A stretch of 64,000 nt of DNA from Prosthecobacter debontii. Its GTDB lineage: Bacteria; Verrucomicrobiota; Verrucomicrobiia; Chthoniobacterales; Chthoniobacteraceae. This document shows, piece after piece, positions 1 through 64,000 of the stretch. The stretch lies in contig CAMAUI010000008.1 of NCBI GenBank assembly GCA_945861385.1, positions 1-64,000 on the forward strand. Reading direction: 5' to 3'. The position numbers and the translations under genes were made by a program. How positions within the stretch are numbered: the first letter of the stretch is position 1; each line of letters opens with the position of its first letter. The notes under the pieces were generated by a model that was given only the letters and a program-made list of their open reading frames with translations, was not told the origin of the DNA and made no database searches.

Positions 1-1631
1 CGGACGCCCGCATCGGTCATCCCGTTGTTTTGGAAAATCGCCGCGAGATTCACGCCGCGCACCGCGCGATCCTGGTCGAGCAGGAACTGCGAGCGATACA
101 CCCGCCGGTTGTCGTTCAGTTCAACCGACTTTTCCATGTCGCGGATCGCCTCGTTGTAGCGGTTCTCCTGCTTTTTCTGCACAGCCGAGTAAAGCCACGG
201 CGTCGGGTCGCGCGGATCAATCTCCTTCGCCCGTTCAATGTCCTTGCGCGCCGCCGCCGCGTCGCCGACTTCGCTGAAAGCCTTGCCCGAATACGCGTGG
301 AGCAGGGCGCGCGTGGGCTCCAGCGTCACCGCAGTCTGCAAGTCCCTGCGCCCTTCCTCGGCGCGGCCCTGGCGGATGAGCGTCAGGCCCCGCCCGAGCC
401 ATGCGTTCCCCAGCGCGCCATCGAGCGCGATCGCTTCGTCGAACGCCGCCCGCGCATCCGCGATCTTGTTCTGCGCGCTCAGCAAAAACCCGCGCAATGC
501 GTGCGCCTGCGCATTCCGCGGCGCGAGCGCCAGGCCGCGCTCCAGCGCCTGCAATGCGGGGCCGGTGCGGCCGAATGAAAACTCCAGCTCCGCCACGCGC
601 GCCCACGCATAACCGTTTTTCGGCGCGATCTCCGCGGCCCGCTTTGCCGCCGCCAGCGCGGGTTCCAGCCTGCTTCGCGACTGCTCGTAGTACGAACGCG
701 CCATCCATTCGCCGGAAGTCTTCGCATCAGCCGCTCCCGCGTATTCCTCAAACTTCACCGCCGCCACCATCTCCTCGATCGCACGCCGTCCCGCCGCCGA
801 CTTCGGCACCGCGCGCAGCATCGCCTCCGCCTCATCCACGCGCCCCACCGCCAGCATCACCGCGGCGCGGTACAGCCGCGCGGGCGTCGAGCCCGTCCGC
901 AGCCATTTCGGATACTTCTCCAGCGCGCCGAGCAAATCCCCCGCACGATACGCAGCCAGCGAGGCCGCGACCTGCTGCTGGTCCGCAGCCGGCATGCCGA
1001 GTTCATCCGCATCGAGGACCGCCGGGTAATACAGGCACCATTGGATGATGTTCGTCGCATCAATCACCGCCGTCTTCCGCGGCGCACGCCCCGCGACCGC
1101 CTCGCCAAACTCCCCCGCGCGCAGCGTCACATTTCCATGCGCGTTCGACATCACGAGCTCGCCCTCGAACAAACCAAACGTCGTCTTCCCCCGTGAAACC
1201 GACACGAGGAACGCCGTCCCGCGCACCGCGCCATTCACCGCCGGCGTGCGCACATTCATCTCCGGCTGCCGTTCGCGGCTGAAAAAATAACCCTTCCCCT
1301 CATTCACATCGAGCGATCCAGGCGCACCCGCCTTCACCGGCGGCGTGATCTCGATGTCCGTCAGCTCGTCCATCCGCAGCATTGTGCGGTCGAGCAGGCG
1401 CACGACAGCCCGGCTGAACTCCCCCGTCCTCAGCCGGTCCTTCAGCAAAAGCTTGAAACCCTTCGGCGCATCCTTCCAAGCCTGGCCCTGGCGCTGCGAC
1501 TCTACCACGTTCTCCCTCTCGATGACTTGCGCACCGCCCGCATCCGCGCCCCGCACCGGCGCGATTACGAAGACTGCGAGCAATGCAAGCAACAGCGCCG
1601 GGGTTTGTGCGGCTGGCAAGCGACAGGTCAT
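1..1631 (-). CDS. FecR-domain and TPR-repeat secreted protein (3' end beyond window)
   Basis: The ORF track misses this gene because its stop lies beyond base 1; I read it directly from the minus strand for 543 codons with no stop. It starts with ATG at 1631 and a hydrophobic export signal (about residues 5-30, PALLLALLAVFVIAPVRG). A FecR-like domain follows at about 60-200, with motifs MNVRTPAVNGAVRGTAFLV and GLFEGELVMSN. From about residue 210 there are tetratricopeptide repeats, for example AWARVAELEFSFGRTGPALQ and DIERAKEIDPRDPTPWL. FecR domains normally sense or transmit envelope signals to an ECF sigma factor. Here there is no clear transmembrane anchor between cytoplasmic and periplasmic parts and no sigma factor beside it, so a periplasmic scaffold role is possible. 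It is divergent from the gene at 1863. The family call is firm; the function is inferred. Confidence 0.8.
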   Translation of the reverse strand, partial: MTCRLPAAQTPALLLALLAVFVIAPVRGADAGGAQVIERENVVESQRQGQAWKDAPKGFKLLLKDRLRTGEFSRAVVRLLDRTMLRMDELTDIEITPPVKAGAPGSLDVNEGKGYFFSRERQPEMNVRTPAVNGAVRGTAFLVSVSRGKTTFGLFEGELVMSNAHGNVTLRAGEFGEAVAGRAPRKTAVIDATNIIQWCLYYPAVLDADELGMPAADQQQVAASLAAYRAGDLLGALEKYPKWLRTGSTPARLYRAAVMLAVGRVDEAEAMLRAVPKSAAGRRAIEEMVAAVKFEEYAGAADAKTSGEWMARSYYEQSRSRLEPALAAAKRAAEIAPKNGYAWARVAELEFSFGRTGPALQALERGLALAPRNAQAHALRGFLLSAQNKIADARAAFDEAIALDGALGNAWLGRGLTLIRQGRAEEGRRDLQTAVTLEPTRALLHAYSGKAFSEVGDAAAARKDIERAKEIDPRDPTPWLYSAVQKKQENRYNEAIRDMEKSVELNDNRRVYRSQFLLDQDRAVRGVNLAAIFQNNGMTDAGV

Positions 1632-1862
1632 TCCATCCGGTTATCAGCACCGCCATCCGGCGGGAAGCTCAAAAGCCCGAGCCGCAAATTTTACGGCGGA
1701 TCGGGCGTCACTGGCGAGGTGCGATCATGCAGCGCGTCTGTGGCACCTGCACCCTCGATAGGATGAAAAACACGTTTGCCCAACGACTCCGGGATCAGAT
1801 GCCGGGCCAGTCGTGGTGATTGCGGCTGGATGTTCGCAGGCAGCCGTGCCCAATCTGCGCCA

Positions 1863-3035
1863 ATGCGAATGAAGCGCGCGATCATCGGCCTCGTTTTCGC
1901 GGTGATTGCCGTTGCCGCGTGGCTGGCTGTCCGACCGAATCGGGACGCAGTTCTTCGACCGTCGGGAAACCCCGCACCAACGCCGCCTTCGCCAAATGAT
2001 GGCCTGGCAAAATCGGGAGACGCAGAACCGACATTCCAAGCGGGGACGAGAGTCGCGGGGATCTCCGCGGAGGATTTGGAGTCCGTCCGGCGGCTCATCG
2101 GCGAGGGTTCCGATCCGCAGCGCGTGAAGGCCTTGCTGGGTCAGCTTTCCGAAAAGCTGGCAGCCATTTCCCCCGAGAAGGCCGCTGGGCTTCTCAGGGA
2201 CGCGCTGTCGAGCCGGCTCGATGCGGTGACGAAGCTGCCATTCGCCATTGGCGACGGTGGCAATCTCGCCACAGCACCGACGTTTCGCGTGTGGCTGCTC
2301 GATCAGCTTGGCCGCACGGATCCGCAAGCCGCCGCGGATTACGCGAAGCAGATTCTCGCCACGCGGGAGAGCGCCGATGAGTGGGCCGTGGCATTGCGCG
2401 ATTTTGCGAGGGTGCGCGGTGCGGCGGGGGATGTGGCTTTTCTCAATGGCAAGATGCGCGAACTGCTGGGCGATCCGCGCTGGCAGGCTGAGCAGAGCGC
2501 GGGGTGGCTGGAGGCTTTCGACGTGGCGGTGCATGCGAAGGCGGTGGAACTCACGCCCGACCTCGCGCGCCTGCTCATGCGCACCGGAAAGCAGGACAAG
2601 GCCGCGGCGCACGCCGCGTTCCTCACGCTGGACCGGCTGGTGCAGGCTGCACCGGCGGACATGCTCACGCGCGTGCAGGCGGAGCCGGGCTTGATGAAGG
2701 GGCGGGAGCTGACGCGGGCGAATTATTTCGCGCGCGCCGATGTGCGCGATGCGCGGCAGCGTGAGATCGTCGAGCGGTATATTCTCGATCCGGCTCGCTC
2801 AGCGGAGGAGCTGGCGAAGTTCGCGGGGCTCTATCCGAACGCGAACATGATGATCTCGAAGAACCTCCTCACGCCCACGGTGACGCCGTCGCGCGAGGAC
2901 ATCATCCTGCGAGACCGGGAGGCTCTCCGCGTGGCGCGGGAGTGGGCGGCTGATCCGCGGTTCGCGCCGTTGCAGGCGCATGTGCAGGCGATCCAGACAC
3001 GGCTGCGACAGTTTGTGGGCGAGTCGGAAAAGTAG
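1863..3035 (+). CDS. exported protein of unknown function
   Basis: This is a 390-residue protein. I take ATG 1863 (MRMKRAIIGLVFAVIAV) because it sits directly before a single hydrophobic segment (about residues 4-20) typical of an uncleaved anchor or signal peptide. The track start at 1776 adds an unlikely polar leader. After a proline-rich linker the rest is alpha-helical in character, rich in Ala, Leu, Arg and Glu, without a motif I recognise. It may be a helical-repeat protein. Residues from about 187 (AAGDVAFLNGKMRELL) are matched at DNA level by a decayed copy near 10973, so a paralogue once existed next to the giant gene. It is monocistronic: the divergent FecR-TPR gene is upstream and the giant repeat protein starts about 200 bases downstream. 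Confidence 0.7.
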   Translation: MRMKRAIIGLVFAVIAVAAWLAVRPNRDAVLRPSGNPAPTPPSPNDGLAKSGDAEPTFQAGTRVAGISAEDLESVRRLIGEGSDPQRVKALLGQLSEKLAAISPEKAAGLLRDALSSRLDAVTKLPFAIGDGGNLATAPTFRVWLLDQLGRTDPQAAADYAKQILATRESADEWAVALRDFARVRGAAGDVAFLNGKMRELLGDPRWQAEQSAGWLEAFDVAVHAKAVELTPDLARLLMRTGKQDKAAAHAAFLTLDRLVQAAPADMLTRVQAEPGLMKGRELTRANYFARADVRDARQREIVERYILDPARSAEELAKFAGLYPNANMMISKNLLTPTVTPSREDIILRDREALRVAREWAADPRFAPLQAHVQAIQTRLRQFVGESEK

Positions 3036-3242
3036 GGCGGTGACAGTCGCAGCGGAATATTTAGCTCAAATACTTGACCGGACACTCCCGCGCCGGAGCG
3101 AGTATCTCGCGCACAACTGAGGTGCGTGGGTGCCGATGCGAGAACGATCGGGCGGGTGTGTCCATTAAACGCAAAAACCGCTGCCGAAGAGTGCTTGTCA
3201 AAGCGGCGCGGACGACCATGCTCACAACCAACGCTTCCGCGC

Positions 3243-6200
3243 ATGAATTCCACCACAACCGAGTCTCCTCCTTGGAAATCCGACTCTCGGAACAGCACCG
3301 GACCTCCGCTTCATCCCTTCTCCATATCGAGCTCCTCCCGGACTCCCTCACTCCCCGGCGGCGATCCCCGTTCTGACCGTTTCCTGAGCGGCGGGCGCGA
3401 AAGCAAATTCCTGGCAGAAGCTGGAGCGATCGCATCTTCGCTCCGGCGCATTTTTCACCTCCTCTGCTGGGTGATCCTCCTGGCGCATCCGCATCGGAGC
3501 GCGATCGGGCAGAACGCGGCGGGCGCACGGTTCAATCCGCGTCTGGTCACGACGGGGAGTGTGGGCTCGATGGCGGTGCAGAGCGATGGGCGCATCGTGA
3601 TTGCGGGCCTCTTTACTTCGGTCAATGGCACGCCTCGCGGCGCGCTCGCGCGACTGAATGTGGATGGAACGCTCGACCCGACGTGGCGGTGCGACGTAGG
3701 CGGCTACGTGAATTCGATCGTGATCGTGGACGACTTTCTCTACGTCGGCGGCGAATTCCGCACGCTCGGCGGGCAGTCGCACTTCAATCTCGGACGCGTG
3801 AGCCTGGCGGGCGTCGGCGTGCCGGATGCAGCGTGGAATGTGAACACGGGCGGGGGATTCGGCCAGGGGCGCGTGGTGAAGCTGGCGACGGATGGGACAA
3901 ATCTTTACGTGGGCGGTGATTTCACGTCGCCACGGACATCTGTTTTCAAAGTCTCGCCTGCGGCAGCGGGCAGCGTCGATGGGAGTTGGACGGCGAATGT
4001 CGGCTTCGATGGCGTGCACGGCGGCGTGCGGACGATCTTGCCAGCGGGCGCGGCCGTGTTCATCGGCGGTCAGTTCGCCAGCAAGCTCGCGAAAGTGAGT
4101 GCGGCGACGGGAGCACCGGTCGCCGGGTGGGCACCCGGCAGCTTCGCCGGGCCCGCCAACGGAAACGTGCAGGGTCTCGCGCTCGATGGAGCCGGATCCG
4201 TGTACGCGGTCGGGCGTTTTAGCGCGGTGAACGGAGCGCCTCGCACAAGTGTGGCTAAACTCAATGTGACAACGGGGGCTGTCGATCCCACTTGGGTGGT
4301 GAGTCTGGCACCCAAATTCTCGCCTGGGCTGGTCGAGGCGCTCAGGGTCGCGGTGTCGGATGGCAAAGTGTATCTCGGCGGCGACTTCACGACCGCCGCG
4401 CCACCGCTGCGCGATTTCCTCCTGCGCGTCGATGCGACGACGGGCGCGACCGATCCCGAGTGGGCACCGGCGCCGGATAATGTGATCGCGCTACTCGACG
4501 TGCGCCCCGGCGCGATCTTCATCGGCGGCATCTTTCGCGAAATCGCCGGCGCGGTCGCACTGGGTTTTGCAAAGCTCGATCGAAACGTCGGCTCGCGCAT
4601 CCCGGAATTCGCGGCGCAACCCGAGGCGGCGGGGCAGGTGTTTGCGATCGCGCGACAGTCGGACGGGCGCCTGGTCATTGGCGGAAATTTTCACCTTGCA
4701 GAAGGGCTACGTCGGCCAAACCTCGCGCGGTTCAATCTCGACGGAAGCATCGACCGGACGTGGGCACCAGCCACGGACAATCCCGTGCAGGCTCTCGCCA
4801 TTGATGGTGAGAGCATCTTCGCTAGCGGAGATTTTACGACTATCGACGGCCTGCCGCGCCGACGGATCGGGAAGATCAGCGTGGCAACGGGTGCCGTCGA
4901 TGCTGCATGGGCACCGGAGATGAACGGCACAGTCCGCGGGCTGGCGACAGCGGATGGCGCAGTATTCGCCGGCGGAAATTTTACGACTGTGAGTGGAGTG
5001 TCCCGCGTGCGCCTCGTGAAGCTCGCCGCCGCCAACACGGGTGCCGTCGATCCGGGATGGCAGGCGAGTGTGACTGGCGGCGCGCAATACGTCGAAGGGC
5101 TGGCTGTAGCGGGCGGGCAGCTCTATGTCGTGGGCGATTTTTCGAGCGTGCGCGGGGTGGCGCGCAGCAACTTTGCACGAGTGAGTACGGTCGATGGCGT
5201 GCCGGATCCCGGGTGGGTGCCCGCTTCGGGAGGTCTGATCACGACGATCGCTCTCACGGCGACGGATGCGTTCGTCGGCGGCAACTTTCACGGCAAATTC
5301 AGCCTCGCCGGCAACGGTGCCCGGGATTCGAATTGGAATCCACCGATCACTGGTGGATCGAACGACCAGACCGGTGCGTTTGCCGTTTCCGGCGGCGACG
5401 TTTACGCTGGCGGCGGCTACGCATCGGGGCCGCTCGGTGGCAGCCCGGTGAAGCTAAACGCGACCACCGGCGCGAATGACCCGACGTGGAATAAACGAAC
5501 CGCTTTCCTGCTCTCGGGCGGCGACATCCAATCCTACGTGCAGGTGCTGTTTGCCGATGGCGCGGATGTCTTCGTAGGCGGCAATTTCACGAGCGTTCGC
5601 GGCGTGCCGCGCAATGGCTTTGCGTGGCTTCCGGTCGTGAGCGCGCCGCTGGTCTCGCTCGATGTGGGGAGCGGGCGCGTGGTGCTCGCTCCAGCGGCAG
5701 GCGAGGCGCTGAAGACGACTCACTTTTTCATCGAATCCATCGCGGGCGGCACGCTCGCGCTGCCGGAAGGGGTGCCGGTGCCAGCGGGATCCTTTGTGCT
5801 CGCGGAGGATGGCGCGGCGGGGCTCGTCTTCACCGCGACGGGCGGCGCGGCTTCGCTCGTGGTGAAATCCGCGATTGCGGAGCAGGCGGATGGCGTCGGT
5901 GCGGTGGCGACGAATTTCGCCTTCGAGGCGCCGGTTCTGCCGACGGTGCAATTCGCGAGCGGTGCCGTGAACACGAGCGAGGGGCAGGCGAGCATCACGC
6001 TCACGGTCACGAAGGATCGCCCCGGCGCGGTGAGCGTTCAATTCGCGACGCGGGCGGGCACGGCGGTGGCAGGCGGCGATTTCACGGCGCAGAGCGGCAC
6101 GCTCGACCTCGCGGATGCGGATACCAGTCGCACAATCAGCATCGCGCTCGCGACGGATGCGGTCTTGGAGCCGGACGAGATGTTTTTCGTTGATCTCTCC

Positions 6201-9200
6201 GCGCCATCGGGGGGGCGGCTCGGGACGAGGATCGTGGCAGCGGTGACGATTCTGAACGACGACGTGCCGGGCCCGACTGGCGGGGATGCCGTGGCCACTG
6301 CGCCGCAGACACCGGTGCCGGGTTCCACCGGCAGCCTCACGATCACGCTTACGCCGGGCGGCGTGGGGCGGTGGCGGCCGGCGGGCGACTTCGACTGGTA
6401 CGAGAGCGGCCGCGTGGTGGGCGCGCTGCCGCCGGGGAATTACCCGATCGAGTTCGATCAGGCTTCCGGCTTTCGCGCGCCGGAGACGATCGTGGTGCCG
6501 GTGGGCGCGGGTGAGGCCGCGGCGGATAGCGCCGCATATTCGCTGCTGAACGCCGTGGGCACGGGCGGGCTGCTCGTCACGATCAAGCCTTCGACCATCG
6601 CGACGCATGCCGACCTGGCGCAGCGCGGGCAGTGGCGGCGCGTGGGCGAGACGGATGGCTTTGGCACGCCGCTGTGGCGGGATAGCGATGCCGCGCTGGA
6701 GGACTTGCCGGCGGGGCCATACGTCATCGAGTTCAAGCCGGTGCCGGGCCGCACCACCCCGCCGGCGACCGTCATCACCGTCGTGGCCGGGCAGGTGAAT
6801 GCGACGACAGCGACGTATTTCATCCCCGAGCCGGTGCAGGGCGAGGCGGTGGCGGTGCTGCCCTTTGCGACCGCCACGGGGGGCGAGCCGTACCGCTACG
6901 TGGGGCAACTTCAAACGAGTCTCGGCTTTTCCTCCGGTACGGTGGTGAAAAGGCACACGGTGCTCACGGTCGCGCACGCCGTTTTCGACGACGAAGCGCT
7001 CACACTCGCGGCGGAGATGCGCTGGTTTTTCCAGCGCCACCACGGGCTGCACGATCCGCCGCCGCGGTTTGCGCGCGGCGCCTACATCTTCCAGGGCTAC
7101 GGCGCGGCGCGCTCGGAGCAGGAGCCCGGCATCTCCACGCCCGAGTCGCAGCGGCTCGATGCGGCGGCGCTGTTTTTCCTCGGCGACGCGGGGCGCGGCG
7201 GGAGCAGCGGCTTTCTCAGCGCCACCTCGTCGCCGGGCGAGTGGATCGCCGGTGCGCGGCAGAAAATCCTCGCAGGCTACGCGGTGCAGGGCGTGCCGCT
7301 CGGAGATCGCGGGCGGCTGTGCGCGACGAGCCCGCAGCCCGCACCATTCACCCTGTTGTATGGGCACGTTTTTGCCACCACGGCGCTGCGCGGTTTTCCC
7401 GGCGTGAGCGGCGGGCCGCTTTTTGTGCAGAGCGATGGCGGGGCGTTTTTTCCGGCGGGCGTTTTCCTCGGCGGCACGGGGCAGACGCTCGTGCGAGCGA
7501 TTGATGCGGAGGTGGCCGATCTCATCAGCCGCGCGGAGGTCTCCGGCAATGGCGGCGAGAACAACACGAGTGGCGGCATCATCCTCGTGGATCGCGGCAC
7601 GACCGATGGCCAGGTCTCGGGTGCGACGGTTTTTTCCGGCGCGCCGGTGGAGGGTGGCTTCATCGAGGTGCGCGGCACCGCGGGCACGGGCGGGTGGCGC
7701 GTCCTGGGAAACACGGAACAGGCGTATCGCGCGATCAACAGCCCGAAGCGCGCGCTGGTCGCCGCGCGCTACCAGGTCGAATTCCGGCCTGCGCTGAATA
7801 CGATCGCGCCGACGACGCTCACCGTGGAGGTGCGACCGGGGCAGACGACACTGATCACCGCCGCCTACGCGCCGTTGCTGCCGCCCGCGATCACGAGCGC
7901 CGGTTCAGCACAGGGGCGGCGCGGGGCGGCTTTCAACTACATGATCACGGCGAGCCAGGCTCCTACCTCTTTCGACGTGCTCGGCACGCTGCCCGAGGGC
8001 TTGAGTCTAAACATAAAAACTGGTCGCATCGCCGGGACGCCCGCGGCGGCGGGAGTTTTCCCGGTCACGATCTTCGCGGCGAACAGCGCCGGCACTGACT
8101 CGAAACTGCTCACGATCCGGCTCGCACCCATCGTCACCGGCCCGGCCACGGCACAGGGGCAGCGCGGTGAGCTTTTCAGCCAGGCTGTCGCGACTTCCGA
8201 TCCCGTGGACAGCTTCAGCGCCACGGGGCTGCCCGCGGGGCTCGGCATCAATACGGCCACGGGAGAAATCTCCGGCACTCCTGGCGAAAGCGGCGAGTTT
8301 TCGGTCAATCTCGGCATCAGGGCGGCTGGCGGCGATTCCACTGCGGAGCTGCTGCTGCGGATCAGCCCGCAGATTTCCACGCCGGCAAATCTCGCGGTGG
8401 TGCGCGGGCAGCCGGTGCTCTTTCCGATCACGTCGCCGGATGCGATCACGAGCTTCGGCACCGCCGGGTTGCCCGCTGGGCTCGGCCTCGATGTGGGCTC
8501 AGGCGCGATCACGGGCGTGCCGCAGCAGGCGGGAATCTTCGCCGCGACGCTGAGCGCGACGAATAGCGGTGGCACGACGCTGAAACCGCTCTCGATCATC
8601 GTGAACCCCGCGATCACGAGCGCCACGGAGGCGCAGGTCACGAAAGGGCAGGGCTTCAACTACACGATCACCGCGACGGATCCCGCGACGAGTTTTTCCG
8701 CGACAAATCTGCCCGCCGGCCTCGCGGTCGAGAGCGGCGGCGGCGTGATCTCCGGCGTGCCAGCCGAGTCGGGTGTCTTCAGCGTGATCCTCCAGGCCAC
8801 TGGGCCGGCGGGCACTGCGGCGGGCACGCTCACGCTGCGCGTGGCACCCTCGGTGGATGGCGTGCTCGCCGCGAGCGGGCTGCGCGGGGTGCCGTTCGAG
8901 TACCAGATTCCCACGAGCGATGCGGGCACCACTTTTTCCACGGCGGCGCTGCCGCCCGGGCTGATGCTGGATACGGCCACGGGGCGGATCAGCGGCACGC
9001 CCGCTTCGGCGGGTGTCTTCGCCACGAGCGTCACGATCTCAGGCACGGGCGGCTCGGCATCCAGCCCGCTCACGCTCACGATCTCGCCGAGGATCACGAG
9101 CGCGGTGCAGCTCCAGGCCGTGCTTGGCAGGCCGGTCGTGCCTTTTGCGATCACGGCGACGGATCCATCGTCGGCATTTTCCGCCACGGGCCTGCCGCCG

Positions 9201-10745
9201 GGGCTGGTCGTTGATGCGACCACGGGCGTGATCAGCGGCAGCCCGGCAGCCACGGGGAGTTTCGCCGCCGGAGTGAGCGCGACGGGCGAGGCGGGCACCG
9301 CGCAAGCGACGGTGCAGATCGTGGTGACGGAGCCCGCTCTCGCCGTGGTGACGGGCACGCGCGGAACGGCGCTGAGTTTTTCCACCTCAGGATCCGGCAC
9401 GGCCGCGAGCACGCCATTGCCGCCGGGCCTCGCGCTGAATCCCGCCACGGGCGAAATCTCCGGCACGCCCTCGCTGGCCGGGCAGTACGACGTGAGCCTG
9501 TCGCTCACGGCGGGTGGCTCCGTGAGCACGCTGCCGCTGCGCTTCGAAATCCGCGGCCTGCTGAATGTGCAGGTGAGCGGGAGCGGCGGCATCACGGACG
9601 GCTTTGCGGGGATCACGCCGCGCGTGATCGGCTCCCCGATTTCGATCATGGCACGCCTCGAGAAAGGCAGCGTTTTCTCCGGCTGGTCCGGCGATGTGGA
9701 GACGGCGGAACCGGCCCTCGATTTCCCGATGCAGGACGGGCTGACGCTGACGGCGAATTTCACCACGCGCCAAGCGGTGCGCGGCACCTACACCGGGCTC
9801 GTCCGCGATGGTGAGCCGGGCACATTTTCCCGTTCGGGGCTGCTCACCGCCACGATCAGCGCGGCTGGCCGCGTCACCGGGAAATTCCACCGCGGCAGCG
9901 CCACGGAGACCTTCTCGGCGAAGATCGGCGATGGTATGTTTGACGCGGTGACGCAACCGGGCGATGTGGATCTGGACTTGCGATTCACCGGCGTCGGTCA
10001 CCGCCGTCTCGAAGGAACGGCCGACGGGCTGGCCGTGCAGCTTTTCCACCTCCCGCACGATCGCTCGAACCGCGTGCCGGATGGCGTGGCCGGGCGCTAC
10101 ACCGTGCTCATCGGGCCGGTGCCAGCCGCTGCGGACGATGCCGGACCTGTGGGGCACGGCGCTGCCGAGCTGTTCGTGAGCCCGGGTGGGGGGATCGAGA
10201 TGCGAGGCACGCTCGCGGACGGGACGGCGATCACCGCAGCGGGCAAGCTGGATGTCCGGAAACGGTGGTCGCACTTCGTCCACAGCTACAAAAAAGGCGG
10301 CGGCATCATCGGCGAAATCACGTTCGACGAATCAGCGCCCGAGCACGATGCCAGCGGCGTTGTGACGTGGTTTCGCCCGGCGAATCCGCTGGCCGCGCGA
10401 TTCCCCGACGGCTGGCCTGCGGGCCTCGTGCGCGACTGGCGCGCTTCGCAGTTTGAACCGGGCCACCTGCTAAAGGGAACCACGACGCTCGAGCGAACCG
10501 GTGGCGGCCTGGCGGATCGGGACATCGAGATCGAAATCGCACCGCGCTCTCTCGTGACCTCGACGGAGCGGGGCTTTTCGCTGCGCTACTCGCCGGCGAC
10601 CGGGCTTTTCCGCGGGAAAATCCCGCCGACACTGAACGAGCCGACGCAGACTTTCAAAGGGGCGATTTTCCGAAAGGACGACAGCGGATCCGGCCACTTC
10701 ATCGGCGGCGATAAGGCCGGCGCGATACAGTTCGCGCTGCCGTAG
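3243..10745 (+). CDS. giant secreted protein: delta-60 repeats, Calx-beta, trypsin-like protease, He_PIG repeats
   Basis: The protein has about 2500 residues. Domains in order: signal-like segment near residues 66-85 (FHLLCWVILLAHP); about 14 delta-60 repeats at 105-800 (DGRIVIAGLFTSVNG type); a Calx-beta domain at about 899-1007 ending in VTILNDD; two PEGA-like modules; a trypsin-like serine protease domain at about 1202-1434. Then come seven He_PIG Ig-like repeats at about 1543-2100 (LPAGLGINTATGEISGTP type), an InlB-type repeat (FSGWSGDVE) and an unassigned C-terminal domain. The protease triad looks intact: His1245 in LTVAHAV, Asp1306 in RLDAAAL, Ser1389 in GVSGGPLF. The start is uncertain. 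ATG 3243 is the last ATG before the signal segment but leaves about 60 odd residues in front, and part of that stretch matches an intergenic repeat, so a rarer downstream start is possible. No sorting or autotransporter domain is seen. Confidence 0.85.
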   Translation: MNSTTTESPPWKSDSRNSTGPPLHPFSISSSSRTPSLPGGDPRSDRFLSGGRESKFLAEAGAIASSLRRIFHLLCWVILLAHPHRSAIGQNAAGARFNPRLVTTGSVGSMAVQSDGRIVIAGLFTSVNGTPRGALARLNVDGTLDPTWRCDVGGYVNSIVIVDDFLYVGGEFRTLGGQSHFNLGRVSLAGVGVPDAAWNVNTGGGFGQGRVVKLATDGTNLYVGGDFTSPRTSVFKVSPAAAGSVDGSWTANVGFDGVHGGVRTILPAGAAVFIGGQFASKLAKVSAATGAPVAGWAPGSFAGPANGNVQGLALDGAGSVYAVGRFSAVNGAPRTSVAKLNVTTGAVDPTWVVSLAPKFSPGLVEALRVAVSDGKVYLGGDFTTAAPPLRDFLLRVDATTGATDPEWAPAPDNVIALLDVRPGAIFIGGIFREIAGAVALGFAKLDRNVGSRIPEFAAQPEAAGQVFAIARQSDGRLVIGGNFHLAEGLRRPNLARFNLDGSIDRTWAPATDNPVQALAIDGESIFASGDFTTIDGLPRRRIGKISVATGAVDAAWAPEMNGTVRGLATADGAVFAGGNFTTVSGVSRVRLVKLAAANTGAVDPGWQASVTGGAQYVEGLAVAGGQLYVVGDFSSVRGVARSNFARVSTVDGVPDPGWVPASGGLITTIALTATDAFVGGNFHGKFSLAGNGARDSNWNPPITGGSNDQTGAFAVSGGDVYAGGGYASGPLGGSPVKLNATTGANDPTWNKRTAFLLSGGDIQSYVQVLFADGADVFVGGNFTSVRGVPRNGFAWLPVVSAPLVSLDVGSGRVVLAPAAGEALKTTHFFIESIAGGTLALPEGVPVPAGSFVLAEDGAAGLVFTATGGAASLVVKSAIAEQADGVGAVATNFAFEAPVLPTVQFASGAVNTSEGQASITLTVTKDRPGAVSVQFATRAGTAVAGGDFTAQSGTLDLADADTSRTISIALATDAVLEPDEMFFVDLSAPSGGRLGTRIVAAVTILNDDVPGPTGGDAVATAPQTPVPGSTGSLTITLTPGGVGRWRPAGDFDWYESGRVVGALPPGNYPIEFDQASGFRAPETIVVPVGAGEAAADSAAYSLLNAVGTGGLLVTIKPSTIATHADLAQRGQWRRVGETDGFGTPLWRDSDAALEDLPAGPYVIEFKPVPGRTTPPATVITVVAGQVNATTATYFIPEPVQGEAVAVLPFATATGGEPYRYVGQLQTSLGFSSGTVVKRHTVLTVAHAVFDDEALTLAAEMRWFFQRHHGLHDPPPRFARGAYIFQGYGAARSEQEPGISTPESQRLDAAALFFLGDAGRGGSSGFLSATSSPGEWIAGARQKILAGYAVQGVPLGDRGRLCATSPQPAPFTLLYGHVFATTALRGFPGVSGGPLFVQSDGGAFFPAGVFLGGTGQTLVRAIDAEVADLISRAEVSGNGGENNTSGGIILVDRGTTDGQVSGATVFSGAPVEGGFIEVRGTAGTGGWRVLGNTEQAYRAINSPKRALVAARYQVEFRPALNTIAPTTLTVEVRPGQTTLITAAYAPLLPPAITSAGSAQGRRGAAFNYMITASQAPTSFDVLGTLPEGLSLNIKTGRIAGTPAAAGVFPVTIFAANSAGTDSKLLTIRLAPIVTGPATAQGQRGELFSQAVATSDPVDSFSATGLPAGLGINTATGEISGTPGESGEFSVNLGIRAAGGDSTAELLLRISPQISTPANLAVVRGQPVLFPITSPDAITSFGTAGLPAGLGLDVGSGAITGVPQQAGIFAATLSATNSGGTTLKPLSIIVNPAITSATEAQVTKGQGFNYTITATDPATSFSATNLPAGLAVESGGGVISGVPAESGVFSVILQATGPAGTAAGTLTLRVAPSVDGVLAASGLRGVPFEYQIPTSDAGTTFSTAALPPGLMLDTATGRISGTPASAGVFATSVTISGTGGSASSPLTLTISPRITSAVQLQAVLGRPVVPFAITATDPSSAFSATGLPPGLVVDATTGVISGSPAATGSFAAGVSATGEAGTAQATVQIVVTEPALAVVTGTRGTALSFSTSGSGTAASTPLPPGLALNPATGEISGTPSLAGQYDVSLSLTAGGSVSTLPLRFEIRGLLNVQVSGSGGITDGFAGITPRVIGSPISIMARLEKGSVFSGWSGDVETAEPALDFPMQDGLTLTANFTTRQAVRGTYTGLVRDGEPGTFSRSGLLTATISAAGRVTGKFHRGSATETFSAKIGDGMFDAVTQPGDVDLDLRFTGVGHRRLEGTADGLAVQLFHLPHDRSNRVPDGVAGRYTVLIGPVPAAADDAGPVGHGAAELFVSPGGGIEMRGTLADGTAITAAGKLDVRKRWSHFVHSYKKGGGIIGEITFDESAPEHDASGVVTWFRPANPLAARFPDGWPAGLVRDWRASQFEPGHLLKGTTTLERTGGGLADRDIEIEIAPRSLVTSTERGFSLRYSPATGLFRGKIPPTLNEPTQTFKGAIFRKDDSGSGHFIGGDKAGAIQFALP
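3353..3418 (+). repeat. dispersed repeat, copy B
   Basis: This is the partner of 24171-24235, in the same orientation. It falls inside the predicted 5' end of the giant delta-60 gene, before the signal-peptide codons. That weakens the case that those first residues are really translated. Confidence 0.5.
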
Positions 10746-11119
10746 CGCAGCGGCGGCCGGGCCCGGATCGGGCGCGTCATGGAAATGTATTTTCGGGAAT
10801 GCCGTTGTGCGCGGGGGGGAATCCGCATCTCTTGGGAACGGTCACCGATTTTCCTCTGGGGCTGCTCCCAAACAATGCCATGCAAACATCCGCATACTCC
10901 AACTCCTGCGCCCCGACCTTCTACGCCGGGTGATTTTTCAAACCGGATCGCAAGCTGGCGGCATTCGCCATCGCGGCGGGGGATGTGGCTTTTCTCAATG
11001 GCAGGATGCGCGGTTGCTCGGCGATTCGCGGTTGCAGGCGGGGCGGTAGCGCTGGGTCGCGAGGGGAAAGAAGGCCCGATCAGCCGCCCAACGCGGGACA
11101 TCGAAGCGGCGCAGACGGC
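10746..11119. other. intergenic region with decayed gene remnant
   Basis: This 374-base gap lies between the convergent giant gene and DUF1501 gene. No intact gene is visible. Its second half carries a degenerate copy of part of the 1863-3035 gene (listed separately). The first half shows nothing I can assign. Confidence 0.6.
10973..11042 (+). pseudogene. fragment of a paralogue of the 1863-3035 gene
   Basis: Bases 10973-11042 align to 2421-2490 inside the exported-protein gene. The first 40 bases (GCGGCGGGGGATGTGGCTTT and on) differ at one position only. The alignment then needs small indels that break the frame. No start codon or further domain remains in frame. I read this as the leftover of a duplicated copy that has decayed. 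Confidence 0.6.
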
Positions 11120-12562
11120 CTATGCGAGGATTCCCTCGATCACCTTCCCAGCCACGTCCGTGAGCCGGTAATCGCGGCCGGAATATCGGTAGGTGAGCTT
11201 CTCGTGGTCGAGGCCCATGAGGTGCAGGATCGTCGCGTGGAAATCATGGACATGGACGCGGTCCTCGACGGCAGTGCAGCCAAATTCGTCGGTGGCTCCG
11301 TAGCTTAGGCCCCGTTTCACCCCGCCGCCGGCGAGCCAGTTGGTGTAGCCGTAGTGGTCGTGGTCGCGGCCCTTGGCGCCCTCGGAGGTCGGGGCGCGGC
11401 CAAATTCCCCGCCCCACACGATGAGCGTCTCGTCGAAAAGTCCGCGCGCTTTCAGGTCGTGGATCAGCGCGGCGATGCCCTGGTCGCAGGCTTTCGCGAG
11501 CTTGGCGTGTCCATCCACGATGTTCTCGTGGCCGGTGTCCCATGCGATGTCGTAGCCATCTATGGAAAGCGAGAGCTGCACGACGCGCACGCCCTGCTCG
11601 ATGAGGCGGCGGGCGAGGAGGCAGCCCTTGGCAAATTCGCTGCTTCCGTAAAGGTCGCGCGTGGCTTGCGACTCCTTGCTGATGTCGAAGACCTCGGGCA
11701 CGGAGGCCTGCATGCGGAAGGCCATCTCCATCGCTGCGATTCCCGCTTCGAGATCCTGGTCGCGCTCCATGCGGGCGAGATGGGTCTGGTTCAACTGCGC
11801 GAGGAGATCCACCTGGCGGCGCTGCTCGGTCATCGAGAGGCGCGAGTTTTTCAAGTCGCGCATCACGGCGTCGGGCTTCATCTCGGCAATGTTCACGTAG
11901 CTGCCAGCGTAGGCGCCGGGGAGAAATGCGTTGCCCCAGTTCGCCAGCGTGCAGCGGGGCTGCGCGCGCGGGGACATGGCGACGAAGCCGGGGAGGTTCT
12001 GGTTTTCCGTGCCGAGGCCATAGACAAGCCACGCGCCCATGCTCGGGCGGTTCGGCTGGAGCGCGCCGACGTTCATCATCATCATCGCGCCGGCGTGCTC
12101 GGGGATGTCCGTGTACATCGAGTGGATGAAGCTGATGTCGTCCACGCAGTGCGCGACGTTTGGAAAAATGTCGCTGACCCATTTGCCGGTCCTGCCGTAT
12201 TGCTTGAAACCGAACGGCGAGGGCATGAGGCCGTTCTTCGTGTTGCGCAGCGTTTTCCGGTTAACGAGTTCCGGGCGCTTGCCCGCGTGTTTTACGAGGT
12301 CCGGCTTGTAGTCGAAAGTATCCACCTGCGATGGCCCGCCGGGCATGAAGAGCTGGATGACATGCTTTGCCCGCGGAGCAAAGTGGGGGGCCTTGGGAAA
12401 AAGCGGGGATGCGGGAACCGGCGCGCCGATCGCGCGCGTCTGGTCGAGCAGCCCGGCCAGACCGATCGCGCCCATGCCCGCTCCGAGGCGGCTGAGAAAA
12501 TCGCGCCGTGAAAACTGGTTCGCAGCGCGGCGGAAGGCGGCTTCGTGTTCGGTGAATTGCAC
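11120..12562 (-). CDS. DUF1501 domain protein with Tat signal
   Basis: This 480-residue protein belongs to the DUF1501 family, which is related by fold to alkaline phosphatase and sulfatase enzymes; its reaction is not established. The N-terminus has a twin-arginine motif (FSRRDFLSRLGAG) followed by a hydrophobic stretch, so export of a folded protein by Tat is likely. Family landmarks are visible: AKHVIQLFMPGGPSQVDTFD near residue 65, LIVWGGEFGRAPTSEG, then the closing block VHVHDFHATILHLMGLDHEKLTYRYSGRDYRL. The length is normal for the family. Unlike the two other DUF1501 genes in the window it has no PSD1 gene directly before it. The nearest PSD1 gene (14192) is on the other strand beyond a threonine aldolase. 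Confidence 0.93.
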   Translation of the reverse strand: MQFTEHEAAFRRAANQFSRRDFLSRLGAGMGAIGLAGLLDQTRAIGAPVPASPLFPKAPHFAPRAKHVIQLFMPGGPSQVDTFDYKPDLVKHAGKRPELVNRKTLRNTKNGLMPSPFGFKQYGRTGKWVSDIFPNVAHCVDDISFIHSMYTDIPEHAGAMMMMNVGALQPNRPSMGAWLVYGLGTENQNLPGFVAMSPRAQPRCTLANWGNAFLPGAYAGSYVNIAEMKPDAVMRDLKNSRLSMTEQRRQVDLLAQLNQTHLARMERDQDLEAGIAAMEMAFRMQASVPEVFDISKESQATRDLYGSSEFAKGCLLARRLIEQGVRVVQLSLSIDGYDIAWDTGHENIVDGHAKLAKACDQGIAALIHDLKARGLFDETLIVWGGEFGRAPTSEGAKGRDHDHYGYTNWLAGGGVKRGLSYGATDEFGCTAVEDRVHVHDFHATILHLMGLDHEKLTYRYSGRDYRLTDVAGKVIEGILA

Positions 12563-12617
12563 GGTGGTTAAAAGGCTCGCAGCGGCATTTCAATAGGGCC
12601 ATTCCAGCGTGGCCCCA

Positions 12618-13649
12618 TCAGTCTGCCCTCCCCAGCACGCGCTCGAATATCTCAAGGGCCTCGGGGATGTGCCCTGGCGACACCATCAGGTTTGTCACCG
12701 CACGGATATTGTCCGGGCCGAGAGCCAGAACGCGCACGCCGGCCTGGTCGAGTGCGGCCATGAGGGTGGCCGCGGGAATTTTCCGCACGCGCATCATCAC
12801 AATGTTCGTCTGCACGGTGGTCGGATCGAGTTCGAGGCCGGGCAGCCGGCTCAAACCCTCGGCCAGCGCGCGGGCATTGGCGTGGTCTTCGGCCAGCCGG
12901 GCGCGGTGATGCTCCAGCGCGTGGAGCGCACCGGCGGCGATGATGCCCGCCTGCCTCATGCCGCCGCCAAACATTTTCCGGAAACGTCGCGCGCGCTGGA
13001 TGAATTCCGCAGTGCCGCACAGCGCGGAACCGACGGGCGAGCCGAGGCCCTTGGAAAAACACACGCTCACCGAGTCGAAGTGCTCCGCGTATTCTCGCTC
13101 CGGGATGCCCGTCGCGACCGCCGCGTTCCACAAGCGCGCGCCGTCGAGGTGGAGCCGCAGGCCGTGCGCGCGGGACAAGTCCGCGATTTCGCGGATGCGC
13201 CCGATCGGCCAGATGCTGCCGCCGCCGCGATTGTGGGTGTTTTCCACGCACACGAGCCGGGTGGGCGAACAATGAATATCCGCTGGGCGGAGCGCGGCTT
13301 CGACATCCGCCGCCGAGAAGACGCCACGCACGCCGGGCAGGCAGCGACACATCACGCCGGCCAGCGCGGCGGGCGCGCCCGTCTCGTAGTAATAGATGTG
13401 GGCGTTGGCATCTATGAGGATTTCATCGCCGGGCTCGGTGTGGACACGCAAAGCGAGTTGGTTGGCCATGGTGCCGGACGGCGTGAACAAGGCGGCTTCC
13501 TTGCCGAGGAGTTCCGCCGTTCGCGCTTCGAGCCGCGCCACCGTGGGATCGTCGCCAAACACATCATCGCCCACTTCCGCCCGGGCCATCGCCTCGCGCA
13601 TGGCAGGTGTGGGCAGAGTGATGGTGTCGCTTCGCAGGTCAATCGGCAT
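12618..13649 (-). CDS. ltaE: low-specificity L-threonine aldolase
   Basis: This 343-residue PLP-dependent enzyme (fold type I) cleaves L-threonine or L-allo-threonine to glycine and acetaldehyde in the cytoplasm. I place the start at ATG 13649 (MPIDLRSDTITLPTPAMREAM), which matches the usual N-terminus of the family. The longer track ORF runs back into a repeat region. The PLP lysine is Lys200 in SVCFSKGLGSP. Other family blocks are AEVGDDVFGDDPTV near residue 24, LFTPSGTMANQLA, and HLDGARLWNAA before the lysine. It ends 56 bases before the DUF1501 gene on the same strand, but nothing in the sequence ties the two functions together. Confidence 0.93.
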   Translation of the reverse strand: MPIDLRSDTITLPTPAMREAMARAEVGDDVFGDDPTVARLEARTAELLGKEAALFTPSGTMANQLALRVHTEPGDEILIDANAHIYYYETGAPAALAGVMCRCLPGVRGVFSAADVEAALRPADIHCSPTRLVCVENTHNRGGGSIWPIGRIREIADLSRAHGLRLHLDGARLWNAAVATGIPEREYAEHFDSVSVCFSKGLGSPVGSALCGTAEFIQRARRFRKMFGGGMRQAGIIAAGALHALEHHRARLAEDHANARALAEGLSRLPGLELDPTTVQTNIVMMRVRKIPAATLMAALDQAGVRVLALGPDNIRAVTNLMVSPGHIPEALEIFERVLGRAD

Positions 13650-14191
13650 GGGGTGGTGGATGAAACGGCAATCGCGTTGTCCGCCAAGCTCTATTTGTAA
13701 GCGGGGACGGGCTTGGGCGTGATTGGAAGTGAGTCCACCTGGAGGAGCAGAAAGGGCCGTGGAAGCTGGGGCGAAGGTGTGGAGAGGCGGCGCACAAGGA
13801 GCGGCGACATTCCTGTCGCCGACGCTGGTTGCGCCGGAGGCGCACATGCTCCGGCAAGGTGGCGGGCGGTGGCGAGTGAAGGAAATTTTTTGCCACGAAC
13901 GGTGCGCCGCCGCGTTGCCGAGGGTGTGCGCGCCTCCGGCGCATGTGCGGACGGCGACAGGAATGTCGCCGCTCCCTGCCGCCGCCTGCCCGCTTGCGGA
14001 CCGGAAATCAATCACGCCCGACACAGAAGGAACGATGGTTCTGTAATTTCAACCGGCGGCGGGTTAGTTTCCGGCATGCTTGTTTCCATTCCTGTCCAAA
14101 TTACGACTGCCGCCATGGCCGCATTGCCGGCGCGGCTTGTGGAACCACCGCCTCGCGCAGCTCACTGGCGCTGCGCTGCGGATCTTCTGCC
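13650..14191. other. divergent intergenic region with REP-like palindromes
   Basis: This 542-base gap separates the divergent threonine aldolase and PSD1 genes, so it should hold both promoters. I could not pick a convincing -35/-10 pair. The middle is occupied by a compound inverted repeat, listed separately. Short ORFs called here on both strands translate the palindromes and are not genes. Confidence 0.7.
13798..13975. repeat. compound inverted repeat with nested palindromes
   Basis: The outer arms (13798-13821 and 13952-13975) are perfect 24-base reverse complements. Each arm contains its own hairpin, GGCGACA-TTCC-TGTCGCC. Just inside each arm is a second palindrome: TGCGCCGGAGGCGCA at 13830-13844, and a version interrupted by an extra GC around 13927-13943. 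The arrangement resembles a pair of REP units in mirror orientation (BIME-like). Confidence 0.8.
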
Positions 14192-16612
14192 ATGAAGAGC
14201 TCGCCCGTCGGCAGACAATTGGGACTGCTCCCCGTGCTGGCTTTCACCTGCGCGCAGGCGATGGCGGCGGGCGCGATTGATTTCAATCGCGATGTGCGGC
14301 CGATTCTTTCCGACAAATGCTACGCCTGCCACGGGCCGGATGCGAAGTCGCTGGAGGGCAAGCTGCGTCTCGATCTGCGCGCCAGTGCGACGGCTCCGGC
14401 GGAGAGCGGCGAGATTGCCATCGTGCCGGGGCGGCCGGAGAAAAGTGCGCTGGTGGAGCGGATCGAGTCGGCGGACAAGGACGAGCGGATGCCGCCGCCG
14501 AAGTCGCACAAGACGCTCGATGCGGCGGAGAAGGCGGTGCTGCGGCGCTGGATCGCGGAGGGCGCGGAGTATAAGGATCACTGGTCCTTTCTCACGCCGT
14601 CGCGCGCGGCAGCGCCCGCGGTGGGCGAGCCGGCGTGGGAGTCGAATGGCGTGGACCGGTTCGTCTTTGCCACGCTCGCGGGGCGGAAGATGACGCCGTC
14701 CGCGGAGGCGGATCGCGCGACGCTCATCCGGCGGGTGTCGCTGGACCTGCGCGGGTTGCCGCCGACGCCGGTGGAGATCGACGCTTTCACGAACGACACG
14801 GGCGAGCGCGCCTACGAGCAGATGGTGGATCGCATGCTGGCGAGTCCTCGTTTCGGCGAGCGCATGGCGGTGGTCTGGCTGGACCTCGCGCGCTACGGCG
14901 ACACGAATGGCTACCACAACGACTCCGACCGCCCGGTGTGGCTGTGGCGCGACTGGGTGGTGGACGCTTACAACCGCAACATGCCGTTCGATCAGTTCAC
15001 GATCTGGCAGCTCGCGGGCGATCTGCTGCCGGACAGCGGCGTGGAGCAAAAGATCGCGTCGGGTTTCAATCGCAACGTGCGTTTCAACGAGGAGGGCGGC
15101 GCGGACCCGGCGGAGTTTCTCGCGGCATACGCGGCGGATCGCGCGATCACGATGAGCCGCGTGTGGCTGGGGATGACGCTGAACTGCGCGCAGTGCCACA
15201 CGCACAAATACGACCCGATCACGCACAAGGAATTCTACCAGCTCACGGCGTTCTTCAATTCGCTGGAGGAAGTCGGCGCGGGGGACGTGAGCGGCTTTCA
15301 CGGAAAGCCCGTGCCGCCAGTCATGCGCGTGCCGACGCCGGAGATGCGCACGAAAGTCGCCGCCGCGAAGGCGAAGCTGGAGGGATTGGAAAAGCAGTTG
15401 GCGAACGGTGTTTTCACCTCCGCCGTCGAGGGGCCCGGCCGGAACGGCGAGCCGCTGGCGATCGAGCTGCAAAAGCAGGAAATCAAGGCTGCACGCGACG
15501 CGGTGGCATCGCTGGAAAATGACAAGAGCATGCCACTGCAGATGGTCAGCGTGGAGATGCCAAAGCCCAAACCCGCGTTTGTGCTGATGCGCGGCGATTT
15601 TCAAACGCCGGGCGACGCCGTGGAGCGCGATGTGCCGAAGTTTCTCCCGCCTTTCCCCGCCGGCCAGCCGCGCAACCGCCTCGGCCTCGCGCGCTGGCTC
15701 ATGCAGACGGAGCAGCCGCTCGTCGCGCGCGTGCAGGTGAACCGTTTCTGGCAGATGCTTTTCGGCGAAGGGCTGGTGCGGACGATGGGCGACTTCGGTA
15801 TGCAGGGCGCCTTTCCCACGCACCCGGAACTGCTCGACTGGCTGGCCGTGCAGTTCATGGATTCCGGCTGGGACGTGAAGCGCACGCTGAAGCTCATCGT
15901 CATGAGCCGCACGTATCGGCAGGCATCGAATGACACGCGCCGCTACGCCGAACGCGACCCGCAAAACAAGCTGCTCTGGCGTGCGCCGCGTGTGCGCCTC
16001 GCGGCGGAGGCGGTGCGGGACAACGCGCTCGCCGTCGCCGGATTGCTCTCGGAAAAAATGGGCGGGCCGCCGGTGTTTCCCTACCAGCCGGCGGATTTTT
16101 ACAAGGGCAAGAGCAATGGCTGGCGGTGGAATCTCAGCAAGGGTGAGGACCTTTACCGGCGCGGCCTCTACACTTTCTGGCGGCGCACCACGCCGTATCC
16201 GACCTTCGTCATTTTCGACGCCCCGGATCGCGCGGAATGCACCGCGGAACGCCCGCGCACGAACACGCCGCTCCAGGCGCTCGCCACGCTGAACGACCCG
16301 CAATTTGTCGAAGCCGCGCGGGTCTTCGCGCAGCGCTTGCTCGCCGAGTCCGCGCCTGACACCGACGCACGGATCGCCCTCGCCTACCGGCTGGCGCTGG
16401 CCCGCCCGCCCTCGCCGCGCGAGCAGCAGGTCATGCGCGACTTTGTCGCCGCACAGCTCGCGCGCTACCGCGCCGACGAAAGCGCCGCCAAGGCGTTGAT
16501 CGCCGCCGGGCAGGCGCCGCGCCCCGCAGGGCTGGATGCCGCCGAGCACGCGGCGTGGACCACGACGGCAAATGTCATTTTGAACCTCGACGAGACGATC
16601 ACGAGAAACTGA
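14192..16612 (+). CDS. PSD1-type protein: planctomycete cytochrome C, DUF1549, DUF1553
   Basis: This 806-residue protein starts at ATG 14192 (MKSSPVGRQLGLLPVLAF), directly before a Sec signal ending near AQAMAAG. The PSCyt1 domain follows with a haem c site CYACH (about residue 48). DUF1549 covers roughly 150-360 (LDLRGLPPTPVEIDAF) and includes a second CxxCH, CAQCH, in LNCAQCHTHKYDPI. DUF1553 covers the C-terminal third (ARVQVNRFWQMLFGEGLVRT, then TNTPLQALATLNDPQF). These proteins are abundant in Planctomycetota and Verrucomicrobiota and almost always pair with DUF1501. Their function is unproven, though haem binding suggests an extracytoplasmic redox role. It heads a five-gene run and lies 5 bases before the next PSD1 gene. 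Confidence 0.93.
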   Translation: MKSSPVGRQLGLLPVLAFTCAQAMAAGAIDFNRDVRPILSDKCYACHGPDAKSLEGKLRLDLRASATAPAESGEIAIVPGRPEKSALVERIESADKDERMPPPKSHKTLDAAEKAVLRRWIAEGAEYKDHWSFLTPSRAAAPAVGEPAWESNGVDRFVFATLAGRKMTPSAEADRATLIRRVSLDLRGLPPTPVEIDAFTNDTGERAYEQMVDRMLASPRFGERMAVVWLDLARYGDTNGYHNDSDRPVWLWRDWVVDAYNRNMPFDQFTIWQLAGDLLPDSGVEQKIASGFNRNVRFNEEGGADPAEFLAAYAADRAITMSRVWLGMTLNCAQCHTHKYDPITHKEFYQLTAFFNSLEEVGAGDVSGFHGKPVPPVMRVPTPEMRTKVAAAKAKLEGLEKQLANGVFTSAVEGPGRNGEPLAIELQKQEIKAARDAVASLENDKSMPLQMVSVEMPKPKPAFVLMRGDFQTPGDAVERDVPKFLPPFPAGQPRNRLGLARWLMQTEQPLVARVQVNRFWQMLFGEGLVRTMGDFGMQGAFPTHPELLDWLAVQFMDSGWDVKRTLKLIVMSRTYRQASNDTRRYAERDPQNKLLWRAPRVRLAAEAVRDNALAVAGLLSEKMGGPPVFPYQPADFYKGKSNGWRWNLSKGEDLYRRGLYTFWRRTTPYPTFVIFDAPDRAECTAERPRTNTPLQALATLNDPQFVEAARVFAQRLLAESAPDTDARIALAYRLALARPPSPREQQVMRDFVAAQLARYRADESAAKALIAAGQAPRPAGLDAAEHAAWTTTANVILNLDETITRN

Positions 16613-16617
16613 CGCCC

Positions 16618-19600
16618 ATGCCGTCGTGCACGCCAACGAATCAGCTCCGGGCCGCCACATTGCTGCTCGCGGCCTTCGCTTTGCCCGCGCAGGCGGAGAA
16701 AGGCACTGCCGGGCTGGAGTTTTTTGAAAACAGAATCCGTCCGGTGTTCGTGGAGCATTGCCACGAGTGCCACAGCGCCACGGCGAAGAAGGTGAAGGGC
16801 GATCTCAAGCTCGATACGCGCGAGGGCTTTCTCAAAGGCGGGACGGACGGCGTGATCGTCGTGCCGGGCGAGCCGGAGAAGAGCCGCCTCATCCACGCCG
16901 TGCGCTACGAGGATGAAGACACGCGGATGCCGCCAAAAAAAGATGGCCGCAAGAAACTGCCGGATGTGGCGATCGCCGATCTCGTCGCATGGGTGAAGAT
17001 GGGCGCGCCGTATCCCGAGACATCGGCCGCCGTGCTCGCGAAAAACAAGGCTGCGCGGCCATGGGCGTTCGATCCGGTCAGGAATCCGCCGCCACCCGCC
17101 GTGAAAAATACGGCGTGGCCGGCGACCTCAATTGATCCATTCATCCTCGCGAAATTGGAGGAGCGCGGCCTGCAGCCCGCCGCGCCCGCCGACAAGCGCA
17201 CGCTCATCCGCCGCGCGACCTACGACCTCACGGGACTGCCGCCGACACCGGATGAAATCGCCGCCTTTCTCGCCGACGAATCACCGCGCGCCTACGCGAC
17301 ACTGGTGGATCGCCTGCTCGCGTCACCGCGCTACGGCGAACGATGGGGGCGACACTGGCTGGACATCGTGCGCTACGCCGACACGGCGGGGGACACGGCG
17401 GATTATCCCGTGGGGCTCGCGTGGCGATACCGCAACTACGTCATTGACGCCTTCAACGCCGACAAGCCTTACGACGAATTTTTGCGCGAGCAGATTGCCG
17501 GCGACGTCATCGCGGAGCAGGGGCCGCGCGAACGTTACGCCGAGAGGCTCACCGCGACCGGCTTCCTCGCGATCTCGCGGCGGTTCGGATTCGATTCGGA
17601 GAAGTATCAGCACCTCATGATTCAGGACACGATTGACACGCTCGGGCAGACCGTGCTGGGCCTGAGCCTGGGTTGCGCGCGCTGCCATGACCACAAGTTC
17701 GACCCCATCTCGATGCGCGACTACTATGCGCTCTACGGCATTTTCGACAGCACGCGCTACCCATTCCCCGGCTCCGAGCAAAAGAACAAATCCCGTTCGA
17801 TGGTGCCGCTTGCGCCGGCGGCGGAGGCGCAGCCGATTTGGCGCGAATATGAGAAGCTCGTCGCGGCCAGACTGGCCGCGAAAAAGCAGGGTGCCCCGCC
17901 GGTCGTGCTGCGCTCCCTCCATGATCCGGATGGCGATTTTGAAATGCAGAAGGATGCGGCGGGCGGCAGCTACGGCGTGATCGTGGCCCCGTGGATGTGG
18001 GAGGGCAAACTGAGCGTGACGGGCCCGGCGCAGAGCCCGTTCAAGAATTTTTACCCGTTCGGGAGTTTTGGCGTGAACATCGCCGGCGGCGACTCCGACT
18101 ACCGGCTCGCGCAATCGCTTCACCCGCGGCGGACGGCGGAGAAAAATCGCGTGCTGCATGTGAACCTCGACTTCCGCCCGGCGGCGCCCGGCGCGAAAGG
18201 ACTGCATCGTTTCTGGCTCGGGGCGCAGGCCGGTGCGCCAGCCGTCGAGCTGTTCATCTCGGCGGAGGCGGTTTTCGTCCGGGCCGGGGAAAAAATGGAA
18301 AGCGTCGCCGCGCTGAAACCAAAAACCTGGCACAACCTGCAACTGACGCTCGACCTCGGGAACCGCACGTTCGGCGGAACGGTCAGCCAGACGGATGACG
18401 CGACAACTTTTTCGGACAAGGCATTCACCGCGGGCTGGCCGGGCGTGATTGATTACGTCGCGCTGGACTCCACCGCCCGCGATGGCGCGGCGTTGCCGGG
18501 CTTGGAACTCGACAACTTCGGGACTCAACCGGAACCGATCGCGCCGGCATCCACGGCGCCGCCGGTCCCGCCGGCGAGTGCCGAGGCGGCAAGGCTGAAC
18601 GCTGAGTTGCAAAAACTGACCGGCGTGGAGGGAGACCTGGAGGATCAGAAAAATGGCGCTGCTCCAGCCGGGCTGTGGAACGCGGGATCCAAGAGCGTCG
18701 TGAAAATCTCCGCCGACGCGCAGAGTCCGTTCCAGAATATCGTGGGCGCTGGCAAGCTTGGCGTGGAGATGCCGAACCGCGCCCCCTACGACGGCTTCGG
18801 CCTGCGGCTGGCCACCCCGTGGGCGGCGAAAAACACGGAGCGTCTGTTTGCCAGCGTGGACTTCCGCTGCGGGAAACAGGACGCAGGCGGCGAGGGAACG
18901 TGGCACTTTTACATCGGCCACGGAGCCGGCAAAGCCGCGGTCGAATTCTGCTTCAACGGCAGCGAATTTTTCGCGCGCACCGGCGAAACCTGGGCCGCTG
19001 TCGCCAAGGTGCGCCCCGGCGAATGGCACCAGCTCCAGCTCACACTCAACCTCAAGGACAAGACCTGCGCGGGCACGCTGGCGACGGCGGACGGGAGCAC
19101 GCAATTCACCGCCGGGTTCGCCGCGGGATGGGACGGCACGATTGATTACAGCTACATTGACAGCGTCGGCAACCGTCCCGGCGCGCGGCCCGCACTCAGC
19201 GCGGACAACTTCATCTTCCGCGAAAGCGCGTTCCCGCCGCCGGACGGAAAACAACTCGCGGAAAACGAAGCCCGCCGCGCCAAGGCCGCAAACCTGCGGA
19301 AGCAGCTTGCGGCGCTGAACGACGAAGCGAAGAAGACCGACCGGGATCTGAACTCCCTGCTCGAAGACGGTCCTTGCGAGATGACCTACGGCGTGGTCGA
19401 GGGCACGCCACACCATGCGCGGATGCAATTGCGCGGCGAACCCGATCGTCCCGGAGACGAGGTGCCGCGCGGCTTCATCAGCTCCCTCGGCGGCGGACCG
19501 CTCCCGCCGGGCACGCAGGGAAGCGGAAGGCTGGAACTCGCGCAGTGGCTGACCCGCCCGGACAACCCGCTGGCCGCGCGCGTGATGGTCAATCGCATCT

Positions 19601-20388
19601 GGCAATACCACTTTGGCCGCGGGCTTGTGATGACGTCGAATGACTTCGGCACGCGAGGCCAGGCGGCGACGCATCCTGAATTGCTCGACCACCTCGCGAC
19701 GAAATTTGTCCAGGGCGGCTGGTCGGTGAAAGGAATGCACCGCGCCATCATGCTCAGCGCGACGTACCGGCAGGGCTCGATCATTCCGGAACGAAACGCC
19801 GGCGCATTGGCGGAACACCACTCCACATTTCCGCGGCGGAGGATCAGCGCCGAGGAAATGCGCGATTCCATCCTCGCGATCAGCGGCGAACTCGATCTCA
19901 CGCCGGCGCGCGGGCATCCGTTTCCCTCGCCGCTCAAGTCCGCGTTCACCCAGCACATGCCGTTCAGCGCGGTGTATGATCACAACCAGCGCAGCGTGTA
20001 TCTCATGACCCAGCGGATCAAACGCCACCCGTTCCTCGCGCTGTTCGACGGCCCCGATCCGAATGCCAGCACCGCCGACCGCCGCAACACCACGGTGCCG
20101 ACGCAGGCGCTTTATTTCCTCAACGCCCCATTCGTCCATGAAAAGGCCGGCAAAGGCGCCGCACTTCTCCTGGCTGCACGGACGGACGAAGCGCAGCGGA
20201 TCGAACTCGCGTGGCTCCTCACCACCGGACGCCCGCCCACCGGCGCCGAGCAGTCCGAGGCCGCCGCATTCCTCGCCGCCTACCGTGCGGAACTCACCGC
20301 TTCGGGGCAAAAGGATATCGAACTTGCCGCACTCTCTGCCTATGTTCGCACGCTCTTCGGCAGCAACGAATTTTTGCACCTCGACTGA
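16618..20388 (+). CDS. second PSD1-type cytochrome, enlarged by two beta-sandwich inserts
   Basis: This is a 1256-residue protein. The start at ATG 16618 (MPSCTPTNQLRAATLLLAAF) gives a clear signal peptide ending at AQAEKG. It has the haem site CHECH near residue 46, DUF1549 (YDLTGLPPTPDEIAAFL), a second CxxCH (CARCHDHKFDPIS) and DUF1553 near the C-terminus (MVNRIWQYHFGRGLVMTSNDF). It is several hundred residues longer than its neighbour. The extra length is two related modules at about 440-640 and 690-870, each starting near AQSPF and containing WHxLQLTL and GWxGxIDY motifs, which look like laminin-G/concanavalin-type sandwiches. They may bind a polysaccharide; this is inference. The FGE-like gene starts 6 bases after the stop, so the run is probably one operon. 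Confidence 0.92.
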   Translation: MPSCTPTNQLRAATLLLAAFALPAQAEKGTAGLEFFENRIRPVFVEHCHECHSATAKKVKGDLKLDTREGFLKGGTDGVIVVPGEPEKSRLIHAVRYEDEDTRMPPKKDGRKKLPDVAIADLVAWVKMGAPYPETSAAVLAKNKAARPWAFDPVRNPPPPAVKNTAWPATSIDPFILAKLEERGLQPAAPADKRTLIRRATYDLTGLPPTPDEIAAFLADESPRAYATLVDRLLASPRYGERWGRHWLDIVRYADTAGDTADYPVGLAWRYRNYVIDAFNADKPYDEFLREQIAGDVIAEQGPRERYAERLTATGFLAISRRFGFDSEKYQHLMIQDTIDTLGQTVLGLSLGCARCHDHKFDPISMRDYYALYGIFDSTRYPFPGSEQKNKSRSMVPLAPAAEAQPIWREYEKLVAARLAAKKQGAPPVVLRSLHDPDGDFEMQKDAAGGSYGVIVAPWMWEGKLSVTGPAQSPFKNFYPFGSFGVNIAGGDSDYRLAQSLHPRRTAEKNRVLHVNLDFRPAAPGAKGLHRFWLGAQAGAPAVELFISAEAVFVRAGEKMESVAALKPKTWHNLQLTLDLGNRTFGGTVSQTDDATTFSDKAFTAGWPGVIDYVALDSTARDGAALPGLELDNFGTQPEPIAPASTAPPVPPASAEAARLNAELQKLTGVEGDLEDQKNGAAPAGLWNAGSKSVVKISADAQSPFQNIVGAGKLGVEMPNRAPYDGFGLRLATPWAAKNTERLFASVDFRCGKQDAGGEGTWHFYIGHGAGKAAVEFCFNGSEFFARTGETWAAVAKVRPGEWHQLQLTLNLKDKTCAGTLATADGSTQFTAGFAAGWDGTIDYSYIDSVGNRPGARPALSADNFIFRESAFPPPDGKQLAENEARRAKAANLRKQLAALNDEAKKTDRDLNSLLEDGPCEMTYGVVEGTPHHARMQLRGEPDRPGDEVPRGFISSLGGGPLPPGTQGSGRLELAQWLTRPDNPLAARVMVNRIWQYHFGRGLVMTSNDFGTRGQAATHPELLDHLATKFVQGGWSVKGMHRAIMLSATYRQGSIIPERNAGALAEHHSTFPRRRISAEEMRDSILAISGELDLTPARGHPFPSPLKSAFTQHMPFSAVYDHNQRSVYLMTQRIKRHPFLALFDGPDPNASTADRRNTTVPTQALYFLNAPFVHEKAGKGAALLLAARTDEAQRIELAWLLTTGRPPTGAEQSEAAAFLAAYRAELTASGQKDIELAALSAYVRTLFGSNEFLHLD

Positions 20389-20394
20389 CCTGAA

Positions 20395-21225
20395 ATGAAA
20401 CCTATCACGCGTAGCCTGGCCGTCCTGTTAACGGTGACTTTTGGGCTTGGGAGCTTGCAGTCCGCAGGGCCGGCTCCTGAACCGAAGCCGGCGGTTGCGG
20501 GTCAATCCAACCCCGGCGACACGATCACAAATTCCATCGGCATGAAGCTGGCCTTCATTCCGCCAGGTGAGTTCGTCATGGGAAGCCCGAAGACGGAGGC
20601 CGGGCGGGAAGGACACGAAACCCAACACAAGGTAACCCTGACCAAAGGATTTCACCTCGGCATCCACACGGTAACTCAGGCCCAGTGGAAGGCCGTGATG
20701 GGTGAAAGCGCGAGCCGCTTCAAAGGCGACGACCTGCCCGTGGATGAGGTCTTGTGGAGTGACGCAGCGGCCTTCTGCAAGAAACTGAGCGAGAAGGAAG
20801 GCAGGCATTACCGTCTCCCCACCGAGGCGGAGTGGGAGTATGCCTGCCGGGCGGGAACAACGACCACTTTCAACACTGGGGATGGCGAGGATGCACTGGC
20901 CGAAGCAGGCTGGTTCGGCGGCAACAGCGATGCCAAAGCGACCCATCCCGTCGGCCGGAAGAAACCCAACGCATGGGGCCTCCACGACATGCACGGTAAC
21001 GTCTGGCAGTGGTGTAACGATGTTTTTGGCAACTATTCCAATAATGCGGTCACGGACCCCGCGGGACCGGTGGACGCCGGCCGCCAGATCTATGTGCTGC
21101 GGGGCGGGGATTGGCGCTGCGCTCCACGGTTCTGCCGTTCCGCGAAGCGATTCGGAAGCGGACCAAACTTCCGGGACGATGTCTTCCGTGGCTTTCGGGT
21201 GGCGCTTGCCGCGAGTGGGAAATGA
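20395..21225 (+). CDS. formylglycine-generating-enzyme (SUMF1/FGE) family protein, exported
   Basis: This 276-residue protein has a signal peptide (ITRSLAVLLTVTFGLGSLQSAG) and then the FGE/SUMF1 fold. Its landmarks are NSIGMKLAFIPPGEFVMGSP, YRLPTEAEWEYACRAG, GLHDMHGNVWQWCND and VLRGGDWRCAPRFC. True FGE oxidises a sulfatase cysteine to formylglycine using a C-x4-C pair; here Cys242 and Cys247 have exactly that spacing (RCAPRFC). Many members of the wider family lack the pair and do other jobs. The closing FRC of classical FGE is FRV here. It lies between two PSD1/DUF1501 pairs, so it may act on one of those exported proteins, though I see no CxPxR sulfatase motif in them. Activity is therefore open. 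Confidence 0.88.
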   Translation: MKPITRSLAVLLTVTFGLGSLQSAGPAPEPKPAVAGQSNPGDTITNSIGMKLAFIPPGEFVMGSPKTEAGREGHETQHKVTLTKGFHLGIHTVTQAQWKAVMGESASRFKGDDLPVDEVLWSDAAAFCKKLSEKEGRHYRLPTEAEWEYACRAGTTTTFNTGDGEDALAEAGWFGGNSDAKATHPVGRKKPNAWGLHDMHGNVWQWCNDVFGNYSNNAVTDPAGPVDAGRQIYVLRGGDWRCAPRFCRSAKRFGSGPNFRDDVFRGFRVALAASGK

Positions 21226-21260
21226 ATGAAACAAGAGCTGCCATTCCTTGAACTCACACC

Positions 21261-22676
21261 ATGAAGCCTGACACCCATTTTTGCCCATCCCGCCGCGGCT
21301 TCCTCCGCTCGCTGGCGGGCGGCTCGATGCTGCTGCCGGGACTCCTTTCGCAACTCCTCGGCAACGAGGCCGCTTCCGCCGTCGGCGCCGATCCGCTGGC
21401 CCCGCGCGCCCCGCATTTTCCGCCGAAGGCGAAGCGCGTGATCTTCCTTTTCATGAGCGGCGGCGTGTCGCACGTGGACTCGTGGGATCCGAAGCCGAAG
21501 CTCTTCGCCGACGCCGGGAAGACGACTTCCGTCAATGAATTCCAAGGCCGCAAGGGTGACTACAAAATGTTCCTCAAGCGCCCGCAGTTTGAATTCAAGC
21601 CCCACGGGAAATCGGGCACGGAAGTCAGCACGCTCTTCCCTCACATGGCCGGCTGCGTGGATGACCTGTGCGTGATCCGCTCGATGAAGTCGGACCACAC
21701 AAACCATTACGAGGCCACGCTCGGCATGCACACGGGATCGTTCAGCTTCGCGCGCCCGAGCATCGGCTCGTGGGTCAGCTACGGGCTGGGCACGGAAAAT
21801 CACAACCTCCCGTCATTCGTAGTCATCGCGCCGAAATCGCCCTACGCCGGCGGACAGGTGTGGGGCAGCGACTTCCTGCCCGGAGCGCATCAGGGCACGC
21901 TTGTGGTGCCCGGCGCGGAGCCCATCGCGAATGTGCAGCGCCGCGCCGCAAGCACGCGGCTGCAGGAACTCGAACTCGCCGAGATGGCGCGGATGAACCG
22001 GCGCCACCTCGCTGCCCGCGCCGGCGATCCGTTGCTTGATGCGAGGATCCGCTCGTTTGAAACCGCGTTCGGCATGCAGATGGAAGTGCCTCACGTCTTC
22101 GATCTCTCGCAGGAAAGCGACGCGACCCTCGGGCTCTACGGCCTGAAGCGCGGGCAGACCAGCGGCTTCGGCTGGCAGTGCCTCGTCGCGCGCCGCCTCG
22201 CCGAGCGCGGCGTGCGTTTCGTGGAGCTGATTGACACGGGTTCGTCCGCCAACTGGGACGCCCACGGCAACATGCAGGACCATGTGCCGCTCGCGAAAAA
22301 CGTGGACCAGCCGATCGCCGGCTTGCTCCGCGATTTGAAACAGCGCGGCATGCTCGAGGACACGCTGGTCGTCTGGACCACGGAGTTTGGCCGCACGCCG
22401 TTCAACAACGCCGCCGGCGCCGCAGGCCGCGAGCATCACCACTGGGTATTTTCGTCGTGGCTCGCCGGCGCGGGCGTGAATGCAGGCACGGTTTACGGGG
22501 CCTCCGACGACTACGGCATCAACGTCGGCAACGACCCCGTGCATGTGCATGACTTCCACGCCACCATCCTCCACCTCCTCGGCTTCGATCACGAACGTCT
22601 CACCTACCGCCACACCGGGCGCGACTACCGGCTGACCGATGTCGCAGGCAAAGTCGTGAGGGGCCTTCTCGCGTGA
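21261..22676 (+). CDS. DUF1501 domain protein with Tat-like signal
   Basis: This 471-residue member of the DUF1501 family (alkaline-phosphatase-like fold, unknown reaction) has a twin-arginine N-terminus, SRRGFLRSLAGGSMLLPGLL. It is followed by the family core RVIFLFMSGGVSHVDSWDPKP, the mid block SWVSYGLGTENHNLPSFV, LVVWTTEFGRTPFNN, and the C-terminal block DPVHVHDFHATILHLLGFDHERLTYRHTGRDYRLTD. The length is normal. It follows the FGE-like gene by 35 bases and is followed by another DUF1501 gene 39 bases on, so three exported protein families appear to be co-expressed. It is more similar to the minus-strand DUF1501 at 11120 than to its neighbour at 22716, judging from the shared C-terminal block. 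Confidence 0.93.
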   Translation: MKPDTHFCPSRRGFLRSLAGGSMLLPGLLSQLLGNEAASAVGADPLAPRAPHFPPKAKRVIFLFMSGGVSHVDSWDPKPKLFADAGKTTSVNEFQGRKGDYKMFLKRPQFEFKPHGKSGTEVSTLFPHMAGCVDDLCVIRSMKSDHTNHYEATLGMHTGSFSFARPSIGSWVSYGLGTENHNLPSFVVIAPKSPYAGGQVWGSDFLPGAHQGTLVVPGAEPIANVQRRAASTRLQELELAEMARMNRRHLAARAGDPLLDARIRSFETAFGMQMEVPHVFDLSQESDATLGLYGLKRGQTSGFGWQCLVARRLAERGVRFVELIDTGSSANWDAHGNMQDHVPLAKNVDQPIAGLLRDLKQRGMLEDTLVVWTTEFGRTPFNNAAGAAGREHHHWVFSSWLAGAGVNAGTVYGASDDYGINVGNDPVHVHDFHATILHLLGFDHERLTYRHTGRDYRLTDVAGKVVRGLLA

Positions 22677-22715
22677 TCTCCCATTTCACCTGTCCAATAT
22701 TGAACCTGTAAGAAT

Positions 22716-24152
22716 ATGACTGACGAAAAGATCCGGTTTGAAACTTCACGCCGCCGCTTTCTCGCGCAGACCGCGTCCGGCTTCGGGATGATGGCGCTGG
22801 CCGATCTGCTCGGGACGAAAGCCGTGGCGGCCGGGCTGGCGGAAACGGCCGGCCGCGGCGCGCTGGGCGGGCTGCATTTCGCGCCGAAGGCGAAGCGCGT
22901 CATCTATCTTTTCCAGGCCGGCGGTCCGAGCCACATGGACCTTTTCGACTACAAGCCCGTGCTGAACGAACAGAACGGCAAGGACATGCCGGCGAGCGTG
23001 CTCGGGACGCAGCGCGTTTCGCTCATGACGCGCGACAAGGGCCGACGCACTTTCGGTTCGCCGTACAAGTTTGCGCAGCACGGGCAAAGCCGCGCGTGGG
23101 TCTCCGAGCTGATGCCGTACACCGCGGGCATTGTGGACGAGCTGTGCTTCATCAAGTCGCTGCAAACCGAGCCGATCAACCACGACCCAGCGGTCACCTT
23201 CATCCAGACCGGACGCGCGATCACGGGGCGGCCCGCGTTTGGCTCGTGGATGCACTACGGGCTCGGCAACGCGAGCAAGGACCTGCCCGCCTACGTCGTG
23301 ATGATCAGCGGCAACGCCGACCAGCCGATCCTCAGCCGCTACTACCACAGCGGATTTCTCCCGAGCCGTTATCAAGGCGTGCAGTTCCAGTCCGCCGGCG
23401 ATCCCGTCCTTTACCTCTCGAACCCCTCGGGCATCGACCACCGCAACCGCGGCGAGATCATCGGCACGATCAACCAGCTCAACGGCCTGCAACTCGCGCA
23501 GAGCGGCGACCCGGAGATCGAGGCGCGCATAGACTCGTTTGAAATGGCCTACCGCATGCAGACCTCGGTGCCCGACCTGATGGACTACGGCAGCGAGCCG
23601 AAGGAAGTGCTCGAAATGTACGGCCCCGACGTGAAGAAGCCCGGCACCTTCGCCTACCAATGCCTCATGGCGCGGCGGCTCGCCGAGCGCGACGTGCGCT
23701 TTGTGCAAATCTTCCACGCCGGATGGGATCATCACGGCAACCTGCGCGGCGCAATGAAGGGCGTGACCAAGGCGAGCGACCAGCCCTCCGCCGCGCTGAT
23801 CCGGGATTTGAAAATGCGCGGCATGCTCGACGACACGCTCGTCGTGTGGGGCGGCGAGTTTGGCCGCACCGCCTACTCGCAGGGTAACGACCTCAACGGC
23901 CGCGACCATCACCCGCGCTGCTACACGATCTGGATGGCCGGCGGCGGCATCAAGCCCGGCATCACCGTCGGCGCGACGGACGACTTCGGCTACAACGTGG
24001 TGGAAAACGTCATCCACGTCCGCGACCTCCACGCCACGATGCTCCACCTGCTCGGGATAAACCACCAGCGCTTCACCTTCAAAAACCAGGGCCTCGACGA
24101 CCGGCTCACCGGCGTCGAGCCCGCGCGCATCCTCCGCGAGATTCTCGTCTAA
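22716..24152 (+). CDS. DUF1501 domain protein with Tat-like signal
   Basis: This 478-residue DUF1501 protein closes the PSD1/DUF1501 run. The N-terminus carries TSRRRFLAQTASGFGMMAL, a good Tat-type signal. Family motifs are AKRVIYLFQAGGPSHMDLFDYKP, MHYGLGNASKDLPAYVVM, LVVWGGEFGRTAYSQ and a C-terminal VIHVRDLHATMLHLLGINHQRF. It has the longer linker (NGKDMPASVLGTQRVSLM) typical of the subgroup most often encoded beside PSD1 genes. Its pairing partner could be either upstream PSD1 protein. A short ORF (24152-24259) begins inside its stop codon in a TAATG arrangement, but that stretch also matches a repeat at 3353 and is not called as a gene. Confidence 0.93.
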   Translation: MTDEKIRFETSRRRFLAQTASGFGMMALADLLGTKAVAAGLAETAGRGALGGLHFAPKAKRVIYLFQAGGPSHMDLFDYKPVLNEQNGKDMPASVLGTQRVSLMTRDKGRRTFGSPYKFAQHGQSRAWVSELMPYTAGIVDELCFIKSLQTEPINHDPAVTFIQTGRAITGRPAFGSWMHYGLGNASKDLPAYVVMISGNADQPILSRYYHSGFLPSRYQGVQFQSAGDPVLYLSNPSGIDHRNRGEIIGTINQLNGLQLAQSGDPEIEARIDSFEMAYRMQTSVPDLMDYGSEPKEVLEMYGPDVKKPGTFAYQCLMARRLAERDVRFVQIFHAGWDHHGNLRGAMKGVTKASDQPSAALIRDLKMRGMLDDTLVVWGGEFGRTAYSQGNDLNGRDHHPRCYTIWMAGGGIKPGITVGATDDFGYNVVENVIHVRDLHATMLHLLGINHQRFTFKNQGLDDRLTGVEPARILREILV

Positions 24153-24170
24153 TGAACAGACCTCCTCGCT

Positions 24171-24235
24171 CCCCGACGCCCGTCGCCGTTCTGACCGTCC
24201 CCGATGCCGGAACCGCGAAAGCGAATTTCTGGCAG
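24171..24235 (+). repeat. dispersed repeat, copy A
   Basis: About 65-70 bases align without gaps to 3353-3418 (copy B), with roughly 70 percent identity by my count. Exact cores are CCGTTCTGACCGT, CGCGAAAGC and CTGGCAG. This copy lies in the short gap after the last DUF1501 gene. The other lies at the N-terminal end of the giant gene. Confidence 0.55.
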
Positions 24236-24251
24236 CCGGATCTCCGGGTCG

Positions 24252-25019
24252 TCATTTAGCGGCTTTCTCCTGCCGCAGCCGCATCGGGTGCAGGTCGAGC
24301 TTCAGGCTGTCGAAGTAGGCCATGCGATTGGGGATGGTTTTTTCGACGGTGTCCTTCAGCCTGGCATCTACCCGATCCGGCTTGTGGCGCAGGGCGAGCC
24401 AGAGCAGGAAGCTCTCCGCCACATCCTCGCGCTTCGGGTTGGTTTTCGCGTAACCCGAGATGAACCCGGGGTCTTTTTCCTGCGCCGCGAGCCAGTTTTT
24501 GTCCCGCGCATGGTGCGCATCGAGGGAGGTGTGCGCGGCCTCGTGGACGAACGTCTCGGCGAGAATCCCGCTCTTGATGTAGCTCTCGCCCATGTCGGTA
24601 TGGATCAGCAGGTTTCGGTTTCCGCCGCCGAAGCCGTGTTTGCCCTTGTGAATCCAGACCGTTTCCACGTCCTGCCTCAAGGCGCCCGGGATCTGGCCGA
24701 TGACGGGCAGGTATTTTTGCGCCTCGGCCAGGGCTTCGTCGGCGCTGAATTCCGGGTTCACTTGAACCTCGATCTTCCTCCCATCGTCGAAGTGCGCGAC
24801 GAACAGGTGCGCCTCCACGTCAATTCTGCCCGGACCCCGGCGGTCGAACATGTGGCGCCGTCCTTTGCCGGATTTCTCGAGCCGGACGAACGACGTGGGG
24901 TCTTCGTCCGTGATGATCGCCTTGTTGACGAAGATCGTTCCGCCAAACGGGGGATTGGCGTTTGACGGTGAAATCGCGCCGGCGAGCAGCAAGGCCAGGG
25001 TGACGGACAGGTTTCTCAT
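24252..25019 (-). CDS. secreted HExxH-type putative metallopeptidase
   Basis: This 255-residue protein starts at ATG 25019 with a Sec signal (MRNLSVTLALLLAGAISPSNA). The only catalytic-looking motif is TFVHEAAHTSLD, a zincin HExxH with His159, Glu160 and His163. A possible third ligand is a Glu in the downstream helix REDVAESFLLWLAL. The rest does not match a peptidase family I can name. The position of the motif after a beta-rich N-terminal half fits secreted metallopeptidases that bind zinc through a conserved helix pair. It is transcribed alone, convergent with the DUF1501 run; its stop overlaps the dispersed-repeat region. Peptidase activity is inferred from the motif only. Confidence 0.7.
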   Translation of the reverse strand: MRNLSVTLALLLAGAISPSNANPPFGGTIFVNKAIITDEDPTSFVRLEKSGKGRRHMFDRRGPGRIDVEAHLFVAHFDDGRKIEVQVNPEFSADEALAEAQKYLPVIGQIPGALRQDVETVWIHKGKHGFGGGNRNLLIHTDMGESYIKSGILAETFVHEAAHTSLDAHHARDKNWLAAQEKDPGFISGYAKTNPKREDVAESFLLWLALRHKPDRVDARLKDTVEKTIPNRMAYFDSLKLDLHPMRLRQEKAAK

Positions 25020-25185
25020 GTCGTGTGTGAGTACGCGTGCTGCGCGTGGAAGGGAATTGCTTTATCGCCCGCCGCCCGCCTGGGCGAAACCTTCGAAGCC
25101 CTCCTCACAGTCACGCACTCCGCCCCGGAATTTCATTTACGGGGGAGCCGGCGCGAAGGTCTGGGAAGTCGGGCTGGGCACAGTC

Positions 25186-25806
25186 TTACAACTCCACGAT
25201 CTTTATATTGCGATACTCGCACTTCATCACCACGGCGGGGTGGATCTGCAGCCCGATCGGGGCCGCGCCGGAGAATTTCGCATCGGTGTATTCCGACGCC
25301 TTCTGGCCATTGATCCAGCAGGTGAAGGTGTCCCCTTTGGCCTGGATGCGGAAGGTATTCCACTCGCCCTCGGGTTTCATCAGCGTCTTGACTGTCTTCG
25401 CCTGGCCGGCCTCGGGATACCTTTCCTTGCCGCCGGTGTACCAGGAACCGGTCATATCTACCTTCAAGCTGCCAGAAACCCCGAGTTGGAGCTGGATGTG
25501 CGGCTTCCGCATTTCGATCCCGGTATCAACTCCGCGGGGCGTCGTGGAATTCCAGCGCACGTCGAACTCCAGGACAAAGTCGCCGTATTCTTTCTCAGTC
25601 CAAAGGTAGTTCCCCTTCTTCGCCGCGTCGTTTTCCCCGATGAGGACGCCTTCTTCGACGCGCCAGTAGGCCTTCGACGCTTCCGCCTTGAAGCCGGAGA
25701 GATCCTTGCCGTTGAAGAGCGGTGCGAATTTCGGTTCTTCGGCCGCGCTGCGGGAGATGGCCGCAAGTGAGAGGATCAGTGCGAGAGCGAATGGGCGAAG
25801 CGTCAT
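25186..25806 (-). CDS. DUF1080 (3-keto-disaccharide hydrolase-like) secreted protein
   Basis: This 206-residue protein is taken from ATG 25806 (MTLRPFALALILSLAAISRSAAEEP), which begins a clear signal peptide; the track start adds an odd leader. The DUF1080 jelly-roll follows: FAPLFNGKDLSGF at residue 27 onward, WRVEEGVLIGEND, FVLEFDVRWNSTTPRGVDTGIEMR, GEWNTFRIQAKGDTFTCWING, and the closing IGLQIHPAVVMKCEYRNIKIVEL. The family is very common in Planctomycetota and Verrucomicrobiota; members are laminin-G-like and some hydrolyse 3-keto-glycosides. The length is typical of a single-domain member. It stands alone, 166 bases downstream of the metallopeptidase start on the same strand. Confidence 0.9.
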   Translation of the reverse strand: MTLRPFALALILSLAAISRSAAEEPKFAPLFNGKDLSGFKAEASKAYWRVEEGVLIGENDAAKKGNYLWTEKEYGDFVLEFDVRWNSTTPRGVDTGIEMRKPHIQLQLGVSGSLKVDMTGSWYTGGKERYPEAGQAKTVKTLMKPEGEWNTFRIQAKGDTFTCWINGQKASEYTDAKFSGAAPIGLQIHPAVVMKCEYRNIKIVEL

Positions 25807-26203
25807 GGCGCGCACGCTATTCATACCCGCCGACAGCGGAAAGCGATTTTTCGGCGCTGGTGATCTGGCACCCGCGCGGTCCGCGTTCCCCAGCTCTGCG
25901 CCCGGCGCGGGCAACCTTTCCCGCGTCCCTGCAGCACCGCGATGCCCGGATAGCGGCTCGGTGGAAAACCAGCGGATTCGAGAAATCCAGATTCGTTGCA
26001 GCAGTTCGTCGCGGGCGCATTTCAGTTTTTGGCACGCCCATCCGTGCGCCGGAGGCGCAAATGTAGGGTGCTCAAAAACTGGGATGCGCCCGTTCGTCGC
26101 GTGTCATGGCCGCACCTTACTCACTTCGCCCCGGCTTCGCCACTCACCGATGCGCTTCGCGAAAATCGCGCCCATATTTCAGGAAGGCGTTGAAAATTGG
26201 GTG
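25807..26203. other. intergenic region with MITE-like palindrome
   Basis: This 397-base gap lies between DUF1080 and hicA, both on the minus strand. I see no gene. It contains a 78-base hairpin element flanked by a 10-base direct repeat (listed separately). The remaining sequence, upstream of DUF1080, presumably holds its promoter, but I could not pick one out. Confidence 0.6.
26004..26101. repeat. MITE-like hairpin with 10-bp flanking direct repeat
   Basis: A 78-base palindromic element (26014-26091) has imperfect arms GGCGCATTTCAGTTTTTGGCAC and its reverse-complement partner at 26069-26090. The arms centre exactly on the perfect palindrome TGCGCC-GGA-GGCGCA (26045-26059). The element is flanked on both sides by GTTCGTCGCG (26004-26013 and 26092-26101), which looks like a target-site duplication. 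There is no coding capacity. Confidence 0.75.
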
Positions 26204-26422
26204 TCAGCGGAATTCCTCCACATCAATGCCGCTTCCCTCAACGATGTTTTTCAATGTCCCAATCGGGATCGCCTTTGCACCGTGCATCGGCACGATGACT
26301 TGCCTGCCGTCCGCGTGCCGCCACTTCTGATGGCTGCCCGCCTGGCCGGTGAGCGCAAACCCGCTGCGCCTCAGCACGCGCACCACATCTTTCGCGGACA
26401 GGACCGGGAACTTCCTGCTCAA
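26204..26422 (-). CDS. hicA: HicA mRNA-interferase toxin
   Basis: This 72-residue protein is a small dsRBD-like RNase toxin. It shows the full HicA signature: LSAKDVVRVLRRSGFALTGQAGSHQKWRH with catalytic His31 in GSHQKW, then VIVPMHGAKAIPIGTLKNIV. HicA cleaves mRNA and is held inactive by HicB. The start codon is TTG at 26422, overlapping the hicB stop as TTGA, so translation should be coupled to hicB. A downstream start would remove the first beta-strand and is unlikely. It is full length and unbroken, so the toxin may be functional. Confidence 0.93.
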   Translation of the reverse strand: MSRKFPVLSAKDVVRVLRRSGFALTGQAGSHQKWRHADGRQVIVPMHGAKAIPIGTLKNIVEGSGIDVEEFR

Positions 26423-26622
26423 GGCACGGTGAGTTCGACGAGTTTGGCTTTCTTCGGCAGCTTCACATCGCTCGGCTCAAACCACAGCGCCAGGGCTTCC
26501 CTCGCATTCTGGATCGCCTCCTTCTCCGTGTCTCCCGCACTGCCGCAGCCGGGCAGCTCGGGAAATATCGCCGACCAGCGTTTCACCCCGGGATCGAATT
26601 CGATGAGCAATCGCAGTTTCAT
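26419..26622 (-). CDS. hicB: HicB-type antitoxin
   Basis: This 67-residue HicB-family (UPF0150-like) antitoxin has the partial RNase H fold motif FDPGVKRWSAIFPELPGCGSAGDTEKEAIQNAREAL. It binds and blocks HicA. It has no C-terminal ribbon-helix-helix or HTH segment, unlike longer HicB proteins, so autoregulation by this protein alone is doubtful. It precedes hicA and overlaps it by 3-4 bases, the antitoxin-first order. Its ATG at 26622 lies only 13 bases after the stop of a decayed gene tail (26636-26761), which suggests the pair was inserted next to, or replaced part of, another gene. Confidence 0.9.
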   Translation of the reverse strand: MKLRLLIEFDPGVKRWSAIFPELPGCGSAGDTEKEAIQNAREALALWFEPSDVKLPKKAKLVELTVP

Positions 26623-26635
26623 ATTCGGACTCTAC

Positions 26636-26761
26636 TCACTTCACCAAGACTTCGCCAATCCAAGTTCTCTCCCCGCCCTGGTTGTCCTGCACCGAGCAGG
26701 CGATTTGCTTTTTGCCCGTCGAGTCGCATTCATACTCACCGCGAGGATCGGCTGGGCGTGA
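26636..26761 (-). pseudogene. 3' remnant of an unidentified gene
   Basis: A minus-strand frame ending at a TGA at 26636 reads GEYECDSTGKKQIACSVQDN followed by QGGERTWIGEVLVK. It is protein-like in composition and third-base GC, but only 41 codons separate it from an upstream in-frame stop, and there is no start. I take it as the C-terminal tail of a lost gene. I do not recognise the family. It could instead be chance. Confidence 0.4.
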
Positions 26762-26894
26762 TTAGAATCAGGTTCAGCGACGGGAGCGGACGCGGCGTGT
26801 TTTGTGGCACAGTGCGTCAAGCCTGTGGGCCCATCGCGGATTTTGGGCTCGTTCGCGGCTGGCCATGCCGCGTGCGGTCGGGTAGCTGGATGGC

Positions 26895-28259
26895 ATGCGC
26901 GCAATCGTTTTCCTTTTCGTCCCGGCCTTCGCGATGGCTGCGGACTGGCCGGAGTTTCTCGGGCCGAATCGCGACAACTCTTCGCCGGAGACGGGGCTCA
27001 TCGAGAAGTGGCCGGCGGAGGGGCTGAAAATCGTCTGGCAGCGGGACATCGGGACGGGCTACAGCGCGCCGAGCGTGCGCGAAGGGATGCTCGTTTTGCA
27101 TCACCGGATCAAGGATCACGAGGTCGTGGAGGCGATGGATGCGGGGACGGGGAAGACGCTGTGGAGTTACAAGTATCCGACGGAGTTCCGCGACCCGTTT
27201 GGCTACAATGACGGGCCGCGGTGCTCGCCTCTGCTGACGGCGGATCGCTGCTACACGTTTGGCGCGGAGGGGGTGCTGGATTGCTTCGAGCGAAAAACAG
27301 GAAAGCTGCTTTGGTGGAAGGCGACGGCCCGGGATTTCAATGTGCCGGATGCGTTCTTCGGCGTGGGCAGCTCGCCGGTGATCGAGGGGGGCAAATTGAT
27401 CGTGCAAGCCGGCGGGCAGCCAAACTCGGGGGTGGTGGCGCTGGACGCGGAGACGGGGAAGACGCTGTGGGAAAACGTGGGGGAGAAGACGTGGACGGGC
27501 GTGCCGATGAAGGGCTGGCCGGGGGAGCCGTTCGTGAAATGGAACCCTGCGCATCCGGCTTTCAGCATGCAGGCGAGCTATTGCACGCCGGTGCTGGCGA
27601 CGATCCATGACCGGCGGCATGTGCTGGTGGTCACACGGCAGGGGCTGGTGTCGCTGGATCCGGCGACGGGGGCGCACAATTTTTCGTTCTGGTTCCGCGC
27701 GGTGCAGGATTCGTCGGTGAATGCGATGACGCCGGTGGTGCAGGGAGATCTCGTGCTGATTTCATCGGCATATTTTCGGAATGGCTCCGTGCTTTTGCGC
27801 GTGAAGGCGGACGGGAAGGGTGTGGAGGAGGTGTGGCGGGCGCTCTCGCTGGAGATGCACTGGGCGCGTCCGGCATTGATCGCGGGCCATCTGTATGGAT
27901 TCAGCGGGCGCAATGAGCCGGATGCGATTTTCCGGTGCGTGGAATTCGAGACTGGGAAAATGAAGTGGGAGCGTGCCGAGCGGTGGAACAAGGCCGGGCA
28001 TGGCAAGCTGGATGGCGAGGCGTTCCCCGCGGTTTTCGCGCGCGGCTCGGTGATCCATGCGGATGGAAAATTGATCGCGCTTGGCGAGGCGGGGCTGCTG
28101 GGACTGTTCAAGCCGGGGCCGGATAAGCTGGTCGAGGTTTCGCGGTGGCAGGTGCCGGGGCTGACGTATCCGATGTGGGCGGGGCCGGTGCTTGCGGATG
28201 GAAAACTCTACCTTCGGAGCGAGGAAAAGCTCATCTGCCTCGACGTGAAGGCGAAATAG
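26895..28259 (+). CDS. PQQ-binding-like beta-propeller repeat protein, secreted
   Basis: This 454-residue protein has a signal peptide (MRAIVFLFVPAFAMAAD) and a seven- or eight-blade propeller of the PQQ-like type. The first block is DWPEFLGPNRDNSSPETGL, common to this group in Planctomycetota and Verrucomicrobiota. Typical blade tails recur: AMDAGTGKTLWSYKY near residue 76, CFERKTGKLLWWKA, ALDAETGKTLWENV and KWERAERWNK. These proteins are BamB-like in shape; a cofactor or enzymatic role is not shown here. It is a single gene, with the HicBA remnant divergent upstream and CotH 158 bases downstream on the same strand. Confidence 0.88.
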   Translation: MRAIVFLFVPAFAMAADWPEFLGPNRDNSSPETGLIEKWPAEGLKIVWQRDIGTGYSAPSVREGMLVLHHRIKDHEVVEAMDAGTGKTLWSYKYPTEFRDPFGYNDGPRCSPLLTADRCYTFGAEGVLDCFERKTGKLLWWKATARDFNVPDAFFGVGSSPVIEGGKLIVQAGGQPNSGVVALDAETGKTLWENVGEKTWTGVPMKGWPGEPFVKWNPAHPAFSMQASYCTPVLATIHDRRHVLVVTRQGLVSLDPATGAHNFSFWFRAVQDSSVNAMTPVVQGDLVLISSAYFRNGSVLLRVKADGKGVEEVWRALSLEMHWARPALIAGHLYGFSGRNEPDAIFRCVEFETGKMKWERAERWNKAGHGKLDGEAFPAVFARGSVIHADGKLIALGEAGLLGLFKPGPDKLVEVSRWQVPGLTYPMWAGPVLADGKLYLRSEEKLICLDVKAK

Positions 28260-28417
28260 TTCCGGCACCGCCAAAGTGGCGCACCAGAGGAGAGATGCAT
28301 GTCCCGGCCGCATGAAGTTCTTGCGTACGCTAAGAAAGTGGGCATCGCAGCATTACTGATGATGCCGCAACCAATCCGCGATAGACGAATTATCAAACAC
28401 CAGTACTGATCGAACCG

Positions 28418-30079
28418 ATGAACCGGTTGTTCCAAATCATTACCTTCTTTGCACTGGCCGCGACTATCGTCGCGCAAAAGGCCGCCCCGGTGCCCGCCCC
28501 GCCTCCCCAGCTTCCACCAACACCGGCGAAACCAGAAGCCACCAAGCAGAACCTCCAGAAAAAGGACAAACACAAGAAGGCCGCGGACGAGTTTTTTCTC
28601 GGCCCTGTCGTTCACCTGGAAATCCAGTTCAAGCCGGCGGATTGGGAGTTTATCAAGCGCGACCACCGGCGCTATTCGGAATGCACCATCACGGAGACTG
28701 CGCCGGACGGCAAGAAGACCATCTACAAGCACGCCGCGGCGAAATTGAAGGGGGCCGCGGGCAGTTTCCAGGGCCCGGATGGGAAGCCGGGGCTGACCAT
28801 CAGCCTGGATGAATTCAAGGGGGCGGATCGCTTCCACGGGATGGAGAAATTTCACCTCAACAACGGCGCGCAGGACGGCAGCTTGCTGAATGAATACGTC
28901 GGCGGCCTGTGGAGCCGGGCGGCGGGCGTGCCGGCATCGCGCTGCACGCATGTGCTCGTGAAATGGCAGGGCCGCGACCTTGGGCTCTATCTTTTCAAAG
29001 AGTCGTTCTCGAAGCAGTTCCTCACATATTTCTACGAGAACAACGATGGCAACCTCTACGACGGTCACTTTATCTCCGAGGTGGACGGCAATCTCGAAAA
29101 GCAAAGCGGTGACGGACCGGACGACCGCAGCGACTTGAAGGCGCTCGCGGAGGCGGCCAAGGAACCCGACGTCAAGGTGCGCTGGCAGAAAATTTTTCAG
29201 CGGCTCGATGTGGATGAATTCCTGCGCGCGCTGGCGGTCGAGACCTTTGTCTGCCACTGGGACGGGTACAATTTCAACCGGAACAATTTCCGCGTGTACT
29301 TCGACCCGAAGACCAAGAAGGCAAATTTTTTCTGCCATGGGATGGATCAGATTTTCGGCGACGCAAACTGGCCGGTGGTGCGTGATCCGGGCTCGCTGGT
29401 GGGCGGCGCGGTGTGGAGCAACCCAGACTGGAAGACGCACTACCGCAAGCTGGCGGAGGAGATCTATACCAAGGTGCTGAAGCCGGTGGACTGGGAGGCG
29501 AAGATTTTTGCACAGGGGAAGAAAATCCAGGAGGCGCTCGCGAAGGTGAATCCAAAGGCGGCGCAAGATTACCAGGGCCAGATTGATGCCGCGCGCAACC
29601 GTGTGATGGCGCGGCTGACTGCAATCGGGAAGCAGTTTGGCGATTTGCCGAAACCGTTGCCGTGGCAGGGGAACATCGCCAGGCTCGGCACACAGCACTG
29701 GCGCACGGAGGGCGGCGGCACGATCACCGAACTGCAACTTAACGGGCAGCATTGCTTTCACATCCGCGCTGACGGGAACCCGGCGCCCAACTGGCGCCGC
29801 ACAGTGACTCTCGAGCCGGGGAAGTATCGCTTCGAGGCACAGGCGAAAGTCTCCAATGTGGATGGTCCCGGCGACGGGAGCGGCGAAGGCGCCGGCATCC
29901 GGGTGAGCGGGGGATCGCGCGCGGGAAAAAACGGGCTGAAGGGCAGTTCCCAGTGGCAGAAGCTAGCCTATGAATTCGATTCGACGGGCGCGGAGATCAC
30001 ACTCGTGGCGGAGTTGCGCGCTCAAAAGGGGGAGGTCTGGTTTCAGTCCGGAAGCTTTCAGCTCGTCCGGGTGCAATAG
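28418..30079 (+). CDS. CotH-family kinase with C-terminal beta-sandwich domain
   Basis: This 553-residue exported protein has a signal peptide (MNRLFQIITFFALAATIVAQ) and then a proline/lysine-rich linker to about residue 60. The CotH protein-kinase-like domain covers about 65-400, with FHLNNGAQDGSLLNEYVGG, CTHVLVKWQGRDLGLYLF, CHWDGYNFNRNNFRVYFDP and NFFCHGMDQIFG. The Asp of GMDQIF corresponds to the metal-binding position of the family. Spore-coat CotH phosphorylates coat proteins; in Gram-negative bacteria the substrate is unknown and may be extracellular. The C-terminal 130 residues (WRRTVTLEPGKYRFEAQAKV, VAELRAQKGEVWFQSGSF) look like a carbohydrate-binding sandwich. It converges with DUF2726. 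Confidence 0.87.
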   Translation: MNRLFQIITFFALAATIVAQKAAPVPAPPPQLPPTPAKPEATKQNLQKKDKHKKAADEFFLGPVVHLEIQFKPADWEFIKRDHRRYSECTITETAPDGKKTIYKHAAAKLKGAAGSFQGPDGKPGLTISLDEFKGADRFHGMEKFHLNNGAQDGSLLNEYVGGLWSRAAGVPASRCTHVLVKWQGRDLGLYLFKESFSKQFLTYFYENNDGNLYDGHFISEVDGNLEKQSGDGPDDRSDLKALAEAAKEPDVKVRWQKIFQRLDVDEFLRALAVETFVCHWDGYNFNRNNFRVYFDPKTKKANFFCHGMDQIFGDANWPVVRDPGSLVGGAVWSNPDWKTHYRKLAEEIYTKVLKPVDWEAKIFAQGKKIQEALAKVNPKAAQDYQGQIDAARNRVMARLTAIGKQFGDLPKPLPWQGNIARLGTQHWRTEGGGTITELQLNGQHCFHIRADGNPAPNWRRTVTLEPGKYRFEAQAKVSNVDGPGDGSGEGAGIRVSGGSRAGKNGLKGSSQWQKLAYEFDSTGAEITLVAELRAQKGEVWFQSGSFQLVRVQ

Positions 30080-30088
30080 GATCGCCCG

Positions 30089-30111
30089 GCGGGCTGGATT
30101 CCTCAGCCCGC
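30089..30111. terminator. hairpin between convergent genes
   Basis: An 8-bp stem GCGGGCTG/CAGCCCGC with a 7-base loop sits between the CotH and DUF2726 stops, and its right arm overlaps the DUF2726 stop codon. There is no U-tract, so this is only a possible terminator. Confidence 0.4.
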
Positions 30112-30636
30112 AGCCTTCAGGTGTCGTGTGATGTGTCCGCTGATCTCCCCCGCCGAATACGCCGGCTGCAAGGCGAACCGTTCGAGCGGCAGCCCCGTCT
30201 TCCTGCACACGCGGGTGACAAATTCGCGTGCGCGGAGTTGCCCGCGATCATCGGTGCCTTCATCCAGGCAAATTGCGATTCGCGGGACGAATGCCTGGTC
30301 GCAAACGAGAAAATCGAGCGACTTGTTGGCGATGCGCGCGTGAGCCTCCTGGCGGTCGCCAGCCCCGTAGTTCACTTGCAGCAGGTCCGACAGGCGCACT
30401 TTCGCGAAAATAATGTGTCCGTCCGGGATGATCCCGAGAAGGGCGCGGTAAAATGATTCCTCGCTCCCGGTGAGGGCAGTGCCGTTGAGGCGGTAGGGAT
30501 CCACCTCCTCCAAGCCGCGTGGATGTTTGCGGATGGGATCGGAGCGGCGTTTCCCCTTCCCGAGCATCCGCGCGAAAACCCAGCCGATTGCGGTGCAACC
30601 GGCCATGATGCTGGCGTAGGTGACAATTGCGGACAT
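30103..30636 (-). CDS. DUF2726 domain protein
   Basis: This 177-residue protein has one N-terminal membrane segment (IVTYASIMAGCTAIGWVFA) and then a DUF2726 domain, with LTGSEESFYRALLGIIPDGHIIFAKVRLSDLLQ, IANKSLDFLVCDQAFVPRIAICLDE and FVTRVCRKTGLPLERF. The fold resembles a restriction-endonuclease-like nuclease (family knowledge). The acidic D and the I-x-LDE strand would be the metal site. No partner is encoded beside it and its biological job is unknown. It lies 80 bases downstream of the glycogen synthase start side, on the same strand, and may be read from the glgA transcript. Confidence 0.78.
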   Translation of the reverse strand: MSAIVTYASIMAGCTAIGWVFARMLGKGKRRSDPIRKHPRGLEEVDPYRLNGTALTGSEESFYRALLGIIPDGHIIFAKVRLSDLLQVNYGAGDRQEAHARIANKSLDFLVCDQAFVPRIAICLDEGTDDRGQLRAREFVTRVCRKTGLPLERFALQPAYSAGEISGHITRHLKAAG

Positions 30637-30716
30637 GAGTGGCTGTCGGCGGATTTGGGGGAAATTCGCCCGCGCGATCTATATTCAACCCCGCAACGGA
30701 GACGCAAGCCCTGCGG

Positions 30717-31937
30717 TCATCGGCGTGGAAGCAGGGACCGGTAGAGTTCGACCGTGCGCTTTGCGATGGCTCCCCAGCCAAAGTGCTCCTCGGCACGCCT
30801 TCGCCCCGCTTTCGCCATGCGCACGCGCATGCCCGGATCAGCCATGAGATGGTTCACGCGCCCGGCAAGGTCACGCGCGAATTGCGCGGGATCGGTCGCC
30901 TCGAATGGCGACTCCGCCATCTGCTCCAACTGCACGAGGCATCCTGTCTCGCCATCCACGACGACCTCCTTGATTCCGCCGACTGCGCTCGCGACGACCG
31001 CGGTTTCGCACGCCATCGCCTCGAGATTGATGATGCCAAACGGCTCGTAGATGGACGGGCAGCAGAAAACATCCGCATGGCTGTAGAGCTGGATCTTTTC
31101 AGGTGTGGTGACGAACTGATCAATCCACACCACTCCTTTCCGTTTCGCCTGCGCATCGGCGACCGCAGCCTTCATCTCCCCGGCAATCCCCGGCGTGTCG
31201 GGCGCCCCGGCGCACAGGACGACCTGGAAGCCGGGGGCCATGTGCTCGATGGCGCGAACGAGATGGATGATGCCCTTCTGGCGCGTGATGCGCCCGACGA
31301 ACAAGACGAAGGGCTGCCGCGGATCCACGCCGAATTTTTCCAGGGCGGAGGTGTCGCGGACATGCCGGTATTCATCGAGATCAATGCCATTGTGGATCAC
31401 GTGCATCCGTTCCTCAGCGACGTGGAAATGGCGGTGGATGTCGTCCCTGGTGCCCTTTGAAACCGCGATGACCGCATCCGCCATCTCGATCGCCGTTTTT
31501 TCCACCCAGCATGAAAAATCGTAGCCGCCCGCGAGCTGCTCGCGTTTCCACGGCCGCAGGGGCTCGAGCGAATGCACGGTAAGCACAAGCGGGAGCCCGT
31601 AGTTCAGCTTCGCGATGATCCCGCCGAGGTGTGCATACCATGTGTGCAGATGGACGATGTCCGCCTCGATCCGCGTCGTGTTCCAGTCGAGCCCCCGCTG
31701 GATCGCCGCGAAAACCGCATGCAACGGCTTTGGCGCGGTATAGGCGGATGTGTCGCAGCCAAAGCCGGTGGCCTTGAGCGTCGGCAGGTCGAGGCGCGGC
31801 TCGCGTCCGTCTTTCCCGTAACAGCGAACCTCCACCTCGATCAGCTTCGCGAGTTCCCGCGAAAGGTAGTCCACATGCACACCCGCGCCCCCGTAGATCG
31901 TCGGTGGATACTCATTCGTCAGAAACAGCGTCTTCAT
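30717..31937 (-). CDS. glgA: GT4-family glycogen synthase (ADP-glucose/maltosyl-type)
   Basis: This 406-residue GT-B glycosyltransferase of family GT4 is the Corynebacterium-type glycogen synthase or alpha-maltose-1-phosphate synthase (GlgM). It makes alpha-1,4-glucan from nucleotide sugar in the cytoplasm. Visible landmarks are FLTNEYPPTIYGGAGVHVDYLSREL at the N-terminus, FVGRITRQKGIIHLVRAIEHM, and the donor-site stretch CPSIYEPFGIINLEAMACETAVVAS with the EPFG-x7-E motif. The length is typical. It is divergent from sppA with 85 bases between the starts, a probable shared promoter region. Substrate choice (ADP-glucose or other) cannot be read from the sequence. Confidence 0.88.
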   Translation of the reverse strand: MKTLFLTNEYPPTIYGGAGVHVDYLSRELAKLIEVEVRCYGKDGREPRLDLPTLKATGFGCDTSAYTAPKPLHAVFAAIQRGLDWNTTRIEADIVHLHTWYAHLGGIIAKLNYGLPLVLTVHSLEPLRPWKREQLAGGYDFSCWVEKTAIEMADAVIAVSKGTRDDIHRHFHVAEERMHVIHNGIDLDEYRHVRDTSALEKFGVDPRQPFVLFVGRITRQKGIIHLVRAIEHMAPGFQVVLCAGAPDTPGIAGEMKAAVADAQAKRKGVVWIDQFVTTPEKIQLYSHADVFCCPSIYEPFGIINLEAMACETAVVASAVGGIKEVVVDGETGCLVQLEQMAESPFEATDPAQFARDLAGRVNHLMADPGMRVRMAKAGRRRAEEHFGWGAIAKRTVELYRSLLPRR

Positions 31938-32022
31938 TGCTGCACACGACTAATTCCGGTTCGCGCCCCGAGTCGAGCGTCCACGCTTGCCATGCCGCCC
32001 GGCCTTTTCCACGCTTCGCGCC

Positions 32023-33018
32023 ATGTCCAACTCCCAAAGCCGCTTTGGCTGTCTCGGTGTTTCCATCGTACTCCTGCTCTGCCTGAGTCTGCTTTTCAAC
32101 GTCGCGTTCCTCGTCGGGGGTTTCCTCGGCATGATGGGGGACGAGCTGAAATTCCGCGAGACGGTGCTCGTGAAGCCGGCGAAGGGTGTGGAGACGAAGA
32201 TCGCGGTGATCTCGATCCGCGGCCTCATTTCCGGCTATATGCGCGGGGCCGTGGGCGAGTCCATGGTCGAGGACGTCAAGCTCGAGCTCGAACAGGCCCT
32301 CGCGGACAACAGCGTCCGCGCGATCGTGCTCGCGGTGGATTCACCCGGTGGAGAGGTGACGGCGAGCGACATCATTTACGAGGCTGTGAAAAAAGCGGAC
32401 GAGAAAAAACCCGTCGTCGTCAGCATGGGCGCGGTCGCCGCGAGCGGGGGCTACTATATCTCGATGGGGGCGCGCCACGTCTTCGCGCACGAGACGACGA
32501 TCACGGGCAGCATCGGTGTGATCATGCAGACGCTGAACTATTCGGAACTTCTCGGGAAAGTCGGCGTGCAGATGGTCACGTTGAAGAGCGGGAAGTTCAA
32601 GGATGTGCTCAGCGGTTCGCGTGCGATCACGCCCGAGGAGCAGGAGCTGATGCAGGCAAACATCATGCAAACCTACGCGCGCTTCGTCGGCATCGTGGCA
32701 AAGAGGCGGAACCTCCCCGAGGCGGAACTGCGTGCCGGCATGGCGGATGGCCGCCCCCTTTCCGGGCGCGATGCGGTCAACGCGAAGCTCGTGGACGAAG
32801 TCGGCGACTTCGAGGACGCCGTGGCAAAGGCGGTGCAGCTCGGATCCGCGCCCGGCGCCGCAGTGGTGCGCTACCAGGCCACGCCCGGCCTTGGGCTGGC
32901 ATTGCGGCTTCTCGGGCAGCAGAAGCAGCAGAATATCGAGGTGAAACTCGCCTCCCCCGCGCAACTGGACCTGCGCCCCGGCTACCAGTACCTGCTCCCC
33001 TCGTGGCTCGCGCAGTGA
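32023..33018 (+). CDS. sppA: signal peptide peptidase SppA (short, single-domain type)
   Basis: This 331-residue membrane serine protease is taken from ATG 32023 (MSNSQSRFGCLGVSIVLLLC). It has one N-terminal membrane anchor (about 9-35). The catalytic serine is Ser141 in VAASGGYYISMG and the lysine is Lys193 in SGKFKDVLSG, 52 residues apart as in the Bacillus enzyme. ETTITGSIGVI and RPLSGRDAVNAKLVDEVG are also typical. It degrades signal peptides left in the membrane after export. It begins a plus-strand run with a CPBP protease, thiL, tsaE and tsaB; the gap to the next gene is 54 bases and the later genes overlap. Confidence 0.93.
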   Translation: MSNSQSRFGCLGVSIVLLLCLSLLFNVAFLVGGFLGMMGDELKFRETVLVKPAKGVETKIAVISIRGLISGYMRGAVGESMVEDVKLELEQALADNSVRAIVLAVDSPGGEVTASDIIYEAVKKADEKKPVVVSMGAVAASGGYYISMGARHVFAHETTITGSIGVIMQTLNYSELLGKVGVQMVTLKSGKFKDVLSGSRAITPEEQELMQANIMQTYARFVGIVAKRRNLPEAELRAGMADGRPLSGRDAVNAKLVDEVGDFEDAVAKAVQLGSAPGAAVVRYQATPGLGLALRLLGQQKQQNIEVKLASPAQLDLRPGYQYLLPSWLAQ

Positions 33019-33072
33019 TCCCACCGCGCATCAGTCTGGCGGAAGCCGGCGCGGGCCGTTAGCAACCCTTCC

Positions 33073-33924
33073 GTGATACTCGCCGAAATACTGCCAGCCC
33101 AGCCCAGCCCGGTCGCGCTCGCGCTGTGGCTCGCGTTGTTCTCGGCTCTCACGCTGGTTGTCATCGGCAGGATGATCTCGGGCATCCGCCGCTACGGCGT
33201 GCAGACCAGGCCGGACCTGCTCGACGCCACCGACGTGCTTGTCGCGTCTGCGATCATGATCTGCTTCCTGATGATCATCGCGAACCGCTTTGGCGCCAGC
33301 AATTCGGCCCCGGTGAAGCTCGTCGTGCTGGAGCCATGGCAGTTGGTTTCCTCAATGATCGGCCTCCTCATTTTTCCGTGCGCCGTGGTGCTGATGATGA
33401 TCGCCCGCAATGTGAAACCGGTGGATGTGTTCGGTCTCGGGAAGGTCCGCGTGGGGCGTGCCTGCGCGGTTGGCGCGGGGATCGGGGTGCTCGCCCTGCC
33501 GCTCACGCTGGCGGTGAAGACGATCACGGTTCATCTCACCGACAGCCACGAGGGCTCACAGCAACTGGTGAAGGCGTTCTCAACTGCGGTGAGCGGCGGG
33601 GCCTGGCAGATGTTCGGGTTGATCGCTCTTTCCGCGGTCGTGGTCGCGCCATTGAGCGAGGAAGTTCTTTTCCGCGGCTATTTCTACCCGGTGCTTGGGC
33701 GCTGGTTCGGGCGTGTCTCCGCCTCCTTTCTTGCCGCCGTGTTTTTCGGCGCGATGCATGACACCTTGACGGACATCCCGGGCCTTGCGGTGCTGGCGCT
33801 CTGCCTCACGGTCGCCTACGAGCGCACGGGTTCCCTCATCGTGCCGCTCGCCGGCCATGCGTGCTTCAACGCGGTGAGCTTGCTGCTGCTCTGGTGCCAG
33901 GCGAAAAACATCCTCCCGCTATGA
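33073..33924 (+). CDS. CPBP-family intramembrane metalloprotease
   Basis: This 283-residue polytopic membrane protein (about seven helices) belongs to the CPBP/Abi (Rce1-type) family. Motif 1 is [16 protein letters not shown] (Glu196, Glu197 and Arg), motif 2 is FFGAMHD, and the C-terminal helix has HACFNAVSL. These Glu and His residues form the active site of the family. Bacterial members have been linked to immunity to peptide bacteriocins and to protein processing, but the substrate here is unknown. GTG at 33073 is the start in the ORF track and gives a membrane helix right at the N-terminus. Its stop overlaps thiL by 4 bases (ATGA). Confidence 0.9.
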
Positions 33925-34808
33925 AACTTTCCATGCTCGGAGAAGACGCGCTCGTCGCTGCCCTCACCCGCGGCCTCCCCGCCGGGCGCGATGTGCGCGT
34001 GGGTGCCGGCGACGATTGCGCGGTGATCGGCGGACGCCGCGACGTGTGGTGGCGGCTGTTGAAAACGGACGCGGTCGTCGAGGGCGTGCATTTTCTCCCG
34101 ACGGAAAAACCCGCGCGCGTCGGGTGGAAGGCGCTCTGCCGCGCGATCAGCGACATCGCTGCGATGGGAGGCATCCCGGAGCACGCCCTCGTGACAATCG
34201 CAATCTGCGCCGAGTGGGACGAGCGCTGGGTGCGCGGCCTCTACGAGGGACTGCGCCGCGCCGCACGCAAGTTCGGCGTGAGCATCGTCGGTGGCGAGAC
34301 ATCGCGTTCGCCGGGCACGGCATTCGTCAGCGTCGCACTGGCCGGGCGCGTCGAGCGCGTCCGGTGCCTCACGCGCAGCGGCGGCAAGCCGGGGGACTTC
34401 CTCTACGTCACCGGCCAGCTCGGCGGTTCGCGCGCAGCGAAGCACCTGGACTTCACACCCCGCCTCGCGGAAGCGCGCTGGCTCGCGGAGAATTTCCGCC
34501 CGCATGCGATGATGGACATCAGCGACGGACTCGCCGCCGACCTCCCGCGACTCGCCGCGGCGAGCCGGTGCGGCTTTGAACTCTGGGAGGGCAAAGTGCC
34601 ATGCACCCCGGGCTGCGCCACCGCCGCCGCGCTTGGTGATGGCGAGGATTTCGAGCTGCTGTTCGCGGCACCTCCCCGGATCGCACGTTCGCTCGATCGC
34701 GAATGGCCGCTGCGTTTCCGGAAACTGCCGCTCACCCGCATCGGCGTCCTCACCCGCCGCGGCGGCGGCAAACCGATCAGCACCCGTGGCCATGATCATT
34801 TCGCATAG
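33921..34808 (+). CDS. thiL: thiamine-monophosphate kinase
   Basis: This 295-residue enzyme phosphorylates thiamine monophosphate to thiamine diphosphate with ATP. The start at ATG 33921 overlaps the CPBP stop; the track start is too long. Family blocks are [11 protein letters not shown] near residue 29, [42 protein letters not shown], and near the C-terminal half [15 protein letters not shown] and [12 protein letters not shown]. All metal-binding Asp positions appear present. No other thiamine gene or TPP riboswitch is visible here. Linkage to tsaE and tsaB is a frequent layout in this group of bacteria. It overlaps tsaE by 17 bases. Confidence 0.93.
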
Positions 34809-35199
34809 CCCCGCCGAGACCCTCGCGCATGGCCGCGCAATCGCCGCCACCTTGCGCGGCGGCGAAGTGCTCGCGCTCGATGGCGACCTCGGCACCGGCA
34901 AGACGCATTTCGTGAAAGGCCTCGCCGCCGGCCTCGGCCATGTGGGCGACGTGACCAGCCCCACATTCACTCTTGTCCACGAATACACGGGAGGGCGCAT
35001 CCCGCTTTTTCACTTCGACTTCTACCGCCTCGCCGCCGCCGATGAGGTTCTCCAGCTCGGGCTGGATGACTATCTGGACTCGGGCGGCGTGCTCGCCATC
35101 GAGTGGGCTGGCAAGTTCCCATCGCTCCTCCCGCGCGACGCCCGCCGCTTCACGTTCCGAGCCGGCCCGGGCGAAACGAGGGAGATCTCCGAGACATGA
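34792..35199 (+). CDS. tsaE: tRNA threonylcarbamoyladenosine ATPase subunit TsaE
   Basis: This 135-residue P-loop ATPase works with TsaB and TsaD in adding the threonylcarbamoyl group to A37 of ANN-decoding tRNAs. The ATG at 34792 ([20 protein letters not shown]) is inside the end of thiL. Walker A is [10 protein letters not shown] at about 31-40. [22 protein letters not shown] and [13 protein letters not shown] are the usual downstream blocks. It overlaps tsaB as ATGA, so the two are translationally coupled. TsaD and TsaC are not in the window. Confidence 0.93.
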
Positions 35200-35801
35200 A
35201 CATCCTCGCGATGGACACCTCGACACCGCGCGGCAGCGTCGCCCTTCTGTGTGGCGATGCGCTTGTGCTCGATGAGATCTTTCCCGCGGATCGCAGCCAC
35301 ACGAGCGAACTGTATCCCATCCTCCAGCGCGTGAAGAAACTCACCGGTGCGGTGGATATGATCGCCATTGGCCTCGGGCCTGGAAGCTACGCCGGGGTGC
35401 GCGTCTCCATCGCAAGCGGTCTCGGCCTCGGCATCGCGTGGGGCGCGGAGTTGATCGGAATTCCCAGCGCCGCGGCCATCGAGACGGCTGAGGCCGCGTA
35501 CATCGCCATCGGCGATGCACGCCGGGAGTCGTTCTATTTCACGCGCGTCAGAGGCGGTGAGTGCATCGAGGGCCCGCTGCTGCTCGATGAGCAGTCGTTG
35601 CGCGAAAAGCTCGCTCACCACCCGGAGTTCCCCGTCTTTTCGCCCGCACCGCTCCCATCATTCCCGCAAGCGCGGATCGCCCTGCCGCGCGCATCCATTG
35701 TCGCCGCGCGTGCCGCAGCCGGGCATAGCATCATCGCCCGCGGAAATCTCGAACCTCTCTACCTGCGCGACCCGCACATCACGACGCCGAAACCGCGGTG
35801 A
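35196..35801 (+). CDS. tsaB: tRNA threonylcarbamoyladenosine protein TsaB
   Basis: This 201-residue ASKHA-fold protein supports TsaD in t6A37 tRNA modification. The start at ATG 35196 overlaps the tsaE stop. The phosphate-1-like motif is [18 protein letters not shown], and IGLGPGSYAGVRVSIASGLGLG is the signature block. DARRESFYF and LEPLYLRDP near the C-terminus also fit. It is the last gene of the sppA-CPBP-thiL-tsaE-tsaB run and is followed by a strong hairpin before the convergent porin gene. Confidence 0.93.
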   Translation: MNILAMDTSTPRGSVALLCGDALVLDEIFPADRSHTSELYPILQRVKKLTGAVDMIAIGLGPGSYAGVRVSIASGLGLGIAWGAELIGIPSAAAIETAEAAYIAIGDARRESFYFTRVRGGECIEGPLLLDEQSLREKLAHHPEFPVFSPAPLPSFPQARIALPRASIVAARAAAGHSIIARGNLEPLYLRDPHITTPKPR

Positions 35802-35830
35802 GCGAAGGGTGCCGGATCTTTCCCGGCCCG

Positions 35831-35864
35831 CCAATCGCCCCGTGTGTTACCACGGGGCAATTGG
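35831..35864. terminator. hairpin between tsaB and porin gene (possible bidirectional terminator)
   Basis: CCAAT-C-GCCCCGTG, loop TGTTAC, CACGGGGC-A-ATTGG forms a 13-bp stem broken by one C/A mismatch, between the two convergent stops. No clear U-tract follows on either strand. The symmetry and position fit a bidirectional transcription stop. Confidence 0.5.
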
Positions 35865-35884
35865 CAAGGCACCGCGAGTGCGGT

Positions 35885-37330
35885 TCAGAATGTGATGCCA
35901 GTCTGCACATACACGAAGTCCGCGTCGTCGCTCGCGCCGGTGTCCGACAGGTAGTCGCCAGCGAAGAAGTGCGAATAGCCCGCCTCGATGCTGACGTTCT
36001 TCGAGAGTGCGTAGGTGAGCGTCACGTCGGCCTCCGCGCCTGCGTACCCGCTCGCGGAACGCGCGGCAGCATTGAGCGGGCGCACGGCAACGACACCGTT
36101 TGCGCGGTACCAGGCGTCATCAGTGCTCGCGAGCCAGAAGGCATGCAACTCGACCTTTGCAGTCAGCTTCCTGGTCGGCGAAATTTTCGCGCTCAGTTCG
36201 ATGTCGTGCATGTTCTGCCAGGAAAAAACGTCCATCTGTCCGTAAAACTTGTGGTTCGTCGGAAAGAGGTTCTGGAACGTCTCGATGTCGCCGTCCGCCG
36301 GGTTGTCGTCGCCGCTGCCATAGTTATAGGCGATGCCGAGGCGGGGCTTCCATGGCGCGTCGAATGTGTAGCCGACCCCCGCGTGAATTGCGAAGGCAGT
36401 GAGGTCGAGGCCGCGCACTTCGCCAGTCTGGAACGCGCCCTCGAAGTCGTAGTCAAAACCAACTGGCTTTGCCGTTGGAGGAAGAGTGGATTTGCCGGCG
36501 GCGACTGCTTTTCCATCGCCCGCGGGCGTGGGGGCAAAGGCACCGGGTTTCGATTTCATCCGCAGGCCGAGCGTGAAGAAGTTTGTGCTCGTGACCGCCT
36601 GCTCCTCGTGCAGGTGCAGCACATAGAGGTCGGTCGTCTGCGGCCCCCACGCGGTCGTGCTTGCGTAGATGCCGCTGAAAACCTGCTCGCGCCTCGTCTT
36701 GTTGCCATTGAAGAGGTCGCTCTGGTTGTACTCCGAGCGCTGCGGCACGACGACCGATGATGCGAACGCATCCACGGTGAACACATCCGTCTTGTACGTG
36801 AGCTTCACCGCGTCGAAGGTACGCCCGATGTTGTTCCAGTCGAACGCTCCGATGATACGCTCGTCGCCATAGGAGAGAATCTGGCGCCCGATTTTCAGTC
36901 CGAACGGGCACTTCGAGTAGTCGGCTAGTTCGATGTACGCCTGCCGGAGGTCAACCGGGTCGTCGCCCTCGGCACCGAACAGGCCGGGGAAATCGGCGCG
37001 GTCGCTCAGCCACTCGCGGCTGTCCTGCACCTGGCCGTAGATCGTCAGCCACGATGCGGGCTTGATTTTCAGCCCCACACGGGCGCGTTGCAGCAACCAG
37101 TTGTCGTCAGTGAGCGAGCGGATACCGTCGTCGAAATCGAAAATATTCTCGCGCAATTCCCAGCGCAGGCGCTCCTGGATATCAATAGTGATGAGCCCAT
37201 CCGCGAATGAGAGCGGGTTGTCTTCCGGTGCTTTTTGTGCAGGTACGGCAGGCGGCCCTGCGATGGCTGTGACCGCGATGCCGGCGAATGCGGCGAGCGC
37301 AATGAGTGACTTGGGTTTTGTGCTTTTCAT
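35885..37330 (-). CDS. alginate-export/AlgE-like outer-membrane porin of the nitrate operon
   Basis: This 481-residue protein starts at ATG 37330 with a signal peptide (MKSTKPKSLIALAAFAGIAVTAIAG). The rest has the alternating pattern of a beta-barrel: LLQRARVGLKIKPASWLTIYGQVQDSREW, GLKIGRQILSYGDERIIGAFDW, FDAVKLTYKTDVFTVDAFAS, and the final strand DADFVYVQTGITF ending in aromatic Phe, the usual Bam signal. It resembles the alginate_exp domain, which in many bacteria is a general anion porin. As the last gene of a nitrate-type ABC operon it is likely an uptake channel for that substrate. Its 35-base leader holds a TTTGG microsatellite and no obvious ribosome-binding site. Confidence 0.85.
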   Translation of the reverse strand: MKSTKPKSLIALAAFAGIAVTAIAGPPAVPAQKAPEDNPLSFADGLITIDIQERLRWELRENIFDFDDGIRSLTDDNWLLQRARVGLKIKPASWLTIYGQVQDSREWLSDRADFPGLFGAEGDDPVDLRQAYIELADYSKCPFGLKIGRQILSYGDERIIGAFDWNNIGRTFDAVKLTYKTDVFTVDAFASSVVVPQRSEYNQSDLFNGNKTRREQVFSGIYASTTAWGPQTTDLYVLHLHEEQAVTSTNFFTLGLRMKSKPGAFAPTPAGDGKAVAAGKSTLPPTAKPVGFDYDFEGAFQTGEVRGLDLTAFAIHAGVGYTFDAPWKPRLGIAYNYGSGDDNPADGDIETFQNLFPTNHKFYGQMDVFSWQNMHDIELSAKISPTRKLTAKVELHAFWLASTDDAWYRANGVVAVRPLNAAARSASGYAGAEADVTLTYALSKNVSIEAGYSHFFAGDYLSDTGASDDADFVYVQTGITF

Positions 37331-37344
37331 CTGTGTTTGTGGTT

Positions 37345-37366
37345 TGTTGGTTTGGTTTGGTTTGGT
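37345..37366. repeat. TTTGG microsatellite before the porin start
   Basis: About four tandem copies of TTTGG (AAACC-type on the coding strand) lie between the upstream ATPase stop and the porin ATG, where a ribosome-binding site would be expected. Copy-number slippage could change translation spacing. Confidence 0.7.
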
Positions 37367-38232
37367 CAGGCTGCCGCCAGGGCGGCGCTGCCGGGATTGG
37401 CGAACGCCACCCTCTTTTTGCGGTGTGCGTGGATTTCGAGAAACTCGATCAAATGCTCGCGAAGGCGGTAGTAGTCCGGATCCTCCATCACCGTCGTGCG
37501 GTCGCGCGGACGCTGGAATGGCACCGTCACGATGTCGCCGACTTCCGCCTCCGGGCCGTCGGTCATGCACACGATGCGGTCGGAGAGATACAAAGCCTCG
37601 TCCACATCGTGCGTGACCATCAGCGTCGTGATGCGCTGGTGACGCCACAGATTGAGAAGTACGGCCTGCAATTCGTAGCGTGTAAGCGAGTCGAGCATTC
37701 CGAACGGCTCGTCGAGCAGCAGCATCTTCGGCGCGAGCGCAAACGCCCGCGCGATGCCCACGCGCTGGCGCATCCCCTGCGAAAGTTCCGCGGGACGCTT
37801 GTCCATCGCATCGCATAGGCCGACGACGCTGAGGTAGTATTCGGCGATTTGCTGGCGCTCGCTTTTCGGTGCGGTGTAAAAGACCTGGTTCACGCCGAGC
37901 ATCACGTTTTCCAGTGCAGTGCGCCACGGCAGCAGGCTCGGCGACTGAAAGACAACACCGCGATCCGGCCCCGCACCGGTGACTTCTTTTCCCGCGAGCA
38001 CCATGCCGCCGCTGGTGACCTCGTTCAGCCCCGCGACCATCGTGAGCACAGTGCTTTTTCCGCATCCGCTGTGACCGATGAGCGTGACGAATTCGCTTTC
38101 GGCGATGTCGAGGTTGAAGTCGTTCACGATGACCGCCGGACCCTTGGGCGTGGCGTAGGTTTTGTTCAGCTGGCGCAACTCGAGGTAATTCCGTCGAGGG
38201 CTCACACCGGGAAGCGGGAGGATGTCTTTCAT
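37366..38232 (-). CDS. nitrate-type ABC transporter ATPase (NrtD-like)
   Basis: This 288-residue ATPase of the NitT/TauT class energises the permease encoded upstream. I start it at ATG 38232 ([21 protein letters not shown]); an alternative ATG at 38256 is possible. Walker A is GHSGCGKST, the signature is [15 protein letters not shown] (LSQGM rather than the usual LSGGM), Walker B is [13 protein letters not shown], and the switch histidine is in [10 protein letters not shown]. The C-terminal extension [27 protein letters not shown] is shared by NrtC/NrtD proteins. It lies 133 bases after the other ATPase gene. The two are similar but clearly diverged, so a heteromeric ATPase pair is likely, as in NrtCD. 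Confidence 0.9.
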
Positions 38233-38365
38233 TGGTCTTGGAAAATGAACGCTCATGCGAGGAGTGGTGCAGCCAGCGGACATCCTGCCCGCAGTGTCGT
38301 GAACAAGCGCAGAACCATACTGCCAGGATGGCCGCCTGCCCCAAAGGTTGGAACCCTGTGCCACT

Positions 38366-39277
38366 TCATACCTCCACAGTCTCCAGTTTCTCCTCGCTGC
38401 GGCGGCGCGGTTTGCGGCGGACGCCGAATAGCGTGCGAGGTTCGTTGAGGTTTTCCGGCAGTAAATCCGGCAGCGAGAGCTTGCGGCTCACAAGCGTCTT
38501 TTGTCGTCCGCCCGGCCCGAGCAAGTAATCGAGCACTTGCTTGCGGACGTGCTTGAACGCGGGGTCGTGATTGAGCGCCCTGCGGTCGCGTGGACGCGCG
38601 ATGTCCACGGCCACACTCGGCCCGAGCGTCGCGCCCGGCCCCGCGCTCAGCGGGATGATCCGGTCGGCAGTCAGGATGCCCTCGTCCACGTCGTTCGTGA
38701 TGAGCACGATCGTGCGGCGATCTTGTTCCCAAATGCGAACGATCTCATCCTGCAACGTCGCGCGAGTTAGCGCATCGAGCGCGCCGAGCGGCTCGTCGAG
38801 CAGCAGGATTTTCGCCTCCGTCGCCAGTGCACGCGCCACACTCACGCGCTGACGCATCCCGCCGGACAGCTCGCGCGGCAACTTCCCGGCTGCGGGCGTG
38901 AGATTCACCATCGCGAGGTATTTTTCAACCTGCTCGCGCTGTTTCGCCTGGCTCCACGCCGGGAAAACCTGCTCCACCGCGAGCGCGACATTTTCAAACA
39001 CCGTGAGCCACGGCAGCAGCGAGTAGTTTTGAAACACGACGGCTCGCTCCGGGCTTGGCTCCATAATTTCCTCTCCGCGCAACTTCACGCTGCCGCTGTC
39101 CGCCTTCAGCAACCCCGAAATCATCGAGATGAGCGTCGTCTTTCCCGCACCGGAGTACCCGACGATTGCGACGAATTCGCCTTCCTCGACGGAGAGGTTG
39201 ATGTCACGCAGAACTTCCGTACGAGAGCCGGGAAGCCCGTAGCCCTTGCTGACGCCTTTGATCTCCAAGAATTCCAT
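38366..39277 (-). CDS. nitrate-type ABC transporter ATPase (NrtC/NrtD-like)
   Basis: This 303-residue NitT/TauT-class ATPase has Walker [10 protein letters not shown] near residue 40, signature [15 protein letters not shown], Walker [14 protein letters not shown] and ITNDVDEGI, where asparagine replaces the usual switch histidine (THD). That substitution may make one of the two ATP sites less active; it is a real departure from the family norm. The C-terminus is an extra basic tail ([17 protein letters not shown]). It lacks the binding-protein-like domain of true cyanobacterial NrtC, so NrtD-like is the closer match. It starts 5 bases after the CBM48 gene stop. Confidence 0.9.
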
Positions 39278-39282
39278 TTGGT

Positions 39283-39672
39283 TTAGTTCACGAGCAACAC
39301 CGAGTTCAGTCCGCCGAATTCATTCGGGATGTTTTCTCCCGCTGCTGGATCTGGAAGCCAGGAACCATCCACGACGAAAAGATACTCGTAGCGGCCAGTC
39401 ATGAGAGAAAGATCTCCGCGCCACTCGCCACCATTTGCGAGGCGCAGAGGATGCGCTCCGACTTTCCAGTCGTTGAATGTCCCGGCCACGCACACTGTGA
39501 CGGCCGTCGGAGCGTAGATGCGCACAGTGACATCTCGCGCAGAGCGCCGTGCGGCGGTGGGCTCCTGCGCAGAAGCCTTCCGGGCTCCTTTCGTGGGTCT
39601 CACTGCTGTCGGCGATACCGGTTTCGACGCCGGGATGTTCGGTCGTTTCGATTTGGGCTTGGCGGGTTTCAT
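39283..39672 (-). CDS. small CBM48 / isoamylase-early-set (glycogen-binding-like) protein
   Basis: This 129-residue protein from ATG 39672 (MKPAKPKSKRPN) has a basic, disordered N-terminal half with many Lys, Pro and Ala. A single Ig-like CBM48 domain follows from about residue 48 (VTVRIYAPTAVTVCVAGTFNDWKVGAHPLRLANGGEWRGDLSL), ending in GRYEYLFVVDGSWLPDPAA. This is the AMPK-beta-type glycogen-binding fold. The motif FNDW and the YEYLFVVDG strand are intact. No catalytic domain is fused. It is encoded 4 bases after the permease stop and 5 bases before the ATPase, inside a nitrate-type ABC operon. A regulatory link between carbon stores and nitrogen uptake is the obvious guess, unproven. Confidence 0.85.
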   Translation of the reverse strand: MKPAKPKSKRPNIPASKPVSPTAVRPTKGARKASAQEPTAARRSARDVTVRIYAPTAVTVCVAGTFNDWKVGAHPLRLANGGEWRGDLSLMTGRYEYLFVVDGSWLPDPAAGENIPNEFGGLNSVLLVN

Positions 39673-39676
39673 AAAC

Positions 39677-40561
39677 TCATGCCGTTTTGAAGCGCGCTTC
39701 CACAAGGCTCATAAGGCGATCGAGCACGAGGCCGACAACGCCGATGGTCAGGATGCAAAGAATGATGCGGGAGTAGCTGCCGGCGTTGTACTCCTGCCAC
39801 AGGAAGCCTCCCACACCGGGCCGGCCGGTGAGCATTTCCACCGCAACGATGACAAGCCAGGCGATGCCGAGCGAGAGGCGGAAACCGGTGAACATGTAAG
39901 GGAGCGTCGCTGGCAGAAGCACTTTGAAGAGCGTCTTTGCCTTCGAAAGCTTCAGCACTTTCGCGACGTTCAAGTAGTCCTGCGGAACCGCACGGACGCC
40001 AACGGCGGTATTCATGACCGCGGGCCACATGGAGCAGATAGCGATCGTGAAAAGAGCCGCCGCATCGCTCGCTCCGAAGACCGTTTTCCCGCCGCCATCC
40101 ATCAACTTCACCGAGCTGAAAAGCACCAGCCCAAGCGGGAACCACGCGAGCGGCGAGACGGGACGCAACACCTGGATGATAGGATCCATCGCCTTCGTGA
40201 ACGCCTTCGACAGCCCGAGGAAAAACCCGAGTGGCGTTCCGATGAGCAGCGCGATGAGGTAGCCCTGCATTACGAGAATCAGCGAGAGCTTGGTGAAGGC
40301 TAGGATGCCTTGATCCAGCTCGCCGCGCTTTGCGAATGGCTCCACGAGATACGGCTTGCTCGCTTTCCACGTTTCGCCGGGTGTCGGGAGATCGGGCGAG
40401 ATGCCGGTCTTCACTGTCTTCGTCACCGGGTCACCGAATTCGTCCACGGCTTTCCGGGTCTCGATACGCCCCGCGATGACGAGCCAGAGCATCAGGAATG
40501 CACCGAGGCCGATCAGCGGCAGCAGCAGGCTGTCGAGTTTGTAGCGTTTGATGAAGGCCAT
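39677..40561 (-). CDS. nrtB: nitrate-type ABC transporter permease (NrtB-like)
   Basis: This 294-residue inner-membrane permease of the NitT/TauT (NrtB/SsuC/TauC) class has an N-terminal helix (SLLLPLIGLGAFLMLWLVIAG), a periplasmic loop of about 60 residues and five further helices. The EAA-type loop that contacts the ATPases reads YLNVAKVLKLSKAKTLFKVLLPATLPYMFTG. Other NrtB-like blocks are GTPLGFFLGLSKAFTKAMDPIIQVLRPVSPLAWFPLGL and EMLTGRPGVGGFLWQEYNA. It lies 3 bases after the binding-protein stop. Substrate assignment to nitrate rests on the operon and on similarity, so bicarbonate or cyanate cannot be excluded. Confidence 0.9.
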   Translation of the reverse strand: MAFIKRYKLDSLLLPLIGLGAFLMLWLVIAGRIETRKAVDEFGDPVTKTVKTGISPDLPTPGETWKASKPYLVEPFAKRGELDQGILAFTKLSLILVMQGYLIALLIGTPLGFFLGLSKAFTKAMDPIIQVLRPVSPLAWFPLGLVLFSSVKLMDGGGKTVFGASDAAALFTIAICSMWPAVMNTAVGVRAVPQDYLNVAKVLKLSKAKTLFKVLLPATLPYMFTGFRLSLGIAWLVIVAVEMLTGRPGVGGFLWQEYNAGSYSRIILCILTIGVVGLVLDRLMSLVEARFKTA

Positions 40562-40564
40562 GCG

Positions 40565-41845
40565 TTAACCCTTGAGTGACTTGACCGCGAAGCTGGCGGC
40601 GAATGCCTCCATGTCCCCCTTCGGGTCGAATTTCGTGCCGTCGAAAAACGTCTCCGGCGAATCGCTCGCGCCCCCGTGGACGTAGCCGATCTCTTTCATC
40701 GCCTCTTCGTAAATGTCGGGACGCATGACCTGCTTTGCCACGCCCTCATAGTCGGGCGCGCCATCGGTGAAGCCCCAGCGGCGGAGCTGCGTGAGCCACC
40801 ATTTGCAGTATTTGAGCTGCGGGTAGTTGCAGTTCCGGTCGCTGAAGGTCATGTAGTCCGGGTCGCGGAACTTGCGCCCGTCGCCCATGATGTATTTTCC
40901 CTGGAGGCGCCCGAGGATCGTCTCCGGCGGGCAGTTGATGTAGCTCGCCGTGCTGACGATTTTTGCCTGCTCTTCGCGGTTCGGCATCTTGTCGAGCCAC
41001 ACGCTCGCCTCGTGCAGCGCCTTCAGCACGGCCTTCACAGTCTTCGGATTCTTCTCCGCAAACTCCGCGGTGAACGCGCAGACCTTCTCCGGGTGATCCT
41101 TCCAGATCGCCTGCGTGGTGATCGCGGTAAAGCCGATTTCGTCGGCGATGGCGCGCGCATTCCATGGCTCGCCCACGCAGAATCCGTCCATCTTGCCGAC
41201 CTTCATGTTCGCCACCATCTGTGGCGGCGGGATCGTGATGAGCGAAATATCCGCGCCCGAGCCTGCCGCGTCGCCGGGATGAATGCCGCCGGCTCCGAGC
41301 CAATAGCGCATCCACATCGCGTGCGTCCCCGGCGGAAATGTCATCGCAAAGGTCATCGGGTTGCCGGCCGCCTTGGCGGCGTCAACCAAAGCCTTCAGGG
41401 GCTTCGGATCTGCGCCGACTTTTCCACCGAGCTGCTTCTTCAAAGTGATGGCCTGGCCGTTGCGATTAAGGAGCCAGGGAATGACCATCGGCTTCTTCGG
41501 CGCGCCGCCGAGGCCCATCGTGCTGGCGATCGGCATGCCGATGAGCATGTGCGTGGCCTGGATGTCGTTGTTGGAAAGCGAATCGCGGATCGCCGCCCAG
41601 CTCGCGCCTTTGCTCACGATCGAGTTGATGCCGTACTTTTTGAAGAGCCCCTTCTCGTGCGCGATGACGATGCTCGAGCAGTCGGTCAGCGCGATGATGC
41701 CGAGCTTGATGTCTGCGGTTTCCGGCGCGTCGCTTGCAAATACGCTTCCGCTCCATCCCGCTGGGAGACCCGCGAGGAGCGAAGCGGTGGTGGTGCGGCG
41801 GAGAAAGGAACGGCGGGTGATGTTGGTTGGCGTGGTATTGAGCAT
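40565..41845 (-). CDS. nrtA: nitrate-type ABC transporter substrate-binding protein (NrtA-like)
   Basis: This 426-residue binding protein is taken from ATG 41845 (MLNTTPTNITRRSFLRRTTTASLLAGLP), which begins a twin-arginine signal; the longer track ORF runs into the leader. The mature part begins near ETADIKLGIIALTDCSSIVIAHEKGLFKKYG, the CmpA/NrtA N-terminus. FPPGTHAMWMRYWLGAGGIHPG, FCVGEPWNARAIADEIGF and GKYIMGDGRKFRDPDYMTF are family landmarks. It would capture nitrate or nitrite in the periplasm; bicarbonate is an alternative in this family. It is the first gene of the operon with permease, CBM48 protein, two ATPases and porin. Nitrate reductase genes are not in the window. Confidence 0.9.
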   Translation of the reverse strand: MLNTTPTNITRRSFLRRTTTASLLAGLPAGWSGSVFASDAPETADIKLGIIALTDCSSIVIAHEKGLFKKYGINSIVSKGASWAAIRDSLSNNDIQATHMLIGMPIASTMGLGGAPKKPMVIPWLLNRNGQAITLKKQLGGKVGADPKPLKALVDAAKAAGNPMTFAMTFPPGTHAMWMRYWLGAGGIHPGDAAGSGADISLITIPPPQMVANMKVGKMDGFCVGEPWNARAIADEIGFTAITTQAIWKDHPEKVCAFTAEFAEKNPKTVKAVLKALHEASVWLDKMPNREEQAKIVSTASYINCPPETILGRLQGKYIMGDGRKFRDPDYMTFSDRNCNYPQLKYCKWWLTQLRRWGFTDGAPDYEGVAKQVMRPDIYEEAMKEIGYVHGGASDSPETFFDGTKFDPKGDMEAFAASFAVKSLKG

Positions 41846-42087
41846 GTCGCGGACGGGCTTAGCTCTGCGCGTGCCAGCCAGGCCGCGACTGACTATAAAC
41901 ACCGTGAGAGTTTTATCGGGTTTTGATGAGGTACTTTCATGTTCACTCCCGCGCCAGCAAGGATGAACAGTCGGAGCCGTGGAGCCGGATTGGGGGATGC
42001 CCGATTGCAACCATGCACGAGGATCGCGTGGTCGCGACAACAATGCCTTTCTCCCAGCCCCCGTGCAAAGGGTGTGTCCATCCTGGC

Positions 42088-42124
42088 AAAAAACAGACAG
42101 TCGCAGGCACCAGCTTCCCGCGAC
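42088..42124 (-). terminator. intrinsic terminator after hupE
   Basis: On the minus strand GTCGCGGG, a 9-base loop and CCTGCGAC form an 8-bp stem with one G-U pair. TGTCTGTTTTTTG follows. It lies 19 bases past the hupE stop and separates hupE from the nitrate operon. Confidence 0.7.
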
Positions 42125-42142
42125 GCGCCGAAAGCTCAGTGG

Positions 42143-42700
42143 CTAGATGATGCCCGCCATGATGGCAAACGCAGCGGCGGCAATTCCCACACCGATGCCG
42201 GTGATGACGCGCGGCACCCGGCCGACGGCCAGGGCGGCTGCCGCGCCAAGCGCGACGATGGCGGAGGTGCCGACGAGAATTCCCGCGATGCCCATCCCTC
42301 CCGCGACCTCGCTGCCATGCGCCCAGCCGTGAGCGGCAGCGCCGACGGCGACCAGCGCGAGCACTGTGGATGGCACGGTGCGCCTGCGAAATGCGAGCGC
42401 GATGCCGAAGGCGAGCACGCTCAGCGCGAGCGCGGTTTCCAGCCCGGCGACTGTGCCCATACCCGCTCCACCAAGCCCGCCGAGCACACCCGCGGCGAGG
42501 AACACCGCCGCGAGCGATGCCCGGCGCCAATACGCGGCGAGCATCCCGACAGCGAGCGCGGCGAGCAGGTGATCGAGCCCGGTGAAAGGATGCGCGAGAC
42601 CCCAGCCGATGCCGCCAGCTTCGTTCCCGGCGTGGCCAGGATGTGCGTGGGCGATTACGGGGATCAGCGTGAGGGCAAGCGCGGTGCGGATGTGTTTCAT
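42143..42700 (-). CDS. hupE: HupE/UreJ-family metal transporter
   Basis: This 185-residue membrane protein has a signal-like first helix (MKHIRTALALTLIPVIAHA), then His-rich HPGHAGNEAG and five to six further helices. The family signature HPFTGLDHLLAALAVGMLAAYW is intact, as is GWAHGSEV. HupE/UreJ proteins take up nickel or cobalt for hydrogenase or urease. Neither enzyme is encoded here, so the metal and its use are open. It is divergent from a LysR regulator (174 bases between starts), which may control it, and ends in a good intrinsic terminator. Confidence 0.9.
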   Translation of the reverse strand: MKHIRTALALTLIPVIAHAHPGHAGNEAGGIGWGLAHPFTGLDHLLAALAVGMLAAYWRRASLAAVFLAAGVLGGLGGAGMGTVAGLETALALSVLAFGIALAFRRRTVPSTVLALVAVGAAAHGWAHGSEVAGGMGIAGILVGTSAIVALGAAAALAVGRVPRVITGIGVGIAAAAFAIMAGII

Positions 42701-42874
42701 GCGGGCGGCTTACACGTTGGGGCGTGATTTGACAACCGAGTCGGTGATGTGGGTTCACAACGGTGGAGATTGCCGGAGAAATTGAGCCGGGAAACGGCGG
42801 CACCCTGCGAGCAACACATTGGTGGGAGCATTCGCGGCATTGCATCGTGTGTGGAATGATGGTGAATCACATTC

Positions 42875-43780
42875 ATGTCCGCCGCCACGCTTGAAACGCG
42901 CCAGCTCCGCGCCTTTGTCATCCTCGCCCGAACGGGCAGCTTTACGAAGGCCGCGCGTGAGCTCCATCTGACCCAGAGCGCGGTTTCCCACGCGATGAAG
43001 GCGCTCGAGCAGCAGGCTGGGTGTCGCCTTCTCGACCGCACCGGCAAAAAAGCGACGCCGACCGAGGCCGGGGAGCTTTTGCTCGTCCACGCGGAGCGGA
43101 TCCTCAGCGAGATGGCGCACGCGCGCGCGGCGCTGGAGAAGCTTGGCAAATGGGGCCAGAGCCGGCTGCGGATCGGTGCAAGCGCGACGGCCTGCCAGCA
43201 CATCCTCCCGCCGGTGCTGCGCGAATTTCAGAAGGAGTTTCCGCGCTGCCGCATCGAGATCGAGCCGGGTGACACGCCGGAGATGATCGAGCTGCTGCGC
43301 GCGGGGAAAATTGACCTCGCCGTGAACCTCGAACCGCGGACACGCGACCCGCTGGAGTTTCACCCGCTGTTCACGGACGAGATGCAGTTCATCGTCGCGC
43401 CGACGCATCCGTGGGCGGTGAGCGGGCGCATCCTGCGCGAGGACATCGCGCGGCAGAACTACATCCTCTACTCACGCAAGAGCTACACTGGCGCGCTCAT
43501 TGATGAGTATTTTGCGGAGGAGAAAATCGTGCTGCGGACTGCAATCGAGATGGGAAGCATCAGTGCGATCAAGGAGATGGTGAAACTGGATCTCGGCATC
43601 ACCATCCTCGCACCGTGGACAGTCGGCGAGGAAACCGCCGAAGGCTCGCTCGTCGTGCTGCCACTTGGAAAAAGGAAACTCAAGCGCCGATGGGGCGTGC
43701 TGCACTGGCAGTCGCGGCGGCTGAGCATCCAGGAGGAGACATTCATCCGCGCGGCGAGGAAGTCGTGCGCGAAATCGTGA
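42875..43780 (+). CDS. LysR-family transcriptional regulator
   Basis: This 301-residue LysR-type regulator has its winged HTH at about residues 8-65 (ETRQLRAFVILARTGSFTKAARELHLTQSAVSHAMKALEQQAGCRLLDR). An effector-binding domain of periplasmic-binding-protein fold follows (LRIGASATACQHILPPVLREFQKEFP, LRAGKIDLAVNLEPR, FIVAPTHPWAVSGRI). The recognition helix is normal. The inducer is unknown. By the usual LysR rule it may act on the divergent hupE gene and on itself; the nearby nitrate operon is another candidate target. It ends 52 bases before the convergent metK stop. Confidence 0.9.
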   Translation: MSAATLETRQLRAFVILARTGSFTKAARELHLTQSAVSHAMKALEQQAGCRLLDRTGKKATPTEAGELLLVHAERILSEMAHARAALEKLGKWGQSRLRIGASATACQHILPPVLREFQKEFPRCRIEIEPGDTPEMIELLRAGKIDLAVNLEPRTRDPLEFHPLFTDEMQFIVAPTHPWAVSGRILREDIARQNYILYSRKSYTGALIDEYFAEEKIVLRTAIEMGSISAIKEMVKLDLGITILAPWTVGEETAEGSLVVLPLGKRKLKRRWGVLHWQSRRLSIQEETFIRAARKSCAKS

Positions 43781-43831
43781 CCGCTTCGCCAGCCCCGGCT
43801 GCACTCCGATGATGGCGAAACAGGCTGCCTC

Positions 43832-45007
43832 TTATTTGCCGACGCCCTTCTTCAGCTTCGCAGCGATCGCCGTGGATTCCCACGTGAGATCGGCGTCGTC
43901 CTTGCCGAAGTGGCCGTAGTTGGTCGTCTTCGAGTAGATCGGTCGCAGCAGGTTCAGTTGCGCGATGATGTCCGCAGGCTTGAAGCTGAATGTCTTCAGC
44001 ACCGCCGCGAGGATCGCGTCGTCGCTGACCCTACCGGTGCCGAACGAATCCACATGCACGCTCACCGGTTTCGGATGCCCGATCGCGTAGGCAAACTGCA
44101 CCTCGCATCTCGCCGCGAGGCCCGCCGCCACCACGTTCTTCGCCACCCAGCGGCCCATGTAGGCGGCGCTGCGATCCACCTTGCTCGGATCTTTTCCGGA
44201 AAACGCGCCGCCGCCATGCCGGCCCATGCCCCCGTAGGTGTCCACGATGATCTTGCGACCCGTGAGCCCGCTGTCACCTTGCGGTCCGCCGATCACAAAC
44301 CGCCCGGTCGGGTTGATCAAATACTCCGTGTCCTTCGTCAGCATGGCTTTCGGGAGCACCGCCTTGATCACTTTCTCGATGCAAAAACGTTCGATCTCCG
44401 CGTGCTCCACGTCAGCCGAGTGCTGCGTCGAGATCACCGCGTTCGTGATCCGCGCCGGCTTCCCGTCCACGTACTCGACCGACACCTGCGACTTCGCATC
44501 GGGCCGCAGCCACGGCACCCTTCCGCTCTTGCGGAGCTTCGTGAGCTGCCTGCCGAGCCGGTGCGCAAACATGATGGGCGCGGGCATCATCTCGGGCGTC
44601 TCGTCCGAGGCGTAGCCAAACATGATCCCCTGGTCGCCCGCGCCCTGCTCGGCCGACTTCTTCCCCTTCGCCTTCCTCGCATCCACGCCCTGCGCGATGT
44701 CGGGCGACTGCGCGGTCAGGTAGTTGTTGATGAAGAGCGTATCGGCGTGAAACACATCGTCGCTGTTCACATAGCCGATCCCGCGCACCGCCGCGCGGAT
44801 CACCGCCTCGTAGTGAACCTTCGCCTTCGTCGTGATCTCGCCGCCGACGACCACGATGTTGCTTTTCGCGAAAGTCTCGCACGCCACGCGGCTGTTTTTA
44901 TCCTGCGCGAGGCACGCATCGAGGATCGCGTCGGAAATGGTGTCGCACACTTTGTCCGGATGGCCTTCGCCGACGGACTCGGATGAAAAGATGTATTTGC
45001 GGGACAT
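43832..45007 (-). CDS. metK: S-adenosylmethionine synthetase
   Basis: This 391-residue enzyme makes S-adenosylmethionine from methionine and ATP in the cytoplasm. The start at ATG 45007 ([30 protein letters not shown]) is certain from the family. Other signatures are [53 protein letters not shown] and [22 protein letters not shown]. The length is normal. The 260-base stretch upstream, before the small gene at 45268, should carry its promoter. I see no SAM riboswitch there that I could defend. It is preceded by an A-rich leader (CAAAAAAACCC on the coding strand). Confidence 0.96.
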
Positions 45008-45267
45008 GGTTGGGTTTTTTTGCAGGTTCCCACGGCACGCTGGATTGCAGGCCGCGGCGGGCCGTGCGGTGTAAAGCGAACGCGGGTTTTCGCAAGGGAA
45101 AAGACGGGCGCCGCCCGGGAGAGGGCGTGATTCAATTCGCATCCAAGATTCCCCGGCATGCGACAAGGTGGCCGCGTGTCCCGGGTAGCGCGGGCGTCCC
45201 GCCTGCCGGTTCGGGCGTCCCGCCCGGACCATCGGAACGCAGCACCGGCGCACCTTCCCGCCAGTCG

Positions 45268-45501
45268 CTACTTTCCAGCCTTGCTCGGTTTCGGCCCTTC
45301 GGCTTCCAGCGCAGTGATCAGGAAAACATCGAGCGTGTAGGTTTCATCCTTCGGGCCAAAGACCACGGCGATGCGCCCGCTCGGCGACACGGACATAAAG
45401 TCGGGATGCGGCACGCGAATCTTGTCCCCGCCGGGTAGATGAATCTTGAACGGCTTGAAAGGGGCGGCGTGGAGCAGTTCACGGATGCGCGTGGCGGTCA
45501 T
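45268..45501 (-). CDS. small protein of unknown function
   Basis: This 77-residue protein starts at ATG 45501 ([20 protein letters not shown]); the longer track ORF is spurious. It reads as a compact alpha/beta protein: [62 protein letters not shown]. The block [17 protein letters not shown] then a VPHPDF segment recurs in small uncharacterised proteins of Verrucomicrobiota and Planctomycetota (recollection, not checked). No signal or membrane segment is seen. It stands alone 260 bases upstream of metK on the same strand. I cannot assign a function. Confidence 0.75.
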
Positions 45502-45623
45502 GCCGCGGAAAGTAGCAGCCGGTTCTGCGCGTGACAAGACCGCGGCTCTTGCGTCGGAAAAAACGCATGAAGCAGTGCGGGCGAAAAACCAAACTGCCTC
45601 CGCGGCGCGGGTCGGGGGTGGCG

Positions 45624-45732
45624 GCGGCGCCTCGCCGCTGCATGATTGCCCGCACCCAATGGTACGCCTTCCGCAGCGCACGCATCATGCGACGAGGCGT
45701 CGCAGTCACCCTTTTGCGACGAGGGCGTCGCA
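45624..45732. repeat. cluster of three short GC-rich palindromes
   Basis: There are three hairpins with 6-7 bp stems and 3-4 base loops: GCGGCGCCTCGCCGC, TGCGACGAGGCGTCGCA and TGCGACGAGGGCGTCGCA. The last two are a near-perfect direct repeat 27 bases apart. The style matches palindromes at 13830 and 26045. Confidence 0.75.
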
Positions 45733-45837
45733 GCCACGGCGTCGCCGCCGCGCTTTGCGCCAACTGCATCGCTCCGGCTGAGCAGAATTGATCCAACCGG
45801 ATCGTGCAAAGCGATAACTCGCCAGCCTGCCGGGTGG

Positions 45838-45879
45838 AAAACAAAACGCCCCGTGCGGCGCGAGCCGGGCGGGGCTTTG
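45838..45879 (-). terminator. intrinsic terminator of the 45895-47862 gene
   Basis: On the minus strand GCCCCG and CGGGGC (45875-45870 and 45853-45848) enclose an inner CGGC/GCCG stem and are followed by GTTTTGTTTTCC. This is a normal Rho-independent layout 16 bases past the stop codon. Confidence 0.78.
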
Positions 45880-45894
45880 CTTGCGGGGATGCGC

Positions 45895-47862
45895 TTACGG
45901 CATGGGCGCGGCGGGCGTGGACGCGGGCAGGGCGGTGTGGATCATGCCTGTTTTGCCGTTGGTGAAGGTCGCATTCCACAGCAGCTCCTTGGAGTTGTGG
46001 TTGTGCGTCTGGCCGGGGGTCCTGGGCACGGCCTTGAGGATGGAGAAGCTCTTCACGGTGTCGCCGCCGATGATTGTCTTGTTTTCCTGCGCCACGAGGT
46101 GCCCGACGCCCCGCGCGTCGAAGAACAACAGGCAGGCATCATCAGCCGATGTGACGCCGCCGACGTCCCTCTGCAGGGTGCCGGTCATCAGCACGCAGCC
46201 TCGGCGCGGCGTGGCAAAGGACGAGACGCTCAGCAGCATACCGCCCGGCACACCCGGCATCTCCGTGCCTTCCTGCGCGACGATCCGCGGACTGGCATCG
46301 GCCAAGCCGACCACACAGATCGCCTTGTCATTCGTCTTGTCGATCCCCGCTCCCTTGAGCGTGCAGTTGAAGGCCAAGCCCCAGCCGCCTTGTAAGGTGG
46401 GATCGCTGGGGCACACCACCATCGCGCCGTCGAAAGAAGCGATCGTCGGGGAGCCGAGCGGCCCGCCGAGGCCGACCGGATCGCCGCCCTTCACCGCGAG
46501 ATAGCCCATGTCGCCGTGATTGCCCGCGGCCTGGTCGTAGATGCGCAGGAAAATGCCCGCGTCGGCACCGCTCATCCGGCTGCTCCACTTCAAGAGCACG
46601 GCGCTGTCGCCAGTCGCATTGAGCGAGGGCGTGCCGATGAACGTGATGAGCGCATCGGGGGGCACGCGCGAGCCGGGCTGGTCCGCGGTGGGCACCATGC
46701 CGCCTTTGGTGAGGAGCACCTCGCTCGCCGGGATGCGCATCGGCAGCGCGAAGGCGGTCGGGCCGGTGAGGCACGGCATCCAGGTCGCCCCGCCATCGAG
46801 GCTCAGCTCGACGAAGACATCGAAGAAGCTGGCCACTTTCCAAGTGTTGTCCCCTCCGGTATTGCGCACGGAGGTGCGGCCGAGGGATTGCCTGGTCGGG
46901 CTTTCGCGCAGCATCACGCCGCCGGGCGCGGGGCCGCCGGCGAGGTTGAGCGCGAGCATCTCCGTGTTGAAGAACCGCGTGGGGCCGGAAATGAGGGTCG
47001 TTTCCCGCATCGCCAGCGTGCCCTGGATGACGATGATGTTGTAGGTTCCGCCATGATCCGTGCGCAATTCCATCGTCATCGTGCAGGCCGAGTTCACGTC
47101 CTTCGTCTCGCCCGTATTCGGCGGCGAGGCGGAGTCGAACGTGTGGAGCGCGGCAGTGCGGATGGACACCCCGTTTCCAAAGGCCATCTCACCGGCGGCG
47201 ATCAGCGCGTCGGCGGGCGGCAGAAAGTCGAACGCGTAGGTGTTCTCATCCGACGCGGCCTTGCAGGCCAAATGCGAGGCAGCGCCCGCCGCCGCCCAAG
47301 TCGCCCCGCCGTCCACGCTCAGCTCGGTGAAGATGTCGAAGAAGCTGTCGATGCGATATCCCCCGGTCCCGAGGTTCTGGATCGAGGTCTTGCCCGTCGA
47401 AGCCTTCGTGGGGCTTTCGCGGATCATCACCCCGGCGGGCAGGTCGCCGCCGCTCAGATCGAACTGGAGGATCTCGTGGGGATTATTTATGACGGCCCCG
47501 ACGATGACGCGGGTGCTCATCGCTACCTGCACCGTGGTGCTGAAGCGCTGAAAGGTGCTGCCGCCATCGGTGGACATCTCCCCGAACACCGCCGCGTTGA
47601 AGTTCTGCTCCTGCGTCCCGGATGCCGGCGGCGGCATCGAGTTGTCGGGCCGCACCCACCTGAGATTGCGGAGGATATTGCGCGGGTCCGCGGGAAAGGT
47701 GATGTCGGCGCGGCCGTCGCCGGTCACATCGGCCGAGAGCGCTAAAAAGCGGCCCATGGGCGGCGGCAAATCGTTCGTGGGGAAAACGCCGGCGGCGAAG
47801 CCCGAAGGCAGCGCGGCGGCGAGGGTGAGGGCGAGGGTGAGGAGGCGGTGTGTGGTTTTCAT
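45895..47862 (-). CDS. secreted protein with duplicated domain, function unknown
   Basis: This 655-residue protein from ATG 47862 has a signal peptide (MKTTHRLLTLALTLAAALPSGFAAG). Two related modules of about 170 residues follow. The first (about 85-240) includes LQFDLSGGDLPAGVMIRESPT, SIQNLGTGGYRIDSFFDIFTELSVDGGATW. The second (about 250-415) includes LALNLAGGPAPGGVMLRESPT, SVRNTGGDNTWKVASFFDVFVELSLDGGATW. The C-terminal 240 residues form another domain (TPSLNATGDSAVLLKWSS, TEMPGVPGGMLLSVSSF), possibly a propeller. I do not recognise a named family, though similar DUF7453-like secreted proteins exist in this phylum (uncertain). It is a single gene ending in a strong terminator. Confidence 0.8.
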   Translation of the reverse strand: MKTTHRLLTLALTLAAALPSGFAAGVFPTNDLPPPMGRFLALSADVTGDGRADITFPADPRNILRNLRWVRPDNSMPPPASGTQEQNFNAAVFGEMSTDGGSTFQRFSTTVQVAMSTRVIVGAVINNPHEILQFDLSGGDLPAGVMIRESPTKASTGKTSIQNLGTGGYRIDSFFDIFTELSVDGGATWAAAGAASHLACKAASDENTYAFDFLPPADALIAAGEMAFGNGVSIRTAALHTFDSASPPNTGETKDVNSACTMTMELRTDHGGTYNIIVIQGTLAMRETTLISGPTRFFNTEMLALNLAGGPAPGGVMLRESPTRQSLGRTSVRNTGGDNTWKVASFFDVFVELSLDGGATWMPCLTGPTAFALPMRIPASEVLLTKGGMVPTADQPGSRVPPDALITFIGTPSLNATGDSAVLLKWSSRMSGADAGIFLRIYDQAAGNHGDMGYLAVKGGDPVGLGGPLGSPTIASFDGAMVVCPSDPTLQGGWGLAFNCTLKGAGIDKTNDKAICVVGLADASPRIVAQEGTEMPGVPGGMLLSVSSFATPRRGCVLMTGTLQRDVGGVTSADDACLLFFDARGVGHLVAQENKTIIGGDTVKSFSILKAVPRTPGQTHNHNSKELLWNATFTNGKTGMIHTALPASTPAAPMP

Positions 47863-48265
47863 GTCGGTATGATAATTTGGTTCAAGTTCCGCCACGGCTG
47901 TTACCGCGGCGGTGGATTCAGAAAATCGCCGCGGTGGTGACTCAGCGAACCTCGCGCAACCTCAGAAGAACTGTTTCCTCCGCGCGAGTTCCGGCAAATG
48001 GCCAGAGAGATGGTCTCGAGAAAGCGACGGGAGGATGCGCTCTCGTTCCGCCAAAGTAACCTTATTCGCGGATTTGTTTGCAGCGAGCAATGCGCTGGGC
48101 CGCTGCGTTGCAGTCGAACGCGTAATCGCCTCCTGAGATCGCGCAAGCGGCGGGCTGGCACGATGGTTTGAAAAGCGAAATGCAGGACGACCGGCGGGAT
48201 GTGAAATTCGCAGGGCGGCGATTTCAATGTTCCGCGCGGCGGGGAGGTCCTGCATGGTGCGCGCG
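47863..48265. other. divergent intergenic region
   Basis: This 403-base gap lies between the divergent secreted-protein gene and mnmE. It contains an inverted repeat ACCGCGGCG ... CGCCGCGGT (47903-47911 and 47927-47935). I see no convincing gene. The small ORFs on both strands are inconsistent with each other and lack recognisable sequence. Confidence 0.6.
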
Positions 48266-49606
48266 ATGAATGACACGATTGCCGCAATTTCCACCGCCTT
48301 TGGCGAAGCCGCCGTGGCGCTGGTCCGCGTGAGCGGGGCGCGGGCGGCGGAGATCGCGGATGCGCTCTGGAAAGGGAGGGCGCCTGTGCGGGGGCTGACG
48401 CCGAGGGTGGCGACGCTGGGCGTGATCGAGGACGATGGGCGGAAGCTGGATGATGTGCTGCTGACGGTTTTCCGCGCGCCGGCGAGCTACACGGGCGAGG
48501 ATGTGGTGGAGATTGCGTGCCACGGCGGCGTGCTGGTGGCGCGGCGGATTTTGGAGGCGCTGCTGCGACACGGGGCGCGGGCGGCGGAACCGGGCGAGTT
48601 CACGCAGCGCGCATATTTGAACGGGAAGCTGGATCTCACGCAGGCGGAGGCGGTGATGGATCTCATCAGCGCGCAGACCGATCTCGCGCTGCGCGCCGCG
48701 ACCGAGCAGCTTGCGGGACGGCTCGGGGAGCGCATCCGTGCGTTGCGCCAGCAGGTGCTGGAGACGCTCGCACACGTGGAGGCGTTCATTGACTTTCCGG
48801 ACGAGGACATTGACCCCGACACCGATGCGGCGCTGCGTGCACGGATGGATGCGGCGCTCGCGGAGACTGCGGCGCTGCTCGCGACGGCTGGGCGGGGAAA
48901 GGTGCTGCGCGAGGGGGTGCGGACGGTGATTTTTGGAGAGCCGAACGTCGGGAAGTCGTCGCTGCTGAATCTCCTGCTCGGCTATGAGCGTGCGATCGTA
49001 AGCACGCGGCCGGGCACCACGCGCGACATGCTGGAGGAGACGGTCGCGCTCGCAGGCATCCCGCTCCGGCTGGCGGACACGGCGGGCGTCCGCGCCACGG
49101 ACGACGAGCTCGAGCAGGCGGGCATCGAGCGCACACACCGTGCGCTGGAAGGGGCGGATCTCGTGCTGCGCGTCGTGGATGCGAGCGCAGCGATGCGCGC
49201 AGGCTGGGACACGCTTCCCGCGGGCGGAAATGCGCGCCGCATCGTGGTGCTGAACAAGTGCGACCTCGGCGAGCATCCCTCGTGGGCCGGCGTGGGCGGC
49301 GTCCGGCTGTCGTGCATCACCGCCGCCGGCATGGATGCGCTCACCGGCGCGATCAGCGAGGCCGTGCTCGGAGGCGCCGCGCGGGCGGACTGGTCGGCGG
49401 CGATCAACGCGCGCCACGCCGGCTGCCTCGAAAGCGCGGCGGGATTTCTCCGCGCCGGGCTTCTCGCGATGGATGAAGGCCTTTCGCCCGAGTTCATCGC
49501 CGAGGAGCTTCGCGCCGCGATGAGCGCCATCGGCGATATCGTCGGTCGGGCGGACAGCGATGAGGTGCTGGGGGTCATTTTCTCGAGCTTCTGCATCGGG
49601 AAATGA
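48266..49606 (+). CDS. mnmE: tRNA uridine-5-carboxymethylaminomethyl modification GTPase MnmE
   Basis: This 446-residue GTPase works with MnmG to modify U34 of tRNAs. The start at ATG 48266 (MNDTIAAISTAFGEAAVALVRVSG) fits the N-terminal formyl-THF-binding domain. PASYTGEDVVEIACHGG and AEPGEFTQRAYLNGKLDLTQAEAV follow. The inserted G domain has G1 GEPNVGKSSLL (about 224-234), G2 TRPGTTRD, G3 DTAG and G4 NKCD. The C-terminal FCIGK with Cys443 is intact. pyrD follows closely on the same strand. The function is certain by family. Confidence 0.95.
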   Translation: MNDTIAAISTAFGEAAVALVRVSGARAAEIADALWKGRAPVRGLTPRVATLGVIEDDGRKLDDVLLTVFRAPASYTGEDVVEIACHGGVLVARRILEALLRHGARAAEPGEFTQRAYLNGKLDLTQAEAVMDLISAQTDLALRAATEQLAGRLGERIRALRQQVLETLAHVEAFIDFPDEDIDPDTDAALRARMDAALAETAALLATAGRGKVLREGVRTVIFGEPNVGKSSLLNLLLGYERAIVSTRPGTTRDMLEETVALAGIPLRLADTAGVRATDDELEQAGIERTHRALEGADLVLRVVDASAAMRAGWDTLPAGGNARRIVVLNKCDLGEHPSWAGVGGVRLSCITAAGMDALTGAISEAVLGGAARADWSAAINARHAGCLESAAGFLRAGLLAMDEGLSPEFIAEELRAAMSAIGDIVGRADSDEVLGVIFSSFCIGK

Positions 49607-49636
49607 CGCGGCTGCTTGCCGTGGCGGCGGGGTTTC

Positions 49637-50698
49637 GTGTTGGCTGCACCCGTGCCGAGCTTCGCATACCGCCGAATCGTCCGACCGATCCTCTTCCGCT
49701 TCGATGCGGAGCGTGTGCATCACCTTGCGATGGCATTTTTGAAAGTGCTCGGGCCGGCGATGCAGGCGGTGCGGCGCGCGTTCGCGAGCGAGCAGAACGG
49801 CTGCGAAGTCTTCGGCGTGCGTTTCCCGAATCGCGTGGGGCTCGCGGCGGGATTCGACAAGAACGCGCTCGTCCTTCCCGCGTGGGAGGGGCTTGGCTTC
49901 GGCTTTGCGGAGATCGGCACCGTCACCGCCCTCGCGCAGCCCGGCAACCCGCGCCCGCGCTTGTTCCGCGTGCCGGAGATCGGCGGCGTCATCAACCGGA
50001 TGGGATTCAACAATGATGGCGCGGAGGTCATCGCCGCGCGTCTCGAAAAATTGAGGGCAACCCCGCGCTGGCCGTGCATACCCGTCGGCATCAACCTCGG
50101 CAAGTCGAAGGTCACTCCGCTCGAGGACGCGCCCGCCGACTATCTCCAGTCCTTCCAGCGCCTCAGCGGGCTTGGCGATTATTTCGTCCTGAATGTCTCT
50201 TCTCCAAACACGCCCGGCCTTCGCAAACTCCAGGATCGCGCCGCGCTCGATGCCCTCTTCGCCACGATCCAGGCCGCGAACACGACACGCAAGCCGCTCC
50301 TTGTCAAAATCGCGCCCGACCTCACGTGGGATGCGATTGACGACGTGCTCACGCTCGTCACCGCGCACGGCCTCGCCGGCATCATCGCGACGAACACGAC
50401 GACCGACCACGGCAGCGTCCCCGAAAAGCGGCGGGAAGCCGGCGGGCTTAGCGGCCGGCCCGTGCGTGCGCGCGCGACCGAGGTGATCCGCCACATCACG
50501 GCGCGGAGCAGGACACCGGTCATCGGCGTTGGCGGCATCTTCAGCGCCGACGACGCGAAGGAAAAATTCGATGCGGGCGCTGCACTCGTGCAACTCTACA
50601 CCGGTTTCATCTACGAAGGCCCCGCGCTGGTGAGGGAGATCGCAAGGATGGCGCAGGAGCCTGCCGGGGCTTTCGACAGCGGAAAGACGGAGGCGTGA
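49637..50698 (+). CDS. pyrD: dihydroorotate dehydrogenase (quinone), class 2
   Basis: This enzyme of about 353 residues oxidises dihydroorotate to orotate in pyrimidine synthesis, passing electrons to membrane quinone. The N-terminal class 2 helix ([24 protein letters not shown]) is present, which sets it apart from class 1. Core motifs are [40 protein letters not shown], the catalytic-serine block [14 protein letters not shown], and [18 protein letters not shown]. There is no ATG near the family N-terminus. GTG 49637 has a purine-rich stretch (GGCGGGG) before it; GTG 49652 (giving MPSFAYRR) and TTG 49616 are alternatives. It lies shortly after mnmE. Confidence 0.93.
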
Positions 50699-50745
50699 AA
50701 TCGGGCTTGGAGTCCTTGGGCGGAATGCGCGAGTCTTGCCGGGCC

Positions 50746-51510
50746 ATGAACCGCCGCACTTTTCTCGCCATGACAATTGCCACCGCCGCCAGCGCACTCC
50801 CGTCCTTCGCCGCGGAGGACAATCGCTGCTTCGAACTGCGCGTCTATTACACCGAGCCGGGCCGGCTCGATGCGCTCCATGCGCGCTTTCGCGACCACAC
50901 GTGCAAACTCTTCGAGAAGCACGGCATGACAAACCTCGGGTACTGGGTGCCGATCAACAATCCCGACGGGAAGCTGGTGTACGTGATGGCCTATCCGAGC
51001 CGCGAGGCGCGCGAGGCGTCATGGAAGGCGTTCATGGCCGACCCCGATTGGAACGCTGCGCGCAAGGCGAGCGAGGAGAGCGGGAAGATCGTGACGAAGG
51101 TGGAGAGCATGCTTCTGGGCGCGCTCGATTTTTCAACGGAGATCAAGCCGGGAGTGGCTGCGCCGAGGATTTTCGAGCTGCGCACGTACACGAGCACGCC
51201 GGGGAACCTCGAGAGGCTGCTTTCGCGTTTCCGCGATCACACCCGCAATCTCTTCGCGAGACACGGCATGACGAACCTCTGGTATTGGAAACTGATGCCC
51301 GGCCAGCCCGGGACCGGCAGCACGCTCGTGTACCTGCTCGCGCACAAGGATGAATTGACCGCGCGGGTCTCGTGGGCGGGGTTCCGCGCCGACCCGGACT
51401 GGATCACTGCGCGCACGGCGAGTGAAAAGGATGCCGGCGGCTCGCTGACGGCGGCCAATGGCGTGAAGTCGGAAATGCTGAAGGCGACCGACTACTCGCC
51501 GACAAAGTAG
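50746..51510 (+). CDS. NIPSNAP-family protein with Tat-like signal
   Basis: This 254-residue protein starts at ATG 50746 (MNRRTFLAMTIATAASALPSFAAED), a compact twin-arginine-type signal. Two NIPSNAP domains (ferredoxin-like dimeric alpha-beta barrel) follow. The first is CFELRVYYTEPGRLDALHARFRDHTCKLFEKHGMTNLGYW, and the second is IFELRTYTSTPGNLERLLSRFRDHTRNLFARHGMTNLWYW. The halves are clearly a tandem duplication. Bacterial NIPSNAP proteins have no settled activity. It is 48 bases after pyrD and could share its transcript, although an exported protein after pyrD suggests a separate role. Confidence 0.9.
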   Translation: MNRRTFLAMTIATAASALPSFAAEDNRCFELRVYYTEPGRLDALHARFRDHTCKLFEKHGMTNLGYWVPINNPDGKLVYVMAYPSREAREASWKAFMADPDWNAARKASEESGKIVTKVESMLLGALDFSTEIKPGVAAPRIFELRTYTSTPGNLERLLSRFRDHTRNLFARHGMTNLWYWKLMPGQPGTGSTLVYLLAHKDELTARVSWAGFRADPDWITARTASEKDAGGSLTAANGVKSEMLKATDYSPTK

Positions 51511-51556
51511 CCAGGGGTTTCGCCAGCATATTTCGCAACCGGAACAGCGTCGTGCG

Positions 51557-51657
51557 TGGCGCAAGCCGCCGGCTTGCGTGAATGGCGTGCGATTCCATGG
51601 AGTCCAGGTGGCGTGTCCGCATTTCACAGCACTCCCGGACGCCAGCGGCTTGCGCCA
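51557..51657. repeat. inverted repeat between NIPSNAP gene and tonB
   Basis: The arms TGGCGCAAGCCGCCGGC (51557-51573) and GCCAGCGGCTTGCGCCA (51641-51657) pair with one mismatch. The left arm is part of its own hairpin GCAAGCC-GCC-GGCTTGC. It lies between two convergent stops and may also act as a transcription end. Confidence 0.7.
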
Positions 51658-51658
51658 T

Positions 51659-52498
51659 TCAGATGTCGTAGATGACTTCCATTTTCTCATCCATCACGCC
51701 GCCCTTGAGCAATGCGGGCGGGGGGGGTGGGACTTTTTTGAAGCGCGGGATCGCTGAGAGGATGCTCGCGTCCACATCGCTGTTGCCGGTGCCGCGTTCG
51801 AGGGTTGCGCTCATCACGGTGCCGTCGGCACCCACGCGGATCCGGACGATGGCGGTGATATCCTGGCCCGTGCCGGAAATCGTGAGTGGCTGGTTCCACA
51901 CTTCCTTGAACCGTGAGCCGACCTGGGCGAAGTACGCGGCAAGCTGCGATTCCGTGAGCGTGCCACCTTGGGCGCCACTGCCGCCTTTGGTGCCGGGGTT
52001 GTTCGCGGTACCGGCTCCGGTTTTTGCGGTGCTGCCAGTGTCTCCGCCGCCGGTAGCGCCCTCGCGGGAGTTGGCCGGTTTTGCGGCGGCGGGTTTTGGC
52101 GTGGCGGGTTTTGCTGTTGGTTTCGGCGTGGATTTTGGCTTTGGCGTGGGTGCGGAGGCGGGCTTTGGCGTCGGTTTTGGCGTGGGCCGTGGAGTGGGCG
52201 CTGGTTTTACAGCGGGGATCGTGGCAGGCGGGGCGATTTCCTCCGGGGGCGTTTTCGGTGGTTCGGGCGCCGCTTCGGGCTGCGCAGGCTCCTGGGATGC
52301 GGCTTCCGGCGCGGCGGGTGCGCCGACATTGCCGCCGCCGTCGAGCCATGTGATTTGCTCCGCGGGTTTCTTTTTCCAAAATGCCGCGCCCCCCCAGATG
52401 CCCGCGAACAACAGCACGTGGGCGGCAACGACGATAAGGAGCGTCCCGCGAAATTCCCGTCCGTGCTGCTCCGTGAAATCTGGCAGGTCGGAATGCAC
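51659..52498 (-). CDS. TonB/TolA-like energy transducer
   Basis: This 279-residue inner-membrane-anchored protein starts at GTG 52498, just 2 bases after the exbD stop. One N-terminal membrane helix (GTLLIVVAAHVLLFAGIWGG) is followed by a long Pro/Lys/Ala-rich periplasmic spacer (about 75-160; PTPRPTPKPTPKPASAPTPK). The C-terminal domain covers about 190-279 (LAAYFAQVGSRFKEVWNQPLTISGTGQDITAIVRIRVGADGTVMSATLERGTGN, then AIPRFKKVPPPPP). The C-terminal fold is of the TonB/TolA type; its SRFKEVWNQP block is closer to TolA. It transmits proton-motive energy from ExbB-ExbD to the outer membrane. No TolB or Pal gene follows, so whether this is a Tol or a Ton system is undecided. Confidence 0.85.
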   Translation of the reverse strand: MHSDLPDFTEQHGREFRGTLLIVVAAHVLLFAGIWGGAAFWKKKPAEQITWLDGGGNVGAPAAPEAASQEPAQPEAAPEPPKTPPEEIAPPATIPAVKPAPTPRPTPKPTPKPASAPTPKPKSTPKPTAKPATPKPAAAKPANSREGATGGGDTGSTAKTGAGTANNPGTKGGSGAQGGTLTESQLAAYFAQVGSRFKEVWNQPLTISGTGQDITAIVRIRVGADGTVMSATLERGTGNSDVDASILSAIPRFKKVPPPPPALLKGGVMDEKMEVIYDI

Positions 52499-52500
52499 GG

Positions 52501-52914
52501 CTATTCCTTCGGCGTGGTGACGAAGCCGATGCGCTTCACGCCGGCGCGTTTTGCCGTGTCGAGCACATCGCTGAAATTTTGCACGCTTCGCCCGTTGTGC
52601 GAGCGGATGAGCACGGCAAGCTCCGGCTCCGAGGTGCGCGCGGCGGCGAGCCGGGCTTCGAGTTCACCCAGCGTCACGGGTGTCCCGTTCAGCGTGTGAT
52701 GGCCGTCGGCGTGGATGGAGACTGTCTGCACTTTGTCCATGTTCACCGGCTGCGCCTGCGGATCGCCGCCTGGCAGGACGAGGTCGCTGCTGTTTTCCAT
52801 GAGCGGGGTGGTGATCATGAAAATGATGAGCAGCACGAACGCGAGATCGAGGAGCGGGGTGACGTTCAGCTCGCTGAGCGTGTGGAGTTGGTGGCGTTCG
52901 GAAAAGCGGCGCAT
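52501..52914 (-). CDS. ExbD/TolR-family proton channel subunit
   Basis: This 137-residue protein has one membrane helix carrying the conserved aspartate: LNVTPLLDLAFVLLIIFMITTPLM (Asp about residue 23). The periplasmic part is of ExbD/TolR fold (VQTVSIHADGHHTLNGTPVTLGELEARLAAA, RSHNGRSVQNFSDVLDTAKRAGVKRIGFVT). With ExbB it forms the proton-driven motor for the adjacent TonB/TolA-like protein. It starts 3 bases after the ExbB stop. The Asp needed for proton flow is present. Confidence 0.92.
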   Translation of the reverse strand: MRRFSERHQLHTLSELNVTPLLDLAFVLLIIFMITTPLMENSSDLVLPGGDPQAQPVNMDKVQTVSIHADGHHTLNGTPVTLGELEARLAAARTSEPELAVLIRSHNGRSVQNFSDVLDTAKRAGVKRIGFVTTPKE

Positions 52915-52917
52915 CGT

Positions 52918-53691
52918 TCAGGGAAGCAATGTGCGCCGCGGCTTGTCGCCGTGGTCGGCATACTTGTGCTCGAAGGCGCTCGAAAGTTCGGCGGCGAAAT
53001 TATCCAGCTCCACGATCACGCCGCGCAAGCTGGTGATGAGAAAATTGTAGCCGAACATCGCGGGGATCGCGACGAGCAGGCCGGTGACGGTCGTGATGAG
53101 CGCCGCGGAGACGCCGGGCGCCATCGCGGTGAGGTTCGCCTTTCCCGCCGTGGCCACGTCGCTGAACGTGTCCATCACGCCCCACACCGTGCCGAGCAGG
53201 CCGAGGAAAGGCGCGCCGCTCACCGCCGTGGAGAGCAGCACCATCTGCGCTTCGAGCCGCAGCGCGCTCTCGCCCACGGCGCGCTCCATCGCGGTCTGCA
53301 CCATGCGCATTTGTGCGTGGGAAATCCGGGGCGCGGTCTCGAGCCTCGCGGCGAAGGTCTCATCAACCTCGGCCGAGCCGAGCATCTGGAAGCACAGCTC
53401 CTGGCAGCCGGCCTGATACACGGTGAAAACTGGCGTCCCGGCAAAGCGCGCGCCACCCTGGTAAAGCGAAAGCGGTTGCCGGTCGGTGCGGAAGGCGGCG
53501 AGGAAATCGTCCTTCCGCTCCCGCGCGCGGCGGAGCATGCGGAACTTCGTCACCATCACAGTCCACGAAAGCACCGAGGCGCAAAACAGCGCGACGAGGA
53601 CGAGCCTGCCCGGAAGCGTGGACTGGTCGAAGGCATACATCAGCCCGCCGCCATTGGCGAAAATGAGGGATGGAAAATGCGTTTCGGCCAT
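52918..53691 (-). CDS. ExbB/TolQ-family proton channel subunit
   Basis: This 257-residue inner-membrane protein is taken from ATG 53691 (MAETHFPSLIFANGGG); the track start adds seven residues. It has three membrane helices: LVLVALFCASVLSWTVMVTKF near the N-terminus, then a long cytoplasmic loop, and the pair STAVSGAPFLGLLGTVWGVMDTF and GVSAALITTVTGLLVAIPAMFGYN, the latter with the conserved TxxGL(L)VAIPA motif. It is the first gene of the exbB-exbD-tonB operon. It follows the giant repeat gene at 53817 on the same strand with a 125-base gap. Confidence 0.92.
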   Translation of the reverse strand: MAETHFPSLIFANGGGLMYAFDQSTLPGRLVLVALFCASVLSWTVMVTKFRMLRRARERKDDFLAAFRTDRQPLSLYQGGARFAGTPVFTVYQAGCQELCFQMLGSAEVDETFAARLETAPRISHAQMRMVQTAMERAVGESALRLEAQMVLLSTAVSGAPFLGLLGTVWGVMDTFSDVATAGKANLTAMAPGVSAALITTVTGLLVAIPAMFGYNFLITSLRGVIVELDNFAAELSSAFEHKYADHGDKPRRTLLP

Positions 53692-53716
53692 CTCGGGGAA
53701 GTGCCGTACCAAAACC

Positions 53717-53729
53717 GCGCCGGTGGCGC
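53717..53729. repeat. short GC palindrome upstream of exbB
   Basis: GCGCC-GGT-GGCGC is a 5-bp stem with a 3-base loop, in the style of the other intergenic palindromes. On the minus strand it is followed by GGTTTTGG, so it could instead help end transcription of the giant gene. Confidence 0.4.
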
Positions 53730-53816
53730 AAACGCAATACTGTCACGTGGCGGGCGGAGTGCGCCCGAGGATCGCGAGGGAATGGGGCATCGAGCGAAGT
53801 TTCCCGCCCGATATGA

Positions 53817-56800
53817 TCAGTGCGATTCCCTGATGTAGGCGAGCACGTTATCCGCGCTGGCAGGCAGCGCCGGATGAACGATGCCCACCTCCTCATCCAC
53901 CAATCCGCCGAGATCGCTGCGAAGGTCGGTGCCATCGAAAGTGTCGGCCGCAAAATAGCTGTAAACGATGTAGCGCCCGACGGGGTTGATGGTGATGCCC
54001 GAGCCACCCGTGCGGAAACTCCCGCCGCCGCCATAAGCGTTTGCGGCGAGCGTGATGTTCCCGCCGGCAGTGATGGTGCCGTCAAGCAACACATAGCGGG
54101 CTCCGTGAAGGAGCAATTCGATGGAACCGCCGGCGATGATGTCGCCAACCTCGTAGATCCGTGTGCCGTCCAGACTAAAGTCGAGGCTGCCTGCAAGGTT
54201 GGCCTCGAACCGGTTGATGCGCGAAAGGCGGCCGGTCTGGCCGAGGTCACCGGCTCCCACGCCGGCGTGGGTGGTCACTCCCAATGTTCCCGTGATCCTC
54301 GCTCCCTTCAGGGCAGTGTTGCCATCCACCTCGATGGTGGCGTTCACCGCAGTCAGTTTCAGTTCACCGAATTGATTCCCGAGGCCGGCGACCGTGATGT
54401 CGAAATCCTTCGCGGTCAGAGTCGCAAGCCCGGTGACGACCCATGCGTCATTCCTCACCAAGTCGCCAAAATTTGTGATGGTCAGTTTCGATGCGGAAAT
54501 TTCCCCACTGAATGTACCGACGCCATGGTATGTCTGGGTTGAAGTGCTGAGAACATCCTGCACTTCGAAGTTCCCCGCCCGCAGATTCAGAATGGCAACA
54601 GCGGCATCCGCCCCCGCACCAAACACGACGTCCCCTCCGGTCTTGATTCTCAGGGAGTTGAGTTCCCGCGTCTGGCCAACGCCCGCGTCGAACATCACCA
54701 CCGTGCTGCCGATCACCGCCACTGTGTTATTGATGCGCAGCGTAAAAGTTTTCGTGAGGTTCGAGGGATCGCTGTCCAGCGTGCTCCCGAGATGGATAGC
54801 ACCCAGCGCGGCATGGCTCCGGAATTCGGTGTTGCCGATCAGTTCGATTGGATCGCTGTAATCCTGCCCGCCCGCGCCAGTCGTCTGAATGCGCCCTTTG
54901 AGGTAGGTCGTGCCGCCGCCATCAATGACCAGTGCGCCCATGGAGATGTTCTTGTCTATCCGCGCGTCATCTCCAGTGATGGTGATGGTTCCCGGGAGCA
55001 CTGCGACCGGGGACGTGAAGCGGTTTGATGCATTGATCGTCGCGCTTCCCGTGCCGGTGAGAATGTTCAGGTTTTCCCCGCCGGTGCTCGCGTTGAGTGT
55101 GCTGCGCAGGGTCACGTTGCCGCCGCCGGCCGATGTGTCGAGGGTGATATCCGTCTCGAGGATCGCATCCTGGATGTCTATGTTCCCGCCGCCGCTCGCG
55201 GTGATATCCGCATTGAGGCGGGTCGCGCGGGAGACCAGCGTGATGCCTCCATCCGCGGTGTCCCCGGTAATGGTTGCATCCACATTGATCGGCTGGCTGA
55301 TGCCTGCCTGCCGGATGGTCGTCGGGTCGTGGAAAGTGACAGGTCCCACCACGTTGACCGGCTGATCGCCGCTGCGGGTCATCAGCATCGAGTCCGCCCC
55401 GTCGGCAAACGCCTTGATGTCATCCTCCGAGAGACTCAGCGTATTCGGATCAAGGCTCTCCGTGCCGCCGATCTCAAGGATCGTGGTCGCCGAGTGGGTG
55501 TGGATTTCGATCTTCCCGCTGATGACCACCGAATCTGGCAGGCCGTTGAGATCCAGCTCATCGAGATCCACGATGAATTCCGTGCCCTCGAATCCGCCGC
55601 TGATGGCAAGCTGCCCGGCATTCAAGATTCTGAAATCCTTCAGCGGCTCATTCGATCCCACCGCGCCGTTGAACTCGATCGAACCCGTGCCGGCATCGAG
55701 GGTCAGGCCACCATTGCCCGCGGCGGTGCTGTCCACGGTGCCGTTGAAGATGATGTCCTGATCCCTTGCGGTGATCGCAATCTTGAGCGCGAGCTCGAGG
55801 GCGCCGTTGAACGTGATGTCGCCGCCGGGGTTCAATGATGTGAACCGCCCGCCAAGGGCGAGGATGCCTGTCGAGGCGGTGAAGGTCTGGGCACCGGTGG
55901 TGCGGATGTTTGGCCGCAATGTGAGTTGCCCGCCGGTCACATCTATTGAACTCAGCGCATTCTCGCCGCCAAGGCTCGTGCCGGATGGCACCGGCGTGCG
56001 GCTGCCATTGATATAAACATCGCCCGCGCCAGCGTTCACCACGAAGGCTTCAGTGCCGTTGATGGTGCCGTAAAGGTCAATGTTCCCGCCATTGCTCTCG
56101 ATGGTCGTTTCTGTGCCCAGGAACTGCCTTCCTTCAATGAATATCTCTCCCCCAGCCGTCTGCACCCCCGCCGTGACACCGCTGAAAGTGATCTGCGAGG
56201 CGAGAATCGTGAACGAGGCGTCGTCATCACCGACGAGAACACCGTCATTGATGACCACGGATCCGCTCGTGAGGGAGCCGTCAATGACCACAGGATCGTG
56301 GAATGTCACAGGACTGCCTGCCGGGGTGTCTATCGTGATCTCGCCCTCCTGATTGTCTATCGTGATCTCGCCCTCCTGATCAGCCCATCCGATGTCAATC
56401 TGCGCGAATCCATCGGTCAGAAACCCAAGCTCCGCCGAGCGGATGCTCAACGTCCCCGCAGCCGCGTCACCAAGACCGATCGTCGTGTCGTTCCTATAGC
56501 CCTTGATCGTCAGCAGCCCGTCACCTGTCACCGCCGCGTTGAGAGACAGTTGATCCTGAATCAGCGTCACGTCCCCATTGCCCATGCCCGCATTCGCCGT
56601 GATGGCGGCGGAGACGGTCAAAAGCGAGGGGCCCGTCTGGAGCAGCACGTTTTCCGCGTCAACCGCGCCGACCACCTCCATGGCCGAGTCTGAGTTGTTG
56701 ATCGAGAGATCCCCGCCCACCACGTTTGCAATTCCAAGCCGCGTCACGCGCGTGTAAAGCGTCACGTCACTCTGTGCACTGATCACCAGGGTGCCCTGTG

Positions 56801-59800
56801 GTCCGCCGACTACTGCATCGAGACTCGTCGCCCCAATGCCCAAGATCGCGCCGTCGCTGTCGAGTGTGAGCGTGTTGTTGTCCGCAAGCACCAGCCCGCC
56901 GTTGAAGTCAATTTCCCCGCCGTAGATCGTGTAGTTCGCATCAATGAGCCCAAATCCCACGGTGCCGAGACGGCCTATGAAAACCGTCCCGGTCGTCGCA
57001 GGCTCGCCGATGCTGATCGTCCCTCCGTTGCTATGCAGCGCGAGCATATCCGTAAGGCTCAAGTTCAGACCGAACCCATTTCCGCCCCCATTGTTGGTAT
57101 TGTCATTGATGAAAATATCCGACGCTACGTCGCTCGGATACACGTCTATGTCGCCCGACCCCGCATCAATGGTGCCGGCAAGGGTCACGTCCGCCGCCTC
57201 GATGAGCACCTCGCCGACTTGCACCGTCGAATCCACGTGGTTCTGGATAAACGACCTGCCGGTCGCCACGTCCGATTCGTCCCGATACGCGTGGACCGTC
57301 AGCGAGCCTGCAATGATATCCGCAGCCCCCCCGCTGAGGATGACATTATCGGGAGCCGTCAGTTCCAGGTCGGAAGCCCCGATGTCGAGCAACCCGGAAA
57401 TCGTGAGATCCGCGGCGGGATTGCTGTCGAAGGCCCCGGGCTGGTTCGGCCAGCCTGCGTTGAGTGTCACTGTCGCCGATCCAATCACGGTGATGCTCGA
57501 TGCCGGGTTCAGCGCCACCAGATTGCCCGCGCTGATCGTGATGTTCCCGCCGTTTGGCCCGCCCGCGTCGTTCGTGTTCACGGAGCCCAGCAGGCTCATG
57601 TCGGCCGTCGCCCCGGTCGCGAAAAGCCGGATGCCATTCCCGTTGTTCTGCGAGATCGGGCCGTTCACCGTCATCGTTCCCTCGCTGTTGAGTTCAATAT
57701 CGTCGCCAAACGAGCTCACGATGTTCACCGCCAGCGCCTGCGTGTTCCAAAGCCAGATGCCGTTATTGATCGCGCTCGCCGTGTCCAGCGTGTTCACGCT
57801 CATTTCGATCGTGTCGGTGGATTCGCCGATCGAGTTGAACGCGCTCAAATTCACGGTGGCGGCGATGATATCAATCACGAACGCGGGAAGCAGCGGCGTC
57901 TCCGCAGGGTAATCGTTGTCGTTGTTGTCGAGGATCGAACCGGCGAGGCTCGTCAGGTTCACCGTCACGCCGGGCGCGGAGATCACACTGAGCAGGATGT
58001 CGCCGATGGAGGTGAGCGACAGCCCGCCGCCGGGGGTGATCGTCCCGGTGATGGTCACGTTGCCATACATGTCCTGGTCGTTGTAACCCGCATACAACGT
58101 CATGAATCCGGCTGATGTGACGGTCCCGTCAATGATCAGGTCATCGCCCGCCAGCAACATCACCGTATCACCGCTCACACTGCCCGTACCGGCGATGGTG
58201 AGGTCGTTCGTGTACGGTGGGGGCACATCGAGGTTGTCGTTAATCTCGTGTGCCGTGATCGTGATGTCATCCGGCGTCGAGACAGTGCCGGAGATGGAGA
58301 GGTCGCCGATGACCGTGACCGTGACACTGAGGTAGTCGGCCGCGCCGTAGTTGTTGATGACGATGTCGCCTGCGGAGGTGGTCGCACTTGCGATGTCCAT
58401 CGGCCCGCTGTTGTCCACGAAGATGCCCGCGGTCGTCGCGCTGGCGGCGAGTGTTGAGATCTCGGTCGAGATCGGATTGAGCGCGGAGCCGATTCCGGCG
58501 GGCGCGGTGACCGTGAAGCCACCGGCGGCCGCGTCGGTGCCCGGATCGAGGTCGGAAACCGCGCCTGCGGTGAGGAGGATGTTCACGCTGCCGACACCAG
58601 CATCGAGATTGATCGCGCTGAGACCGCTGTCCTCGAGAATGAACTGGTCGGTGTCCGTCGTGTCCGTGGTGAGCGTGCTGACGTTCGTGCGGATGCGGTT
58701 CGCGAGGGTACCCATGCCATCGGGAGCGGTGATGGTGGCATCCACTCCGGTGATGTCCGCAGCGGGATCAGCGTCAGTGATGCCGCCTGCGGTGAGCGTG
58801 AGCATGATGTCCCCGGTGCCGGCGGCGAGGTTTAGCGCAGTGAGCCCGTTGTCCTCGGTCAGGAACAGGTCTCCGTTGTTCGTCGTCGTGGTGAGTGAAT
58901 CCACGGAGGTACGGATGTCGTCAATGGCATCGCCGATTGTCGCGCCGGCTCCGAGCGTAACGATCGAGGCGATGGCCGCGGTGATGGCCGCGGTACCGTC
59001 GCCATCCACCAGCGAGCCGAGGACGAGTGTGAGGTCCACCGTGCCGGTGCCGGCGGCGAGGTTCAGGATGGAGATGCCGTTGCTCTCGCGGAAGCTCTGG
59101 TTGCCATCGCTCGTGATGGTGGCAAGCGAGGTGATGCTGGTGTGGATCGGAGTGCCCGCGCCGATTGAAGCCCCCACGCCGTCGAGCGTGACGCTCAATG
59201 CGAAGGCAGTCACATCGGTCAAGCCGTCGGCATCGGAGAGATCCCCCGCCGTCACATCGAGCGTGATGCTCGAGAGGCCGGCATCGAGGCTGATCGCGTC
59301 GAGGCCGTTGCTTTCCTCGAAGTATTGCGTGCCGCCAACCGTGAACGAGGTGAGCGTGTTCACCGCCGTCTGGATCGGATCCAGCGCGCCAATCATCGCC
59401 GCGAGATCGAGGAGGGTGATCGAGGCGTCGTCCGCCGTGATGTCGGTGGAACCATCGCCGTCGGTGAGGTCGTCGGTGGTCAGCGTGAGCGTGAGATCGC
59501 CGGTGCCGGCGTCCATGTCCAGACCGAGGAGGCCGTTGCTCTCGGTGATGAACTGATTGCCGTTGTTCGTCGCGGTGGTGAGGAAATCTACGGTGGTCTG
59601 GATGTTGTTCGCGCCGGAGCCGATGGCCGCGCCCGCGCCGGAAAGGGTGAAGCTGGCGTCGCTGACCGTGATGTCAGCAGCGCCGTCGGTGTCGAGAAGC
59701 GAACCGGCGGTGAGCGTGAGTGCAATGTAGCGCGGGCCGGCGGCGTCGAGGCTGATCGCATTCAGGCCGTTCGCCTCGGTGATGTCCTGGTCGCCGCCAA

Positions 59801-62800
59801 AAGTGGATGTCGTCAGCGTGTTGACGCTCGTTTTCACCGATGCGCCGGGTGCGCCGATGAACTCGGACGACAGCGTGAGGTCGTCGCCGCTGACGGTGCC
59901 CGCCGTCCAGAAAATGCTATTGGCGACCGAGGAGAGCGACACGTCGCCGGTCGTCGAGATGTTGCCGGCGACCGTGAGGTTGCCGGCGACCGTGAGGTTG
60001 CCGTTGTTGACGAAGGTGATGTTGCCGCTGCCGGTGCTGCCCTGGACGTTCGTGTTGCCGCCGTTGTTGATGAACACGGCACCCGTGCCGGTGCCGGTGA
60101 AAATGAGGTCGGTGCTGCTGGTGTCGAGTTCCGCGCCAAGCGCGCCGATGTCGCCATCCGCGCCGCCAGCGGTGAGCGTGACGGTCGTACCATTGACACT
60201 GTTTGACAGCCAGATGATGTCGCCGTTGCCGGCGGTGATGTCCACCGTGTTAAACGCATTGACGATGCTGTTCACGACGTCATCAAGCGTCACCGAGCCG
60301 GCGGTGGCTGTGAACGTGGTCGAGGTGCCGGCCAGCGACGGGCCGCCGTGGAAGATGTCCCCCACAGCGGAGGTGAGCGTGAGGCTGCCGTTCGTCGCGA
60401 GCGAGCTGGTGTGCGTGATGTCGTTGCGCGCGGTGATGAGCGTGGCGCTCGATGTGTTGAAATTGTCGCCGGTGAGCGTGACTTCGCCCTGGCTGTCGAG
60501 GTCGCCGAAGGCCGCGGTGAGCGTGACCGTGCCGGTTGCGCCGATGGTGTTGCCGTTCGTGATGATGCCGTCGCCGGCCCGGAGCGTGATGTTGCCGCCG
60601 GTGGAACTGATGCCGACGCCGCCGTTGAGCGTGAGATCGTCCGCGAAAACACCGGGGTCGTTCGTTTCACCCGCTGTGAGCGTGATGTTACCGGGGCTGG
60701 AGATGCTGCCGGCGATGGTGAGCGGGCTGGTGGCGGTGATGGTGACGTTGCCGCTCGTGCCGCCGTTGCCCGCGCCGTCGTAGGTGAGCGCGCCGGTGTT
60801 GACGATGGTCGTGTTGCCCGAGCCGCCGACGCGGACGAGTGAATCGAGATTGTTGACATCCGTCTCGAGCTTGATCGAGGTCGCGGCGGGCAGGCCCTGG
60901 CCGGCGGCGGCGACGTTCAGCACCGCGTTGAGCGAGAGCGTGTCGGCGATGATGTCCTCGCCGGCATCATTCGTGTCGAAGATGCCGCCGCCCGCTCCGC
61001 CATTGCCGGATGTGAGCGTGACAGCCTGGCCGGGCGCGTTGATAAGGCCGACGATGATGTCGCCGGGTGCGACAAGTGTGAATGCCGCGCCAGTGTTGAT
61101 CGTACCGAGAAGCTTCGCGTTTCCGTAGCTGTCGAGGTCGCCGAAGCCGGCGATGATGTTCACCGCGGCGAAGGCTGTGACGGTCGAACCCGCGAGCAGA
61201 CAGACGTCGTCGCCGGCCCGGAGCGTCACGTTGCCGGCGGTGGATCGGACGGTGACGCCGCCGTTGACTGTGAGCGCATCGGCGAAGGTCGGCGAATCGC
61301 TGATTTCACCGGCGGTGAGCGTGATGTCGCCGCTCGCGGTCATGTTCGCCGCGACGGTGAGTGGGCTGGCCGCGGTGAAAGTGATCGTGCCGCTGGCGGC
61401 CGACACTGCACCGGAGGTGCTGATCGAGCCGGTGTTGGCGAGCGTGATGTTGCCGCTGGCCGTGGCGCTGAGGCCGGTGACGGAGAGCGCCCCCGCGTTG
61501 GTGAGGGCGATGCCGCCGGTCGCGCTCGTGCCGCTGAGATTCGCGAGCGCGGTTTCAATCGCGCCCGCCGCGCCGATGCCGCTGGCGGCGGTGAGGCCCG
61601 CCGTGCCTGCCGTGAGGTCGGCGCCTCCGTCGGCGCCATTTTCCTCGATCGCGCCGGCGGCATTGAGCGTCGCCGTCCCGCTGGTGGTGACGTTCCCGAG
61701 AGTGATGTTCCCCGAGGTCGTCGTGGTGAGATTGATCGCACCGCCCGTGCCCGCGGTGGCGATCAGCACGTCGAGCGCTCCGCCGGTCGCACTGAGAGTG
61801 ACCGCGCCGTTGCTCGTTGTCACCGAGGCGATACTGAGGCCGCCGGAGGCATCGTTGAGATTGATCCCTGTGCCCACGCCCGTGGAACTGGCGGTGACAG
61901 CGCCCGTGAAATTGTTGCCCAGCGCCAGCGAGATCGCGCCGGTTCCCGCCGTCAGCGTCACCGCACCCGCGCCGGCGGCCTGTGTGATCACGCCAGTCTG
62001 CGAGATGCCCGCGCCCGTGAGGGCGAGCGTGCCGCTGCCGACGCTGCTCGTGGCGATGCTCAGCGCGAGGGTGTCCACGAGCGCGACGTTGTTTGCTCCG
62101 CTGTTGGAAAGTGTCACTGCGCCGGTGAGCGCGTTGGCAAGGCTGAGAGTGATCGCATTCGCCCCCGCGCTGAAGGAGGACACGCCTGTGGCGGTGATGG
62201 TCTGCGTCTGCGTGATCGCGCCGCTCGCGGTGAGCGAGAGCGTGGTCGCGCTCGAACCCGATGCGCCACCGATGACAAGCGCCGAATCTTCCTGGATCGT
62301 CACCACCCCGCCCACAAAACGCAGGCTCCCGAAATTCGTCGTCTCCCCGCCCCCGCCGAGCGTGATCGCGCTGGCCCCGGCGCTGAATGTCGCCAGCCCG
62401 CCGACGCTGAGATTGCCGCTGTCGGTGATTGCGCCGCCACTCGTGGTGACGCCCAGGTTTCCGCCGAGTGTGATCGCCGGAAGCGCGAAAGCCGCGCTGC
62501 CGCTGGTCGTGGTGAGATTCGAGAGCGTGGTGCCGCCGCCGATCGCGCCGCCGAGCGTGATTGCGCCGCTGCCCGCGCCGATGGTGAGCGACTCGGTGTT
62601 CGCTGTCGTGCCGTTGATCGTCCCGGTGATCGAGACGGCGCTGTTGGTCGTGTTCAGCGTGGTCGAGGACTGAAGCGTGACGTTGCCGGTGTAGGTCTGC
62701 GTGCCGCTCGTCGTGACGGTGTTGAGATTGATCGTTGCCGCGGTGACAGCGATGGACGAGAGCGTCGGCAGGCCCGCCGAAATCGTCGCCGTATCGCCGC

Positions 62801-64000
62801 CGTCGCTGCTGATGGTCAGCGAACCGGCGTACCCGGCGTCCATCGAGGTGATGTCCACCACGTCGGCGCCGCTGTTCGCATTGATCGTGAGCGAGGTCGT
62901 CGGGTTCGTGAAATCCACCAGTTCGCCCAGCGTCGAATCGATCCGCATGTCGAGCGTCCCGCCGTTGGTGAGCGTGATGGTCTCCGCGCCGCCGGTGAAG
63001 GTGAACACGCGGTTCACAGCGTCGAGATTGTCCGTGACCGGCTCGAGGCCCGCGTAGGTGATCGTCCCCGCGAGGGCGCCGGCCAGCGTCACGCTGCCGT
63101 CGTTCGCGTTGGTAAAGGAGTGCGTCACCATCGTGGTCGTGCCGCCGGTCAGTGTCAGCGCGTCGCCGATCGTCTGGCCGCCTCCATTATATATCAGCGC
63201 GCCGAGCGCGGTGAAATCGCCGCCGCTGAAATCCAGCGTCAGCAGGTCGTCCCCGCCGGAGCCGTTGAAGGTGAGCCCCGCGGTGATGGAGGCGAGCGCG
63301 ATGGTCAGCGTCTTATTACTATTACTGAGCGTGCCGCCGGCGGGTGCGCTGGCGAATGCTTGCGTCGCGTCGGTGATGACGAGGTTTGCGCCGCTGATGC
63401 TCACGGTGAGGTTGTTTGCCACGCCGACCGTGTCGGCGATGGTCAGATTCCCGGCGCTGAGGGTCGGCGTAAGCGTGCCTGTGCCCTGGCCAAAAATCAC
63501 GTAGCTCGCACCGGAGGCGGAGCCGTTCGGATCCGCACCGCGAGCGCCAACGATGAGGTCATCAGTCCCGTCGCCATTGATGTCGCCCGCTCCGCTCACC
63601 GACCAGCCGGAGTAGTCGCCGCCCGCGACGCCGCTGATCTTGAAGCCGTTGGTACCCGTGAGCCCCGAGAGATTCACATTCGCCGCAAAGCCCGTATTTT
63701 TCCCGAAGACCACGTAGCTCGCACCGGAGTCGGTGCCGTTCGGGTCCGCATAGCGAGCGCCGACGATGAGGTCATCAATCCCGTCGCCATTGATGTCCCC
63801 CGCCGCGCTCACCGAGCAGCCGGAGAAGTCGGTGCCCGCTTCGCCGTTGATCTGAAAGCCATTCGTCCCCGTCAGGCTCGACAGTTCCAGATTCGGCGCA
63901 AAGACCGCGCGGCTCCCGAAGACCACATAGCTCGCCCCGGAGTAGCTGACGCTGTTCGGGTCGGCATAGGGAGCGCCGACGATGAGGTCATCAATCCCGT
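53817..64000 (-). CDS. giant FG-GAP and beta-strand-repeat surface protein (5' end beyond window)
   Basis: The frame runs at least 3393 codons from the right edge to a stop at 53817. The frame stays open past the track start at 63926 (GIDDLIVGAPYADPNSVSYSG), so the true start is outside. The visible N-terminal part has FG-GAP integrin-like repeats (GDINGDGIDDLIVGARYADPNGT) at about 63500-64000. The rest is a low-complexity beta-rich array of Gly, Thr, Ser, Asn and Asp (LTISGAG..., NITLTAGE...) like filamentous haemagglutinin or large autotransporter passengers. About eight degenerate 75-residue units recur at 58.4-59.9 kb (NGLxAINLDAGxGxxxLTLTAG type). I see no autotransporter barrel or sorting motif at the C-terminus. 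It is probably a secreted adhesin or surface-layer protein. Confidence 0.88.
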   Translation of the reverse strand, partial: GIDDLIVGAPYADPNSVSYSGASYVVFGSRAVFAPNLELSSLTGTNGFQINGEAGTDFSGCSVSAAGDINGDGIDDLIVGARYADPNGTDSGASYVVFGKNTGFAANVNLSGLTGTNGFKISGVAGGDYSGWSVSGAGDINGDGTDDLIVGARGADPNGSASGASYVIFGQGTGTLTPTLSAGNLTIADTVGVANNLTVSISGANLVITDATQAFASAPAGGTLSNSNKTLTIALASITAGLTFNGSGGDDLLTLDFSGGDFTALGALIYNGGGQTIGDALTLTGGTTTMVTHSFTNANDGSVTLAGALAGTITYAGLEPVTDNLDAVNRVFTFTGGAETITLTNGGTLDMRIDSTLGELVDFTNPTTSLTINANSGADVVDITSMDAGYAGSLTISSDGGDTATISAGLPTLSSIAVTAATINLNTVTTSGTQTYTGNVTLQSSTTLNTTNSAVSITGTINGTTANTESLTIGAGSGAITLGGAIGGGTTLSNLTTTSGSAAFALPAITLGGNLGVTTSGGAITDSGNLSVGGLATFSAGASAITLGGGGETTNFGSLRFVGGVVTIQEDSALVIGGASGSSATTLSLTASGAITQTQTITATGVSSFSAGANAITLSLANALTGAVTLSNSGANNVALVDTLALSIATSSVGSGTLALTGAGISQTGVITQAAGAGAVTLTAGTGAISLALGNNFTGAVTASSTGVGTGINLNDASGGLSIASVTTSNGAVTLSATGGALDVLIATAGTGGAINLTTTTSGNITLGNVTTSGTATLNAAGAIEENGADGGADLTAGTAGLTAASGIGAAGAIETALANLSGTSATGGIALTNAGALSVTGLSATASGNITLANTGSISTSGAVSAASGTITFTAASPLTVAANMTASGDITLTAGEISDSPTFADALTVNGGVTVRSTAGNVTLRAGDDVCLLAGSTVTAFAAVNIIAGFGDLDSYGNAKLLGTINTGAAFTLVAPGDIIVGLINAPGQAVTLTSGNGGAGGGIFDTNDAGEDIIADTLSLNAVLNVAAAGQGLPAATSIKLETDVNNLDSLVRVGGSGNTTIVNTGALTYDGAGNGGTSGNVTITATSPLTIAGSISSPGNITLTAGETNDPGVFADDLTLNGGVGISSTGGNITLRAGDGIITNGNTIGATGTVTLTAAFGDLDSQGEVTLTGDNFNTSSATLITARNDITHTSSLATNGSLTLTSAVGDIFHGGPSLAGTSTTFTATAGSVTLDDVVNSIVNAFNTVDITAGNGDIIWLSNSVNGTTVTLTAGGADGDIGALGAELDTSSTDLIFTGTGTGAVFINNGGNTNVQGSTGSGNITFVNNGNLTVAGNLTVAGNISTTGDVSLSSVANSIFWTAGTVSGDDLTLSSEFIGAPGASVKTSVNTLTTSTFGGDQDITEANGLNAISLDAAGPRYIALTLTAGSLLDTDGAADITVSDASFTLSGAGAAIGSGANNIQTTVDFLTTATNNGNQFITESNGLLGLDMDAGTGDLTLTLTTDDLTDGDGSTDITADDASITLLDLAAMIGALDPIQTAVNTLTSFTVGGTQYFEESNGLDAISLDAGLSSITLDVTAGDLSDADGLTDVTAFALSVTLDGVGASIGAGTPIHTSITSLATITSDGNQSFRESNGISILNLAAGTGTVDLTLVLGSLVDGDGTAAITAAIASIVTLGAGATIGDAIDDIRTSVDSLTTTTNNGDLFLTEDNGLTALNLAAGTGDIMLTLTAGGITDADPAADITGVDATITAPDGMGTLANRIRTNVSTLTTDTTDTDQFILEDSGLSAINLDAGVGSVNILLTAGAVSDLDPGTDAAAGGFTVTAPAGIGSALNPISTEISTLAASATTAGIFVDNSGPMDIASATTSAGDIVINNYGAADYLSVTVTVIGDLSISGTVSTPDDITITAHEINDNLDVPPPYTNDLTIAGTGSVSGDTVMLLAGDDLIIDGTVTSAGFMTLYAGYNDQDMYGNVTITGTITPGGGLSLTSIGDILLSVISAPGVTVNLTSLAGSILDNNDNDYPAETPLLPAFVIDIIAATVNLSAFNSIGESTDTIEMSVNTLDTASAINNGIWLWNTQALAVNIVSSFGDDIELNSEGTMTVNGPISQNNGNGIRLFATGATADMSLLGSVNTNDAGGPNGGNITISAGNLVALNPASSITVIGSATVTLNAGWPNQPGAFDSNPAADLTISGLLDIGASDLELTAPDNVILSGGAADIIAGSLTVHAYRDESDVATGRSFIQNHVDSTVQVGEVLIEAADVTLAGTIDAGSGDIDVYPSDVASDIFINDNTNNGGGNGFGLNLSLTDMLALHSNGGTISIGEPATTGTVFIGRLGTVGFGLIDANYTIYGGEIDFNGGLVLADNNTLTLDSDGAILGIGATSLDAVVGGPQGTLVISAQSDVTLYTRVTRLGIANVVGGDLSINNSDSAMEVVGAVDAENVLLQTGPSLLTVSAAITANAGMGNGDVTLIQDQLSLNAAVTGDGLLTIKGYRNDTTIGLGDAAAGTLSIRSAELGFLTDGFAQIDIGWADQEGEITIDNQEGEITIDTPAGSPVTFHDPVVIDGSLTSGSVVINDGVLVGDDDASFTILASQITFSGVTAGVQTAGGEIFIEGRQFLGTETTIESNGGNIDLYGTINGTEAFVVNAGAGDVYINGSRTPVPSGTSLGGENALSSIDVTGGQLTLRPNIRTTGAQTFTASTGILALGGRFTSLNPGGDITFNGALELALKIAITARDQDIIFNGTVDSTAAGNGGLTLDAGTGSIEFNGAVGSNEPLKDFRILNAGQLAISGGFEGTEFIVDLDELDLNGLPDSVVISGKIEIHTHSATTILEIGGTESLDPNTLSLSEDDIKAFADGADSMLMTRSGDQPVNVVGPVTFHDPTTIRQAGISQPINVDATITGDTADGGITLVSRATRLNADITASGGGNIDIQDAILETDITLDTSAGGGNVTLRSTLNASTGGENLNILTGTGSATINASNRFTSPVAVLPGTITITGDDARIDKNISMGALVIDGGGTTYLKGRIQTTGAGGQDYSDPIELIGNTEFRSHAALGAIHLGSTLDSDPSNLTKTFTLRINNTVAVIGSTVVMFDAGVGQTRELNSLRIKTGGDVVFGAGADAAVAILNLRAGNFEVQDVLSTSTQTYHGVGTFSGEISASKLTITNFGDLVRNDAWVVTGLATLTAKDFDITVAGLGNQFGELKLTAVNATIEVDGNTALKGARITGTLGVTTHAGVGAGDLGQTGRLSRINRFEANLAGSLDFSLDGTRIYEVGDIIAGGSIELLLHGARYVLLDGTITAGGNITLAANAYGGGGSFRTGGSGITINPVGRYIVYSYFAADTFDGTDLRSDLGGLVDEEVGIVHPALPASADNVLAYIRESH
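56327..56380. repeat. perfect 27-bp tandem duplication in the giant gene
   Basis: TGTCTATCGTGATCTCGCCCTCCTGAT is present twice without a mismatch (56327-56353 and 56354-56380). It adds nine residues (EITIDNQEG) in frame. It looks recent. Confidence 0.9.
59961..59996. repeat. perfect 18-bp tandem duplication in the giant gene
   Basis: GTTGCCGGCGACCGTGAG occurs twice in tandem (59961-59978 and 59979-59996), encoding NLTVAG twice, in frame. Confidence 0.9.

Follow-up and report, generated by a model that had tools for sequence, protein, structure and literature searches.

A predicted S1 protease in a constant cassette behind exchangeable heads of giant Verrucomicrobiota proteins

The Prosthecobacter debontii DNA analyzed here, a stretch of 64,000 nucleotides referred to as the window, encodes a 2500-residue protein in which a trypsin-like domain lies in mid-chain, between delta-60 repeats and Ig-like repeats. 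The locus raises the question of whether such a domain has the features of an active enzyme and, if so, what it would cut. A preliminary description, made from the sequence, had noted an intact-looking protease within a surface scaffold and suggested either self-processing or cleavage of a bound substrate. We compared the protein with its relatives and modeled the protease region in order to weigh these readings.

The gene and the layout of its product

The gene (positions 3243–10745; it and all of its features lie on the + strand) was delimited as 2500 aa from the ATG at 3243, with homology of the cassette and tail as evidence. The open reading frame itself is uninterrupted from 3126 to 10745 (2539 aa). 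ATG 3243 is a doubtful start, since an interspersed repeat (3341–3417) falls between it and a hydrophobic segment, RRIFHLLCWVILLA (residues 68–82, 3444–3488), which was found by inspection and is likely to be the core of a signal peptide. Other copies of the repeat do not keep the reading frame. The repeat is about 75–81 bp long, has a second copy in the window at 24164–24235 and roughly 27–41 matches in its own genome, and was present in all 10 genus genomes searched. Some copies are arranged head to tail (e.g., contig C9, 648–807), and several lie immediately 5′ of an ATG. The repeat had no match in Rfam, a scan of the whole window against Rfam returned nothing, and folding z-scores (−0.89 and 1.85) did not support a hairpin within the 5′ repeat. 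A block on the 5′ side of the repeat (3174–3296) is about 72–78% shared with copies on contigs C37, C82, and C49, the last of which lies close to where another delta-60 gene begins; the block is possibly a common 5′ leader. Elsewhere in the window, positions 13943–24152 hold, consecutively, two PSCyt1/PSCyt2/PSD1 genes, one FGE-sulfatase gene, and two DUF1501 genes, the usual planctomycete/verrucomicrobial set, with no evident link to the protease. An uninterrupted open reading frame of 3369 aa on the − strand (53817–63926) is a candidate for another giant protein.

The head of the protein comprises 14 delta-60 (DUF5122) repeats (residues 109–799, 3567–5639), which Pfam assigns to that family with E = 2.7e-38 and 130.3 bits against a cut-off of 27. 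They were counted with an iterated HMM built on the protein's own repeats, and the result agrees with the earlier figure of about 14. This number suggests that the repeats probably form two seven-bladed propellers. A Calx-beta domain, also named in the preliminary description, is located at residues 901–1007 (5943–6263; Pfam E = 3e-14). It is followed by what we term the cassette, which recurs in about 40 relatives: β module 1 (residues 1028–1104, 6324–6554), β module 2 (residues 1108–1196, 6564–6830), the S1 trypsin-like protease domain (residues about 1205–1435, 6855–7547; assigned by Pfam, AlphaFold2, and Foldseek), a disordered Gly/Asn/Thr linker (residues 1439–1472, 7557–7658; pLDDT 25–58), and β module 3 (residues 1468–1540, 7644–7862). 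The modules were delimited in an AlphaFold2 model and by module homology; all three are homologous to one another. The family motif SGNGGxNNTxGGI precedes the linker. The earlier assignment of PEGA-like modules was not confirmed, as Pfam PEGA (PF08308) was matched in none of 41 family members, three of which weakly match CarboxypepD_reg; the term describes the modules but does not place them in that family.

The seven Ig-like repeats that had been counted correspond to seven He_PIG stretches starting at residue 1547 (7881–9512, the end being approximate; Pfam E = 4e-55). Beyond them are a Flg_new_2/InlB B-repeat-like domain (residues 2114–2175, 9582–9767; E = 1.4e-4, slightly under the cut-off) and an all-β C-terminal tail (residues 2180–2500, 9780–10742). 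The tail is common to several proteins of the same genome, including the delta-60 protein on C49, which gave no protease match; a domain for sorting or attachment would be expected to be shared in this way. An AlphaFold2 model of the tail from eight rows was of low confidence (pLDDT 62.7) and retrieved no usable relative with Foldseek, and no anchoring role is claimed from structure.

Fold and catalytic residues of the protease domain

When isolated, the protease domain of the window matched Trypsin_2 (PF13365) with E = 8e-4 (20.6 bits versus a gathering score of 27.6) and Trypsin (PF00089) with E = 9e-3 (16.3 bits versus 20.6), below the Pfam gathering score in both cases. The match is nonetheless far more than chance, because all nine of the closest relatives match Trypsin_2 (best E = 2.6e-9) and the fold is that of S1 proteases. 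At E ≤ 1, Trypsin_2 was matched in 34 of the 41 cassette members and Trypsin in 36. The domain carries no name in NCBIfam. A sequence search of the PDB, using either the window domain or a nine-row profile, gave weak hits only, and a fold comparison was therefore needed. Residues 1020–1540 were modeled with AlphaFold2 from an alignment of 41 sequences (mean pLDDT 85.6; mostly 90–97 in the protease blocks). Foldseek found 790 matches to this model in the PDB at E ≤ 1e-3, and the matches listed were S1 proteases; a structural comparison with this group had been proposed in the preliminary description. The best compact match was 1p3c, a glutamyl endopeptidase (TM 0.82 when normalized to the target length, rmsd 3.0), and YdgD (7uxg) matched with a TM of 0.73. 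The top rows, CCP-CCP-SP fragments of MASP/C1r, were set aside as flexible-domain matches with an rmsd near 25. As modeled, the domain has the double β-barrel chymotrypsin fold (S1, PA clan).

Alignment placed the catalytic residues at exactly the positions first proposed, each in a family motif: His1245 (codon 6975–6977) in LTVAHAVFDD, Asp1306 (7158–7160) in SQRLDAAALF, and Ser1389 (7407–7409) in GFPGVSGGPLF, with GVSGGP at its center. The domain thus has both the His-Asp-Ser (HDS) order and the GxSGG motif by which membership is judged. In the model, a strand leads to the His, and the Asp and the Ser each stand before a strand, as in chymotrypsin. We gathered 43 named loci, from which exclusion of truncated or frameshifted copies left 41 first or only copies, including that of the window. 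Far from being consistently absent among homologues, the triad was present in all 41, as well as in 11 further close relatives and in 12 of 12 distant standalone relatives of about 250–400 aa. The claim of an intact-looking protease is supported by this conservation together with the fold. A pseudoenzyme reading of the window copy was rejected, although it is real for the second copies described below.

The residue that precedes the catalytic Ser (the 194 equivalent) is Asn in 31 of the 41 copies, Ala in eight, and Gly and Val in one each, the Val being that of the window; it is never Asp. Chymotrypsin-type zymogen activation needs Asp194, which pairs with a freed N terminus. Since Asp is missing at this position, the domain should reach an active form on folding, with neither a freed N terminus nor zymogen processing being required. 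Such folding is compatible with a protease embedded in mid-chain. A chymotrypsin-type zymogen was rejected, the window having Val in place of Asp194. The proteases of the HtrA/DegP type are active without N-terminal cleavage, as is predicted here. The family resembles these and other Trypsin_2 (PF13365) proteases in its best Pfam match and in a GNSGG-type Ser motif that lacks Asp194, but it has other accessory domains. HtrA/DegP identity was rejected because Pfam found no PDZ domain after the protease, either in the window or in the 41 members.

At the 213 equivalent, a position assigned by motif, the window has Phe, and the 41 copies have Tyr (31), Phe (nine), or Cys (one). Glutamyl endopeptidases of the V8 type carry a His at this position that selects Glu at P1. 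With Tyr or Phe in 40 of the 41 copies in place of the Glu-selecting His, identity as a glutamyl endopeptidase (S1B) was rejected. The best full-domain match, 1p3c from Bacillus intermedius, is similar in fold, HDS order, and Gly at the 215/216 equivalents, but shares only 15% identity. Its His213 equivalent is replaced by the Phe/Tyr seen here, and the window domain differs further in lying mid-chain between β modules.

A constant cassette behind exchangeable heads

The order module-module-protease-module is constant in about 40 relatives, and the part that can be aligned among them consists of the two β modules, the protease, the disordered linker, and usually the third module. The mid-scaffold protease of the preliminary description is a constant feature of the family, located behind heads that can be exchanged. 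Delta-60 heads occur in the window protein and in L041, L048, L050, L069, and L072. A profile search for the same domain order in other genomes had been proposed, and the series delta-60, Calx-beta, cassette was indeed found again in four of these proteins (L041, L050, L069, and L072). Other heads are of the RCC1 (L059 and L065), NHL (L051), FG-GAP_3 (L064, L068, L070, L074, and L075), LRR_5 (L046), and FG-GAP_2 types (three proteins; by motif L053, L060, and L063), and further relatives carry repeats of the GSDGNFYGTT type. Loci L052, L053, and L056 have in common a 2.5–2.6 kb block of DNA with 87–90% identity, which runs from about 7 aa before module 1 to the end of the gene. Upstream of this block, L053 has a head with no relation to those of L052 and L056; the same MAG yielded both L053 and L056. 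This pattern is a recent exchange of heads behind a conserved enzyme. Polymorphic toxin systems also recombine a constant part with variable domain cassettes (PMC3482391), but the polarity is reversed here: the enzyme stays the same while its N-terminal head changes.

Among 384 genomes sampled from the class, 14 gave strong matches to the family profile, as did five of 289 genomes in a phylum sample. The closest named relatives include MAGs labeled as Chthoniobacteraceae and Prosthecobacter, which fall within the genus of the window by matching contigs. All named loci carry labels of Verrucomicrobiota groups except L062, from a MAG labeled as Proteobacteria, which may be misassigned or reflect a transfer.

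We propose that the protein is probably an exported, scaffold-tethered S1 serine endopeptidase, in which a constant enzyme would cut proteins brought to it by an exchangeable head. Judging by the type of domain, the delta-60 head would bind the target; we found no ligand for such repeats. The Calx-beta, Ig-like, and β modules may serve as spacers, and the C-terminal tail may retain the whole molecule on the cell surface or within the matrix. Any protein that the head brings close would be cut by the protease, and a change of head would retarget the enzyme. The exchangeable heads fit cleavage of a bound substrate, one of the two functions originally suggested. Two features of the window domain weigh against the proposal, namely its trypsin scores under the Pfam gathering values and the Val before the catalytic Ser, which none of the other 40 copies has.

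The repeats could instead form a display stalk for a generic secreted digestive protease, the heads binding cell wall, matrix, or polysaccharide rather than the substrate. Both β-propellers and Ig-like repeats often serve for display, and standalone protease relatives are encoded in the window's own genome and elsewhere in its bacterial family. These relatives (e.g., L017, L018, L022, and an own-genome copy on C54) share the triad motifs at about 26–30% identity, but they are without propeller or cassette modules and form a separate clade (100/100 support). Exchange of heads among several fold types, however, fits targeting better. Passive display seems to us rather unlikely, though it is still a fair rival. 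The own-genome relative (L099, G000:C54:2642-3262) has an intact triad.

Intact and catalytically dead copies

Nine distinct proteins (L042, L054, L055, L057, L058, and L082–L085) carry two protease domains, the second following the first at a distance of about 1,285 residues. Those with a name are Luteolibacter, Haloferula, and Akkermansia/Akkermansiaceae records, including the cultured Luteolibacter marinus (L042) and Haloferula BvORR071 (L055). The window protein, with a single protease domain, does not belong to this subtype. The HDS triad is present in all nine first copies. At the corresponding positions, the second copies have QNQ, QNF, QND, ENA, QNI, QNA, QND, QDL, and QNL; His and Ser are lost in all nine and Asp in most. 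The second copies form one clade (100/100 support) with 61 invariant columns and a mean identity of 54%, versus 63% among first copies. For two close pairs, dN/dS was 0.16 and 0.18 in the second copies, compared with 0.10 and 0.11 in the matching first copies. On this sequence evidence, the second copies are maintained pseudoproteases under purifying selection and not decaying remnants. We envisage a duplication of the region in this one related lineage, after which the second protease evolved into a conserved pseudoprotease that probably binds or regulates the first copy. The clostridial Csp proteases also include an active protease that works with catalytically dead homologues, but they are subtilisin-type and act in spore germination, whereas the domains here are S1-type and are contained in one giant protein.

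The existence of dead versions, including a lone domain in L094 besides the nine second copies, and the purifying selection on the latter could mean that the protease fold is retained in general as a binding module for which catalysis is irrelevant. Against this, the triad and GxSGG are retained in the window copy and, throughout the named set, in every other first or only copy, and catalytic loss is limited to the one clade of second copies and one long-branch copy. We consider an inactive or vestigial protease very unlikely. The L094 domain (587–8494), which forms that long branch, reads R-D-E in place of the triad, His and Ser being lost, and is possibly a second, independent pseudoprotease.

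The tandem proteins also bear on self-processing, the other function suggested at the outset, in which the protease would cleave the chain to which it belongs (e.g., in the linker or between head and tail) and so free the propeller head or mature the scaffold. Both the mid-chain position of the protease and the disordered linker adjoining it, with a conserved GG.NNT.GG motif, would suit this role. In the tandem proteins, however, it is the dead second copies that still have the motif after them, whereas another sequence takes its place after the active first copies; its presence thus does not follow catalytic competence. In addition, proteins that differ widely in head and tail conserve the triad equally well. 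Self-processing therefore appears improbable, and a tethered endopeptidase that acts on proteins bound by the head is the reading we retain. Extended to the family, it suggests, tentatively, a retargetable system of giant Verrucomicrobiota proteases, in which one S1 cassette recombines with recognition heads of many kinds. In one lineage, the active copy may further be controlled or guided by a pseudoprotease on the same chain. The window protein would be a single-protease member.

The protease fold and every named domain were already known. In the literature searched, which covered few subscription journals, we found no prior description of the architecture, of head exchange at a fixed boundary, or of an active/dead S1 tandem. 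The giant secreted multidomain proteins of Verrucomicrobiota are mostly annotated as mere repeats; a conserved, intact cassette behind exchangeable heads gives a subset of them a testable enzymatic role, and the nine proteins with an active/dead tandem are a natural experiment in how a pseudoprotease functions within one chain. A decayed protease copy was seen at L080 (9962–10723), where it is frameshifted; the genome concerned, H5_VER2, has several intact paralogues.

Follow-up and report, generated by a model that had tools for sequence, protein, structure and literature searches.

Insertion sequences (IS) of the ISKra4 family have GGG ends and generate a 9 bp target duplication, properties that prompted the test of their ends made here. 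In plants, Pack-MULEs and other non-autonomous MULEs carry Mutator-superfamily ends and a ~9 bp duplication, with unrelated sequences between the ends. Mutator-related prokaryotic elements, among which ISKra4 is p-MULT 4 (Guerillot et al., 2014; PMC3942029), have inverted repeats of 18–39 bp and duplications of 8 or 9 bp, with probable circular intermediates, and promoter targeting has been reported for some ISKra4 members (PMC3942029). The elements described below, with their 9 bp duplication and inverted repeats of about 19–24 bp, lie inside these published ranges.

In the window (the whole 64 kb stretch of DNA that was analysed), positions 26004–26100 have the layout GTTCGTCGC / GGGCGCATTTCAGTTTTTGGCACGCCCATCCG-TGCGCCGGAGGCGCA-AATGTAGGGTGCTCAAAAACTGGGATGCGCCC / GTTCGTCGC. 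This element and its surroundings comprise the following features.

26013–26091, plus strand: MITE of 79 bp with ISKra4-type ends, short form; assigned from its copies, the 9 bp rule and ends equal to those of a complete IS (L208)
26004–26012, no strand: left copy of the target-site duplication GTTCGTCGC, 9 bp; from the sequence and the 9 bp rule of the family
26092–26100, no strand: right copy of the target-site duplication GTTCGTCGC, 9 bp; on the same grounds
26013–26031, plus strand: left terminal inverted repeat GGGCGCATTTCAGTTTTTG; the family consensus GGGCGCATCTCAGTTTTTG differs at one position
26073–26091, minus strand: right terminal inverted repeat GGGCGCATCCCAGTTTTTG (minus-strand reading), one mismatch from the consensus
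26045–26059, no strand: central hairpin TGCGCCGGAGGCGCA, 15 bp; occurs twice in the 286/287 bp copies, flanking the inner repeat
25186–25914, minus strand: 3-keto-disaccharide hydrolase (DUF1080) gene, PF06439, E 7e-33; 5′ end faces the MITE
26204–26422, minus strand: hicA toxin gene, PF07927, E 7.1e-17; stop at 26204, 3′ end faces the MITE
26419–26622, minus strand: hicB-like antitoxin gene, PF15919, E 1.8e-9

The 79 bp hairpin is a genuine MITE: it has no coding capacity, and both of its outer 19 bp differ from the family consensus at a single position. Its termini read GGGCGCA...TGCGCCC, and the symmetric GGGCGC/GCGCCC sets its limits, which corrects to 79 bp the length of 78 bp given in an earlier note that had otherwise described the hairpin, including arms centred exactly on TGCGCCGGAGGCGCA, as we find it. 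The 10 bp direct repeat of that note exists as a duplication but measures 9 bp, the tenth base being the element's own first G, identical by chance. The arms are imperfect, yet the element folds into one long hairpin (DNA fold with flanks, −34.1 kcal/mol, z −5.1 versus shuffles; minus-strand RNA fold, −48.3, z −7.8 versus shuffles). Isolated GTTCGTCGCG-like words are frequent across the 64 kb window; the flanking GTTCGTCGC pair is not a chance pair, since it abuts both ends of the terminal inverted repeats and the sister copies obey the same rule.

The host genome (G000; 4.29 Mb in 174 contigs, 93.7% complete) gave 59 matches to a 98-mer query, and the terminus consensus occurs in it 53 times at three or fewer mismatches, compared with no occurrence of a reversed-pattern control. 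The search for further copies that the earlier note had proposed thus succeeded, most directly with a second 79 bp copy (C6:8962–9040) that is identical to the first at 74 of 79 positions and bears a perfect 9 bp duplication, GAGCGCATA, unlike that of the window copy. Besides these two, more than 12 longer end-paired copies are present, and the elements fall into size classes of 79 bp, about 108–146 bp (interior GCTGCGGGCGGAAGTTCTTAC...GAGCAAGAGC) and 286–287 bp. A 97 bp mosaic without duplication (L099; G000:C65:19365–19461), half resembling the 135 bp class and half the 287 bp class, suggests recombination between size classes. Separately, an IS4-type transposase frame (L188; G000:C96) is split by a short hairpin-like insert that is missing in a related copy (L186).

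For 53 elements gathered by their ends alone, the adjacent 9-mers were compared, with shuffled pairings as the control. The duplication is perfect in 15 of the 53 and has one mismatch in nine more (24/53 at one mismatch or fewer), whereas shuffled pairings gave 0.5% perfect and 0.35% one-mismatch pairs (∼0.8% at one mismatch or fewer). Exact duplications of other lengths from 3 to 14 bp number zero or one each, such that the only peak is at 9 bp. As the flanks played no part in selecting the elements, this test is independent of the selection. Several elements have no recognizable duplication. That many further copies bear differing 9 bp duplications upholds the description of the window element as MITE-like with a target-site duplication.

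The HicBA module that had been said to adjoin the element is confirmed by Pfam for both HicA and HicB, and the segment at 26640–26760 on the minus strand, upstream of hicB, resembles a decayed coding-sequence tail, again as the note had it. On the other side, the hydrolase gene probably has its true start at an ATG near 25.81 kb. The proposal of an insertion hot spot, in contrast, finds no support: the window contains a single member of the family, 53 ends per 4.29 Mb correspond to less than one element expected per 64 kb, and the flanks of 35 elements revealed neither a target motif nor an informative position. When the flanks in the window were joined to represent an empty site, no orthologue was found among 39 further genomes from the host's taxonomic family; the related genomes lack the locus, and an empty site was therefore not recovered. 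Elsewhere in the window, a long inverted repeat at 13795–13978 (52 nt arms, 83% complementary) has GGCGACAGGAATGTCGCC arms with the TGCGCCGGAGGCGCA hairpin in both; it is without ISKra4-type ends and looks like a REP-type doublet.

The termini are not found at two or fewer mismatches in nine genomes of the same genus. Across 84 980 GTDB species genomes, the exact 19-mer terminus occurs in 47 stretches, mostly in Verrucomicrobiota MAGs, against ∼2 expected by chance according to our estimate from the size of the collection. The carriers include JASHPN, JAKAFL, JANYCF, Methylacidiphilum DYDC and Limisphaerales, and some carrier genomes have from tens to about 150 termini. The copy number is unusually high in G066 (WYBW, Verrucomicrobiia VER1), with ∼148 termini at three or fewer mismatches, derived mostly from one 213 bp element with the end variants GGGCGCATCTCAGTTTATT and GGGCGCATCTCATTTTCTT.

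The same ends are present on IS that encode ISKra4 transposases. The profile NF033572 matched four of eight genomes tried (G061, G062, G070 and G073). At L197, the C-terminus of an ISKra4 transposase is encoded and a MITE terminus overlaps the stop codon; a search of the phylum with this fragment matched 12 of 388 genomes. The search yielded L208, which comes from another genome in the host's class and contains a complete element of 1477 bp (positions 510–1986) with a perfect 9 bp duplication, CCCACTCAC, and ends GGGCGCATCTCAGCTTCTT and CTAAAAACTGAGATGCGCCC that agree with the family consensus at 16 of 19 and 18 of 19 positions. Its transposase reading frame is interrupted, and the C-terminal half matches ISKra4 (NF033572, E 3.1e-40), scoring below the cut-off as half a protein. 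L209 encodes an intact transposase of 484 residues (211.5 bits, compared with the curated NF033572 cut-off of 205) beside a matching end, with the far end missing; the transposases of L212 and L213 also exceed this cut-off. More distant full-length relatives (L212, L213, L214, L217, L218 and L220) start with GGGCGCAT, and the duplication of L218 is CCGCGTTTT. Set aside were two apparent IS-sized end pairs in G069, which resolved into short elements lying next to each other and chance pairings, with no transposase, and L201, whose end-like match is weak. The host assembly itself has no NF033572 match and no L197-like protein; lacking an ISKra4 transposase in this genome, we place the transposase source outside the assembly.

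From the ends, the copy number, the 9 bp duplications and the near-identical ends of a complete IS that carries an ISKra4 transposase gene, all directly observed, we conclude that the 79 bp hairpin is very probably a non-autonomous MITE with ISKra4-type ends, moved in trans by an ISKra4 transposase with a 9 bp target-site duplication. Acting in trans, a DDE transposase of the ISKra4 family would bind the ends and mobilize the element, perhaps via a circular intermediate as in reports on the superfamily, and insertion at a 9 bp staggered cut would leave the duplication GTTCGTCGC. The transposase that presumably moves the short elements may once have been present in the host lineage; it is missing from the assembly.

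The interiors are not similar to this IS. No interior gives a match to the L208 element below E 0.01, and the window element is thus not an internal-deletion derivative of an IS; our claim concerns shared ends. BLAST clustering of 52 interiors, with a permissive joining threshold, gave 17 groups, seven of them having members with a 9 bp duplication at two or fewer mismatches, where the two 79 bp copies, with interiors too short to cluster, are counted as one. The 286/287 bp form is a composite, TGCGCCnnnGGCGCA-GCAGAAATTAGCC...GGCTAATTTCTGC-TGCRCCnnnGGCGCA. The window element matches the outer 47 + 47 bp of a 286 bp copy at 45 of 47 and 43 of 47 positions, with one hairpin left, and most simply the window copy would be a 286/287 bp member minus its central Y1-transposase-type repeat, deleted between the two TGCGCCnnnGGCGCA hairpins. 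The same composite layout recurs in other genera (L112, L114 and L137), which suggests that the long form is older and that the 79 bp form arose by this deletion; the reverse order, with the 79 bp form the earlier, is possible.

Cores similar to that of the 286/287 bp form also occur outside these ends in the host genome, on C34 and on C14, where they flank a Y1_Tnp gene. This gene (L245:1501–2290; G000:C14 near 8629) encodes a Y1 (IS200-like) transposase (PF01797, E 3.7e-20) and is flanked by AATTAGCCGGTGG repeats, which are of the same kind as the core of the 286/287 bp elements, and a REP/Y1-type origin is likely for the inner repeat of the 287 bp form. A rival account would make the whole window element a REP/BIME-type palindrome that a Y1 (IS200-like/RAYT) transposase has spread, with the flanking 10-mers a coincidence; its long hairpin form would suit such a palindrome, and the central hairpin TGCGCCnnnGGCGCA adjoins the repeat that flanks the host Y1 gene. 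To our knowledge, however, Y1 enzymes create no target duplications, and the strict 9 bp duplication of the family speaks against Y1 mobilization of the outer element, as do outer ends common to ISKra4 elements and to unrelated interiors. For the element as a whole we regard this origin as very improbable.

A functional hairpin under selection rather than a mobile element (a terminator, an mRNA stabilizer or a hicBA antisense RNA) is more improbable still. The strong RNA fold lies on the minus strand, which is the hicBA coding strand, and the element is ∼110 bp past hicA, but copies adjoin unrelated genes, each with its own duplication, and Rfam gave no match for the element. A putative secondary effect of the minus-strand RNA hairpin on hicBA or the hydrolase gene is possible. 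Movement of the MITE by an IS4/IS5-type (DDE_Tnp_1) transposase is just as hard to credit: the host genome has four such genes and the window element's ends bear what we take to be a vague resemblance to IS4/IS231 ends, but the terminus is absent from all four loci, whose ends do not match, and is instead present on ISKra4-type elements.

With mobilization in trans by an ISKra4 transposase as the preferred reading, the elements add a new family to a kind already known. A search of papers, mostly non-subscription ones, on ISKra4 with MITEs or on Verrucomicrobiota MITEs gave no description of this family. More tentatively, and on balance short of what we would expect to be confirmed, one ISKra4/Mutator-type end pair may have repeatedly captured unrelated interiors across Verrucomicrobiota, often hairpin repeats including those of Y1 transposases, each then spreading as a miniature family in the manner of Pack-MULEs; the window element would be such a composite minus its captured core. 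A likely mobilizing enzyme is identified for widespread, apparently undescribed short repeats of Verrucomicrobiota, the exact ends and duplication length can now be used in annotating them, and the family offers a bacterial test case for transposase ends framing unrelated cargo. Caution is advised with gene-adjacent hairpins in these genomes, which may turn out to be remnants of transposons rather than regulatory RNAs.

By membership the window element is a MITE with ISKra4-type ends, and it would work like a MITE mobilized in trans by an ISKra4 transposase. With the ISKra4 family, a Mutator-superfamily group (PMC3942029), it shares the terminal inverted repeats of the Verrucomicrobiota members and the 9 bp duplication; it differs in its size of 79 bp, in having no transposase and in an interior unrelated to the IS. 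The bacterial MITEs NEMIS/Correia, RUP, Nezha and ERIC (PMC3733652) are likewise short and gene-free, with inverted ends, a target-site duplication, many copies and a strong hairpin, but their ends and transposase family are others, and in the present case a single end sequence encloses several unrelated interiors throughout the phylum. The TIR repeats of tyrosine transposases (TIRYT/RAYT; PMC3733652) are comparable in that the inner repeat of the 286/287 bp copies resembles the Y1-flanking repeats of this genome, whereas the window element retains at most one hairpin of this repeat and has the ends of a different enzyme. The analogy with plant Pack-MULEs and non-autonomous MULEs, drawn from general background, is limited to the Mutator-type ends, the ~9 bp duplication and the unrelated interiors, and does not extend to captured genes.
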